Origin: Panopea generosa
Taxonomy: Eukaryota > Mollusca > Bivalvia > Adapedonta > Hiatellidae
DNA length: 64,000 nucleotides
Assembly (NCBI GenBank): GCA_029582155.1
Contig: CM055908.1
Span: forward strand, 16,479,352 to 16,543,351
Direction of reading: 5' to 3'
Each line of letters begins with the position of its first letter. Positions within the stretch are counted from its first letter, which is position 1. A program made the position numbers and the translations under genes. Shown here in pieces: positions 1 to 64,000 of this stretch. Under the pieces are notes generated by a model, which worked only from the letters and a program-made list of their open reading frames with translations, made no database searches and was not told the origin of the DNA.

Positions 1-84
1 ACATTAAATCATGATGACCCTAATCAAGGACTTATATAGCTTGAAGGATAAGCAACTGATTGAGATGTAAGTAATGCTTGTGTA

Positions 85-475
85 TGCACTCAAAATTTCG
101 TTTTCAAATATCTTAACTACCATTCATTTCAGAAATACAAATTGTTTCCTCTCACAATGTAATTCTCTACAAAACGAGACTATTCCCAGCAAATTTTGTT
201 TACTGCAACTAAAAAAATCAAGGAAAGTACTTGACATGTTACTTCAAACTGCAATATTTTAAATTCAAGATTATTTTGTGTGTTAATAAAACATCATAAA
301 ACATCTAAGATTACATACACATAACATTTAATGTGACAGAAATCAGTTGTCTGTGAAATGTAAATGATCATCATCAATATGCCAAACTATTCATTACTCG
401 TATACTATTTTATCACCATTTAGCAGAGAGATACAAGTTTCCTATCCTTCTATATAATTCCTTGTATTTATATAC
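85..475. repeat. Diverged direct repeat, copy A (partner at 7255-7640)
   Basis: About 390 bp that align by eye, with small indels, to 7255-7640 in the same orientation. Shared landmarks include TTTTCAAATA, AATTCTCTACAAA, TCAAGGAAAGTACTTGACAT, AAAACATCTTAG-type text and AAGTTTCCTAT. There is no open frame. The copies flank the first part of gene 1. This is either an old segmental duplication or two copies of an unrecognised dispersed repeat. Confidence 0.6.
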
Positions 476-929
476 TTCCAACAAATGGCGTCACCAGATT
501 TCAATCACATGACTAAACGTAATATGTCAAACTAAAATAACATGAGGGTGTAGAAGTACAAATAGATGAAGTAGATTTTCATTGCACTCAATGCCCACGT
601 TGCTATTTTTGTAAATAATTGGCTTCAGCACATGTAAGTGTATAATATAACAGACTAACTGTTCTTTATATTTCAGTCATAATATTGCCCCTAATGAGAC
701 CACCATATGTTTTATACCCTCCATTAACATTGGCTCTAAGACACTTATGCAGGAAGTTCAAATACTCATGTGAGATTTTCGTAATTCCTCGAAGTGATCA
801 AATTCAGGTTGTGATTGAAAATGGGTTATGGCATCATATCTTTGCTGTATGCAATTTTGCCATTTCTTCCTTTCAAGATGCTCAAATTTGAGATAGAGCA
901 GGTGGTGATCGAAAACAGGTGTTAAAGAG
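476..929. other. Gene-free stretch, nothing recognised
   Basis: AT-rich sequence with no convincing coding frame or repeat. The short open frames here have no recognisable protein features. Confidence 0.5.
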
Positions 930-1128
930 AAAACATGTGGAGCGCATGGTCCATTGTAGAGTACAAAACCAACGATCAGAGGATCGTGGGTTTGATCCTC
1001 CGCCACGGCTATATATAGTGTCCTTGAGCAAGACTCTTTTTCCACATATGCTTAGTACTGGTACTAGTCAGGAAGACTTCGAGCGTGATTTGTCTAAGTT
1101 GTTAGAACTTGTTTCACAATCAAACTAA
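930..1128 (+). mobile_element. tRNA-derived SINE, family 3
   Basis: A tRNA-like head reads CATGGTCCATTGTAGAGTA (box A region) then GTGGGTTTGATCCTCC (box B region). It is followed by TCCTTGAGCAAGACTC, which recurs as CCCTTGAGCAAGACAC in a second copy at 4200-4345. The two copies share head and junction. The tRNA isotype cannot be assigned because of decay. It lies upstream of gene 1 in the same orientation. Confidence 0.6.
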
Positions 1129-1254
1129 AATAAATAAGTTTAAACTAGCAAGTGCAGTAATGAAAGAATGTGATGTATTAATAATCAGGTGCATTTTTTA
1201 CATCCCGTAATCAGTAAAAGTAGTCAAATTAATTAAATTTGTTGTACTTAATCT

Positions 1255-1455
1255 TCTATTTGCAGGACATGTATACTCCAATAGTTTATCCCAGAACCTG
1301 AAATCACCAGATTCAGTCTGTTATACCCCAAGAAACAAAAACAGGGAATTTCATGCCTGTCCCACAATTCATAGCACTCTGATATGTTTACCAAACTATA
1401 ACATAATTTATTTTCCGTTGAAACAACTGACCAATCATTGTGCTCATATGCCAAT
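1255..1455. repeat. Dispersed repeat fragment shared with the palindrome arms
   Basis: Segments such as CACAATTCATAGCACTCTG, GTTTACCAAACT and CAACTGACCAATCATTGTGC have close counterparts in protease intron 5 (near 51090-51170 and 52070-52130) and its mirror. This points to one old dispersed element with several copies in the window. Ends are not defined. Confidence 0.45.
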
Positions 1456-1559
1456 GCTATGTAATGGTCTCTAGTCATAAATTTCAAATACTTTCTACAA
1501 ATCTGAAATTTCTTATTTCTGCTTGAAATTTATGACAAAATTGAGAGATAACAACAAAT

Positions 1560-1905
1560 GACTCTTCCTGTTTTCTTATAGCAAGTGACGAAGCCTCGCC
1601 ATACAGATCCGCAGCATCCAGTTTTCAAGATTGTATGCTTCCACGTGGCTAGAATATTTTTTCTTATTTATTTTTTCTTATCTTTCTCTTCTCTCTCTCT
1701 CTTATTGATTTGCAACTATTTCTCTTTTCCACTTGTTATTTTTCTATTTTGACTTCCTTTTCGATAAAAGTTTAAACCATTGTATTGCCGGCATAATGAT
1801 TCTCTTAAACTGTAGGGGAAGGGGTGGATCTAATGTTGACAGAACTTGTGTCCCGACCCGAATTCATATTAATAATTATGTTGAAATAAAATATGTATAA
1901 ACTAA
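1560..1905 (+). mobile_element. Possible LINE 3'-end remnant
   Basis: The stretch GGATCTAATGTTGACAG followed by GAAATAAAATATGT resembles the 3' end of the LINE copy in the right palindrome arm (near 62050-62130), where AATCTAATGTTGG precedes GAAATAAAATATGTTC. No coding sequence survives. It ends just before the 3' splice site used by gene 1, so it may form part of a 5' UTR intron. Confidence 0.35.
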
Positions 1906-1945
1906 CTTTTCTTTTTTTCAGAATCATCCTATTTAGGACGCTAAA

Positions 1946-1997
1946 ATGAACATAATCATTTTCCTGTATGTTTTGTTAATGGTGGATATTACAGCAA
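1946..1997 (+). CDS. Gene 1 coding exon 1 (signal peptide)
   Basis: A pyrimidine tract and AG at 1920-1921 precede a short untranslated segment and ATG at 1946, so this exon probably starts at 1922. The coding part gives 17 residues, hydrophobic from Ile3 to Val13. The donor A|GTGAGT at 1998 leaves one base (phase 1), which the next exon completes as Thr. Confidence 0.75.
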
Positions 1998-4900
1998 GTG
2001 AGTTAATTGATAAACCTGTGTTGGAGATAGAAAAAAAGATTTGTTTACAGATATTGTTACTGAGAGCATGTTACCGACCGAGTGAAGCAAAACCATCCAT
2101 GCACAATCACAAAATATATGGCAGTTGACTGAATAACAGTCTCAAAATTTGTCAAAATGATTATGAAGATCAAATTAAATTTTTACCAAAAGATCAGATG
2201 GGATATTCTTATTGATTTTTATCTGTTGTCCATCCATCTGTACATCAAAAATTTCTTTAAATAATTTCTTCACTGAAATCTCTTGATAAATTTTTCATCA
2301 AATTATGTTAAATTCTGATATATTTAAAGCTTATTCCATTTTTGTTAAAATCATGAGTCTAAGTTCAAATTTGACAAATGCACTTACGTGTATTTTGTTA
2401 GAATTATAACTGTTTTTATACTTAGAACATTGGGTAAAATTTTATATTAATGTCCAGTTCTCAGTAATCAGATAGCAGTTGCTTTTTAGACGAGCTTCTA
2501 AAATTCCAGCAGGCTGTCTTCTGACCGCTTTTGTTTGTGAATCTTTAAGTGTAGCCAATTATTTAAAAAAGAATGTCTTCCGTGCCAGAGTGGTCTAAGG
2601 CACTGTCTCAAAATTACTTGCCTGTCACTACTAAAGTCATAGGTTTGAGTCCCGCTTGCTTCAAAACCTTATGTGGAAAAGTTTGCCAATTACTTGCTGA
2701 AGCATGGTGGTTCTACTCATATTCATTCTGAGGACTTCTTTCACCAGTAAAATTGGATATGCCATTATATATAACCTGAAATGTTTTGAAAATGGCATTA
2801 AATTTAGAAAAGTATGTGAGATTTCATCGCGGGTCGAGATTTATTTTTTCGGTATAGATCACAAGATCAACATAACAGAGGCATTACACAATAAATTAAT
2901 TGCTAGATAATCTAGCAATTAATTTATAATGGCCTGATTGTATGCCTCTTTTTTTGTTACAATTTGTTTTTACTAATCTTACATATTATATTTTTACAGC
3001 AAAACATTATTCCGTATCAGACTACTGTAAACAGAGGTCTTGGCCGGATGTAGACTTTGACTATTCGAATAGTGCACACTTCAGCTTTCATGGTAACAGG
3101 GAATCTGATCCACAAATTTGCTTCTTAAACTTTAACTTCCGTGATGTATGGGGTAAATTGGTATGCGTAGAAACAAGTGTGTTTGATGACTGCAGACTGA
3201 CAATACAGCTGTCTGAATCACGGGTCTCACTGCATACCAGTATGGTGAGATATGCTTACTTGTTATTTATTATTTAATGGCAGGCCCCTCATTTAATAGG
3301 TTTAATGTTACTCATTATAACAATATACAACTATAAAGATACAAGTAAGCAATGAATAATTCTACTTCTCATTAAAGCAACACATCCACGTTTGAACTTT
3401 TAAAAAAAAAAATTTAATTGAGTTATAAGCACATTTCCTATACAAACTTATGATCAATTAGCTGTATATGAGCATATAAACACAATCCCGTACAAAATGA
3501 TGCCCAAATTATAATGCGTGACTAACACTTTATAAAACAAGCGTGTAACTCACCCGAGTAAAAAAAATAATGTCAAAATGACTTTCAAGGCAGGTTAAGA
3601 ACACTACGCACTAAAACGTGAAGTTTTTTAATACGACTCGCATAATTCAATTTAAAGCCAAGTTGGAATCCTCAGCAATTTAAAAAATAATTTATAAAGC
3701 GTTTGTCACGCTTTATAATTTGGACATCTTTTTTATAGTTCTAAAACGTTCTGGATAGTGTTTGTTAGCACATATACAGCTCACTGACCATCTATTTATG
3801 TATGGGAAATGTGCTCACAACTCAATTGAAAAACTTTTTAAAAAAGTTTAAACGTGGATGTGTTGCTTTAACTAATGAAATGTTGGGCCTAATTAGCTCA
3901 GTCAGTAACACATCTGACTATCAATCCAGGGGTCGTGAATTCGAATCCCTGCCCAGCAACAGTCTCTGTGATGATTGATATACAACATTGTGTCTCACTA
4001 TCATTCGTCTTTCCAAGCTGATTCATTTGATAAAGTTATCAGTTACTTGCGGAGATGGGGTGTGCTCGAGTACTGGTTAACCTTTCAGGATCCCAGGAAA
4101 CAGTGGTTAGGTTAACTTATCTTCTGTTAGCCCTCAATGGCATAAAATGACGCTTAATATTCAATCAATCGGTCAATCACTAATGAAACAAATGACAACT
4201 TGGTGGAGCACATGGTCCAGTGGTATAGCATCAAGCCCAGGACCAGAGGGTCGTGTGTTCGATCCTCCTCCATGAATATGTATGGTGCCCTTGAGCAAGA
4301 CACTGCATATGTATAGTATTGGTTCTATCCAATTTGAGGTGTAAAAACCCAAAGTTTTTCTGATTCTGAATTTGATTACGAAATTTTTCTTAAATTAAAT
4401 GGTCAGTTAAGCATGTATTCAAGTTTTTATAAAGTTCAACAATTCCAGAATATAGGTCATTTTCCCAAAATGATAGGGAAAAATACTGGACAATATAAGT
4501 ATCTGTAAATATCGTGTATTGGGTTCCTCCATAAATGATTTGGTATTATTAAATTTAAAGGGGATGCAAAATGGGAAAATAGATCATGTACGCAACTCTT
4601 GTTATCTTTGTAAAGCATTTATTTAGATATATTTGGTTACTTACACTGTGAGATTGGTATATTGTACATATCTACCTAATGTTTATGTCGGTGTTATCTC
4701 TCACTCTTTTATATTGACGTCATTTATCCCCCACATAATGAGACTTTATTGACAAATTGAAGAATTTTAAGGGACATTTGATTAAAAAGTGTGACAGAAA
4801 CACTTTTAGGTGTTTAAAAAGGCATTTAAAACCTCATTTCTCACTCATCCTACGTCCAGAAATGTCAGAATAAGTGTTGTAGCTGTCCATCCATTTGGCT

Positions 4901-7900
4901 GTTTGTCCAAACACCAACAAGGTACTTTAAGAGGTTATTTGTCTATACACCCATAATGTACTTTAAGGGGGTATTTGTCTGGCTGTTTGTCCCTACAACC
5001 ACAAGGTACTTTAAGGGGGTATTTGTCTGTATGTGGCTGTTTGTCCATAAACCCACAAGGTACTTTTAGGGGGAATTCGTCTGTATGTGGCTGTTTGTCC
5101 TTACATCCACAAGGTACTTTAAGGGGGTATTTGTCTGGATGTTTGTCCATATACCCACAAGGTACTTTAAGGGTTATTTGTCTGGCTGTTTTTCAATGCA
5201 TTCACAAGGTACTTTAAAGGGGTATTTGTCTGGATGTTTGTTCATACACCCACAAGGTACTTTAAGGGGGTATTTGTCTGTATGTGGCTGTTTGTCCATA
5301 CACCCACAAGGTACTTTAATGGGGTATTTGTCTGTATGTGGCTATTTGTCCATACACCCACAAGGTACTTTAAGGGGGTATTTGTCTGTATGTGGCTGTT
5401 TGTCCATATACCCACAAGGTACTTTAGGTACTTTAAGAGTATTTGTCTGGCTTTTTGTTCATACACCCACAAGGTACTTTATTGGGGTATTTATCTGGCT
5501 GTTTGTCCATGTACCCACAAGGTACTTTAAGGGGTTCTTTGTCTGGCTGTTTGTTCATACACCCAAAAGGTAACTAAAAGAGTTATTTGTCTGACTGTTT
5601 GTCCATACACCAACAAAGGTACTTTAAGGGGTTATTTGTCTGGCTGTTTGTCCATATACTCTCAAGGTACTTATAGGGGTTATTTGTCTGACTGTATATC
5701 ACTACACTCACAAAGTACTTTAAGGGGTTATCTGTCTGGCTGTTTGTCCATACACCCACAAAGTACTTTAAGGGGTTATCTGTCTGGCTGTTTGTCCATA
5801 CACCCACAAGGTACTTTAAGGGAGTATTTATCTATATGTGACTGTTTGTCCGTACACACACAAGGTACTTTACGGGGGTATTTGTCTGGTTGTTTGTCCA
5901 TACACCCTCAAGGTACTTTTGGTACTTTAAGGAAATATTTGTCTGGCTTTTTGTTCATACACCCTCAAGGTACTTTAAGGGGGTATTTGTTTGTATGTGG
6001 TTGTTTGTTCCATACATCCACACAGTACTTTAAGGTTTTTTTTGTCTGGCTGTTTGTCCATACACCCACAAGGTACTTTAAACGGGTATTTGTCTGTATG
6101 TGGCTGTTTGTCAATACACCTGCAAGTAACGTTAAGGGGGTATATGACTCACTGTTTGTCCATACACCAATAAGGTAATTTAAGGGAGTATTTGTCTGTA
6201 TATGGCTGTTTGTCCATACACCCAGAAGGTACTTTAAGGGGGTATTTGTCTGGCTGTTTGTCCATACACCCACAAAGTACTTTAAGTGGTAATTTGTCTG
6301 TATGTTGCTGTTTGTCCATACACCCACAAGGTACTTTAAGGGGTTATTTGTATATACACCCACTAGGTACTATAAGGGTATCTTTGTTTGTATGTGGCTG
6401 TTTGTCCATACACCCACAAGGTACTATGAGGGAGTATTTGTTTGTATGTGGCTGTATTTCCATACACCCACTATGTACTATAAGGGCCTATTTGCCCATA
6501 CACCCACTGGGTACTATAAGGGAGTATTTGTTTGTATGTGGCTGTATTTCCATACACCCACTAGGTACTATAAGGGCCTATTTGCCCATACACCCACTGG
6601 GTACTATAAGGGAGTATTTGTTTGTATGTGGCTGTTTGTCCATACACCCACAAAGTACTTTAAGGGGTTATTTGTATATACACCCACTAGGTACTATAAG
6701 GGGGTATTTGTTTGTATGTGGCTGTTTGTCCATACACCCACAAGGTACTATAAGGGAGTATTTGTTTGTATGTGGCTGTATTTCCATACACCAACTAGGT
6801 ACTATAAGGGCCTATTTGCCAATACACCCACTGGGTACTATAAGGGAGTATTTGTTTGTATGTGGCTGTTTGTCCATACACCCACAAGGTACTATAAGGG
6901 AGTATTTGTTTGTATGTGGCTGTTTGTCCATACACCCACAAGGTACTATAAGGGGGTATTTGTCTACAGATTGTCATTGTTGAGTTATTGTGGATAAAAC
7001 ATTAACCTAACAAATCCTCAATTTCTGTAACGAATGCCATCGTGGTGTCATTTCCACTTTTTAGTGCCTTTTCTTTCACCTTTTTCCCTTATTTCATTTC
7101 TTTTTTAGTTTGTAACCTTTTTCTCGTAAGTGCATCCATTCTTCCATTCATTTGTCCACCTATCTGAAGTCAATAACTTCTGAATGTGTCTATCAAGGCT
7201 TACATAGGGAAGGAAAAGCAACTTATGTTATGAAAGTTTGCTTATTCACACAAAATCTTGGAAAATCTCATTTTCAAATACCCTAATTTACCTATTCCAT
7301 TCATCTCAGAGATACAAATTAAAACTTTATTGCACAATGGAATTCTCTACAAATCGAGACCATTCTCATCAAATCGTGTTTATCATTGTTTAAGTCATTG
7401 TGGTTACAAAATTTGTAAACTGCAACTAAAAAATCAAGGAAAGTACTTGACATTTTACTGTGTTTTTTTTCGTATTTAAAACAGTATAAAACATCTTAGT
7501 TACACACAACTAACATTTTATGTAAAAGGAATCAGTTGCCTGTGAAATTCGAATGATTAATTTGCCAAAACATGCTATTTTATAAACATTTAACAGAGGA
7601 ATGCAAGTTTCCTATACTTCTATATACCTCCTTGTGTATGTGTATTTAATCAATACCTTGTGTAGCTGCATAATTATAAAATACAGGTCAATTTCGATAG
7701 TAGTCAACTTTTAGTCAAATATACACATCAAGGTTTTTTGACTGAATTTTTGGTAAAATAATGTTTTTTCATCAATAAATTTGGAAAGGGTCTACATGTG
7801 TATATGTTTAAAAAATAGTTGGTGTGTAGCTGCATACTTAATACAAAATACAGATCAACATCATTAACATTTTACCATGGACTCTTATTAACTATTTTTT

Positions 7901-10900
7901 GGTAATTTTTAACCGAGGGCAGTTAACTTTTTGCAACTGTGTTTGTTTTCTTACCCTTCAATACATACACAAGTCACAGCTGGAACTGGATGGCTGTGGA
8001 ATCTATAATGTCCATAACAGTAACAATCAACAATTACATTGAGGCATGGTACCACCATTTGAAATTTTAATGCTACCTTGGGGTAGTTCTATAATGGCAT
8101 TTACAAATAATCCTTGTTTCTTCTTATGTAAATGCTAATTTTTTTATTTAAATGGCATTACTGATGCATTTTGAACATTATAAAAGCATTGTCATGCTTA
8201 AATTGTGAGTTTGGAAATGCTTGGAAATCTGGGTATGATTGGATGTTTTTGGAAGTCTACAAAATCTCTAATATACTATATGACCCCTACTTCATCATAT
8301 TTTGGTGGTGCAGAGGTTGACAAACAATAAAATGTAAGTTTCACTTCTTTCATTTTGGTCTCTCTATGATTGACAAACATGCAAACTTGTTTTATTTACT
8401 ATAGAATAAAGAACAAAATTCAATGTAGGACTTACACCTTCATCTACAAATGTAATGAAGTTAGACCCTGGATTTGTCACCTCGTGTTATGGTATAATAA
8501 CGTGAAACTTTCTTCTTACTAAATGAAGCAATTTTGGGGGATTTAGTGCACTAGGTTTTAGATTTGATGAGGACTCCAGGATGAAATGATTTATTGGTGC
8601 AGTTTAATGGTGAATTTCAAATTGTATAGCATCATTTTATGATTATTCATACAAGTTGTTAGAATTGAGACCATCATGTGGCTGTATCCACATTGAAATA
8701 TTCAATTATAGAGCACTCAACTTTTCTTTTTTCTTCAGCATAGTTTGAATAATATTTCAGAACCTGACCTGCCATAGTGCTCTGTCATCACCATGGTGTG
8801 GTGAAGGACCAATACACGTGTTGTTTGTCCCCAAGTATAAAGACCGTAATGGCAAAAGGGGTACTATCTCGCTCAAGATATATACGAAAGAAGGTATGAA
8901 CGATACTGTAAGAAGGTATGAATGATACTGTAAGAAGGTATGAACGGTACTGAAAAAAAGTATGAAAAATACTTTAATATTATATTGTTTTTTTTTTAGT
9001 TTGCAAACAATAATGAATATTCATGTAACAGTATTGTCCATAAGGTTTTACCAGGTTTGGACAATTAACCCTTTACTCGATAAATACGTGTTTCATGCAC
9101 CAACCACAGAAGCCCTTTGAAAACAGTGCAGGAAGAGTTCAGATTGCTCGTAACGAGCAATCTGAACACTTCCTGCACTGTTTTCCACTCTGTCAGTAAA
9201 CATTATAAACATCATTCACCCAATAATTCAAAAGCCTTCTATATTTGGTATTAAAAGGTGTCTATATTAGAAGTGTCCAAAGGCATCTATATGAAGTAAA
9301 GGGTTAAACACCTTCTCTGTGTAGTTATTTGTAAGCGCGACATGATGCAGATTTAATAATGTGTTGGTATTGGTTTATCAACAGTCGTGTCACTGTTCAC
9401 GTTCAGACACCAAAAATTAATTTATGGATATACATGGAATATTCATGAGTACCTGGTAAATCCTAGCACACAATAACTGTTGTCTGTTGATCCGATTACT
9501 TGTTCTTTGTGCACATGTTTGCACCAACACTACTTCATATTTTTCATATTCTTCATTCTGCAGCGTGGACTAGTGGTAGAGCAACCGCCTCTCATGCAGA
9601 AGGTCATGGGTTCGATCACTAGTCAGGTCATACCTTGAAAAATAGTACTAGAAGCTTCCTCTCTTGTCGCTCAGCATTTAGAGGATAGTTCTAGGTCTGG
9701 TTGGTCCAGTGTCAGTATAATGTGACTGGATGGGGTATCATACAATGAGTCTGCAGCATGATACTCAAATGTGGCAGCCATCAGAATACTGTAGACACCA
9801 TTGCGATATGACTGAAAAATTGTTGAAAGCAAAGCTTAACACCATACAACAACAACAACTTTATATTTTCAGTTCCAACACCTAAGCCTGAAATAACAAC
9901 TCGCGGAATAGAATATAACAGTGAGGATGACAGCGAGGATGACAGTGGACTAAGTTTTTTCGGTATTCTAGGTATTATAGCTGCATCAATTGGCGCTTAT
10001 GTGTGTTGCTGCAGCTGCTGTATCTACTGTTGTAAAGATGGTGATGATGAGAATAGACCACAGGATTTGAATGGTCAGCCGGCTGCATTAACCGCTCAAC
10101 CAGGTTTGTATTGGAACAGGTTAGATTAAAAGCTCATTGTTAAAGGCTGGAGTAACAGTAAAAAAAAAATAGCAGTTCTGAAAAATGGCCACTTGCACTG
10201 AATTCTCTATTCTCACTGGAAGCAAAGCATCAGTGGAGGATTTTTAAAAAAATCAAAAGGCATACAGATTTGGTTGAAACTTGACAGATCTTTCTGTTCT
10301 TGAATGTATGATCTTTATGTCATGTGAATTTTAAACAATGTGTTCTCTAAAAGTGTTGCATTAAAATTTTTTTTTTTGGAAATTCAAACTTTATGCCAGT
10401 TGTGATTGACAGCTAATCCAAGTTCATGACCCGACTCTCCGGCCAATTACAATTTAACTTCTATGGAGATAAGCCTTAGTGATTACACTCTTTTGGCATA
10501 TAGCGGGGTATTGAAAACTATAATAAATGCTACATACATAGTGTTTCACTCATATGTGCTATTTAAATGTTTTATTGACAATTCCTATAGAATTGCATGC
10601 AGTGCATCAAAAATAAACTAAATATACACACTTTGTCATTATCACCGTTAATGAACATTGCATTGATTTGGAAACTATTTGTGTAATAATTTCTAAAACA
10701 CACTGTTTCATATTCTCTTCTGTGTCGCTAGGCCTAACATCAATTTAGCATAATTGACCTATTACTAACCTTTAGGCAGTTTTATTTTTTGTCAAGAAGG
10801 AAAGAAATACTTATTGATCAATGAACTTTTTTGTGGTAGTTTAATTATACAATTTTATCATGTTTTTTCTGTTGCGAACCAGTAGTAGTTCACACTGCTT

Positions 10901-13766
10901 TCAATGCAAACCACATGTTTATGTTTCAAAAGGTTGAGATGAGAACAAGCAGGCTAGTAGTTTAGCAACACCTTCTCTTACATATTTGCATTAATGACTT
11001 ACCGGTTGTTTTTTTCGATATATAGTGAACCCCGGCAGGTTTAAATGCAGGTTTAAAAAAATGAAATAGAATTTTTTTACATATTATGATGTCCGTGTTA
11101 AACATGATTTGTAACAAAGACTCAATTAGCAGATGCTATGAATAGAGTTGTTAATTAGTATTTTAAACCAGAACTGAGTTTGCCTAAATTTTTACTGAAG
11201 CATTGTTGTTTCAAATGTGCCCCACTACAAGGAGATTCATATTTGTCAAAATAGTGGGGTTTAACTGTTTTAAGGGGCCAGGAGGGGTCCATAAGTGTAA
11301 AAAATGACATAATAAAAAGGGTTTTATTTCAAACACAACAAATAAAGTTGCTTAGTTAGAGTTGAGACAATTCTGAACCAGAGTCGAGTCATTTAAAAGA
11401 AATAACTGCTTAGTCTTCATTCACCAAATTCTTTCATTTTCATGATCAGTGGGAGTAGAACATACATCACCTGGAGGTATTCAATACCAATATACTGTAT
11501 ATCACATGGCAGGAGCTAGTGGAGGCTCTATAACACCTCTTTCCGGATACCAGCTTCCAGTACAAGCAGTTCCAATATCAGGGCACCAGGCACCGACACA
11601 GCAGTCAAACAAAGCAGGGTACCAACCAGTCTCACAACAACTGCCGTATGAAGCAGGACCGTCTGCAGATCAGCTGTTTCCGTCCAGTAAAGACTATCCA
11701 ACAGACCAGTATGGTAAACATCCGGTAGATAGTACATCAGCTTCAGGAGAAGGATATACTATGCCATCAGGTTTGAGACATTACGTCGATATGCCCAAGA
11801 CCAACCTCACCCGTCATCTCATCTCAGCTATCATTTCATCTCACCTTTCAACTCACCTGTCATTTCTTGTCTCTCACCTCACTTATTACCTCACCTGTCA
11901 TGTCTTGTCTCTCACCTCACTTCTCACCTCACCTCTCTCATCTCACTTATCACCTCAAGTTTCTCCACCTCACTTCTTACCTCTTGTCTCTCACCTCACA
12001 TCTCACCTCTTGTCTTTCAACTCATCTCTCACCTCGTGTCTCTCACCTCTTGTCTCTTACCTCATCTCTTACTTTGTGTCTCTCACCTCTTGTCTCTCAC
12101 CTCTTGCCTCAACTCATCTCTCACCTTTTGTCTCTCACATCTTGTTTCTCATCTCACCTCTCATATATTGTCTCTCACCTCGTGTCTCTCACCTCATCTC
12201 TCACCTCTTGTCTCTCACCTTTTTTGTCTCACCTCAACTCTCACATATTGTCTCTCATCTCACCTCTTTCCTCGTGTCTCTCAATTAACCTCACTCCTCT
12301 TGTTTCTCACGTCACCTCTCATCTCTTGTCTCTAACCTCTTGTTTCTCACCTCACCTCTCACCTAGTGTCTCCCACCTCATCTCTCACCAATTGCCTCTC
12401 ACCTCATCTCTCACCATTTGTCTCTCACCTCACCTCTTGTCTCACCCCACATGTCACCTCTTGGCTCTCACCTCTTGTCTCTCATCTCACTTCACATATT
12501 GTCTCTCACCTCTTGTCTCTCACCAATTTCTCTCATCTCGTGTCTCTCACCTCACCTTGTGTCTCTCATCTCACCTCTTGTCTCTCACCTCGTGTCTCTC
12601 ACCTCATCTCTCACCTCTTGTCTCTCACTTAATATCTCACCAACTGTCTCTCACCTCTTGTCTCTCACCTTACCTCTTGTCTCTCATCTCATGTCTCTCA
12701 ACTCATTTCTCACTATTTGTCTCTCACCTCATCTCTCACCAATATCTCTCCTCAGTTATCGTCTCACACCTCATCTCGCCATCACTTAACTTTTATTTCA
12801 TGTTACCGTTTATTTTCTAACTGTATATCTGAAGGTATATGTTGCAATTCTGTGGGTTTATAATTTAATCGGTTCTTACTCAACACTTGGTTGGTTATTT
12901 GTTATTACTGTAGTCCATCGAATATAACCCGCCCACAAGTTTAACCCTAAGGCTGATTTTTAAGCCAACGTGGTTAAAAAATGCCTATATCCTTGAACAA
13001 TGTGTAGCATAAAACTGTTCGTTTACTACCGCTGCCATTTGGACATAATTGGAAAAGTTGTTAAGTATATTAAGTGAACGATGTCCTGCATTGAGATAAA
13101 ACTTCTTGTAAATATAACCACACTGTTGCCCATTGTAAAATGATCCAACACATAACACAAATCTTCTGGTAAATAGAACTATGCTGTTGTCCCATTATAA
13201 TATGGTTCGATACATAATGCAAAACGTGTTACAATATTTTAGTCGACTACAAAATTTAAAACTCTAATTTCAAACCAGAATTGTTAAAATCCTGTTAATG
13301 GTACAATATGTGATCTTATTATTGAATTGGATGAAATTGTTTTTGTATGAAGTTGTTCCAATTGTGACCATGTATTTTTGTGTCAATTACACCTAAACAC
13401 ATACCTCTACTTACGGTTGAATACTTTCTATTTGATTCATGCCAACAAATCCACTGCTTGTCACATATCAGATGAAATTTTGCCATGAGTTCTGAAAGGC
13501 TGTTAAGTTTGATTTCATTCCAATACGTTCTAAATCGCAAGTTGGGGTGTAGTTTGGGTGTAGTTGGGGCGTAGAATCTCAGATATTATGAATCACAAGT
13601 TGATCATAAAGCATGCATAAAGATGGTAAAAATCCTTCAACTGTCCATTTCAGTCCCCTAATATGAGATCATATTCTTTAAGTTCATTATAAATAGTTGA
13701 TTTAACTATGTTCCAGCACCCCAGTATTCAGATGAGCCTCCTCCGCCGTACCATCCGGGAATGTAG
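1946..13766 (+). CDS. Gene 1: type I single-pass membrane protein with Cys-rich ectodomain and C-terminal PPxY motif (343 aa, 6 coding exons)
   Basis: The model joins 1946-1997, 3000-3244, 8761-8893, 9873-10103, 11450-11770 and 13717-13766. All junctions are GT/AG, phases agree, and the sum is 1032 nt (343 aa plus TAG). Residues 1-17 form a signal peptide (MNIIIFLYVLLMVDITA). Residues 18-169 are an ectodomain with six Cys (DYC, QIC, LVC, DDC, LTC, PWC). About 170-190 is a transmembrane helix (FFGILGIIAASIGAYV), followed at 188-197 by CCCSCC and YCC, probable palmitoylation sites. The cytoplasmic tail is Gln/Pro/Ser/Tyr-rich and ends DEPPPPYHPGM, a PPxY ligand for WW domains such as those of NEDD4-type ubiquitin ligases. 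The layout resembles Shisa and CYYR1 proteins, but the Cys spacing is not diagnostic. The exact function is unknown; trafficking adaptor or receptor is inference. Further 5' UTR exons probably lie upstream. Confidence 0.8.
2578..2815 (+). mobile_element. tRNA-derived SINE, family 1
   Basis: The head resembles tRNA-Leu/Ser (GCCAGAGTGGTCTAAGGC, box A; TAGGTTTGAGTCCCG, box B). The body contains GTTTGCCAATTACTTGC and ATTCATTCTGAGGACTT, and the tail contains GGATATGCCAT and GAAAATGGCATTAAA. Related copies lie at 34225-34470 and 58030-58280, with tail fragments at 15885-15945 and 55010-55084. It is in intron 2 of gene 1. Confidence 0.75.
2891..2927. repeat. Perfect 17-bp stem hairpin
   Basis: ATAAATTAATTGCTAGA, a 3-base loop TAA, then its exact reverse complement. 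It lies about 70 bases upstream of the exon 2 acceptor of gene 1. Confidence 0.7.
3000..3244 (+). CDS. Gene 1 coding exon 2 (ectodomain, first part)
   Basis: The acceptor TTTTTACAG ends at 2999 and the donor ATG|GTGAGA is at 3245. It encodes residues 18-99, with DYCKQRSW, HFSFHGN, QICFLNFNF, LVCVETS and DDCRLTIQL. The alternation of hydrophobic residues suggests a beta-rich fold. The ATG at 2942 that opens this frame is intronic and is not the start. Confidence 0.75.
3372..3871. mobile_element. TTAA-flanked MITE, family M1, copy 1
   Basis: A 500-bp non-coding element bounded by TTAA. Its long terminal inverted repeats, about 70 bp, start AGCAACACATCCACGTTT, and the right end mirrors them (AAACGTGGATGTGTTGCT). 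An inner inverted repeat lies around the CACGCTTTATAATTTGGACA region. A near-identical copy is at 25874-26369. TTAA target sites are typical of piggyBac-type elements; assignment to that superfamily is inference. Confidence 0.75.
3888..4185 (+). mobile_element. tRNA-derived SINE, family 2, copy 1
   Basis: The head carries TTAGCTCAGTCAGTAACAC (box A region) and GAATTCGAATCCCTGCCC (box B region). The tail contains TTAGCCCTCAATGGCATAAA and ends in an ATTCAATCAATCGGTCAATC-type repeat. A reverse-oriented copy is at 36495-36800. It is inserted directly after the M1 MITE. Confidence 0.75.
4200..4345 (+). mobile_element. tRNA-derived SINE, family 3, second copy
   Basis: GCACATGGTCCAGTGGTATA forms the box A region and GTGTGTTCGATCCTCC the box B region, followed by CCCTTGAGCAAGACAC. 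It is the same family as 930-1128 and sits directly after a family-2 SINE, making a SINE cluster in intron 2 of gene 1. Confidence 0.65.
4346..4879. other. Intron 2 sequence, nothing recognised
   Basis: AT-rich intronic sequence between the SINE cluster and the minisatellite. No coding frame or clear repeat is seen. Confidence 0.5.
4880..6975. repeat. 2.1-kb minisatellite with 48/54-bp units (intron 2 of gene 1)
   Basis: About 40 units built on AAGGTACTTTAAGGGGGTAT plus TTGTCTGGCTGTTTGTCCAT plus ACACCCAC. A 6-bp insertion (TATGTG) turns 48-bp units into 54-bp units. After about 6360 a derived set with GGTACTATAAGGG and short TTTGCCCATACACCCACTGG units forms a higher-order pattern. Because both unit lengths are multiples of three, long open frames appear on both strands; they lack protein-like features. 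Confidence 0.9.
7255..7640. repeat. Diverged direct repeat, copy B (partner at 85-475)
   Basis: Same orientation and order of landmarks as copy A (TCTCATTTTCAAATACCCTA, GGAATTCTCTACAAATCGAG, TCAAGGAAAGTACTTGACAT, GCAAGTTTCCTATACTTCTA), with a roughly 40-bp insertion around 7375-7420 relative to copy A. Confidence 0.6.
7641..8269. other. Intron 2 sequence, nothing recognised
   Basis: AT-rich intron. Two short related blocks, TGTGTAGCTGCATAATTA near 7660 and TGTGTAGCTGCATACTTA near 7822, suggest an old local duplication. No gene is seen. Confidence 0.45.
8270..8365. repeat. Dispersed repeat shared with the palindrome spacer
   Basis: The blocks TTTGGTGGTGCAGAGGTTGA and AAGTTTCACTTCTTTCATT reappear in reverse complement at 57435-57545. 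Ends and family are unknown. Confidence 0.5.
8761..8893 (+). CDS. Gene 1 coding exon 3 (ectodomain, second part)
   Basis: The acceptor AATATTTCAG ends at 8760. A competing upstream CAG at 8738 would bring an in-frame TGA, so it is disfavoured. The exon encodes NLTCHSALSSPWCGEG, HVLFVPKYKD and ISLKIYTKE. NLT is an N-glycosylation sequon. The donor AAGAAG|GTATGAA is repeated in tandem immediately downstream. Confidence 0.75.
8888..8975 (+). promoter_or_regulatory. Tandemly repeated 5' splice site of gene 1 exon 3
   Basis: The donor context AAGAAG|GTATGAA occurs three times at exact 22-bp spacing (GT at 8894, 8916 and 8938), followed by a decayed fourth unit. Only the first keeps the frame into exon 4; use of the others would add 22 or 44 nt. 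This is seen directly; alternative splicing is inference. Confidence 0.8.
9065..9307. mobile_element. TTAA-flanked MITE, family M2, copy 1
   Basis: A 243-bp element bounded by TTAA with short terminal inverted repeats (CCCTTTACT and AGTAAAGGG). It holds a long central hairpin and, near its right end, one or two copies of a TCTATATTAGAAGTGTCCAA motif. A second copy at 14862 has that motif expanded into an array. It sits in intron 3 of gene 1. Confidence 0.7.
9119..9185. repeat. 67-nt near-perfect hairpin inside the M2 MITE
   Basis: The 33-bp arms start GAAAACAGTGCAGGAAG and end at GATTGCTCGT, separated by a single A, with one mismatch by my count. It would be present in the unspliced gene 1 transcript and resembles a miRNA or siRNA precursor in shape. 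No evidence of processing is available. Confidence 0.8.
9562..9855 (+). mobile_element. tRNA-derived SINE, family 4
   Basis: The head GGACTAGTGGTAGAGCAACC (box A region) and GGTCATGGGTTCGATCAC (box B region) is followed by a non-tRNA body with GTCCAGTGTCAGTATAATGT and TGGATGGGGTATC. The tail is ACAACAACAAC. It ends about 20 bases before the exon 4 acceptor of gene 1, so its tail borders the polypyrimidine tract. Confidence 0.75.
9873..10103 (+). CDS. Gene 1 coding exon 4 (stalk, transmembrane helix, Cys cluster)
   Basis: The acceptor TATATTTTCAG ends at 9872 and the donor CCAG|GTTTGT is at 10104. It encodes a Pro/Thr stalk (VPTPKPEITTRG), an acidic patch made by a 12-bp duplication (SEDDSEDDSG), the membrane helix, the Cys cluster and a charged stop-transfer segment (KDGDDENR). 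Acidic residues outside and Cys/Lys just inside fit type I topology. Confidence 0.85.
10104..11449. other. Gene 1 intron 4, nothing recognised
   Basis: A 1.35-kb AT-rich intron. A short inverted pair (GCCCCACTACAAGG near 11220 and ATAGTGGGGT near 11253) hints at a decayed fold-back element. No coding sequence is seen. Confidence 0.5.
11450..11770 (+). CDS. Gene 1 coding exon 5 (cytoplasmic Q/P/S/Y-rich tail)
   Basis: The acceptor ATGATCAG ends at 11449 and the donor CCATCAG|GTTTGAG is at 11771. It encodes 107 residues rich in Gly, Ser, Gln, Pro and Tyr, with repeated GYQ motifs (SGYQLPVQ, AGYQPVSQQ). This suggests an intrinsically disordered tail. The reading frame stays open past the donor into the CTCACCTCTTGTCT array, which is coincidental low complexity. 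Confidence 0.75.
11800..12790. repeat. CT-rich minisatellite based on CTCACCTCTTGTCT (intron 5 of gene 1)
   Basis: About 1 kb of interleaved short motifs (CTCACCTC, TTGTCTCTCA, ATCTCTCACC) with no constant period, starting about 30 bases after the exon 5 donor. The strand asymmetry (polypyrimidine on +) keeps several frames open. This is low complexity, not coding. Confidence 0.9.
12791..13716. other. Gene 1 intron 5, distal part
   Basis: AT-rich. Blocks AACTTCTTGTAAATATAACC, CACTGTTGCCCATTGTAAAA and ATTAT-type text recur about 60 bp later (AATCTTCTGGTAAATAGAAC, GCTGTTGTCCCATTATAA), an old tandem duplication near 13095-13230. No gene is seen. Confidence 0.45.
13717..13766 (+). CDS. Gene 1 terminal exon (PPxY and stop)
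   Basis: The acceptor TATGTTCCAG ends at 13716. The phase-1 base from exon 5 completes Ala, giving APQYSDEPPPPYHPGM and TAG at 13764-13766. Frame continuity and a textbook PPxY next to the stop support this small exon. Confidence 0.75.
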
Positions 13767-14605
13767 AGAATTGTCACACGCTTCTATGTACAGGGAGTTA
13801 ATGACAGTATGGCAGTTTCTACATCAGCTGTTTGAAGATGAATAAGACTAAGCTACACCCAGTAACAATGTTGTCTGATAACGAGTTCAAGGATGACCCC
13901 TGATGATTTTGAAAATTTTCGTAGGTCAAGGTCATTTTTGCACAGTTCAAGGTCATCTTGGCCAAACATTCAGAATACATATGTACAGATGATTGCTGAT
14001 ATAAAATCTGTGCATTTTTGTTTTTATGGCGACAAAGTTGAAAAGTCACACAACAGCTCTTGTTGGTGTACATGTATCTGTCTGTTGGTGTTAAACTGGA
14101 TATTGTAATATACATCACTGACTAGATAATATGGTTGATAGATTGTATTATGACTATGGTAAGATCAAGTGAGTGATGTAGTGATATGTGTCTGAAACGA
14201 TTTCATGAAAGATATAACGTACAGATAATGTGGTTGTGAACATTGCCTGTGGCTCCTCAGCGTCCCATTCGCTGCAAACCCTGGGTGTATGATATATTAT
14301 CATTTATGCATACAAAGTACAGTAGATCTTTGTTGGCTCAAACACAAATGGCTTGAACAATATATATATAGTTTGAACCACTTATCTGGTCCCGAATTCC
14401 TATTTCGATGTATTCACATGTACATGTATGATATGATGTTGAACAAGACTTGGCTCGAACAGCCTTTAACTCCAACTATTTTGTCCAGTCCCGTCGGGTT
14501 CAAGCCACTGAAGTTCTACTGTATTTACTAACGAGTCACATGTATTCCTCTGGGCCCTTGAAATAAGTTCATTATTACATTTCACATTTTACTAAATATA
14601 CTAGT

Positions 14606-14611
14606 AATAAA
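14606..14611 (+). promoter_or_regulatory. Candidate poly(A) signal of gene 1
   Basis: AATAAA about 840 bases after the stop codon, in AT-rich sequence and before the M2 copy. An alternative AATAAA is at 16055-16060. Transcript evidence is lacking. Confidence 0.4.
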
Positions 14612-14861
14612 TAATGTTGCGCATAGAATGTGATGTAAATAGGACATAATGCATTGTTGAAGTTGTTATTATTATTTAACATTGTATTCAAGATATTTAG
14701 AATTCATTACATACTCTAGAACCTGAGAAAAAATAATATGCAGTTAACATTTTTTTAATATATTCATCTCAATCATTATATCACCCAGTGTATGTCTTAA
14801 GACTACTTTTTATGATAAAAAGTTAAAGTTAGTTATATAATAAGCATTGTTAAACCTTGTT

Positions 14862-15019
14862 TTAACCCTTTACTCCATAGATACGCGTTTTCCCGCACCA
14901 GTCACAGAAGGCCTTTGAAAACAGTGCAGGAAGAGTTCAGATTGCTCGTAACAAGCAATCTGAACACTTCCTGCACTGTTTTCCTCTCTGTCAGTTAATA
15001 TAAACATAATTCACCCAAT
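14862..15019. mobile_element. TTAA-flanked MITE M2, copy 2 (left part)
   Basis: Starts TTAACCCTTTACTCCATAG like copy 1 and keeps the hairpin (14917-14983; one extra mismatch, AACAAGC for AACGAGC). The right terminal repeat found in copy 1 is missing; instead the element runs into a satellite array. Confidence 0.75.
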
Positions 15020-15575
15020 AATTGAAAAGCCTTCTATATTAGTTGTCCAAAGGCGTCTATATTAGAGGTGTCCAAAGGCTTCTATATTAGAGGTGTCCAA
15101 AGGCGTCTATATTAGAGGTGTCCAAAGGCTTCTATATTAGAGGTGTCCCAAAGGCGTCTATATTAGAGGTGTCCAAAGGCTTCTATATTAGAGGTGTCCA
15201 AAGGCGTCTATATTAGAGGTGTCCAAAGGCGTCTATATTAGAGGTGTCCAAAGGCTTCTATATTAGAGGTGTCCAAAGGCTTCTATATTAGAGGTGTCCA
15301 AAGGCGTCTATATTAGAGGTGTCCAAATGCGTCTATATTAGAGGTGTCCAAAGGCTTCTATATTAGAGGTGTCCAAAGGCGTCTTTATTAGAGGTGTCCA
15401 AAGGCGTCTATATTAGAGGTGTCCAAAGGCGTCTATATTAGAGGTGTCCAAAGGCGTCTATATTAGAGGTGTCCAAAGGCATCTATATTAGAGGTGTCAA
15501 AAGGCGTCTATTTTAGAGGTGTTTAAAGGTATCTATATTAGAGGTGTCAAAAGGCTTCTATATAAAATTTATCAA
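15020..15575. repeat. 25-bp satellite grown from the MITE M2 tail
   Basis: About 22 copies of a unit made of TCTATATTAGAGGTGTCC plus AAAGGCG (or AAAGGCT). The seed motif exists as one or two copies in the intact MITE at 9065-9307. Units ending GCG and GCTT alternate in blocks, and the last few are more diverged, as expected at an array edge. Confidence 0.9.
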
Positions 15576-16844
15576 ATAATCTCCACTCTGAAAGTGAATA
15601 ACATTCATTTAACATGTTTTATATATTCATCATCATTCATTATATCGCCCAGTTTTGTCTGTAGGATTTAACCCTGGTATGAAAAACCTGAATTACTTTC
15701 TGATTTGGCATGTCAAATCATTTTCAAAATAATGTTAGCTTCAATGTTGGTGTCACCCAATACGATGCCCAACGGAAACTGATACAGCATATTATCTTAG
15801 AAATCTTTTTTTTTTCATTCCCTAAGGAAATGACCTAAAATATTAATGGTAAATTTATGATTTGTCTGTGTCAAGTGTTAAGTAGAATCTCATATGCCAA
15901 ATGTAACCTGAAATTGTTGAAAATGGCGTTAAACCCCATTAAAAAATCCATTTTCCTATTGTATATTAAGTCAGAATAGTTGTGCACTAACCTCTCCATG
16001 TGTGCTTATAACAGGCGTAAACAATTAGACTGATGACTGATTAGAAATTTCAGGAATAAAGTTTTATTTACCATCTTCCTTATTTTATGTTAGTATTTAT
16101 TGTTGTCAACTCTGTTTATTGTTATGATTCTCCTTATACTATTTAGGCAGCTGTTTTGTTGCTGATGTGAGATATTAGAGCATATACATATTTTTAATGG
16201 AATTAATAAATGTAAAATAATATTAAGTACTGTATTTGCCCTGTTGGGTGCCTTGAGGACTTTGCTGATTAGAGCACAAGTTTTGGTATAACAGAGTGAT
16301 TGGAAGTGTTATAAAGTGCAGAAGTGTAGTAAACCCACAACGGTTCTTTATATTAGCTTAATCATTTCTCAATATTTTCTTTATAACTCGGCTCTCATAT
16401 GTAAGATACAGAATTACTTTCGGACTTACCCGAATATATAAAGTATGTCGATTTGTCATGGTAAAATGACATTATTTTGAGACGCTACATCACACAACAA
16501 CTGACGGAAACTACCCAAGATGTTCAGTTTATTCTCGTTCCTTGTGGAGATGATCTATTGAATAAATGGTAAATGTACCATTTGTCTCAGTTGTGTGATA
16601 CAAATAATCTTATATTCGTGCTCATTTATTGTTAAACTGATTAAACTTGTCGATAAAGATGATAAAATGTTTGACAGAGCCTCGCATAATTTATATTTTG
16701 CCAACTCGGTTAGTAAATTCCATAACAACTGAGCACTAACATAAGATTCTTTTTCTATGTCATCATCAAATGCAAACATTTGGAGTATTTCCTTGGATAA
16801 GTTTCGTACAGGTTACATTACTGAAGATCAGTCATGATGGATCT
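15576..16844. other. Gene-free flank with a SINE tail fragment
   Basis: AT-rich. At 15885-15945 a family-1 SINE tail is visible (CATATGCCAAATGTAACCTG, GAAAATGGCGTTAAACCCCA). The rest shows no coding frame; the 74-codon minus frame near 16555 has no recognisable features. Confidence 0.5.
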
Positions 16845-17270
16845 TACACATTTACATTTTCATTATATCGGTGACTTAATAACACATAGGATAGGTCACT
16901 GGTTATATAAACTGACACATTTAGATTTTTTTATTATATCAGTGACTTAATAACACATAGGATAGGTCACTGATTATATAAACTGACACATTTACAGTTT
17001 CATTATATCAGTGACTTAATAACACATAGGATAGGTCACTGATTATATAAACTGACTCATTTAGATTTTCATTATATCAGGGACTTAATAACACATAGGA
17101 TAGGTCACTGATTATATAAACTGACATTTACATTTTCATTATATCAGTGATTTAATAACATATAGGATAGGTCACTGATTATATAAACTGACCATTTACA
17201 TTTTCAATATATCAGTGATTTAATGACATATATGATAGGTCACTGATTATATAAACTGACACATGGACAC
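16845..17270. repeat. Minisatellite of about 66-69 bp with self-complementary units
   Basis: Six units. Each contains TATATCAGTGACTTAATAAC and, inverted, TAGGTCACTGATTATATAA, so every unit can fold into a hairpin. Units also share ACACATAGGATAGGTCAC and AAACTGACACATTTA. Confidence 0.85.
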
Positions 17271-17497
17271 CTAACTGGGCAAAAATGGTATTTTTATGAA
17301 AATAATTTTGTAATTTGTTAAAAATAAATGTTGTTTTTTGAGTTATTTTTATTATGGTATAGTGCAATAAATCTGAAACCTTTTATTAAAGGAGTGTTGA
17401 GTTATATTTGCAGCATAAATATTAATTTGTTGATTTAATGATGAGCATTATTACATGGGCGTTTGAGCAGCCTGAGGAGTGAGTGTAAGAATTTTCT

Positions 17498-17547
17498 GTC
17501 AAAAATGCAACCCAGTTATGGTTCTTGTGTCTGATGTAGATATTGTT

Positions 17548-17598
<51 letters not shown>

Positions 17599-17790
17599 GG
17601 GGGGGGTTATTGTACTCGCCCCGGCGTCGGCGTTTGTTTTTCAGCTTATTTTTTTTTATCAAGTAAGCTATCTATGCAACCAATCATTGGATATGATTGA
17701 AACTTCACATGTGTGATCAGCATCATCAATGGAAAGCACAGACACAAGAACCATAACTGGGTAGCATTTTTGACAGAGTTATGGCCCTTT
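17498..17790. repeat. Fold-back repeat around a (GT)n/G25 tract
   Basis: CTGTCAAAAATGCAACCCAG and GTTATGGTTCTTGTGTCTG at the left return as reverse complement at 17738-17777. The centre holds about 16 GT units (17550-17581) and 25 consecutive G (17582-17606), then a CGGCGTCGGCG-containing block. It is a dispersed fold-back element carrying a G-rich tract that could form quadruplexes. Confidence 0.65.
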
Positions 17791-17839
17791 TTAGACTTCA
17801 AAAATATATTAAATATATTTTACTCACGAACGCATTTTG

Positions 17840-20065
17840 TAACGTGATAAACACACCTACAAGACAAAACTCTGTACTTGACTCTATTCATATTCCAAAT
17901 GACATGGTTTATACTGTAGACACAAAGTAATCCGTCTGAAATAAGTGATCATAGTGCATATTTACCATTTACTTATGAACTGAACTCATCATATGAAAGG
18001 ACCGTCTGGCTATATAAAAAAGCAAATTTTGATTTATTAAATAATAAGATGTCGTCTTTCAACTGGAGCTGTCTTTTAGATGGATCGGTACACGAAGCTT
18101 GTGATATGTTTACAGATATTTTTATCAAATTTGTTAAATTATGTGTATCATTCAAAAATGTATGTGTTTGACCTGACGATATACCTTGGTATGATTCTGA
18201 AATTCGAAAAAATGTGAAAACTATAATATAATAAAGACAATATAAAACGAACTGCAAAAAAACGCTGGAAAATTAAATGATTGGTCTAAAAAAGATTATA
18301 AAAAGATTCGAAATAAAGTAAACACCTTAAAAAACATGCAAAAGAACAATTTTTAGTAACTTAGAAATACAATTTAGCTGACTTGCTGTTTAATGATAAA
18401 ATGGGATTTTGGAAAATAATACGCCATTTTGTTAAGAATAACAATACGTCTTTTAACATTCCCCCAATTTGTGTAACGTCGCCAAATGGTCAAAACAATA
18501 TTTATTACTATTAATCAAGGAAAATCAGATTGTTTGAATGATTGTTTTTCGTCGATATTTAGCGTAGATGACTCAAATGTAACCCTTCCTGAACTCAATC
18601 TCAGAACAAAAAATCAAATTGATAGTTTTCATATTACTCAAACTGAAATTAATGATATTATCTCCTCACTGAATACAAATAAAGCCAGTGGTCCAGATCA
18701 AATAAGCCATAACCTGATAAAGGGATATTCAGACTCTATCACAAAACCATTAGCTATTATTTATAATCGTTCTGTAGGAGAGAGTATTCATGGAAGATAG
18801 CTCGAGTTCCTCCAATCTTCGAAAAGGGAGATAGACCATTTACTTCTAAGTATAGACCCGTTTCACTTCTAAGCTTTTGTGGAAAGATTCTTAAAAGATT
18901 ACTTTTAAAATATGTACAACTTCTTCTTAAAAAATCAACTTTTGTACAAATATCAGTCTGGTTTTTTACCTGGTCACAGTACAACTTATCAATTAGTCGA
19001 CATATATCACCATATCTGTCAAACGCTGGATAAAAATAAGTTTTCATGTATGGTGTTTTGCGGTATCTCAAAAGGGCTTGACAAAGTATGGCATAGGGGA
19101 CTGCTTTTCAAACAACGCGAAAACGGAATTGGAAAGTTATCAAAATGGGTATCAAAATTTTTATCAAATAGACAACAAAAGGTTGCCATTCACTCATAAC
19201 TATCTGACCTTAAACAAGTCACCGTTCCACAAGGCGCAGTCCTTGGTTCCATTTTATTCCTCATGTACGTTAACGATATCTCAGATTCACTACTTAGTCT
19301 TACAAGATTATATGCTAAGGATAGTCCTTTATTTTATTCAGCTGTAACCATTTAACACATTGAAGGAATAATTAATTACGATACAATAATAACAGAATGG
19401 TCAAAACAATTGTTGGTTAAATTCAATCCAAATAAATCTGAAGCAATGTCCTTTATCCTTATAAGTGATAATTTTTATCCACATTTTATTGTTGTTTACA
19501 CTGAAATAATGACTGTACAAAACCATAAACATCTGGGAGTTACATTTAATAGAAATGGAAAATGGACACAACATATAGAAGAAATTTTAATTTCCTCGTC
19601 TAAAATAATTGATATAATGCGAAAATTGAAATTTTCTCTTAACAGAACAGCATTAAATCAAATATACTTATCATATGTTCGACCTATTCTCGAGTATGCA
19701 TCTATTGTATGGGACGGTTGTACAGTTTCTTCATCAGAATCCCTTTAAAAGCCTCAAAACGAAGCTGCTCGCGTTGTTACCAGGCCTACACGATCCGTTT
19801 CGTCAGATAATCTATATAAAGAATGTGGTTGGGAAATTCTATCCCAAATAAGAGAAGAGAAAGTCAAAAGCGTTGCTTTAAGTTTAAGTCAGTTAATCGT
19901 ATGGTCCCTGATTATATAGATGATATTATGCCTCCTCTTGTTGGTGATATATCACGTTACCGATTACGTAACAAAAATGATATTGAGCTTCCCCTTACAC
20001 GAACTGCTTTATTTAAAATAAATTGTATCCCATTCTCGATATCATAATCGTATATTCCAGGAAAG
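17840..20065 (+). pseudogene. Dead non-LTR retrotransposon (Jockey/CR1-like), family A
   Basis: Frames broken by several stops and shifts. In order: tail of an endonuclease domain (LDSIHIPNDMVYTVD near 17880); reverse transcriptase with NTNKASGPDQISHNLIK (18680), KYRPVSLLSFCGKILKRLL (18850), YKYQSGFLPGHSTT (18945), ISKGLDKVWHRGLLFK (19065), VTVPQGAVLGSILFLMYVND (19220); then YVRPILEYASIVWDG (19675). The catalytic FADD box reads YAKDS (about 19310), so one of the two Asp is lost. The same family occurs in the palindrome arms. Boundaries are approximate. Confidence 0.85.
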
Positions 20066-20499
20066 GCCAGTCTCGTGAAAATCAGTTTCCGTGATGTACA
20101 TGAAAAGATACTAGGGCTCAGGAACAAAAAGGTATTAAAGAACTCTGATAATTACAAGCGTGTGGAAGTAGCAAATCTCACTCAGTAGAACACAAGAAGG
20201 GACCACTGTTACGTCTAATGCCACATGGAAATAACTTCCGGGTTGATGCGAATGAACGTATCGGAGCCCGTCAGGATTAGGATGAACCGACGCAGAACGC
20301 TTGAGAAGCCTCCCAAACCACTGGGTCCGTTAGACTAGCACATATAAATGTATGTGGACGGAATAAGGAAAAGCTGATGTTACGTGAAAGCATTTTGCGC
20401 CACGCCAATCTGTGAAACTCTTAATATTATCTCATGAATATTAAGAGATTTTCCAGAGCGAGGCCGGGTGAGCAAGCTGCTTGTTTACATCTCCCAAGC
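20066..20499. other. Unassigned stretch after the LINE
   Basis: No gene recognised. A hairpin, CTCTTAATATT...AATATTAAGAG, sits near 20420-20450. CG content is locally higher (20440-20500) than in neighbouring sequence, which might mark an old promoter for the short frame starting at 20500. Confidence 0.35.
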
Positions 20500-20700
20500 A
20501 TGGCTACTTACAGTGCTAGAGGTTTATCACTATTTCCACATTTTACGTTCGCTTTTGTTGAAGATCATATTAACGAAACAAAAATGTCATCTGGAACAAA
20601 TTAATAGAAAAAGGATACATGTATTTAAGTCAAAACTATATAGATGAGTTAATTTTTACTTATTACGTACATACTATAAACCCTCTTATTTCATATAAAA
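20500..20700 (+). pseudogene. Possible N-terminal exon fragment of a transposon-derived (SWIM/YqaJ-type) protein
   Basis: ATG at 20500 opens 34 codons reading MATYSARGLSLFPHFTFAFV then EDHINETKMSSGTN and a stop. A shift of one base continues as LIEKGYMYLSQNYIDELIF. This resembles, from memory, the start of multi-copy SWIM or YqaJ-domain proteins of molluscs. No downstream domain is visible. It is most likely a frameshifted remnant; the assignment is tentative. Confidence 0.25.
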
Positions 20701-21559
20701 AGAAATCTCTTCATACATTTCTATTCAACATCTTGATCTGTAGTATCTATCCCATTACCAATGCACTTTTCTAAATCTTAAGGCCAAACAGATTTTCAAT
20801 TTCTTAATGTGAATTGTTTCCTTTGCTGACAAACACAGTGTATCCTCAGTAGTGCATATAAAACTTTATCTGAGAAGCAATAAGTTATATTTGTTTGCAG
20901 ATCTATATCATTTCCTTGAGAACTTAGAATTGACCTGATGGTGAAAGGGTCATAAATTAATTGGTTATTTAGATTGTGCTTGTTGGATTTTGCAGGTATT
21001 TGTGGCTATTACCGTATTTGCTCTAATTTCTTGTTTTTGGTTTACGTTCAATTGAATAATTGCAAATCGGACGTTTAAGGGAAATACTATCATTCCCAGT
21101 AAAAGAGTGAAACACCAAAACAGATGCTGGTATGTTAAACATTTTATTTGTTATATCAAGTAAATTGCAACAAGTTTGACATAACATTGACATCTATATA
21201 CATGCTGATACCAAACAAATAAGTTTATTTTATATTTTCAGGTAACATTTTCTTTAGCTTGCATTCAAAACATAGTAAAAGCAACATATATGCAAGTCGA
21301 GTGCCTGTGGACACATTGTGGGTAGCCTACTTTACCAGCTTGCAAAGTATAAAATGTTGACATCAAGGGCTCTGTTTGAAGATATGTCAAAGTATATTTG
21401 TCCCAGTCATGACATGAACCAACAGGAGTAAGAATAGAAGGGAAAGTTGTAGTTGTGCAATATTTAATTGTCAGTGGTCATCGAAGATTTTGACATCATC
21501 AACACCACGAGATTTTAAAATCTACTCTTTACAATCCAGTGTGTGCGTAGAGATGGTGT

Positions 21560-22350
21560 CAACTGGAAATGTCATGTTGATGAGTTGCAGTCATGCTGAT
21601 CATACCAGCAATATAGCTTGAGAAGATTGGGAGCATTCCCTATACGTTTTTTTTTCAAGTACATAGAGGAACTGTTTAGTCACAGCAACAGGTACTTAAA
21701 CAAAATTGTGAATCCAGTTTGTTTGACGAAACAACATTCCCAACACACTATTAGACGATGACAAACAGGTATTCTGGAATCATTAACATTGACAAAAGCC
21801 GAAAACTCAGAACAATCAATTACAACACGTATACTTGGATAAAGTGTTTTGAATTCTTTGTATTTCATGTTTTGATAGCCACAGAGGGATCGAACTTAAT
21901 AAAATATATAGATTTACTCGTGTAGCAATTTTCCTATTAACAATAGATAATGGACAGTTAAATAGCACTGATAAATTATGTTCTGCATGTAACAGGCCAG
22001 CCCTCAACCTACACAAAATCATTGACAATTTTTTAATAAAAAAAATTGCACGTCTTCGTCCAACAAGACTAACTGACATATATGAAATAAAACCAGTGTG
22101 AAATATAATCAGGTATTTATCATTAGAAATCTATTTACACCAAAATGTTGATGTCTAATTGTTGTTTTTTGTTTTTGCATATTTTTACATTCATATGTTT
22201 TGAACTTCAATTCAGTTGTCTGTAACCTCATTTCCTCCTGCAAATTATTTTCATCTGTAGCCATGGATTCAAAAGACATTCCGTCCATACTTGTGTCTGT
22301 ATCTGTATTAATTGTTGTGGATATATCACTGAAAAAGATATAATAACAAC
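21560..22350 (-). pseudogene. Harbinger-like DDE (DDE_Tnp_4 type) transposase remnant
   Basis: On the minus strand a good acceptor (CTTTTTCAG near 22330) leads into LQEEMRLQTTELKFKTYEC and FGVNRF. After a frameshift it reads DKYLIIFHTGFISYMS, then LSMILCRLRAGLLHAEHNLS, IPLWLSKHEIQR and, in another frame, FKTLYPSIRVVIDCSE. The order (basic helix, FYTGF-like motif, LRLRL helix, IDCSE with the first catalytic Asp) matches transposase-derived THAP/DDE_Tnp_4 proteins. Later catalytic motifs are not recognisable and several frames are broken. Confidence 0.55.
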
Positions 22351-24614
22351 AAAATGTTAGCAAAAGTCATTATTATTTGTTTATTTTAAAAAATTAGATT
22401 GCATGATAAATGCCAGTACTAATGATAGTACTCTTTAAATAAATAATTACTGTTACTTTGTTTATTTGTTTCTCATTTTTTTTTCACAATATATAAATCA
22501 CAAACATATCTATCTCACAATTAGTTTACTCTGTGTTACCTTTCTGATACTTTCATACTATTTCCCAGATCCGGGACAAGCTGTTCCTCTCAATGATTAC
22601 TTTCCTTGGTGTTTTGATTACAGCCCAATTAAAGACTTATGGGACAATACCCATGTTAATGTCTTCTTGACAAGTCGATTTAAAATCACCAGTCTTTAAG
22701 TTTGGACACACAACCAGTTATCTGAAAGATTTGTTTTACATTAATACGTTAAGAGAGATTTTTCAGAATGCGAAGATAAACAAAGGAATATATTTATTTT
22801 AAGTAATATACATTGATGTATAAAGGTGTGACAGTTTCCAAAAACTGTGTATGATGAAAAATGACAGTTGGTATTTGATTTTCAGTACCATGTAAATTGG
22901 TAAACAAGAAATAAAAGTAAATACTAGTATATAGATATAATAGAATAACCTGAAGGAATACAAAGTAATAATTACCTTGAAAAGGGGTCCCTCATCTATT
23001 CTGATTTTTACATTTTACAAAATATTTTTTCTATGTTTGTATCTGAGTATCTGCCATCAGATACACATAATTAAACGCACCACTCAAGTACTACCTCTAC
23101 CGCTGGTCAGTTTGTTTGCTCTCCCGGCCTCGTTCTGATTATGGAATCTAAAGCATGCATACAATTTGAGAGAGGAGTATAAGGGTCTCACTGAACAATT
23201 ACCTCCCTTACATGACGGTAGCAAGATTATTACGCCCAAGAAATTAGAGCTGTGTAAAGCGGTTGGGTAATTTTTTTTTAAAAATGCATAAAATGTCATA
23301 TTTCTTTGTGCATATGGGAACATTGGAACATTTTCATGATTTCTGCAAAGTTTGGGTGACCCTGGGAACTGTTTGATGATGCTATAACAGTTTAAAGATG
23401 CGTAGTGATACACTGCAACAAATGGGCAGAATTGTCAAAAATGAAGGGGTGCCATCAAACCATCGAAATTGTGAAAAAGCAACCTGATCAACCCCATGTT
23501 TTTTTCTGCATATTTGGACCAACATAGGACTATCTATGGAAATAATGCACTTTTAGAACCATTGGTAATGTATCCAGTGTTCCAGAAGTGCATGTCTCTA
23601 TATGTAGAACAGTACAAAATTAATTGGTGTGTGAGACGTTCAAGCGGGGGTTTGGAGCATTTTGATATTTGAGACACCACATGCTAAATTCCAGTGAACC
23701 TTTAGGATATCATAATATATTGCAGTTATTTACTGGTTTTGTATATTCTTACTTTTAAACGTTTGTAGACCTATTTAAGGAGAACTTAACTACACAAACG
23801 ATTTTGGTAAATGCATCACATGAATCTATTTTATAAAGCTGGGTATAAGGAAGGCCTAAATAAATATAGAAAAAAAATAATCACAGTGGTCCCTTATTTT
23901 TGAAAAAAAGTACAGTATGTACAATAGGATACAGGCCTGGATTCAGGAATCTCGTTATAAATCACACGAGGGCATGCTTTTTGTAAACTATTGACCTTAA
24001 GATTGTTGTGGTAAAATAATTTATGTCATTCTTTTTGGTGGTGAAAATTAAGGACAGTCTCCTTCAGAGCTAGAAAAAGTTGCACCTCCTCTCCTACACT
24101 TATGTCAATGGATATGTAAGCATCTGCAGCGCATTCATGATATCATAGTTTTAACACGTGTGTGTATCTGGGCTGGCAGGTAAGTCGTGATTTTGGGGAG
24201 AGAATATTCAATTGAAGGGGGCGTGCTATTTACTAGCACCAAATTTTCAATCAATTTAACTTTACTTGCTATATTTTAGGGAGCGTGCCTCGGATGTTCT
24301 GTTCCTTCTGAATCCGCTTTTGAGCCGGTCTATATGACCTGTGGTTTTGCTGAGAGAGTCCTACCTATCATCAACATTTATTTTAATTCAATACAAAAGG
24401 TTCTTGTGTTTCTGTGTTGCTTACTTTACAAACTGTATTTTCATCGAAAAAGTCAGTAAGTCAGTTTCATATAATACCGAATGATGGCCGATAATGTACG
24501 CTACTTTGAAAGGGAGCAGTAGTTGGTTTTGTTGGGAAATAATAAGACGGCGCCGCTTGACATCATAATGTTGAAATTAGACAAATTAAGACGCTAGGTG
24601 GCTCTGTAGGTTAT
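22351..24614. other. Gene-free stretch, nothing recognised
   Basis: 2.3 kb of AT-rich sequence. Short open frames at 22466-22699 (+) and 23084-23413 (-) have no recognisable protein features or clear splice context. Confidence 0.45.
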
Positions 24615-24815
24615 GATATATAGAATTACAGAATGACATTGAACCACATTAGAATGACATCGAACTTCATCAGAATGACATCGAACCACATCAGAATGAC
24701 ATCGAACTACAGCATAATGTAAAGTGACCACATCAGAATAACATCGAACTACATCATATTGTAAAATGACCACATCAGAATGACATCGAACCACAACAGA
24801 ATGATATTGATGTAT
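24615..24815. repeat. Small minisatellite, 21-bp unit
   Basis: Units CAGAATGACATCGAACCACA and variants, with some units replaced by ATAATGTAAAGTGACCACAT-type text. About nine copies. Confidence 0.8.
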
Positions 24816-24984
24816 TACGCATTAGATTTTATTTGTAGACAAAACTAAGTTTATTGACAGTGGGAAATTACACGTCGTTAACGTAGCGGATACATGTCTC
24901 GCTTACGTCTAAAAACGGCTACAATATATATATAAACTCAGATTTACTAGTTACTCAAATATGTAATGACATGGCGTCTATAAC

Positions 24985-25190
24985 TTACCATCTGTCAATT
25001 TCATGGTATTTTTATCAATATATGATAACAGTGCATTCAATTCTTACCATCTAGCAGTTTCATGGTAGATTTATTAACATATTATAACAGTGCATTCAAT
25101 TCTTACCATCTAACAGTTTCATGGTATACTTATCAATGTATGATAACAGTTCATTCAATTCTTACTATCTGCAGTTTCGTGTAGTTTAAA
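24985..25190. repeat. Tandem repeat of about 60-64 bp, 3.5 copies
   Basis: Shared blocks: TTACCATCTAGCAGTTTCAT, GGTAGATTTATTAACATAT and AACAGTGCATTCAATTC. Confidence 0.8.
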
Positions 25191-25873
25191 CAACATCTCA
25201 TATATGAGCTTCCGTCATTCTCAAAAAAGCAATTATATCTCTACATAATTTCTCATTTATAATATAAGTTACCAACCAGTTCTGTATCTATTTGCATTGT
25301 GAATATCAGAATAAGCATCAACACAATCTAATTACACATATCAATTAATTATAACATGATGAATTTCAATACTTCATCGTAAACACGATAGCAAAAACAC
25401 AAAATACGTTCTCAGATTCCTCGGCCTATATTCTAACAAAATGCTTCTCAATACCGTGGATGTGTATTAAATTACAGACATTATCGTCGGAATGGATATA
25501 AACAATTTATACAACTTTACTTAGATCTGATTTTGTCAAAGATATATCTATCAAACATTTAAAAACAACATAATATAAAATTCACATACCCATCTGCCAT
25601 TATGTACTGGAACAGTAACATGCTCAATCTTTCTCGTCACAACCACTCCAAAGATGATTTTGCTAATATTGGACAGTGCTTCCATAGTACAGTCAGAATA
25701 TATAGCAAAACAGTCCACATACCTTAGTGAATTTCGTGCAAATTATGAAACAAAAAACGTTCATGTGTCGTACGAGAATCGTACAATGCGGATTTTACGC
25801 TAGTAGGCCAGTGTAAACTTAAATTAGTTTTATAACAAATAAACCCGTTTAATTATTCTAACTTTCTTGATAC
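25191..25873. other. Gene-free stretch, nothing recognised
   Basis: AT-rich sequence before the second M1 MITE copy. No coding frame or repeat is recognised. Confidence 0.45.
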
Positions 25874-26369
25874 TTAAAGCAACACATCCACGTTTGAACT
25901 TTTAAAAAAAAAAATAATTGAGTTATGAGCACATTTCCCATACAAACATATGATCAATTAGCTGTATATGAGCATATAAAAACAATCCGGAACAAAATGA
26001 TGCCCAAATTATAATGCGTGACTAACACTTTATAAAACAAGCGTGTAACTCACCAGAGTATAAAAAAAATCAAAATGACTTTCAAGGCAGGTAAAGTACA
26101 CTACGCACTAAAACGTGAAGTTTTTTAATACGACTCGCATAATTCAATTTGAAGCCAAGTTGGAATCCTCGGCAATTTTAAAAAAAATTATAAAGCGTTT
26201 GTCACGCTTTATAATTTGGACATCTTTTTTTATAATTCTAAAGCGTTCTGGATAGTGTTTGTTAGCACATATACAGCTTACTGACCATATATTTATGTAT
26301 GGGAAATGTGCTCACAACTCAATTGAAAAACTTTTTAAAAAAAGTTTAAACGTGGATGTGTTGCTTTAA
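25874..26369. mobile_element. TTAA-flanked MITE, family M1, copy 2
   Basis: 496 bp, bounded by TTAA, with the same terminal inverted repeats and interior as 3372-3871. Differences by eye are a few substitutions and short homopolymer indels, so both insertions look recent relative to the SINEs and LINEs here. There is no coding capacity. Confidence 0.8.
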
Positions 26370-28864
26370 TGGACTTTGATGAAATAAACTTCAAAATGAT
26401 TTATTCTTAAATCAAAGAATGAAAATGTAAAAAGTTCCTAAAAACGTTACTCCTATCGAGCTACGATACGTTTTAACAATTCTACGCTACCTGTTTTAAA
26501 TATAGCCTATATCATTACAATGGACACGTACTAGCTGACACTACTAAATTGACCACAGATACCTAACTATTTTGTTACAACAATGAAAAAGTTGAAATGT
26601 AAATATTTTGTTATAGTAACATGTATACGATATATATGTAAACTTGTATGTGTATAATATAATAAGTAGCACCGAATAAGAAAATGAGTGTTGAAAGTTT
26701 CTGTTTACTAAGTGTAAACATTACAATGGCATATGCAAATAGTTTTTAAATGGTTACCGGTATGTAATATGCCAACCTTGTGTTTTGTTGCGATAAGGTG
26801 GTATTTTACAGTTTACATTTTTATTTTATATTCCTGCAAATTATTTTTATATGAATAACCAAACAGTTGAATAACCAAACAGTTGATCTTTCAGTGAGGA
26901 AAGGTTGACATATACTTTGGAAATATTCTATCAATTACAAAATACTAAAATCAATCCTTTGACTTCCAGTTAATGGAATGATGGTGATATTCTACCAAAA
27001 ATCATAATATGAAATGATCAACATGCTTAAAGTTCGTTTACATGAAATAACAGCTGCATGATTTAACGATGCGCTAAAACAGTCTAACTGTTGTTGTTTT
27101 GTACTTTTCAAATTCAATACATGTATTTAATATTTTGTAACGATCAAATTCTGTGCATCATACTTTTGTGATACCTTCTCCAAAATTGTGTGTGTACATA
27201 TGTGTAGCTAGCTTTGGGTTTATATCTATGAATTAGATATATTCTCGTATATAAATCAAACATTGTGGAAATTGTACTTGTATAATTATACGAAATTGTT
27301 ACGTTTACTGTTCGTCATGAAATATGCTTGTATATGTATCCCTATTGGCTTTTAGCTTATAATGGATTTGAAATAAACTACTACTGATAATAATCAATAT
27401 TTTAGATTTCTCAAGTTTTATGACCCCGCCTGGAGGCACAACGATTTCATTCATTCATTCATTCATTCATTCATTCATTCATTCATATTTCTCAATTTCA
27501 TTCATTCATTCACTCAGTGAAATAAATCAATTGGCATTTTTTGGTGTTATTCTAAAAATATTTTTACATGTATTTGACAACTTAATATTTAATTAGAATT
27601 AGTCTAATACATTCTATCATATACTTGTACAACTTACTTTTCTAAAGAAAACAACAATATTTCCTTATTGAAAAAAATTAATTCAACTTAAAATACTTCT
27701 ATCTCTATTTTTCTTGGTAAAAGTTGGCAAAAGTTTTGGGGTGGGGGTGGGGGTAATCGAATTTAAATTTTTTTTAAAAAATGGACATGTTTTTGGCTTC
27801 AATCTAGATACATGTAGTTAATAATCACTGACTTATATTTAATACAAATATTGACAATATCAAATTCACGCCTACAATAATAAGCAGAAACATTAACTGT
27901 AAAAAGGACCGAAGTCTTTTTATTTTTCTTAATTCTTTATTTCATTAAGATTAATTCGTTTTTTAAAACAAATCACCAAGCGTCATCATGAAAACAACAA
28001 ACAAATTCCCTGTTCATGATCAGTTTATTAGGGGCACCCAACTGTTTTATGACCAATAAATGTATAACCCGAGGCAAATAAAGACAATAAAACTGATTAA
28101 TTTATCCCGCGTTGCAACTTTACGACAAACTACTTTTAACGTCATTGGACATTTTCGCTAAACAAAATATTTTATATACAAATATTCATTTTAAGAAGAG
28201 AAAAAAAGAACTTTTCATTTTTTTAATATTATCATAAAAAAAATGATACTTTTTGTTTGCAAATTCTTTTTTGTTCGTTTTGATTTTCTGTCCATACAGA
28301 TGTTGTTTAAATGCAAACCATTACTCGTAATTAACATTTGTTTTTTATTCTAAAAAATATCATAAAATGAGAAAATACTTTAACCACTGGTACTTTGGCC
28401 CTAAGGTATTAATTACGTACATCTGAAGTTAAGAGTTTAACCGTTTATACAGTTATCATTATATGGGGGCAATAAAACCAATAGGACCCTTTCCCCTTTT
28501 TGTAATGTTTTATTACCTGGTGAATAAACGAAAATGTTCTTTTTAAAAATTGTGTCAACATTTTTTTAACTGATGACTTATAGTTATATTTTATGATATG
28601 TCTCAATCTGGCAAAATTTTAAAAACAAAACATGGCTTAAGGCATAATGAAGGTATAAACTTTTGCTAATTGTCATTAAGGTCAATATGGTTCGGTCCGC
28701 TGCCAATTAGCGCTGTAAAAAATGTGAACATACAATTGATAAACTTGCTTTCATAATTACTCTGTTTATTTTGTAACAACAACAATAAAGCAGATTAAAA
28801 TAATGTATGGCAATTTACAGATCATTAAATCACACGTCATTTAAACAGCGCATTACCTTATTAT
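26370..28864. other. AT-rich gene-free stretch with a (CATT)n microsatellite
   Basis: No gene recognised. At 27449-27486 about nine CATT units follow GACCCCGCCTGGAGGCACAA, a possible tail of an unrecognised retroposon. The rest is AT-rich with homopolymer runs. Confidence 0.45.
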
Positions 28865-30535
28865 TAACAATGCTTTATGCTGTAACTCATATTCGGACTT
28901 CTTCGAGTGTTCAGTTGGTTTAAGGCAAGGGGAGGTAATCTCACCAATTATATTTTCTCTATTTATTGATGACCTAGAACTATTTTTACAGAGTTACACA
29001 ATGTCGGGACTATATATCAACGACGTAACGATAATCTTGTTGTTGTTTGCAGATGATATGGTTTTAATTGGTCAAACGCCCGCTGAATTACAAAATTATT
29101 TAGATATGCTAAAAGAGTATTGTGATAAATTGGGCCTAGAGGTTAATGAAGGAAAAACTAAGGTATTGGTGTTTAGGACTAGAGGACATCTGAGAGCTGA
29201 GGAAGAGTGATTATATAATGGGATAAATTTGGAGGTGGTAAATGACTTTAATTATTTGGGAACTGTATTTAATTATACCGGAGCCTTTATATTGAACCAG
29301 GAAACGATCGCAGGTAAAGGTTTAAAGGCGTTGAATGTGCTAATCGCAAATATGAAGAAATACAAATTTAAGCCTAAAACGTGGTGTCAGCTGTTTGATG
29401 CCTTTGTTTGATCAAATCTTAGTTATGGGGCAGAGGTATGGGGTTATACAAAGTCAATAGAAATTGAACGAGTACATTTAAGGTTCTGTAAATATTTGTT
29501 AAAAGTTAAATCAACAACTAGTAATGCAGGCGTGTATGGGGAACTTGGCAGATACCCCATGTATATATCAAGATATGTCAGAATAGTAAACTATTGGAGT
29601 AAAGTTATTTCATCAAAAAATATTCTGATTTCTACTCTGTATAAAGAGTCATTAAGAGATTGTGAGAATGGTTGTACAAATTGGACTAGTAATGTGAAGA
29701 AACTGTTAAATGATTTTGGTTTTAATTATGTTTGGAATGAGCCGCATAGCAACAATCTTGATAATTTTATTGTTTTATTCAAACAAAGAGTTGTAGATTG
29801 TTTTATCCAGAAATGGCAAAATGATATTGTAATTAACAGAGTTTTGGATATGTACAAGCACTACAAAATGTGTTAAGATATGAGATATACTTAGATATGT
29901 TGCCTTTTAAACTAAGATCCTTTCTGTCCAAATTGCGGCTATCAACTCATACACTCAGAATTGAAACTGGGAGATACGCTCAGAATAGAATTGCAAGAAA
30001 TCAAAGATATTGTGCAATTTGTAATTCAAGAGATATAGAAGATGAATTTCATTTTATTCTGATCTGTCCAATGTATGAGCATATTCGTAAATTAGTTGTT
30101 AGAAAATATTACTACAGAAGGCCCAGTGTATTTAAATTTATTGAACTAATGAAAGTAGAATCGAAAAAAGAGGTGACAAATTTAGCTATTTACTTAAAAG
30201 AAGCATTTACAATAAAAAACAATGTAAATTATAACTAAAGTTTATCCTCAAAATATATGTGTAATGAAATCAGGTGCCAGTTTAAACATGTGCCTGAATA
30301 TGTGAATGCTAGCATATGTGTGTGTGTGTGTGTGAGTGTGTGCGTGCGTGCGTGCGTGCGTGTATGTGCGTGTGTGTGCGCGTACGTGCATGCATGCTTT
30401 AGTATGTGCGTGTTTGTGAATGTGAACCTTTCACGTGTTATAATGAATATGTATATATGTATATGTCATGATGAGATACTGTATGTATAAGTCAAAATGA
30501 AATATATGTTCTGTTCTGCTCTATTCTTTATTTAA
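28865..30535 (+). pseudogene. 5'-truncated LINE, family B, copy 1 (intact FADD box)
   Basis: Starts inside the reverse transcriptase: FFECSVGLRQGEVISPIIF (about 28905), then LLLFADDMVLIGQ at about 29040, a complete catalytic box. It continues FNYLGTVFNYTGA, GELGRYPMYISRYVRIVNYW and a C-terminal region with CAICNSRDIEDEFHFILICP (about 30020). Stops at 29208 and 29409 and a shift near 29870 break the frame. The 3' UTR (30238-30535) holds a GT-rich tract and ends in TGTTCTGTTCTGCTCTATTC. Confidence 0.85.
30318..30375. repeat. GT/GC-rich microsatellite in the LINE B copy 1 3' UTR
   Basis: TGTGTGTGTGTG followed by CGTGCGTGCGTGCG and degenerate GTGTGCG units. Confidence 0.8.
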
Positions 30536-30539
30536 TATA

Positions 30540-32985
30540 GATAAAATTTACTAAAAAACATATTTTTGACAATATTACTCAAAATCTGAAAACAAATAAT
30601 ACTGATATAAATACTTGTATAATTGATTTGTCCGATTTGATATACGATATATCGTTCAAAACAAATGGACGAACATGTAAGTTAAACCCATTGCAAAAAC
30701 GTATTAAAAAGGCAGATTGGTTTGATGATACCTGTAGAACTCTTAAAACTCAATTTTTTAACGATAAAAGAAATTATAAAAACAATGCATCAGAAACAAA
30801 TAGAATACGTTTCACAAAAAGTAGGAGTATGTTCTCTAAAGCAAAACGGAAAACAAAAAAACAAATATTTTACCAAAGAAAAATATAACCTATCAAAATT
30901 AAGTAAAATCAACTCTCGAAAATTTTGGATATATATTAAAAACTATAATTCGAAAAAGGTTACAAATACCTCTGGAATAAATGTAAATGATTTTTTCGAA
31001 CACTTTCGATCATTATCGAATACACCACACAGCCATTTTGTACCAGATACTGATGATAATGAGAGACACGAGTCAATAAATATTGAAGAACTTGATTGCC
31101 CTTTTACTATCTGAAATATCTAAAACTGTTTCATCTAAGAAACGACATAACAGTTGTGAATTAAGCAATAATGTAGCAGACTTCCTTATTGATTCAAATG
31201 CTTTTATTACACCGTATATTGTTCAATTTTTTAATAAAATATATGATACAGGAATTTATCCGGACTCGTGGGGTAAAGGATTTATTGTACCAATTCACAA
31301 GAAAGGCGACCGTGATAATCCCTCCAATTATCGTGGAATAACTCTTATAAATGTTCTATCTAAAATATTTTCGCTCGCTTTGAGAAACAGAATTAATAAA
31401 TGGTGCGAATCTGAAAATGTGTTCAACGAACACCAATTTGGCTTCAGGGACAATCATAGCACGACAGATTGCATCGTCATTCTTCATTCGATTATACAAA
31501 AAGTACTTATGTCTAAATCTAAATTATACTGTACATTTATAGATTATGAAAAGGCTTTTGATACCGTTATACATGATGCACTGTGGGTAAAGCTCGTCCA
31601 ATCTGGTATAAGTTGCAAAATGATTAATATTATAAAAGCGATCTATAGTAACGTTAAATCTTGTATAAAATCACCTTATATGACTTTTTCAGACTTCTTT
31701 GATGTAACCCTTGGTTTAAAGCAAGGGGAGCCCTTGTCACCGTTACTTTTTATTTTGTTCATTACATCACTACGAATAGTTTATCAATAATGAAAATTAG
31801 AAATAGTAGATACATTTTGTTATTTAGGAATACGTTTTTCATATACGGGAAGCATGGCAAATGCAATAATAGCTCTTCAAGAGCAAGCACTTACTGCGTA
31901 TAATTGTTTGCTTTCGGTGTTTAGTAGAATCAATGTAGATATTAAAACTAAGTTACAACTTTTTGATTCAATGGTTTTACTTATACTTTTATATGGGTCG
32001 GAAATTTGGGGAATATATGAATTTGAAGATTTAAATAAATTACACATAAAATTTTGCAAACATATTTTAGGTGTAAAACAGCAAACTCCGAACATAGCCG
32101 TTTTAGGTGAACTAGGTAGATTTCCTATATCTGTGATTGCTAAAGAACGTTCCATTATTTACTGGACTAAGATCATAAAGCAACCGAATTCAATTTTGTA
32201 TAAATCTTTTAATGAACAATGTAACGTTCAAAATAATAAATGTTGGGCCAAATGTATGGAATCTTTCTTAAATAATCTAGGATTTGAAGACATTTGGCAA
32301 AATTTCAACCCAGTTATAAACTATTCTATCTTATTTAAACAAAGAATTAGAAACCAATACATGCAAACTTGGACTGCATCTGTCCAGACTATGCAAAAAC
32401 TACAATATTATAATCAGTTTAAAGTAGATTTTAAATATGAAGAGTACTTAGATTTTATTTCAAACGAAAATAATCGCAAAAACCTGACACGTTTACGTCT
32501 TAGTGCCCATAATTTAGAATCAGGCAGATATAATAATGTAGAAAGAGAAAAATCGAAATTATGTTCCTTAAATGTTGTTGAATCAGAGTATCATTTTCTT
32601 TTATGTTGTCCAAAATATAGAACAATAAGAACTAAATATCTAAAAAATATATCATTTCCAACTGTTAATAAATTTATAAATCTATTTTCAACTACAAATA
32701 AACGACTAGTGCGTAATACATCAAGATATATTACTGAGGCTTTTACGCTAAGAAAAACTACCTTGAATACAATGACTCTTCTTAACTATATTCATTTAAA
32801 TGAATTATTGAAAATATAATGTCTAGATTTGATATCTTACAACATGTGACTGTTTGTTTGTGAATGTCTTATCTATGTTTATATATTGTGTGTCTATGCC
32901 ATATTTGTTTAAATATTCTCTGTAAATGGCCATAGGCAATTGTGTATTGTCGTTATGCCAATAAAACTGAAACTGAAACTATTCA
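30540..32985 (+). pseudogene. LINE, family B, copy 2, with the catalytic segment deleted
   Basis: The longest member here. Pre-RT linker (KKADWFDDTCRTLKTQFFN, 30700); RT motifs NKIYDTGIYPDSWGKGFIV (31240), NPSNYRGITLINVLSKIF (31320), HQFGFRDNHSTTDCI (31430), FIDYEKAFDTVIHDALW (31535), LGLKQGEPLSPLLFILFI (31710). The sequence then jumps to LEIVDTFCYLGIRFSYTG (31800), so the roughly 75 residues containing FADD are missing. The C-terminal domain (31854-32819) is open for 321 codons, including GELGRFPISVIAKERSI and a decayed Cys motif (VESEYHFLLCCPKYRTI). The 3' end has GTTATGCCAATAAAACTGAA and a GAAACT tail. Confidence 0.9.
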
Positions 32986-33830
32986 TGATACATTTATACA
33001 TACATACGTACATGAATAATATATATAATAGCATGATTTCTTAATAATATTAAAGTTATAAAGTAGCATAGCAGTGGCTCTTAAAACGCGACCTTCAACT
33101 ATCACCCGCGGGTAGTCACGTGACCAATATCGTTCTGGTTCTGTTCGCGGACGTAAAAAATGAAAAACAGAAAAAATACTTATCATTTTGTTAAAAAAAG
33201 ACCATGTTCTCAACTGATTTAACAATTAAAAAATATACCGTTGGAAAGATAAGCATCTTTAAATTTTGAAGTTTAAAATTAATTGCAAAAAATATGTCAT
33301 TATATATTAAAGACACGTAAACTGCTTTTAAATACACGCTACTTCTCATAATGTTTCAAATTTTACATTGGACATATAGGGAAAACTATGATTTTATGGT
33401 GCCGTATTCGAACTAAAAAAAGACCATGTTCCTATAAACATAAAAAATTGAAAAAATATGTGAACAACCGTAATAAATTAGGCTTTCCAAAAGTGTTTGC
33501 AAAAATGTTACCGGATAAATAAAACTTTAATTATCAATTCATAAGTGAAAACAGCCCTATATACTCTGCATGGACCGATACACGTTACCCGACAAACCGT
33601 GTGAGGTAGTTTTAGCGCTATGATCATTTGAAGGATATATTATGTAGAGTTAGGTTAAACCTCAAGTCCTGATCAACGAAAGTGTCTGGTCTTCCCTATA
33701 CATAGTTGGATTGGTGGCTAACACCATTATCAACACAAAGTAGGTTATGCTTGATAATTTAATTATTGGCGACAAGAGGAAGACCTCAGAATTGTTTTAA
33801 TGAGGCCTCATCTATATCGCTGATCTTTTT
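32986..33830. other. Gene-free stretch, nothing recognised
   Basis: AT-rich. AAAAAAAGACCATGTTC occurs twice (about 33191 and 33416), suggesting an old duplication. No coding frame is supported. Confidence 0.4.
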
Positions 33831-33834
33831 TTCA

Positions 33835-34140
33835 ATCTTAGCAATATAACTGCACATTTATATCAAACATCATATAGGTTGGATATTCCCTTCAATAGCT
33901 TATTATATATTGTATTTTGTCTCTGTAATGTAATATTCTTAAGTTTAATATTGTTGACCAAATACTAAATCACAACTCGCGATAAAGTCACTCATTGACC
34001 AGTATCGGGCTTGTGCTAAAACATTTGACGAATAAAACGGAATATGCCGACATGTGCGTTAAATGTATTTCTCATAAATAAGATAAACAGCACGGACGTT
34101 GAACGGGACCTTCCTCTTTGTGATTTGATAAACTTGCCAA
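33835..34140. repeat. Dispersed repeat related to sequence in both palindrome arms
   Basis: Shares ACTGCACATTTATATCAAAC, GATAAAGTCACTCATTG, GGGCTTGTGCTAAAACATT and ATTTCTCATAAATAAGAT-type blocks with 63610-63930 (same orientation) and the mirror at 49365-49690. The copy here is more diverged than the two arm copies are from each other. Confidence 0.6.
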
Positions 34141-34224
34141 CAGTTACTGAACATTAAGTGATGTGTAATGCATTTCTAAGTAGAAGAACAGTCCTCCCGC
34201 GTATACCTGAAAATCTTTCTCACA

Positions 34225-34470
34225 TACATCTTTGGCCGAGTGGTCTAACGCGCCGTCCTAAGATCACTTACCTTTCATCGCTAAGGTCGTAGGTTGTAAT
34301 CCCGATCGCTCAAAAAATTGCATGTGAGAAAGTTTGCCAGTTACTTGCAGAATACGGTGGGTCATTCAGATTCATTCTGAGGTTTTCCTCCACCAATAAA
34401 ACTGGATATGCCATAATTATATAACATGAAATGTGTTGAAAATGGCGTTAAACCTCATTTAAATTTAAAA
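34225..34470 (+). mobile_element. tRNA-derived SINE, family 1, best copy
   Basis: TTGGCCGAGTGGTCTAACGC (box A) and GGTCGTAGGTTGTAATCCCG (box B, slightly decayed) give a Leu/Ser-type tRNA head. The body GAGAAAGTTTGCCAGTTACT and tail GGATATGCCATAATTATATA match the copies at 2578 and 58030. Confidence 0.8.
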
Positions 34471-34939
34471 AAGTTTTATTTTGGACCGAACTGTGTATGG
34501 CTATCAATATGGCATCAATGGCACGTTATAGATGTTTCATTTAAATCAGTTAAATTCAAGTTGTGGTTACTTTCATAGTTATATTATCTACAATCAGATG
34601 CATAAAACATCAATATAAAGTCGCTAATAGCAATTGGCAATCAGGATCGGCGTCAACTTCGTTTTAGAGTATTTTCATTTATTTAAAGAGCGAAACATGC
34701 CCTATAGCAGAAACGCTACAATTATGCCGATACGGTATGCTAATAAAACAAGCATAAAAGAACGCTAGAGGTACTTATAAATTAAAACCTCACTTTTCGA
34801 TGATTTAAATGTGGGGTAGATCTATTGAGATATCTAGAAAATAGTGTGTTACTTATCAGTAAAACCCCTTTTTTGAAATATCTGCTTATTTAATATCAAT
34901 GAAAAATAGAAAAGAAAAAACCCAGAGGACGCTCTACTT

Positions 34940-37400
34940 GCTCAAAATGGCCATAGCACTTTTTGAAATTTCACAATATTAACCCTCTTTGGGGTCGTCT
35001 GTATGGATAAATATCATCACCACTCTCATACTGAGCAAAAAGTTACAGGGCCCTTATATATCCCAGCTCCTTAATTTGTCAATACTTCAATCACCCGCAT
35101 AGGGATTTGTTACGAGCAGAAATGCTTTAGATTTTAAATAGAAGTTTTTTTTGTACACATCGATGCAAAAATGAAAAACAATCAGTTTTCCTCATAATAT
35201 TCCTAGATTAAAGGCTCATTAAACTTCCGAAATGGTCGTATTTAATTTTTAATTAAAGTCAGTTTTACTCTTCCAGATGATAGAAGGCATGTTTATTTGA
35301 TCACTGAGAGACTTTGCAAACGAAAAAATAAATATAAAGCACATTGTTAGTACATAATTAAGAACGGGTTTTGTTTACAAACTAATGTTCGTCTTTTTCC
35401 GATAAACACCTTCGGCAGAAAACGGGGAGTTACGAAGCTTGTTCGGAAACGCGTCGGTTGAACATATATGAACAATTCACTTCAGAGAGAAACATAGTAT
35501 GAGGAACTGTAGGGGATGCAGTTAAAAATTAAATAACCGTTTGCAGTTAGATAGTTTTTAAGAATATCCATTTGATTCCCTTCAGCGTGATAATGAACTG
35601 GAACCCACGAGCTAATTCATTGCATGTAAGCGACAAATCGTTCTTATAAAATTAAAAATAAAATTACTTTTTTAATAACTGTACTGAATAAACCACCATT
35701 GGTAGCCTCTCAATATTGACTGCGATAAAGTGATTTGTTAGTAATAGCACGTCCCATAATATCACGCGTATATGCAAGGGAGGATCCTGAGCAAGAGTTA
35801 CTAGACTAAACTAGTATTTCGTACTCATTGTTTTTCAGTGCGTTTTGAGAATATAATGTGTACTACGTTTGATACAGTTTTATTGCAGACATCAACATAT
35901 TTAAAAAAAAGAAAGGAAATCCAATAACAATACATAATATTGGTGATGTCATAACTTTTCTAATCTTGTTAATGAACCCATTATCTAATGGTCTTAATCC
36001 GCACACTACCACTGCAGTATTCATTTTTGAGTACTTCCGAACACTGGCGGATGTACAGCCGGAAAGCAACCGAGTCATTACGGAATTACAAGAATGTAAA
36101 CAAAAGTTGAGGCTCGATCCGCTCGTTTAAGAAATACACATTTCAATCGAAGTTATTTATTTTCTCGCTATTTTAAAAACAGTCACTATGGGGTCTACAG
36201 GAATGAATTTAGTAATACTATAAACACATTTAATTACATTCATTTTTGTTATTATCAAAAAGTGGGCATTCTGGAAGTTTAACGAGGCTTCAAAGTAAAA
36301 GTCACCTTACAGGGTCCCTTTATATCCAAACCCCTTGATTTGCAGAATCAGCAGTCCCTTGCTGATGTAAGGTTAATTTATATCGGTTATAAAAAGTTTG
36401 ACAGAAAGGTTATTGCAATTAAGATTGATGAAAATTCCCAATTTTAACCATATTGCCCTCCAACCCATTGCCCCTTATGGAAATTCAAGCATATTTACTG
36501 AACAATGATTGATTGATTGATTGAATGAATGATTGATGGTTTAATATTAAGCGTCATTTTATGCCATCGAGGGCTAACAGAGGATCAGTTAACTTAACAT
36601 CTGTTTGCTGGGATCCTAAAGGGCACTCCATCATCCGCAAGTAACTTATAACTTTCCCACTTGAATCAGCGATAAGAGACGAATGATAATAAGACGCAGT
36701 GTCGTATATCAAACATCACGGAGATTGTGACCGGGCGGGGATTCGAACTCAGGATCCCTGGATTGACAGCAGTCGCGCTAACGATTGAGGTAAGTGGGCC
36801 CGGCTTTATTGAACAAAATCAAATTTACTTTTACTAAACAATGCTCTAGACAATGCTCTAACATATTTACGCAAATGGATAAAAAATGACAATTTTCAAT
36901 TTTCTCATAGTATTCCTATGTAAAACTTAAAGTTCCCTTACAGGGGCTCTAAACATCCCAGTGACCATTGCCTGACACACATTTCTAGAAGTCTTAATCA
37001 AAGTGTAACCATGCTACATTTTGCTAAATATATTTCTATGGTTACCATTGTTAATTTAGGAAAGTTGTATATTACATCCCGTTATTTTTTCAATCATAAA
37101 CAGTAACGCATTTGATATATCGTGTTTATATTCAAAATAACGGCAATTTCGTTATTATATTTCTGATCAATTTATCTAAATACTTCAAATAAAAAATACT
37201 TTTTTAATTCATATACACAGTAAATGTTTGAATTGTTGGATATTTTGTTGATAAATAATTTTGCCCAAATGGATGAAAAAAATGAGAATTTAACGTTTTC
37301 CCATAGCATCCTTATGTAAAATAAAATAAGTTCCCTTACAGGGCCCTTATAACTAGAAACCGTTAATTCTAACTTTCCTTCAAACCCCTACATATAGGGA
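34940..37400. repeat. Degenerate long-period direct repeats
   Basis: A block around TTACAGGGCCCTTATA recurs at about 35045, 36310, 36935 and 37335. It is usually preceded by a related block with TTTTCTCATAGTATTCCTAT or its variants (35190, 36900, 37295). This looks like an old amplified module, interrupted by a SINE at 36495-36800. No coding frame is convincing, including the 71-codon minus frame at 35863-36078. Confidence 0.5.
36495..36800 (-). mobile_element. tRNA-derived SINE, family 2, reverse-oriented copy
   Basis: The reverse complement carries GAATCCCCGCCCGGTCAC after the box B region and ends in GATTGATTGATTGA repeats. GAGGGCTAACAGAGGATCAG is the mirror of the tail of the 3888-4185 copy. 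Confidence 0.7.
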
Positions 37401-37959
37401 TAATTTTTGCAAAATAGAAACAAATTTGACTGGCCGGTTTTTGTAATTTCCAATTGTTTACTCTTTTTCTGATCCCTTAAGACAGTGGAATCCAGTCTTT
37501 TTTTACAAATCTGAATCGCCTTGACTAAAACAATGCTTCTGTGAAAATATAGGCAAAATCAGTTCCTTTTTCTCTTTTTTAAATTAATGTTTTTTATAAT
37601 GACATGTGTCCCCTTATTGAACCCTTAGGGCGGGGACATTTTAATTCCGTGACATCATTTGAACAATCTAATAGTACTATAGTTATTATTACTACATAAC
37701 TATTTTCAAAATCGGTTGGGTAGTTCATGAGAAAAAGATTGTTTAAGTTTATGACTATTTAAAGTATTTCAAATCGAGAATAAATCTTTAGAAACATCCA
37801 TGTGAAGTTTGAGTTTAATTGGCCTAAAGGTATTAGAGAAAGTGCTGCAAACGGATGAAAGACGGCGTACGACGGACGGCAGATGACATACAACACACCA
37901 TCACATACGCCCTTCTGGACTTTGGCAAGTAGAATTTTAAACAGAAATACAATTGCAAA

Positions 37960-38505
37960 GATAAGACTTTCATCACACAATCTATTAATTAAAGCCGGGC
38001 GTTACCGAAATATCTGAAGAAACTACTGAAAGTGTATAGCGTGTACATTAAACGAAATCGAAGACGAATATCATTGTATCATTGTCAATTCTACAATCAA
38101 ATAAGAGATGAATATATACCAACATGTTACACCAGGAAAGTATGGTAAAGATTACAGATTTATTCAATACAAACCGAAAATCGTTGTAAACAAATTTGGA
38201 CAAAAACTTTCAAATGCAAGACGATCTGATTAAATATGTATAACATTTCACATGAACAAATCTGTTAATCAAAATAACATGGATATTTATTTTCTAATAC
38301 TACTTGACTAAATATTATGATTACTAGATTTTGCAATATGATTTTGTTTAAAACCACTCTCACCAATATTGATTTAGAACTACCGTATATATAATATTGT
38401 AACCATCACACTGCATGCATTTAAATGTTTGTATATGACGATGAGCTATGATGCTCAAGTCTAAAAAAATAAGATTTCTGTTCTATTCTGTTTTGTTCTG
38501 TTCTC
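37960..38505 (+). pseudogene. LINE family B, copy 3 (3' fragment)
   Basis: CTLNEIEDEYHCIIV (about 38040) aligns with the EDEFHFILICP motif of copy 1. The fragment ends in TGTTCTATTCTGTTTTGTTC, like the end of copy 1. Only the last part of the ORF and the 3' UTR are present, and they are broken by stops. It ends about 220 bases upstream of the protease TATA box. Confidence 0.6.
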
Positions 38506-38726
38506 AACACAATAACGGAACGTAACTTTCAGATGTCACGATGCCATAGAAGTAGAAATAAAAACAAACAAACGCCTACGGTTGTCATCCAATTTGATTT
38601 AATATAGAAATGTATAATTGAAAAATGCCCCATCATTAAGCACACGCTATAGATAAAAATTTAATTACACAACCATTCAGTTGTCCCCGGGCTGCTCTTC
38701 AATTAAATTATATTTGCTAGCAGGTC

Positions 38727-38734
38727 TATAAATA
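38727..38734 (+). promoter_or_regulatory. TATA box of the protease gene
   Basis: TATAAATA, 62 bases before the ATG. A start site about 30 bases downstream would give a 5' UTR of roughly 35-40 nt. Consistent with a highly expressed, inducible digestive or defence protease; expression is inference. Confidence 0.55.
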
Positions 38735-38795
38735 AGTTACTTGAGATAAAGAAATTGAAATTAAAAAAAAAAACGGATAGTAAAAATAAAACAGA

Positions 38796-38835
38796 ATGTA
38801 CGTTTTCAGCATCTTAGTAGCGATTGCTCTTACAG
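38796..38835 (+). CDS. Protease exon 1 (signal peptide)
   Basis: ATG and 13 hydrophobic codons, donor CTTACAG|GTATGT, phase 1. Completed by Val in exon 2. Confidence 0.75.
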
Positions 38836-41800
38836 GTATGTTAATAACGTAATTGATATTATGCTGTAAAACACATACATGAAACTATGGTGCTTGTGTG
38901 TGTTTTAAAGCGGTGCAGTGTGGCTTTGTTGTTGTTGTATTTTTTTATTCTTGTTGGGTGTCGTCTGAGAATAGAGGAGGTTTCTATTGAAAATATACTC
39001 CTGTTATGGATCAGAATTACCCTATATAAGTAATCCAGCAAAAAAAAAATAAACACTTTTAAAATTTAAAGATTAAAAGTTTTATTCACAAAGGAAAAAT
39101 CTTATCTAATTATATTACAAATATTCGAACATCCAACTCACAAATGACAATCCAAATGAAAATGTTCGTTACTAGTCCCCAGTATGGTAGTAAATGCAGT
39201 TCTACGAGGGGCATTTAATAATTTCTGTCACTGGTCTTCTAAGATTATCTAAGATTTTCACAGGAACGGGATTTTTTTTCAGACCAACCCTTCAAAGTAT
39301 TTCCCCGCACAGATATCTCGCTGTCCACGACCTTAATACCACAAAGTAGTCTCCCCTTGGTATACTGTTCAGCCACTGAAAGATTGCAGACCCAAGGGCA
39401 CTTCTAATAGCATAGCGTTTACCAACGAACATTTATTTAGCATTGGACATAGGAAAAAGTCACAGGGGCTTAAGACAGAGGAATAAGGGCGGTGGGGAGG
39501 GTGTGTGTGTATGTGGGGGTGGGGGGATGGTCAACCTGAATAACATTTTCTTGTTTAAAGAAAGATTGTACACTTTTACTTTTGTGGGCAGAAGCATTGT
39601 CACGAATAAGCTGTATGCTTTCCAACTTTATCTTTGTAAAACTTGCCTATGATTGTTCTTCCCTCTTTGCAATGAACAGGACCACTAGAATTTAAGAAAA
39701 TGTTATTGATGTGCCATTGAGGCTCAGAATAATAAACCCAAGTTTCATCCCTACTGAGCCAGTTAAAAATGTTCCTAGGATTACAATTTTTTCAGAAGTT
39801 TAAGCACAATCTAAACGCTTGCCTTTTGGTCAGGTGTCAGCAAGTGGAGGTCCATCTAACACAAAGCTTCTTTAATTTCAAACAGTTAGTCAGATTGTGA
39901 TGTACGGTGCCTTCTGAGATGCCTAGACTATAAGCTATCAGGGAAACAGTATACCGTCCATCTTCTTCTACCATAGCTCTAACAGCACCAATGTTTTTCT
40001 TTGTTTCTGCAACAACAGACCTACCTGAGCAGTTATAATCTTGCAGGCTATGCTGGCCCCTCTTAAATTTCTTAACCCAGCAAAAAGTATTCTTTATGTT
40101 ACGGTAAAACTAATGTATGAACGTATGTATACTTATGAAAATAAATGTGCAAAATAGTTGCCTTTTTATCAATCAGCTTACGGCATACTTATCATTATTA
40201 ACAAGACCGGATGTCGCTTTTTAAATCAAGGACATATTTATAATCGCCCTTGTTATTTTTAACGATGACAGGTGTCCCAATATAGTTGAAATAGTAACGC
40301 AAGAAAATTAAATTCAACGACAGTAGATAAAGAAAGTGACGCTCAATTCGAAAGAAACGGTGATATAAGATTTGCGTTCTTAAAAACGCAAATATTTGAA
40401 TATCAAAATGATTTTTATCGCAGTTCTATTATAATATTTATCTAATCATATGTGTAACATATCAATTGATTTGTTAAATGTGTGGTTTTAAGTGATGAAA
40501 AATGAAAACAAACCTGAGAAAGATTTGTCTTGCTTTATCATTCGCGCCACATCTAGATTTGATACAATATCCCTACTTGCATTTTAAAGACGCTGAGTAT
40601 GTATATTTGATCCGCCATAAATGGGTTAGGGTTAGTAATAAATTATTACGTATTTCATGCTCTCAGCCAATGTATTAGTAGATTAGTATTTATCAACTTA
40701 GTCTACATGCGACATGCAAAAAGGAGAGCATGTGTTATCATCGTAATACTAAGTAAACAGCGGATTTCCCTGTTGATTTGGATTGTCCATGCTGCATTAA
40801 AGTTCAGTTTCTCCGCTCAACTTAGTTTTAATTAGATTTTGATTAATACGTTTACAAAACGATAAACCTTTTTTATTTAGAAGAAAGAGTGCGTCTTAAT
40901 ATTTTACCAGAGACTTATACTCATTTCTGCCTTCAGTCATACAAATAAATTCAATCTTAAAGTAATAGCTAATTTAGCCGGTTGTTTGAAAATAGATAGA
41001 TAGATATATTAGATACAATTGATACATATCCGAAATTCAACTCAATTATCTGAATGTAGGTTTTGTTCATACGTTTTATTCAGTAATTCTGTTTCACCGC
41101 AGTTTGCATGGGCGACGATGATATCAACCCGCGCATTGTGGGTGGAGAGGACGCAGTTAGAGGTGAATTTCCCTGGCATGTAAAGCTGACCTATGCATCG
41201 AGAAAGATAAATTACTTTTGTGGCGGATCTATCTTAGATGAAAACAACATACTTACAGCAGCCCATTGTATTATGGATATAAATCAAAGGTAAAACGTCT
41301 ATTGTGACTCACTTTTATCACATCGGGTATATGATTGACACATTTGTGTCACGTGTGTCCAACTGCCTGCCAATAGGCAATTGGGGATATGTTCTCTTCG
41401 ATTTTTGTTTTACATGCACTGTTGCTGTTATTGTATGGTGTCGTTTTCAACATGTTTCAGTGTCTACTTGTGAGACTATTCTTATCTCTGCCACACTGAC
41501 CGGGGGTATCATGCCAGAGACACGTAGTATGATATCACACCAACTCACATTATACTGACACCGAACTGACAATACCTAAACTAATCACATGAATGATGAG
41601 CGCCAAGTGAGGAAACTTCTAGTACAATTTTTAAAGTCGTTGGTGTGACCAAGCTGGAGAGCAAACAAACAGCATACAACATGCGAGGCGGACGCCTTAC
41701 TATTAGATCACCGCTGCGGTTTTATAGGAACTGCAATTAAGTATATCTAGTAGGATATATAACAAATAGTTATTTGACTGAATATTAGCAGGTTATACAA

Positions 41801-44800
41801 TAGACGCCGGTTGGTTATTTGGCAGAATACGAGCAGGTAAAACAACTGACGCCAGTTGATTATTTGGCTGAATATCAGCAGGTAATACAACTGACACCAG
41901 TAGGTTATTTGGCTGAATATCAGCAGGTAATACAACTGACACCAGTAGGTTATTTGGATGAATATCAGCAGGTAATACAATATACACCAGTTGGTTATTT
42001 GGCAGAATAACAGCAGTTTGGCAGAATATCAGCAGGTAATATAACTGACGCCAGTTGGTTATTTGGATGAATATCAGCAGATAATACAATTGACACCAGT
42101 TGGTTATTTGGCTGAGTATCAACAGGTAATACAATATACGCAAATTGGTTATTTGGCTGAATATCAGCAGGTAATACAACTAACGCCAATTGGTTATTTG
42201 ACTATATATCAGAAGAAAATACAACAGACATCAGTTGGTTATTTGGCTGAATATCAGCAGGAAATACAATAGACGCCAGCAGGTTATTTGGCTTAATATC
42301 AGCAGGTAATACAATAGACACCAGTTGGTTGTTTTTTATGAATATCAGCAGGTATTACAACAGACGCCAGCAGGCTACTTGGCTGAATGTCAGAAGGTAA
42401 TAAAACATACGCCAGTTGATTATTTGGCTGAATATCACAAGGTAAAAGAAATACATTAGTTGTTTTTTTGGGGCTTTAGCTGAATATCAGCAGGTAATAC
42501 AACAGACGCCAGTTGGTTATTTGGCTGAATATCAGCAGGTAGTAAAACATACGCCAGTTGGATATTTGGCTGAATATCAGCAGGTAGTGCAACAGACGCA
42601 AGTTGTATATTTGGCTGAATATCAGCAGGTAATAAAACAGGCGCCAGTTGGTTGTTTGGCTGAATATCAGCATGTTATACAAGATATGCCAGTTGGTTTT
42701 TTGGCTGAATATCAGCAGGTAGTAAAACAGACGCCAGTTAGATATTTAGCTGAATATCAGCAGGTAGTGCAACAGACGCCAGTTGGATATCTGGATGAAT
42801 ATCAGCAGGTAATAAAACAGACGCCAGTTGGTTATTTTGGCTGAATATCACCAGGTAACAGACATACATCAGTTGCTTTCTTGGTTTTAGCTGAATATCA
42901 GCAGGTAATACAACAGACGCCAGTTTGTTATTTGACTGGACATAAGCAGGTAATACAACAAACGCCAGTTGGATATTTGGCTGAAAATCAGCAGGTAACA
43001 CAGCAGACGCCAGTTGGTTATTAGGCTGAATATCAACAGTTAAAGTTGGCTGTTTTGCTTTATATTAGTAGGTAATACAACAGACGCCAGCATGTTATTG
43101 GCTAAATTAGCAGGTAATACAACAAGCGCCAGCAGGTCATTTAGCTAAATATCAGCAGGTATTACAACATATACCAGTTGGTTGTTTTGCTGAATATCAG
43201 CAGGTAATACAACAGACGCCAGTCGGTAATTTGGCTGAAATTAGCATGTAATACAACAGGCGCCAGTTAGGTATTTTGCTGAATATAAGCAGATAATGCA
43301 TCCGACGCCAGTTAGTTGTTTAGCTGAATATCAGCAGGTAATACAACACGCGCCAGTTGGTTATTTTGGCTGAATATCAGCAGGTAATTCAACAGGCGCC
43401 AGTTGGGTATTTGGCTGAATATCAGCAGGTAATACAACATATACCAGTTGGTTATATTTATATATATCAGCAGGTAATAAAACTGACGCCAGTCGGTTAT
43501 TTGAATATCAGCAGGTAATACAACAGGCGCCAGTTGGGTATTTTGCTGAATATCAGCAGGTAATACAACAGACACCAGTTGGATATTTGGCTGAATATCA
43601 GCAGGTAATACAACAGACACCAGTTGGTTGTTTGGCTGAATATCAGCAGGTAATACAACACGCGCCAGTTGGCTATTTTGGCTGAATATCAGTAGGTAAT
43701 TCAACAGGCGCCAGTTGGTTGTTTGGCTGAAATCATCAGGAAATACAACAGACGCCAGTTGGTTATTTGGCTGAAATTATCAGAAAATACAACAGACGCC
43801 AGTTGATTATTTGGCCGAATATCAGCAGGTAATACAACAGACGCTAGTTGTTTTTTTAGCTGAATATCAGCAGGTAATACAACAGACGCCAGTTGGTTGT
43901 TTGGCTGAATATCAGCAGGTAATACAACAGACGCCAGTTGGTTGTTTGGCTGAATATCAGCAGGTAATACAACAGACGCCAGTTGGTTGTTTGGCTGAAT
44001 ATCAGCAGGTAATACAACTGACGCCACTAGGCTATTTGGCTGAAATTATCAGGAAATACAACAGACGCCAGTTGACTATTTGGCTTAATATCAGCAAGGT
44101 AATACAACAGACGCCAGCAGGTTATTTGGCTGAATATAAGCAGGTAATAAAATAGACGCTTGATGGTTATTTGGCTTAAATTAGCAGGTAATACAACAGA
44201 CTCCAGCAGGTTATTTGGCTGAATGTTAGCAAGCAGGTAATACAACAGAAGCCCGTTGGATATTTGGCTGAATATCATCAGGTAATACAACAGACGCCAG
44301 AAGGTTATTCGGCTGAATGTCAAACATATACCAGTTGGTTTTGGTTATCGGGTCAAATAGTTGCTTAAACATATTACAGCTATATGAATGAATATATAGT
44401 TCAGGAAAAGTAAGTAACAGAGAGTCCCAATTATGTTCAAAATAAATGCGACGTACATGTCGAAAGAATAAAATGCAACTGAGAATTATAAGTTGAGGCT
44501 ATACGAATATATTCATAATGGATACTTTTGAGAGACTTATCGAAAATTTGAACTAATGCAATTCTGATCTTGACGTACGGATTAAAGATTATCAGTATTT
44601 ACATTTTTATATAACTAATTGGTTGTGCTATTTTTGGAAAATGTTAAAAAATAATAAATTGATATTTCTTTGTAATTTTATCTGTTATAATCGTCTACCA
44701 ATACCTACGAATAGAACCATTTGTTGCACTTTGTCATATATGGCACTGCATACAAATAATATGATGCCTCTCTTCCATTTACAAGAGTTATTCCCCTTTC

Positions 44801-47800
44801 TACTATTTACAAGAGTTATACCACTTTCTACAATTTACAGGAGTTATGTCTCCATCTACCTTTACAGGAGATATGTCCTTTTTCTACAATTTACAAGAAT
44901 TATACCCCTTTCTACCATTTACAGGAGATATGTCCCTTTCTACCATTTACATTTACCATTTACAGGAGATATGTTACTTTCTACCATTTACAGGAGATAT
45001 GTTACTTTCTACCATTTACAGGAGATATGTCCCTTTCAACCATTTACAAGAGTTATACCCCTTTTTATCATTTACAGGAGATATGTTACTTTCTTCCATT
45101 TACAGGAGATATGTTACTTTCTACCATTTACAGGAGATATGTCCCTTTCAACCATTTACAAGAGTTATACCCCTTTTTATCATTTAAAGGAGTTATACCC
45201 TTTCTACCATTTACAGGAGATATATCTCTTTCTGCCATATACACCAATTATACCCCTTTTCATCATTTACATGAGATATGTTCCTTTCTTCCATTTACAG
45301 GAGATATATCCCTTTCTACCATTTATGGAAGATAAACCCCTTTCTACCATTTACAAGAGTTATTCCCCTTTCTTTTATTAGAGGAGATAAACCCCTTTCT
45401 ACCTTTACAGGTGTTATACCCCTTTCTCCCATTAACACGAGTTATACCCCTTTCTACCATTTACAAGAGTTATGTCCCCGTCTACCATTTACAAGAATTA
45501 TACCCCTTTTTATCATTTACAGGAGATATGTTACTTTCTACAATTTACAGGAGATATGTCCCTTTCAACCATTTACAAGAGCTGTACCCCTTTCTATAAT
45601 TTACAGGAGTTATACCCTTTCTACCATTTACAGAAGATATATCCCTTTCTACCATTTACAGTAATTATGCCTCTTTTCATCATTTACTGAGATATGTTCC
45701 TTTCTTCCATTTACAGGAGATATGTACTTTTCTACCATTTATAGAAGATATACCCATTTCTGCCTTTTACACGAGTTATACCCCTTTCTTTCATTTACAG
45801 GAGTTATGTCCCTGTCTATAATTTACAGGAGTTGTGTCCCTTTAAACCATTTACAGAAGATATGTCCCGTTCTACAATTTACAAGAGTTATACCCTTTCT
45901 GCCATTTACAGGAGATATGTCCTTTTCTTCCATTTACAAGAAGTATACCCCTTTCTACCATTTGTAGGAGTTATGTCCCTTTTAACCATTAACAGGAGTT
46001 ATACCCCTTTCTACTATTTACAGGAGATATGTCCCTGTCTACCATTTACATGAGATATGTTCGTTTCAACCAATTAGAGGAAATATGTCCGTTCTACCAT
46101 TTACAAGAGTTATACCCTTTTGTACTTTTTACAGAAGTAATACCCCTTTCTTCCATTTACATGAGATGTGTCACTATGTACCATTTACAAGAGTTATCCC
46201 TCTTTCTACCATTTACGGGAGTTATGTCCCTGTCTACCATTTACAGGAGATATGTTCCCGTCTACCATTTACAAGAGATATGTCACTTTCTACCATTTAC
46301 AAGAGTTATACCCCTTTTTACCATTTACAGATATATGTCCCCACCAACCATTTACAAGAGTTATACCACTTTCTACCATTTACAGGAGATGTGTTCCTTT
46401 CTACTATTTACAGGAGATATATCCATTTTACCATTTTCAGGAGATATACCCCTTTCTACCATTTACAGGAGTTATGTCCCCGTCTACCATTTACAAGAGT
46501 TATACCCCTTTCTTCCATTTACAGAAGATACGTCCCTTTCTACCATTTACAGGAGATATGTCACTTTCTACCATTTACAGGAAATATGTACCCGTCTACC
46601 ATTTTCAAGAGTAATATCCCCGTCTACCATTTACAAGATTTATACCCCTTTCTTCCATTTACAGGAGATACGTCCTTTTCTACCATTTACAGGAGATATG
46701 TTCCTTTCTACCATTTACAAGAGATACGTCCCTCTCTACCATTTACAGGAGATACGTCCCTTTCTACCATTTACAGGAGATATGTTCTCGTCTACCATTT
46801 ACAATAGTTATACCCTTTCTACTATTTACACTTTCATATTTGCATTATGTCGATAATTTTCAGAAATTTCATCAGGTTTAATTGTTTCTTTAATTGAATA
46901 CAAAGTTTTTGATTACCCTATGTTTTATTATCCTCAGAAAAGGTTTCTATCAAATTCTCGCAGGCGTACACAAAGCTGTAGGAAAAGAACCTTTGCAACA
47001 ACCGCGTTTTGTGAAAAGCGTTGCTGTGGTAAGTATAATAGTTCATAATTATATAATTATGACAAGTTTGACAAGTTAATTTCCATTATTTCCTGAAGGT
47101 CTGAGACCCATGAGTAGTCACATATATATGATTACAAATATTGCGAAAAAAATCATATAAAAATATAAAATAATTACATACAAATTAGTGGAGCCATTTC
47201 GTGAAAAAATGGTGCTATTTTTGAGAAAAGCACCAAACTTGGCACAAACATAGAACAAGATTAGCTGATTATTTTAACGCCGAGTCCCACTTTCAAAACA
47301 ATCTTGGATTTTCCACCAATTTGAAAGTGGATCTCGGTGTTAAAATAATCAGTTAACCTTGTACTATGTTTGTGCCAAGTTTGGTGCTTTTCTAAAAAAA
47401 ACGCACAATTCACTCAATATACAGCACCATATTGCCCCACTAAATATGATAAAGCATTTAATGTTGTCTATTATAAACAACTATGCAGATTGTAATACAG
47501 GCTTTGTTGGACTAGTCTGTGAAATAAGAGTATGTAGGTAAAGTATATATCCATTTGATTATGTACATCAATGAAGGTTATTCAAGTAAATTTGAAAAAA
47601 TAAAAAGGAAAAGCCAAACTTGTATTATTAAATTAACATTTTATTTAAACTTATACTGATGTAAATATTCAGGATAGTGTTTCGCAAACTGCCCTATGGA
47701 AATGACACCATGAATAGCGTATGCAAAGGTGATGATAATTCTATTTATCGCCGCTATCGGTTTCCCATATGGGCGACGCGTCCATAAGAGTATTGGTAAT

Positions 47801-50800
47801 TTTAGTTTTTGAAGGATATTGAAGAGATACAGAAGACCGTTTTTTAGCGTCCCTGGTTCTTTTATATGCCCAGTGTTAAGCACCGATACATGGGACCTCA
47901 GTTTTTAGTATTTTTAGTTGGAGGAGCGGGGGATCAAACATGTGATTACAAGGCGTGTACAGACTGCAGTCACATTTATGTGATGGTTGGGAGGGATATT
48001 ACCAGGGTGTACAGACTGCAGTCACATTTATGTGATGGTTGGGAGGGAGATTACCAGGCGTGTACAGACTGCAGGCACATTTATGTGACGTTTGGGAGTG
48101 AGATTACCAGGCGTGTACAGACTGCAGTCACATTTATGTGATGTTTGGGAGATTACCAGGCGTGTACATACTGCAATCACATTTATGTGATGTTTGGGAG
48201 ATTACCAGGCGTGTACAGACTGCAGTCACATTAATGTGATGGTTGGGAGGGAGATAACCGGGATGTACAGACTGCAGGCATATTTATGTGATGTTTGGGA
48301 GATTACCAGGCGTGTACAGACTGCAGGCACATTTATGTGATGTTTGGGAGATTGCCAGGCGTGTAAAGACTGCAGGTACACTTATGTGATGGTTGGGAGG
48401 GAGATTACCAGGGTGTACAGACTGCAGTCACATTTATGTGATGGTTGGGATTGAGATTACCAGGCGTGTACAGACTGCAGGCATATTTATGTGATGTTTG
48501 GGAGATTACCAGGCGTGTACAGACTGCAGGCACATTTATGTGATGTTTGGGAGATTGCCAGGCGTGTACAGACTGCAGGTACATTTATGTGATGGTTGGG
48601 AGGGAGATTACCAGGGTGTACAGACTGCAGGCACATTTATGTGATGTTTGGGAGATTACCAGGCGTGTACAGACTGCAGTCACAAATATCATGCATATTT
48701 TTTATTATCAATTGTGTTGTTGTTGTTTTTTCTTCTTATTTAAACTTAAAACAGCAGGGGAATACTATTACAGTGTAACAAAAGTATCTAAAACTACACA
48801 AGATAAAATTATAAATTTTGTGTTAATTGAAGAAAATTGTCCATGTCGGTATAAATGTTAAGCCGATATTCTTAGATTTTTTTTTATCTAAAATAGAGGG
48901 GTAACAATGGAGAAAAAAATATTGCAAAAAACTGTAAGCGTTTTTTTTCTTCTCAAAATGACAATAATATCCCTTCTTTGATGCTTGAATCACAAAAATC
49001 TGATGTTGTGTTTACATTAATGGGAAAACTCCAAATGTGCCTCCCAGACAAGTACTTGCAGTTACTTATCTCTGTTTATGTCTTTGGTAATACGAAATAT
49101 ATCAACTTCTGGTCTCGGTGTCATGCTTCTTTACCCATGGTGCTAAATGCACTGACGACAGTTACATACTTTTTGCTTCCTTTTTATTTTAGCATCCGAG
49201 ATACTACATAAAACCGCTTCTTACATTATTGAACGATGTGGCCGTCATGCATCTGGAGACCCCGTTAGTATTTACAAACACTGTCCAGCCCGTAAACCTC
49301 ACAGGCAAGTTGAGTCTTCCTTATTTTCTATTTTGGGTTAAAGATGCATCATCTATAACTTTCTGTTCAGAAAATAATAAAAACTTTAATGAACCACAAA
49401 GACGAGGGTTCAATTCGAAGATAATGGTTGATTACATCCATGTAGTTAATCTTTTTTATGAGAAATATGTTAGTATACAAGTCGCCATTTTCCGTTTTAT
49501 TCGTCAATGTTTTAGCACAACCCCGATACGGGCCAATGAGTGACTTTATCGCGGGCCGCAATTTAATATTTAATTATTTGGTAAACAAAAGTAAAGAATT
49601 TTACACTATATAGACAAATAACAATCGAAGTTGAACAAAATATCCATACTATATGATGTTTTATATTAATGTGCAGTTTTACAGCTAAGATCGAAAACAT
49701 AACGGCGACGTGGTTGAGACCTCTTTATCGTAATTATCAGTAAGCATATAAGCCCCACGGCGCACTGAGTTAAACATATTCAATTAAAAGATAGATAACA
49801 CCAAAGCAATTTATATTGGACTGTATGTACATATTAATTAACTTTTAATTATATTTAATGTAATTTAAGACAAATCGAGAAATGTTCACTGCAGACAACG
49901 AGCTGGTACATAGTTTGGTAAAAATACTACCACACTACTACTAAATTAAAAAAAAAAACTACTACGGTGTCCTATTGGAGTCATCGTGGCATATTTACTA
50001 CATTAAGACAATCAGAAACAATAAAACAACGAAACTGCCACGGTGAAAAGTCGAAACAACGAATTTGACTTTTAATCATCGCTGTTTCGTTGTTTTCGAC
50101 TTTTTCACCATTTTTTTTCTTTTGTTTTTTTTTCCGACTTTATTTCAACTAATACGAATGCCGCGATGGCCCCCATCGGACACCGTATAATCATCTTAAA
50201 TTTAGTCAACTGTCCAAATTAATCTTAAATATATTAAATACAAAAATGTTTCGTATTTGAAATAGTATAATAATATTCTACTCTACGTTCCGTATTAGTT
50301 ATTCTGCAAATATGATATCAAAACAGTTCACCTTTTCACGCACGGAGGACAAAATAAAGAACACGTGTGTAGCTTATTACCATCATATAATAAGTAAATC
50401 TGCTGTTAATCACGTTACAGAAAATAAATACAGTAACAGTAAACGACAAAACTTTCCCCTTTCTTTTTCTAAATGTCTTCTTCTTCTTCTTCTTCTTCTT
50501 CTTCTTCTTCTTCTTTTTTCTTCTTCTTATTATTATCATTAGTATTCTTTTTTTCTTCTTTGTATCATTAAAATGACTATTTTTATTATTGTTTTCTGTA
50601 TTATAATTGCTATTTACATTTCGGTGTATTTGAATTTGCTTGTTATATTATACTCTTTTCACTGTTGCTGTGAATGTTTCTGTAGATGCAGCATTTGACA
50701 AGGTTGCCATGCGAAGTGATCGATGTCTGGTTCATGGCCTTGGTGTTACGTATGAAAGTAAGTTGTAGAATTGTAAATTTTTTATAAACATTTTACAATC

Positions 50801-52853
50801 TTTTTACTTTTCCTCTTTTCCTTTCTACTTGCGGCGTAATTCCATATTCAAAGTGTCTCGAATAATAATAGCGAAAACAACGCTACCAAGTACTTTTAGA
50901 CGTAAGAGAGTGGGGCGAGGTCCGACGTTGATTAGGTAAATCTGTTAATGCATTCCAGTGCGCCAGTAGTATGTCCCAGTAGCTGACATTTCTCCATTTA
51001 CGACTGTTATACCTTAATGTAAAAACATGAAACATGAGCGTGGGAGCGTTTCAATTATTGGGGGGAGGGGGCGGAGACTCCCTACCTGACACACAATTCA
51101 TAGTACCCTAGTGCGTTTACCAGACTGTATCGTAATTCAACTTTTGTTGAAGCGGGTGGTTTGAACATATTTTATTTCTATCTATATTACAGAAATGAAT
51201 GGGGATGGCCCGCAAGATCTTCCAAAATTAGATTCGACATTTCCCCTTTATTTTCATAAATAACGTATAGAAGTAGTTAATTATGCCTGCAATGACTTGA
51301 ATGGTTGCTGGTGAATGGCACAGAGAACTGTTAACAGCATATAATGTAGTGATACTAAGTAACGCATCAGTAATATAGTTAACGTAAATGAGGAATAAAA
51401 ATAGTCCAAGGACAAAGCCTTTTGGAACCCCTGGTGTGATTAGTTTAAGATCAGATACTGCAGAGTAAATGACAAGTTTTTGCTATTTATTTGAGAAGTA
51501 ATTTGATAACCAATTAATAAATTCTCTTTAATTTCGTTTTCACGTAGTTTGAAAAGCAGTCGCTTACGCCACACTCTGTCAAACGCTTTTGAAATAGCAC
51601 AGAACACCATACATGGTTATGATCGAGCGTTTGGCAGATATTATGATATGACTAATTGATGTGATCAGATAAAAGGCCGGACTAATATTTATACAATAGT
51701 TGATTTGTCAAAAAGAAGTCACACAGTTTTAAAACTAGTCTTTCAAGAATCTTTCCACTACATAATATATTTTAAATTGTAATATGAATTATTTAACAAA
51801 TCCTCAATTAAGTCACCTAGAAGTATGTTGCTCTTTGAAATGTCTGTTTTTTTACTTATTTCTATTGAAGTTATTAAAGATAGTTTTGGACGATAAAAGA
51901 CACATATAAGATCCAAACCAAATGGATTAACTATAAAATTCTTCAAGGTCAGTTTTTCCTGAGTGCAATAAAACTATTTTAAATATGCAAGCATTCCACC
52001 TCTATACAGGGACTTCTATGCAATTGAACGCTTACTAAACTGTGACGTCATCCTAAAAATTAGCTAAAGCAACTGACCAATCAATGTGCTCAAATGGAGC
52101 TTTCCCATCAATGCTATTTAACGGACCCAATCAGGAGAGCTGGGTTCGTATTGCAGACTAATGATTGATAGATAAACAATGATTTCCATTGATTGGTCCA
52201 GCGTTAAGCTAAATGTCCAATGCTTATCAAAATAAAATATGAGCTATAAAAGAAATGTTTGTGGAAAATGTCACAGTGTAATTTCCCCCAGATATGATCT
52301 CGCCTTTGCAAAAATAAACAAAATAAAGCAACCATTACGACATAAATATGAAGTTAATATAATTGAGCAATGTTAGGCCTCCAATAATAAAACCTCTGTT
52401 TGGTCACTTTTGCAATATATTACTGACACCAGACATTGTCTAATCTTCCAGAACCAAAGGAAAAAGAGGCGGATGTTATGCAGAAGGTCAGCATAAACAT
52501 AATTCGCGAATCTGTGTGTAAGGCAAAATCAACGAAAAACCGTCTTCGCGTGAACACAAAGATGCACATATGTTCGTTTACTCCGGGCCAATCTGCATGT
52601 TATGTAAGTATCTTATGACGTATGTTTCTTAGTTATCGAACGGTTTTCTCGACTCCTTTGGCGTTAAATCACACAATATGGCGTAATAGATCATCACTGA
52701 TACAAAGAAATGTACTAGAAACGTGGATAACCTCAAATTTTGTGTGTTTTTTTTCGGTTTTAAAACAGATTTTAATGTCGTATTAATCAAGCTTTGTAGT
52801 GTGGATCACCGCCAAAATGACCATACGCAACAGGGACTACTTTGGATTCCTCG

Positions 52854-52893
<40 letters not shown>

Positions 52894-54785
52894 AACAGAA
52901 AAAAAATCAACCAATATTGTGATTATTGCATTATATCATTTATTTTAAAAAAATGTTGTATGATAAAAACCAAACACTACAATAATATCAATCAAATTAG
53001 GAAGGCGAATGGTTGTTTATTAAAATCCGACTATCAGTACTTTTATGTTCTTTGATTGTAATCTAGCAGAAGGGCCCCGTTACCATAGGAAATCAATTAC
53101 AGTTACAAATTAAATATGATATAGGTCAAAACACAATACAGTTACAATGAAAATATGGTATAGATCAATACTCAGTACAGTTACAATGTAAATATGGTAT
53201 AGGTCAATACTCAGTACAGTTACTATGTAAATATGGCATATACCAATAGTCAGTACAGTTACAATGTAAATATGATATAGGTCAATACTCAGTACAACAA
53301 CAATGTAAATATTATATAGGTCAATACTCAGTACAGTTACAATGTAAATATGGTATAGGTCAATACTCAGTATAATGGCAATGTATACATGGTATATGTC
53401 AATTCACAGTACAGTTACAATGTATATATGGTATAAGACAATACTCAGTACAGTTACAATGTATATATGGTATAGGTCAATTCTCAGTACAGTTACACTT
53501 TAACTATGATATAGGTCAATACTCAGTACAGTTACAATGCAAACATTGTATAGGTCAATACTCAGAACAGTTACAATATAAATATATTATGGTATAGGTC
53601 AATACTCAGTACAGTTACACTGTACGTATGATATAGGGCACCATTTCAACACAGGTATGAAGTTGGTTCATTTCACATGTTTAAACGCATTAAGATCAGT
53701 AGCTTATTAGTTGTATTAAACAGTAAATAGTTGGGTTTAAAATTATATTGTTGTCAGATCAAAACCATTACAATTTTCGAGAATGTCTTATCATTTTAGG
53801 GCAATATCCACTGTACTTTGATAGAACTTTTGAACCGGTATATAAATTAACAAATAACAACAGTGAGAAACTGTCAAAAATACGACAAAATGTTTTCATT
53901 ATTTTATAGATGTTACAACGAGGCTTGACATTTATTTTCACTTGATATAGATAGAGACTTCATTCTTTTATTTTTTGTATTTAAAAAGAGTAAAAAAATA
54001 ACTGAATGTGATGGTACATATTTAAAATTTCTAGTTTTCTTTTCGAAAAATGACGATATTTTAAAATTGACAAGTACGAGCTTTTTTGCAATGTACGCCA
54101 ACATCTGACGTAACGTCATATATTTACCTACAAGAAAAACGTAAAAAAATATATTTAAAGTGAATTTTTTAAACAAACAATGCGCGGAGATAATAACAGG
54201 TGCAATTTCTGTACTTTAAATTGTCCATTTCTTCGTAACTTTTTGAAATTTTGGGCGTTAAACACGCATTAAAAAATAGAAAATGTTTGCGATGTTTGTG
54301 ATGAAGGCGGTTATCGAAGATCTATCATTTGATTGAGATGACTGAGGAAAAAAAATCCATCATGAGTTCATCCATTTAGGATAGAGAAACCTCACCCCCT
54401 GGGTCATAAATACATTCAGGGAACTCGGCAGGGCCTCGTCTATGCATGTAGTTTCGACCCCTCGGGTGACATATTTCTATCCCACACGGATACTCATGAT
54501 GTATTCTTATAATCTTCTTCCCCCCTTCTAGGATCTTCCTATTGATACAATGTTGCTTTAGTTGGTGTGATAGTTGTCCTTAGAAATGTAACCCAACATA
54601 ATTTATGACCAATTATAATTTAGGGTGACAGCGGCGGAGCTGTTGGTTGCTATGACAAGAATAACGTTTTCCGGCAAGTGGGCATTGTTTCCTTTGGACC
54701 TGGTCATAAACTATGCAGAAACGGCTACTCCGTAGATACAAGGGTGTCAAGTTACTTGGAATGGATCCATGCTAACAAAATATAG
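38796..54785 (+). CDS. Secreted trypsin-fold (S1A) serine protease, chymotrypsin-like pocket, 271 aa, 7 coding exons
   Basis: The model joins 38796-38835, 41103-41289, 46938-47028, 49193-49304, 50686-50757, 52452-52603 and 54624-54785. Phases agree throughout and the sum is 816 nt. Signal peptide [15 protein letters not shown]; activation site [11 protein letters not shown] (residue 24/25). Catalytic triad His68 (LTAAHC), Asp121 ([10 protein letters not shown]) and Ser221 (GDSGGA). The Cys pairs expected for positions 42-58, 136-201, 168-182 and 191-220 of chymotrypsin numbering are present. The residue at position 189 is Ser215 (GQSACYGDSGG), and SFGPG follows, suggesting a chymotrypsin-like rather than trypsin-like pocket. 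The usual GWG near position 141 is HGLG. Secreted zymogen; digestion or immunity are inferred roles. Confidence 0.92.
39060..40105 (-). pseudogene. Dead mariner-type transposase (protease intron 1)
   Basis: On the minus strand, starting near 40100: [40 protein letters not shown] (helix-turn-helix), [37 protein letters not shown] (DETW codons at 39738-39749, first catalytic Asp), [20 protein letters not shown] (second Asp) and [17 protein letters not shown]-rich insert separates VIQVDHPP from LSPCDFF, where YSPD would be expected. Several shifts and stops occur. It is related to SETMAR-like and other mariner transposases. Terminal inverted repeats were not identified. Confidence 0.75.
40106..41102. 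other. Rest of protease intron 1, nothing recognised
   Basis: AT-rich intron with no coding frame or clear repeat, ending in the exon 2 acceptor. Confidence 0.5.
41103..41289 (+). CDS. Protease exon 2 (activation site, His of the triad)
   Basis: The acceptor TTTCACCGCAG ends at 41102. It encodes [11 protein letters not shown], then [36 protein letters not shown]. Donor AATCAAAG|GTAAAA, phase 2. The ATG at 41108 is internal, because exon 1 supplies the signal peptide. Confidence 0.92.
41745..44340. repeat. 2.6-kb minisatellite, 45-bp unit (protease intron 2)
   Basis: Roughly 55 units built from TTGGCTGAATATCAGCAGGT plus AATACAACAGACGCCAGTTG plus GTTAT, with scattered indels. Near 43860-44030 four successive units are almost identical, marking recent amplification; the left end is more diverged. 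A 45-bp period gives long open frames on both strands ([15 protein letters not shown] and [15 protein letters not shown] types), but indels break them. Confidence 0.92.
44770..46830. repeat. 2.1-kb minisatellite, 28-bp unit (protease intron 2)
   Basis: About 70 units of TTTCTACCATTTACAGGAG plus ATATGTCCC, with alternative endings GTTATACCCC. Two unit subtypes (GGAGATATGTCC and AGAGTTATACCC) alternate, and a longer block of several units is itself repeated near 44960-45180. It lies about 430 bp after the 45-bp array and just over 100 bp before exon 3. Many units contain TTTACAG, which looks like a 3' splice site. Confidence 0.92.
46938..47028 (+). CDS. Protease exon 3
   Basis: The acceptor TTATCCTCAG ends at 46937. 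It encodes [18 protein letters not shown] and [12 protein letters not shown], the strand pair and loop between the His and Asp segments. Donor GCTGTG|GTAAGT, phase 0. Confidence 0.85.
47186..47442. mobile_element. Fold-back MITE, family M3 (protease intron 3)
   Basis: About 257 bp, ends TAGTGG and CCACTA. A long inverted repeat pairs GCACCAAACTTGGCACAAAC and ATTATTTTAACGCCGAG with GTTTGTGCCAAGTTTGGTGC and CTCGGTGTTAAAATAAT. The left end also has a small hairpin (CACCATTT-like). There is no coding capacity. Confidence 0.75.
47940..48690. repeat. Minisatellite, about 49-53-bp unit (protease intron 3)
   Basis: About 15 units with GTGTACAGACTGCAGGCACA and TTTATGTGATGTTTGGGA plus GATTACCAGGC. Longer units carry an extra GGGA. 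The internal CACATTTATGTG is a short inverted repeat. Confidence 0.9.
49193..49304 (+). CDS. Protease exon 4 (Asp of the triad, GC donor)
   Basis: The acceptor TTTTATTTTAG ends at 49192. It encodes [20 protein letters not shown] and [17 protein letters not shown]. The donor is CACAG|GCAAGT, a canonical GC-AG intron; using it keeps frame with exon 5. Confidence 0.88.
49370..49695 (-). repeat. Dispersed repeat in the left arm (related to 33835-34140)
   Basis: The reverse complement contains GATAAAGTCACTCATTGGCC, GTTGTGCTAAAACATTGACG and ATTTCTCATAAA, as at 33835-34140. The mirror copy is at 63605-63930. Confidence 0.6.
49963..50187. mobile_element. Fold-back MITE M4 (left arm)
   Basis: 225 bp with terminal inverted repeats of about 30 bp beginning TACGGTGTCC and ending GGACACCGTA. 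An inner hairpin pairs GGTGAAAAGTCGAAACAACG with CGTTGTTTTCGACTTTTTCACC-type sequence. The mirror copy is at 63109-63333 with the same length. Confidence 0.75.
50477..50516. repeat. (CTT)n microsatellite (left arm)
   Basis: About 13 CTT units; mirrored as (GAA)n at 62773-62822. It explains the poly-Leu and poly-Lys open frames here. Confidence 0.9.
50686..50757 (+). CDS. Protease exon 5
   Basis: The acceptor TGTTTCTGTAG ends at 50685 and the donor TATGAAA|GTAAGT is at 50758. It encodes [20 protein letters not shown] and VTYE, with the Cys at position 136. An identical copy is on the minus strand at 62539-62610. Confidence 0.85.
51225..51960 (-). pseudogene. LINE family A remnant (left arm, protease intron 5)
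   Basis: Mirror of 61336-62071. On the minus strand [15 protein letters not shown] and [13 protein letters not shown] (endonuclease-type motifs) precede RT fragments. It is broken by many stops and was inserted in intron 5 before the inverted duplication, as both arms carry it. Confidence 0.7.
52452..52603 (+). CDS. Protease exon 6 (S1 pocket)
   Basis: The acceptor AATCTTCCAG ends at 52451 and the donor TGTTAT|GTAAGT is at 52604. It encodes [34 protein letters not shown] and [13 protein letters not shown]. It is open throughout, unlike the frameshifted mirror copy. Confidence 0.88.
52858..52890. repeat. (TA)n microsatellite (left arm)
   Basis: About 16 TA units. The mirrored tract at 60419-60433 has about 7, the largest length difference between the arms. 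Confidence 0.9.
53085..53645. repeat. Minisatellite, about 39-bp unit (protease intron 6)
   Basis: About 14 units of TACAGTTACAATGTAAATAT plus GGTATAGGTCAATACTCAG. The mirror array at 59660-60220 shows the same unit variants in the same order, so copy number was preserved since duplication. Confidence 0.9.
54624..54785 (+). CDS. Protease exon 7 (catalytic Ser, stop)
   Basis: The acceptor ATAATTTAG ends at 54623. It encodes [40 protein letters not shown] and [13 protein letters not shown], then TAG. An identical copy is at 58524-58685 on the minus strand. Confidence 0.93.
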   Translation, partial: GDSGGAVGCYDKNNVFRQVGIVSFGPGHKLCRNGYSVDTRVSSYLEWIHANKI

Positions 54786-54969
54786 ACCGTGGTGTGTACA
54801 TTTTGGACGGACCGACATAGATGCAAGGATGTCAAACTACCTGAATTTGATATATGCACTGTGGCGTGCACCTTTTGATGTGACAGACGCATCTGCGTTC
54901 TCACATGTGTACTTTATATAGAAATAAGGGTATGAAAAAAAAACTCAACAAAATTAGCATGCGTTATAA

Positions 54970-54975
54970 AATAAA
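54970..54975 (+). promoter_or_regulatory. Poly(A) signal of the protease gene
   Basis: AATAAA about 185 bases after the stop codon. It lies inside the duplicated arm, so the inverted copy carries it too (about 58333-58338). Confidence 0.6.
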
Positions 54976-56192
54976 CTTGTAAACCCAGGCCGATTCGAGT
55001 TTGTTTTTTGTTCATATATACTCACCATTTTTTGCATGGGGTTAAACACCCTTTTTTAACACATTTCATGTTATATATGGCATATATATGGTTAACAAAA
55101 ATGACAGGGTCGTCCTATTAATTTTACTAACATCTGCAATAAACCGAGTTTATGCTAGGGTATGCTAATTATGCTGTATTTATATAATTATCAACAAATT
55201 ACATTATTAAATCTCTTTGCTCAATTAATATTCTTCGCGTATTTAGCATTATTGTTATTTAGTCGCTGGTGTTGGTCTTTAAGAATCAAGTGATATAAAT
55301 TGATTATTCCAATTCTTTTATCAATTTTCTTTCTATGACACTGAATTATTTCATAACAAACACATTAAAATTTGTGCGAAAAAAATAAACCATTAAATAA
55401 TGTTTTGGATTATAAAAGAAATGTACTTGAATTTTAAGGTTTATGAAGGTTCTTTAGTTAAAATATAAAGTTAAAATAAATCTATGCTTAAGAATATAAA
55501 TAAAATACATAATAAAAAACATACTTTAAACTACACATCAATGCAATATCACCATGTGTTTATAAATATTTCGGACTGACCAACATTTACATAAAGACGG
55601 CTGACATAGCGACATATTTGCTGTATTCAATTGGGTACAATAAAACGCTGTATTGGGTACAGTAGTACGCTGAGTTGAGTACACAGAACATAAATCAGAA
55701 TTACATTTTATCTCATTTTCAAATCAAAATGTAAGCAAGATGCAATTATCATATTTTTTATATCTAAAAATCATCGTAAAGAGAATTTTATTTACAATAA
55801 ACGTATACGTTGTAATATGTTGGCAAACAATCTCAACTAAGGTTTAAACGACTTTCATAGTGACCGCAAACGTGATTTCAGTAATTTCTATATAGAACAT
55901 ATAAGGAAAATATATGCTGTTATAAAATTAAAAAAGGAAGCAAGAAGACGTTAACTTATTTTAATTTTTATTGTATCATAATATGGTTATATATTTAACT
56001 TAATGACTACACGTTGTAATAGGTTAGCAATTTAATAATGAAACAGTTCTAACGATAAAATTAAAATTCTCCTATATGTTTCTATGTCAACCAAATATCA
56101 CGGTTTAGCCAGGTAAGTAATAAAAACAGCCGATATCAAGGGGGATAACTTCTCTCGATAAGCCAGCGGAATGTCTGAAAAAGTCCCACATG

Positions 56193-56300
56193 ATTTACTT
56201 GGTATTGGCTTGGTATTGACTTGGTAATGACTTGATATTGTCTTGATATTGACATAATATTGACTTCATATTTTGACTTTATATTGACTTGATATTGAAT
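56193..56300. repeat. Short tandem array, CTTGATATTGA-like unit
   Basis: About nine units of GACTTGATATTG and variants (GGCTTGGTATTG, GACATAATATTG). Confidence 0.8.
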
Positions 56301-56524
56301 TACAAACATTTTTATCTTTGTTTAACATGGTTAAACACCAGTTCAGTATATGCTGTGCTGTATTATAGTGTGGGGCCATGGGTTATACATAACCTCCGTT
56401 TTATTTGCTCAGGAAGGCCTCCAAACCCCTACCACGATAATTATGGTAAAAGGTTAGTGACATCGCGCCAACCACCTGATATAAAGGATATTGTTCCGGT
56501 ATTCACACACTCCCACATTTATAA

Positions 56525-57310
56525 TATATAAAATCCATGCCTTCCAACCGCCATAATGTATACAATCTAAGCTTTCCCACGTCATAATGTATACAATCCA
56601 TGCCCCCCTCCCCCCCACCCCCCATCGTCATAATGTATACAATCTATTCCTTCAAACCGTGATAATGTATACAATCCATGCCCCACATCGTCATAATGTA
56701 TACAATCCATGCCTTCCAACCGTCATAATGTATACAATCCATGCCCCCCATCGTCATAATGTATACAATCCATGCCCCCCCCCATTCGTCATAATGTATA
56801 CAATATATTCCTTCCAACCGTAATAATGTATACAAGCCATGCCCCCCATCGTCATAATGTATACAATCCATACCCCCCCCCCCCCCCCCCCATCGTCATA
56901 ATGTTTACAATCTATTCCTTCCAACCGTCATAATGTATACAATCCATGCCCCCCATCGTTATAATGTATACAATCTATTCCTTCCAACCGTCATAATGTA
57001 TACAATCCATGCCCCCCCCCACCCCCCCCCCATCGTCATAATGTTTACAATCTATTCCTTCCAACCGTCATAATGTATACAATCTATTCCTTCCAACCGT
57101 CATAACGTATACAATCCATGCCCTCCCATCGTCAGAATGTATATAGTCCATGCCCTCCAATCGTCATAATGTATACAATCCATGCCTTCTCGCCGTCATA
57201 TTGTATACAATATATACCTTCCAACCGTCATAATAGATATAATTCATGCCCTCCCATATATATAACGTATACAATCCATGCCCTCACACCGTCATAATGT
57301 ATGTAGACAT
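56525..57310. repeat. Minisatellite with C-rich runs (palindrome spacer)
   Basis: About 25 units of CATAATGTATACAATCCATG plus a variable C-run plus ATCGT, or CATAATGTATACAATCTATT plus CCTTCCAACCGT. C-runs reach 10 or more at several sites (56765, 56872, 57010). The two subtypes alternate irregularly. Confidence 0.9.
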
Positions 57311-57434
57311 ATTGGATACTGTTCCCAAACGCTTCTATCAAATGTGCCATTTGATACGAAAATTAAATTAATCGAAGTCTTTGAGGTGTAAACCCACCAT
57401 TGACTTTTGTTTTTTATTCTATAGTAGGCTTGTA

Positions 57435-57545
57435 ATTCATTCAGAGACCCAATGAAAGAAGTGAAACTTATATTTTACTGTTTGTAAACCTCTGCACCAC
57501 CAAATATGATGAGAAAAGTAGGTGTCATCTGTCATATAAAAGACA
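57435..57545. repeat. Dispersed repeat, inverted relative to 8270-8365
   Basis: AATGAAAGAAGTGAAACTTA and AAACCTCTGCACCACCAAAT are reverse complements of blocks in gene 1 intron 2. Confidence 0.5.
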
Positions 57546-57628
57546 AAAAATGACAACATACAATCTCCAAATTATATTTTATTTTTGATTTTGTTTCTGT
57601 TTGCTCATATTCAAGACATGGGAAAAAA

Positions 57629-57690
57629 GAGATTCGAGGAATAAAAAGTAGTCCCTGTTGCGTATGAACATATTGGCGGTGACAAACAAT
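57629..57690. repeat. Third copy of a protease intron 6 block
   Basis: AAAGTAGTCCCTGTTGCGTA and ATTGGCGGTGA match the right arm near 60450-60485 in the same orientation, and the left arm near 52800-52850 inverted. It lies outside both arms. Confidence 0.6.
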
Positions 57691-58029
57691 GCAAAGGATA
57701 AGTAGGCTGTGCCTATGCTATAAAGCCTGGCTAAACTGGGCTTATCTGTGGTCGAATATTCTGAGGCTCTGTCTCAATATCGCGTGATTATCACCGCCAT
57801 GGTCGTTATATTTGGATCAGCTTGATCCAACAAATTATGTGAAAATGTTTACCACTTTCTTGCAAACACGTTATATTGTACAATATAATTTACTTTCATT
57901 CACATACATGTAACTGCAAGCGCTATTCATGAGCAGAAAATAGTTTTCGCAAACCATCGTTGAAATATTTAGTTTTCATTTATTCTGTTTCCGACGACAA
58001 CACTCTAAAGATATATCGTCAGCAAAAGT

Positions 58030-58280
58030 AGTGATGCTCTAATCGGAAATGGCGAGCAGGGGTCCTCCACGGCCAAATGTTAAAAGGGCCTTCTCAAGAC
58101 AATTCACCTTTCACCGCCAATGTCGTATGTTTGACTCCCGCTCGCTCCAAAAAACTTTATGTGAGCAAGTTTGCGAGTTACTTGCGGAGAACGGTGGTTC
58201 TACTACCACCAAATAAAACTGAGTATGCCATATATAACATGAAATGTGTTAAAAAAGGGTGTTTAACCCCATGCAAAAAA
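58030..58280 (+). mobile_element. tRNA-derived SINE, family 1, spanning the palindrome junction
   Basis: A decayed head (CCACGGCCAAATGTTAAAAG, box A region; CGTATGTTTGACTCCCGC, box B region), body GTGAGCAAGTTTGCGAGTTA, then GAGTATGCCATATATAACAT and GGTGTTTAACCCC. Only its last part (from 58224) is duplicated in the left arm (55010-55084). Confidence 0.8.
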
Positions 58281-58523
58281 TGGTGAGTATATATGAACAA
58301 AAAACAAACTCGAATCGGCCTGGGTTTACAAGTTTATTTTATAACGCATGATAATTTTGTTGAGTTTTTTTTTTCATACCCTTATTTCTATATAAAGTAC
58401 ACATGTGAGAACGCAGATGCGTCTGTCACATCAAAAGGTGCACGCCACAGTGCATATATCAAATTCAGGTAGTTTGACATCCTTGCATCTATGTCGGTCC
58501 GTCCAAAATGTACACACCACGGT

Positions 58524-58685
58524 CTATATTTTGTTAGCATGGATCCATTCCAAGTAACTTGACACCCTTGTATCTACGGAGTAGCCGTTTCTGCATAGTT
58601 TATGACCAGGTCCAAAGGAAACAATGCCCACTTGCCGGAAAACGTTATTCTTGTCATAGCAACCAACAGCTCCGCCGCTGTCACC
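58524..58685 (-). CDS. Copy of protease exon 7 (intact, part of a broken gene)
   Basis: 162 nt identical to 54624-54785 in reverse complement, including GDSGGA and the stop. Confidence 0.9.
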   Translation of the reverse strand, partial: GDSGGAVGCYDKNNVFRQVGIVSFGPGHKLCRNGYSVDTRVSSYLEWIHANKI

Positions 58686-59659
58686 CTAAATTATAATTGG
58701 TCATAAATTATGTTGGGTTACATTTCTAAGGACAACTATCACACCAACTAAAAGCAACATTGTATCAATAGGAAGATCCTAGAAGGGGGGAAGAAGATTA
58801 TAAGAATACATCATGAGTATCCGTGTGGGATAGAAATATGTCACCCGAGGGGTCGAAACTACATGCATAGACGAGGCCCTGCCGAGTTCCCTGAATGTAT
58901 TTATGACCCAGGGGGTGAGGTTTCTCTATCCTAAATGGATGAACTCATGATGGATTTTTTTTTCTCATTCATCTCAATCAAATGATAGATCTTCGATAAC
59001 CGCCTTCATCACAAACATCGCAAACATTTTCTATTTTTTAATGCGTGTTTAACGCCCAAAATTTCAAAAAGTTACGAAGAAATGGACAATTTAAAGTACA
59101 GAAATTGCACCTGTTATTATCTCCGCGCATTGTTTGTTTAAAAAATTCACTTTAAATATATTTTTTTACGTTTTTCTTGTAGGTAAATATATGACGTTAC
59201 GTCAGATGTTGGCGTACATTGCAAAAAAGCTCGTACTTGTCAATTTTAAAATATCGTCATTTTTCGAAAAGAAAACTAGAAATTTTAAATATGTACCATC
59301 ACATTCAGTTATTTTTTAATCTTTTTAAATACAAAAAATAAAAGAATGAAGTCTCTATCTATATCAAGTGAAAATAAATGTCAAGCCTCGTTGTAACATC
59401 TATAAAATAATGAAAACATTTTGTCGTATTTTTGACAGTTTCTCACTGTTGTTATTTGTTAATTTATATACCGGTTCAAAAGTTCTATCAAAGTACAGTG
59501 GATATTGCCCTAAAATGATAAGACATTCTCGAAAATTGTAATGGTTTTGATCTGACAACAATATAATTTTAAACCCAACTATTTACTGTTTAATACAACA
59601 AATAAGCTACTGATCTTAATGCGTTTAAACATGTGAAATGAACCAACTACATACCTGTG

Positions 59660-60220
59660 TTGAAATGGTGCCCTATATCATACGTACAGTGTAACTGTAC
59701 TGAGTATTGACCTATACCATAATATATTTATATTGTAACTGTTCTGAGTATTGACCTATACAATGTTTGCATTGTAACTGTACTGAGTATTGACCTATAT
59801 CATAGTTAAAGTGTAACTGTACTGAGAATTGACCTATACCATATATACATTGTAACTGTACTGAGTATTGTCTTATACCATATATACATTGTAACTGTAC
59901 TGTGAATTGACATATACCATGTATACATTGCCATTATACTGAGTATTGACCTATACCATATTTACATTGTAACTGTACTGAGTATTGACCTATATAATAT
60001 TTACATTGTTGTTGTACTGAGTATTGACCTATATCATATTTACATTGTAACTGTACTGACTATTGGTATATGCCATATTTACATAGTAACTGTACTGAGT
60101 ATTGACCTATACCATATTTACATTGTAACTGTACTGAGTATTGATCTATACCATATTTTCATTGTAACTGTATTGTGGTTTGACCTATATCACATTTAAT
60201 TTGTAACTGTAATTGATTTC
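59660..60220. repeat. Minisatellite, mirror of 53085-53645
   Basis: Reverse-complement units (CTGAGTATTGACCTATACCA, ATTTACATTGTAACTGTA) in the same order as the left-arm array. Confidence 0.9.
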
Positions 60221-60688
60221 CTATAGTAACGGGGCCCTTCTGCTAGATTACAATCAAAGAACATAAAAGTACTGATAGTCGGATTTTAATAAACAACCAT
60301 TCGCCTTCCTAATTTGATTGATATTATTGTAGTGTTTGGTTTTTATCATACAACATTTTTTTAAAATAAATGATATAATGCAATAATCACAATATTGGTT
60401 GATTTTTTTTCTGTTGGCATATATATATATATAAAATCGAGGAATCCAAAGTAGTCCCTGTTGCGTATGGTCATTTTGGCGGTGATCCACACTACAAAGC
60501 TTGATTAATACGACATTAAAATCTGTTTTAAAACCGAAAAAAAAACACACAAACTTTGAGGTTATCCACGTTTCTAGTACGTTTCTTTGTATCAGTGATG
60601 ATCTATTACGCCATATTGTGTGATTTAACGCCAAAGGAGTCGAGAAAACCGTTCGATAACTAAGAAACATACGTCACAAGATACTTAC

Positions 60689-60841
60689 ATAACATGCAGA
60701 TTGGCCCGGAGTAAACGAACATATGTGCATCTTTGTGTTCACGCGAAGACGGTTTTTCGTTGATTTTGCCTTACACACAGATTTCGCGAATTATGTTTAT
60801 GCTGACCTTCTGCATAACATCCGCCTCTTTTTCCTTTGGTT
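60689..60841 (-). pseudogene. Copy of protease exon 6 with +1 frameshift
   Basis: One extra A in the coding strand after CGCGA makes TGT GTG TAA in frame. Splice sites are intact. Confidence 0.85.
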
Positions 60842-61335
60842 CTGGAAGATTAGACAATGTCTGGTGTCAGTAATATATTGCAAAAGTGACCAAACAGAGG
60901 TTTTATTATTGGAGGCCTAACATTGCTCAATTATATTAACTTCATATTTATGTCGTAATGGTTGCTTTATTTTGTTTATTTTTGCAAAGGCGAGATCATA
61001 TCTGGGGGAAATTACACTGTGACATTTTCCACAAACATTTCTTTTATAGCTCATATTTTATTTTGATAAGCATTGGACATTTAGCTTAACGCTGGACCAA
61101 TCAATGGAAATCATTGTTTATCTATCAATCATTAGTCTGCAATACGAACCCAGCTCTCCTGATTGGGTCCGTTAAATAGCATTGATGGGAAAGCTCCATT
61201 TGAGCACAGTTGATTGGTCAGTTGCTTTAGCTAATTGTTAGGATGACGTCACAGTTTAGTAAGCGTTCAATTGCATAGAAGTCCCTGTATAGAGGTGGAA
61301 TGCTTGCATATTTAAAATAGTTTTATTGCACTCAG

Positions 61336-62071
61336 GAAAAACTGACCTTGAAGAATTTTATAGTTAATCCATTTGGTTTGGATCTTATATGTGTCTTTTA
61401 TCGTCCAAAACTATCTTTAATAACTTCAATAGAAATAAGTAAAAAAACCAGACATTTCAAAGAGCAACATACTTCTAGGTGACTTAATTGAGGATTTGTT
61501 AAATAATTCATATTACAATTTAAAATATATTATGTAGTGGAAAGATTCTTGAAAGACTAGTTTTAAAACTGTGTGACTTCTTTTTGACAAATCAACTATT
61601 GTATAAATATTAGTCCGGCCTTTTATCTGATCACATCAATTAGTCATATCATAATATCTGCCAAACGCTCGATCATAACCATGTATGGTGTTCTGTGCTA
61701 TTTCAAAAGCGTTTGACAGAGTGTGGCGTAAGCGACTGCTTTTCAAACTACGTGAAAACGAAATTAAAGAGAATTTATTAATTGGTTATCAAATTACTTC
61801 TCAAATAAATAGCAAAAACTTGTCATTTACTCTGCAGTATCTGATCTTAAACTAATCACACCAGGGGTTCCAAAAGGCTTTGTCCTTGGACTATTTTTAT
61901 TCCTCATTTACGTTAACTATATTACTGATGCGTTACTTAGTATCACTACATTATATGCTGTTAACAGTTCTCTGTGCCATTCACCAGCAACCATTCAAGT
62001 CATTGCAGGCATAATTAACTACTTCTATACGTTATTTATGAAAATAAAGGGGAAATGTCGAATCTAATGTT
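61336..62071 (+). pseudogene. LINE family A remnant (right arm)
   Basis: Reads [20 protein letters not shown], then RT pieces similar to 18850-19320: [14 protein letters not shown], [17 protein letters not shown], and [17 protein letters not shown] frame-broken text, ending in a 3' UTR with AATCTAATGTTGG and GAAATAAAATATG. It is the same family as 17840-20065, with internal deletions. Confidence 0.7.
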
Positions 62072-62538
62072 GGAAGATCTTGCGGGCCATCCCCATTCAT
62101 TTCTGTAATATAGATAGAAATAAAATATGTTCAAACCACCCGCTTCAACAAAAGTTGAATTACGATACAGTCTGGTAAACGCACTAGGGTACTATGAATT
62201 GTGGGTCAGGTAGGGAGTCTCCGCCCCCTCCCCCCAATAATTGAAACGCTCCCACGCTCATGTTTCATGTTTTTACATTAAGGTATAACAGTCGTAAATG
62301 GAGAAATGTCAGCTACTGGGACATACTACTGGCGCACTGGAATGCATTAACAGATTTACCTAATCAACGTCGGACCTCGCCCCACTCTCTTACGTCTAAA
62401 AGTACTTGGTAGCGTTGTTTTCGCTATTATTATTCGAGACACTTTGAATATGGAATTACGCCGCAAGTAGAAAGGAAAAGAGGAAAAGTAAAAAAGATTG
62501 TAAAATGTTTATAAAAAATTTACAATTCTACAACTTAC

Positions 62539-62610
62539 TTTCATACGTAACACCAAGGCCATGAACCAGACATCGATCACTTCGCATGGCAACCTTGTCA
62601 AATGCTGCAT
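62539..62610 (-). CDS. Copy of protease exon 5 (intact, part of a broken gene)
   Basis: 72 nt identical to 50686-50757 in reverse complement, with both splice sites. Confidence 0.88.
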
Positions 62611-62772
62611 CTACAGAAACATTCACAGCAACAGTGAAAAGAGTATAATATAACAAGCAAATTCAAATACACCGAAATGTAAATAGCAATTATAATACAG
62701 AAAACAATAATAAAAATAGTCATTTTAATGATACAAAGAAGAAAAAAAGAATACTAATGATAATAATAAGAA

Positions 62773-62822
62773 GAAGAAAAAAGAAGAAGAAGAAGAAGAA
62801 GAAGAAGAAGAAGAAGAAGACA
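62773..62822. repeat. (GAA)n microsatellite (right arm)
   Basis: Mirror of the (CTT)n tract in the left arm. Confidence 0.9.
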
Positions 62823-63108
62823 TTTAGAAAAAGAAAGGGGAAAGTTTTGTCGTTTACTGTTACTGTATTTATTTTCTGTAACGTGATTAACAGCAGATTT
62901 ACTTATTATATGATGGTAATAAGCTACACACGTGTTCTTTATTTTGTCCTCCGTGCGTGAAAAGGTGAACTGTTTTGATATCATATTTGCAGAATAACTA
63001 ATACGGAACGTAGAGTAGAATATTATTATACTATTTCAAATACGAAACATTTTTGTATTTAATATATTTAAGATTAATTTGGACAGTTGACTAAATTTAA
63101 GATGATTA

Positions 63109-63333
63109 TACGGTGTCCGATGGGGGCCATCGCGGCATTCGTATTAGTTGAAATAAAGTCGGAAAAAAAAACAAAAGAAAAAAAATGGTGAAAAAGTCGA
63201 AAACAACGAAACAGCGATGATTAAAAGTCAAATTCGTTGTTTCGACTTTTCACCGTGGCAGTTTCGTTGTTTTATTGTTTCTGATTGTCTTAATGTAGTA
63301 AATATGCCACGATGACTCCAATAGGACACCGTA
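63109..63333. mobile_element. Fold-back MITE M4 (right arm)
   Basis: Mirror of 49963-50187, 225 bp, ends TACGGTGTCC and GGACACCGTA. Confidence 0.75.
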
Positions 63334-64000
63334 GTAGTTTTTTTTTTAATTTAGTAGTAGTGTGGTAGTATTTTTACCAAACTATGTACCAGCTCGTTGT
63401 CTGCAGTGTACATTTCTCGATTTGTCTTAAATTACATTAAATATAATTAAAAGTTAATTAATATGTACATACAGTCCAATATAAATTGCTTTGGTGTTAT
63501 CTATCTTTTAATTGAATATGTTTAACTCAGTGCGCCGTGGGGCTTATATGCTTACTGATAATTACGATAAAGAGGTCTCAACCACGTCGCCGTTATGTTT
63601 TCGATCTTAGCTGTAAAACTGCACATTAATATAAAACATCATATAGTATGGATATTTTGTTCAACTTCGATTGTTATTTGTCTATATAGTGTAAAATTCT
63701 TTACTTTTGTTTACCAAATAATTAAATATTAAATTGCGGCCCGCGATAAAGTCACTCATTGGCCCGTATCGGGGTTGTGCTAAAACATTGACGAATAAAA
63801 CGGAAAATGACGACTTGTATACTAACATATTTCTCATAAATAAGATTAACTACATGGATGTAATCAACCATTATCTTCGAATTGAACCCTCGTCTTTGTG
63901 GTTCATTAAAGTTTTTATTATTTTCTGAACAGAAAGTTATAGATGATGCATCTTTAACCCGAAATAGAAAATAAGGAAGACTCAACTTGCCTGTGAGGTT

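Follow-up and report, generated by a model that had tools for sequence, protein, structure and literature searches.

A 73-kb imperfect palindrome, in which a serine-protease gene is present twice and tail to tail, was found in the Panopea generosa assembly at the locus analysed here, a window of 64,000 nucleotides on contig CM055908.1 (coordinates count from the first base of the window and continue into its flanks). Self-BLAST aligned 49295-55084 with 64000-58224 on the opposite strand at 99.2% identity over 5,797 columns, a match that is far beyond chance. Position 49295 pairs with the last window base, 64000, and is hence no biological edge; with the flanks added, the match reaches M 17794 and R 90527, and R extends 26.5 kb past the window edge (Table 1). 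The locus therefore holds two long arms of opposite orientation and a spacer, the structure of an inverted segmental duplication.

The original prediction of a palindrome with arms of at least 5.8 kb, nearly identical over 49295-55084, proved exact in its coordinates; its outer limit was the window edge, and the true arms are longer. The predicted spacer of ~3.1 kb was likewise recovered (55085-58223; 3,139 bp). That the match runs without interruption held over the inner 5.8 kb, where the longest gap was 18 bp among the listed gaps of 8 bp or more, but not farther out. The claimed order of repeats was confirmed at matching positions for the 39-bp minisatellite (53098-53637 and 59672-60211) and a 3-bp microsatellite (50476-50528 and 62768-62820), and the dispersed repeat within the arm was supported by 38 of 40 scored matches elsewhere in the genome (79-85% identity). 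No Rfam family was matched in the window when gathering scores were applied.

The palindrome is a member of a cluster of related rearrangements within ~200 kb, which includes (i) a direct copy, L; (ii) two core copies of opposite orientation, Q and Q′, located 80 kb downstream; and (iii) a further palindrome around those two. The copies follow each other as L+, M+, R-, Q′- and Q+, with other sequence in between. L stops at M 35729, before the recognised protease exons, and the sequence common to M and Q or Q′ starts at M 51212.

Table 1. Features of the palindrome and related copies.
Feature	Position	Strand	Description	Basis
Left arm (copy M)	17794..55084	+	37,291 bp	self-BLAST with flanks
Right arm (copy R)	58224..90527	-	32,304 bp; in-window part 58224-64000	self-BLAST with flanks
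Direct copy L	-44718 to -10039		matches M -25 to 35729, with gaps; within window 1..35729 (+)	
L-M low-divergence tract	16000..26999	+	0.2-1.0% per kb; limits to nearest kb	
Insert with inverted ends beside TTAA	25878..26365	.	filled in M and L; R apparently the empty site	
4.1-kb insert, reverse-transcriptase frames	28879..32977	+	present in M and L, absent from R	
Exon a	41104..41289	+	NPR-IVGG activation site, His: TAAHC; R mirror 72630-72445	Pfam PF00089, E 1.4e-13
Exon b	46938..47028	+	splice sites read from sequence	similarity to C3 paralog
Exon c	49193..49304	+	Asp: NDVAV; apparent GC donor common to C3 paralog	
Exon d, proposed	50686..50757	+		reading frame and splice sites only
Possible exon e	51193..51263	+	runs to stop, no donor seen	
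Exon g	54624..54785	+	Ser: GDSGG, stop; identical in both arms	Pfam, E 8.6e-07
Junction insert	55085..55094	.	10 bp, TATATGGTTA	comparison of M, R, Q and nearest repeat copy
Spacer part 1	55095..57305	+	2.2-kb fragment of dispersed repeat; both ends internal to repeat	
Spacer part 2	57305..58223	-	unit continuation past arm end; also in copy Q, 140086-141005	

The protease gene in the two arms

Each arm contains five recognised exons (a, b, c, d and g) of a predicted S1 trypsin-like gene, all of which are open in both arms, and the His, Asp and Ser motifs are found in both. The arm had been proposed to carry half a protease gene, which did not hold, as further exons start at 41104 and 46938 in the outer arm. 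In the M copy, exons a and g scored above the Pfam cut-off for PF00089, while exon c fell below it (18.0 vs 20.6); the PF00089 match together with the catalytic-triad motifs identifies an S1 serine protease. Possible exon e, which lacks a donor, is overlapped on the opposite strand by a reverse-transcriptase-like frame from 51231 that has no Pfam match. The exon preceding g and a signal exon were looked for in the arms and not found. Within the 20 kb surrounding the C3 paralog, matches were limited to exons a-c, and the sequence after base 8,000 showed no GDSG or GDSA motif. A protein search returned 1,219 relatives, of which the best 120 were listed; the species names given in that listing, which many rows lack, include no mollusc. 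If the arms arose and later converted as proposed below, the protease would exist as a tail-to-tail pair whose 3′ parts hardly differ and whose 5′ parts differ more.

Composition of the spacer and a possible origin

The spacer is composite, being assembled from the 10-bp junction insert, a 2.2-kb fragment of a dispersed repeat and a 0.92-kb continuation of the unit. Within the 10-bp insert, TATATGG repeats sequence just upstream. The repeat fragment is 96.4% identical to 118846-116617 on the opposite strand, the closest copy found, ~60 kb away; the two differ at 37 of 2,199 sites over the whole insert and by 0.9% in its unique part (10 of 1,091), plus 18 gap bases. For the first 1.1 kb of the insert the donor is uncertain, because the identity there is 98% to the nearest copy vs 97% to another copy. 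R retains the 0.92-kb continuation as in Q (4 mismatches in 919 sites), and M ends at 55084, where it is joined via the 10-bp insert and the repeat fragment. One base of possible homology is present at the 57305 junction and a short local repeat at 55085. The spacer was also considered as a plain unique loop, which was rejected since copies of both its parts were found elsewhere, and its repeat as a complete transposon insertion, which was rejected since the nearest copy resembles another copy past both ends (116191-120341).

As expected of a fold-back, native sequence adjoining the arm is kept in the spacer, with 57305-58223 continuing the unit as in Q. Of the two junction signatures of such events, inverted homology of 2 bp or more or a junction insertion, only the insertion (10 bp plus 2.2 kb) was found. 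The composite spacer thus fits fold-back or template-switch repair. Under such repair, a broken or stalled end would have folded back or switched template, ~2.2 kb would then have been copied from the repeat roughly 60 kb away, and the unit would afterwards have been copied in reverse to yield the inverted copy R, the 0.92-kb continuation then being the remainder of a fold-back loop. Gene conversion would later have moved sequence between the facing arms, probably with Q as a further partner, and would have been most frequent near the centre.

Arm divergence and competing readings

Outside tandem repeats (arrays were removed before counting), M and R differ at 218 of 14,460 sites to 21 kb, with successive bins from the centre at 0.42, 0.36, 0.21, 0.80, 0.42 (240 sites only), 1.80, 1.28, 4.26 and 3.33%, an overall climb that starts at 0.2-0.4% next to the centre and reaches 3-4% at 17-21 kb. 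This divergence is strongly heterogeneous (28 bins of 500 sites; dispersion chi-square 186.5, 27 df, P=9e-26) and correlated with distance from the centre (Spearman 0.76, P=3e-6), although these P values overstate certainty because the sites are linked. Over the full arm the trend is not monotonic: divergence reaches up to 7% per kb in the outer arm, and at M 17.8-28 kb it drops back to 1.1-3.4% per kb. Because of this unevenness, the idea that all of the palindrome is equally old was rejected. By comparison, a neighbouring palindrome at 126114-134782 / 145667-154382, with tandem repeats kept in, showed 163 mismatches in 8,588 sites and weak heterogeneity (chi-square 27.9, 16 df, P=0.03).

Which two of L, M and R are most alike varies along the sequence. 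After doubly counted positions from overlapping blocks were dropped, the three-copy site patterns (LM 279, MR 107 and LR 60) were clustered, the observed value being reached in none of 2,000 shuffles for each of two scores; patches of the M-R pattern lie at 27 and 35 kb. Such graded and mosaic divergence, seen within one assembly and with Q about as close as the facing arm, probably reflects gene conversion between the copies. In favour of the repair-and-conversion reading, the inner 6 kb of M-R is less diverged than the spacer insert is from its nearest copy (17 of 5,332 vs 10 of 1,091), although the test is marginal (Fisher P=0.017). Against it, a large share of the outer arm is more diverged than the insert with its 0.9% in the unique part; the two therefore do not seem to stem from a single event, and the insert may represent a later repair of the palindrome centre.

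The original prediction left two readings, a real and perhaps gene-converted duplication or mis-joined haplotypes. The former is better supported and the latter weakened, given the graded and mosaic divergence, the composite spacer with its own breakpoints, the lack of N and the copies in several places and orientations. We consider it moderately probable that the palindrome is a genuine inverted segmental duplication within a locally unstable ~200-kb cluster, formed by fold-back or template-switch repair and later modified by gene conversion. Were haplotypes or fold-back reads mis-joined by the assembler, which we regard as quite unlikely, divergence of this size could be allelic, and a run of N does begin at 163501, 105 kb from the spacer; yet no N gap marks a join (0 N in the 204,000 bases of -50000..154000), the outer flank of R is unlike that of M, and neither the strongly uneven divergence nor the several further copies and junctions would be expected. 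A read with a missed adapter yields near-identical arms without a long spacer, which also counts against an artefact. A real junction that joined M and R in reverse from different homologous chromosomes, the uneven divergence being old allelic divergence, would account for haplotype-like patchiness and insertion differences (the 4.1-kb and TTAA inserts), and a 0.9% insert beside more diverged arms suits late joining. It does not explain, however, why divergence should increase with distance from the centre across 21 kb, and L, a separate local copy, is comparably diverged; this reading, too, is quite unlikely.

The structure could also be real and owe its low central divergence to a recent event in which the inner 6-8 kb (M, R, Q and Q′) was duplicated again or replaced, instead of to continuing arm-to-arm conversion. 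Consistent with this, core differences among M, R and Q amount to 0.1-0.8%, with Q roughly as similar to either arm as M is to R: at 52708-54097 without tandem repeats the counts are 6 of 787 (M-R), 4 of 785 (R-Q) and 2 of 785 (M-Q), and at 54098-55084 they are 3 of 987 (M-R), 4 of 987 (M-Q) and 1 of 989 (R-Q). As M-R is not the closest core pair, either Q may have taken part in the exchange or the core as a whole may be of recent origin; the start of the shared sequence at M 51212 also suits a replaced core. Against it, M-R divergence stays at or below 0.8% to ~8 kb, past the part found in Q or Q′; Q′ differs from M and R by 1.2-1.3% over 51212-52707, where M-R differs at only 3 of 1,479 sites; and it offers no account of the M-R patches (27 and 35 kb). 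A recent core replacement is unlikely, while deserving some weight. Returning to the genuine duplication with later conversion, a bolder version is doubtful: the ~200-kb region might be a self-propagating palindrome nest on a possibly ordinary invertebrate autosome, its 4-kb core (M 51.2-55.1 kb) repeatedly seeding inverted duplications (M/R and Q′/Q) whose copies convert each other in a gradient by centre distance.

Comparison with known systems

Large converting palindromes have been described mostly on sex chromosomes. Among the papers listed on bivalve palindromes and inverted duplications, as judged by titles and abstract openings, no description of such a palindrome was found, and one may still exist. 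The present palindrome is a good example of an already known kind of structure. Its long templated junction insert and readable divergence gradient, beside a far more even neighbour palindrome, would allow formation and later exchange to be studied apart, and it illustrates how a gene can acquire a second, tail-to-tail copy with a nearly identical 3′ half and a diverging 5′ half. The gene resembles S1 trypsin-like serine proteases (PF00089) in its His, Asp and Ser exons and IVGG activation site, and departs from typical members in one internal exon that is possibly truncated and one that was not found.

Human fold-back inverted duplications with a disomic spacer (PMC3907307) have spacers of 766-70,466 bp (median 3,428) and junction insertions of 1-372 bp. 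Shared with them are inverted copies around a kb-scale spacer, kept loop sequence and insertions, which occur at some of their junctions; the insert here is longer (2.2 kb), the arms are aged and diverged, and the human events accompany terminal deletion, a feature that the likeness drawn here does not include. Inverted triplications by ODIRA (PMC10766186) likewise place local inverted copies around palindromic junctions, but the order L+, M+, R-, Q′-, Q+ is no simple inverted triplication. Palindromes of the willow W chromosome (PMC7023750) are similar in being adjacent within ~200 kb, in having one sequence among four arms and in conversion, which is probable here, limited to part of the arms, although the sequence shared between palindromes is ~4 kb here vs 20 kb in willow; the likeness is of structure only and implies neither sex linkage nor suppressed recombination. 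In primate X-chromosome palindromes (PMC8981503), arm identity is above 99% (median 99.953%), while here it is consistently >99% only in about the inner 8 kb outside tandem repeats; the two nevertheless agree in exchange between arms, which is probable here, and in arm length, with a median of 37 kb there and arms of 37 and 32 kb here.

Extent of the palindrome and layout of the cluster

The inverted match originally noticed between 49295-55084 and 64000-58224 is exact in its coordinates, with an identity of 99.2%, and with flanking sequence added the palindrome extends to 17794 in M (the left arm) and 90527 in R (the inverted right arm). A search of the genome (1.474 Gb, 39 contigs; the window is C15:16479352-16543351) with 53640-55084 yielded, among 40 candidates scored, four copies at 96-100% (three full, one partial), none of them outside this stretch of C15; the remaining long matches represent one internal dispersed repeat (74-80%), and the others are shorter fragments. 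Opposite-strand pairs of this repeat at C28:534481/549725 and C25:1412905/1441731 (~15 and 29 kb apart; scores equal or almost equal) hint at more inverted duplications elsewhere in the assembly. Outside the window, the open frames 104854-105624 and 124266-124961 start alike and are possibly another local gene pair.

Copies of the duplicated unit and protease exons (window coordinates; those below 0 or above 64000 lie outside)
Feature	Position	Orientation	Match or identity
L (upstream copy)	-44718 to -10039	direct	M -25 to 35729, gapped
M	-25 to 55084	direct	
Spacer	55085-58223		
R	58224-90527	inverted	M 17794-55084
Q' (core copy)	134778-137702	inverted	M 54151-51212
Q (core copy)	137709-141005	direct	M 52708-55084 plus 0.92-kb continuation
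Palindrome enclosing Q'/Q	126114-134782 / 145667-154382		96.0%
Exon a	M 41104-41289		
Exon b	M 46938-47028		
Exon c	M 49193-49304		
Exon d	M 50686-50757		
Exon g (Ser exon)	M 54624-54785		

Judged from sequence, the palindrome is unlikely to be an assembly artefact: no N was found in 204,000 bases around it, in contrast to a scaffold join, and the outer flank of R departs from that of M at a defined breakpoint. The first N in the sequence examined is at 163501, in a run (163501-164000) that reaches its end and may be a scaffold gap.

Divergence and probable exchange among copies

With tandem arrays excluded (14,460 aligned sites), M and R differ by 0.2-0.4% in the inner 6 kb, a figure that climbs to 3.3-4.3% at 17-21 kb. 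Farther out, divergence is ~6-7% per kb over M 28-34 kb, then drops to 1.1-3.4% over M 17.8-28 kb. To the left of 16 kb, L and M differ by 2.9-5.6% per kb, except for 13-15% in three bins (5, 6 and 12 kb) that are sites of tandem arrays; the figure is 0.2-1.0% at 16-27 kb and 1.8-4.8% beyond. The palindrome whose spacer contains the inverted core copies (arms ~8.7 kb) carries 163 mismatches in 8,588 sites (1.9%), far more evenly along its length than M-R.

In the core, the closest pair is M-Q over 52708-54097 and R-Q over 54098-55084, and M-R in neither, which speaks against a simple arm-to-arm reading. A TTAA-flanked insert is present in M and L, with an apparent empty site in R, and a 4.1-kb insert of M and L is likewise absent from R; this suggests that R branched before L and M separated, unless the inserts were copied between the latter. 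L does not reach into the inner arm.

In the shared L/M/R part, with each position counted once, 10,952 of 11,401 sites are identical; L and M agree against R at 279, M and R against L at 107 and L and R against M at 60, and all copies differ at three. M+R sites predominate at 27-28 kb (39 versus 10 and 11) and form the largest class at 35 kb (19 versus 12 and 7). As these patterns fit no single tree, sequence was probably transferred among the copies; the shuffle test of site clustering assumes independent sites, and its significance is thus overstated.

Composition of the spacer

The first part of the spacer, 55095-57305, represents a fragment of a dispersed repeat, other copies of which run beyond both fragment ends. 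Its first 1.1 kb has at least 39 further genomic matches (40 scored, itself included), the closest on the same contig (98%) and another at 97%. Across the entire fragment, the nearest copy (116617-118846, opposite strand) is 96.4% identical, with 10 mismatches in 1,091 sites of the unique part and 37 in 2,199 overall; the next copy compared reaches 91%. The second part (57305-58223) continues the unit, as comparison with Q shows (4 mismatches over 919 sites). M diverges from R and Q at 55085 with TATATGGTTA, which in part repeats adjoining bases, while one base at 57305 is possibly common to both sides of the junction. This structure is consistent with, rather than proof of, fold-back or template switching, from which such a pattern would be expected. 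Much of the outer arm has diverged more than the insert, and the centre may therefore be a rebuild that followed the first duplication.

Protease gene and known kinds of palindrome

Five exons were recognised in each arm, among which a and g exceed the Pfam trypsin cut-off and c falls below it. Between M and R, exon a differs by five bases and exon c by an in-frame 3-base indel, with no differences in b, d and g. An exon preceding the Ser exon was looked for in the arms and not found, and candidate exon e, lacking a donor, terminates at a stop; the copies are possibly pseudogenes. The closest relative elsewhere in the genome lies on contig C3, where 54 residues of exon a align at 70% identity. 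Coagulation factor IX and enteropeptidase are among the best PDB sequence matches, which marks the gene product as an S1 protease and nothing more specific. An apparent GC donor (49305-49306) follows exon c and is also kept in the C3 paralog. Minisatellites at 41769-44322, 44777-46830 and 47944-48684 (units ~45, 28 and 49 bp) lie between the exons and differ in length between M and R; a long degenerate CT-rich one occupies 11872-12750, with a GC skew of -0.34 over 12-14 kb.

Earlier papers describe fold-back duplications (PMC3907307), converting palindromes (PMC8981503) and multi-palindrome clusters (PMC7023750), and the present cluster is a further case of these kinds, distinguished by the long insert at its junction and by a core common to more than one palindrome.
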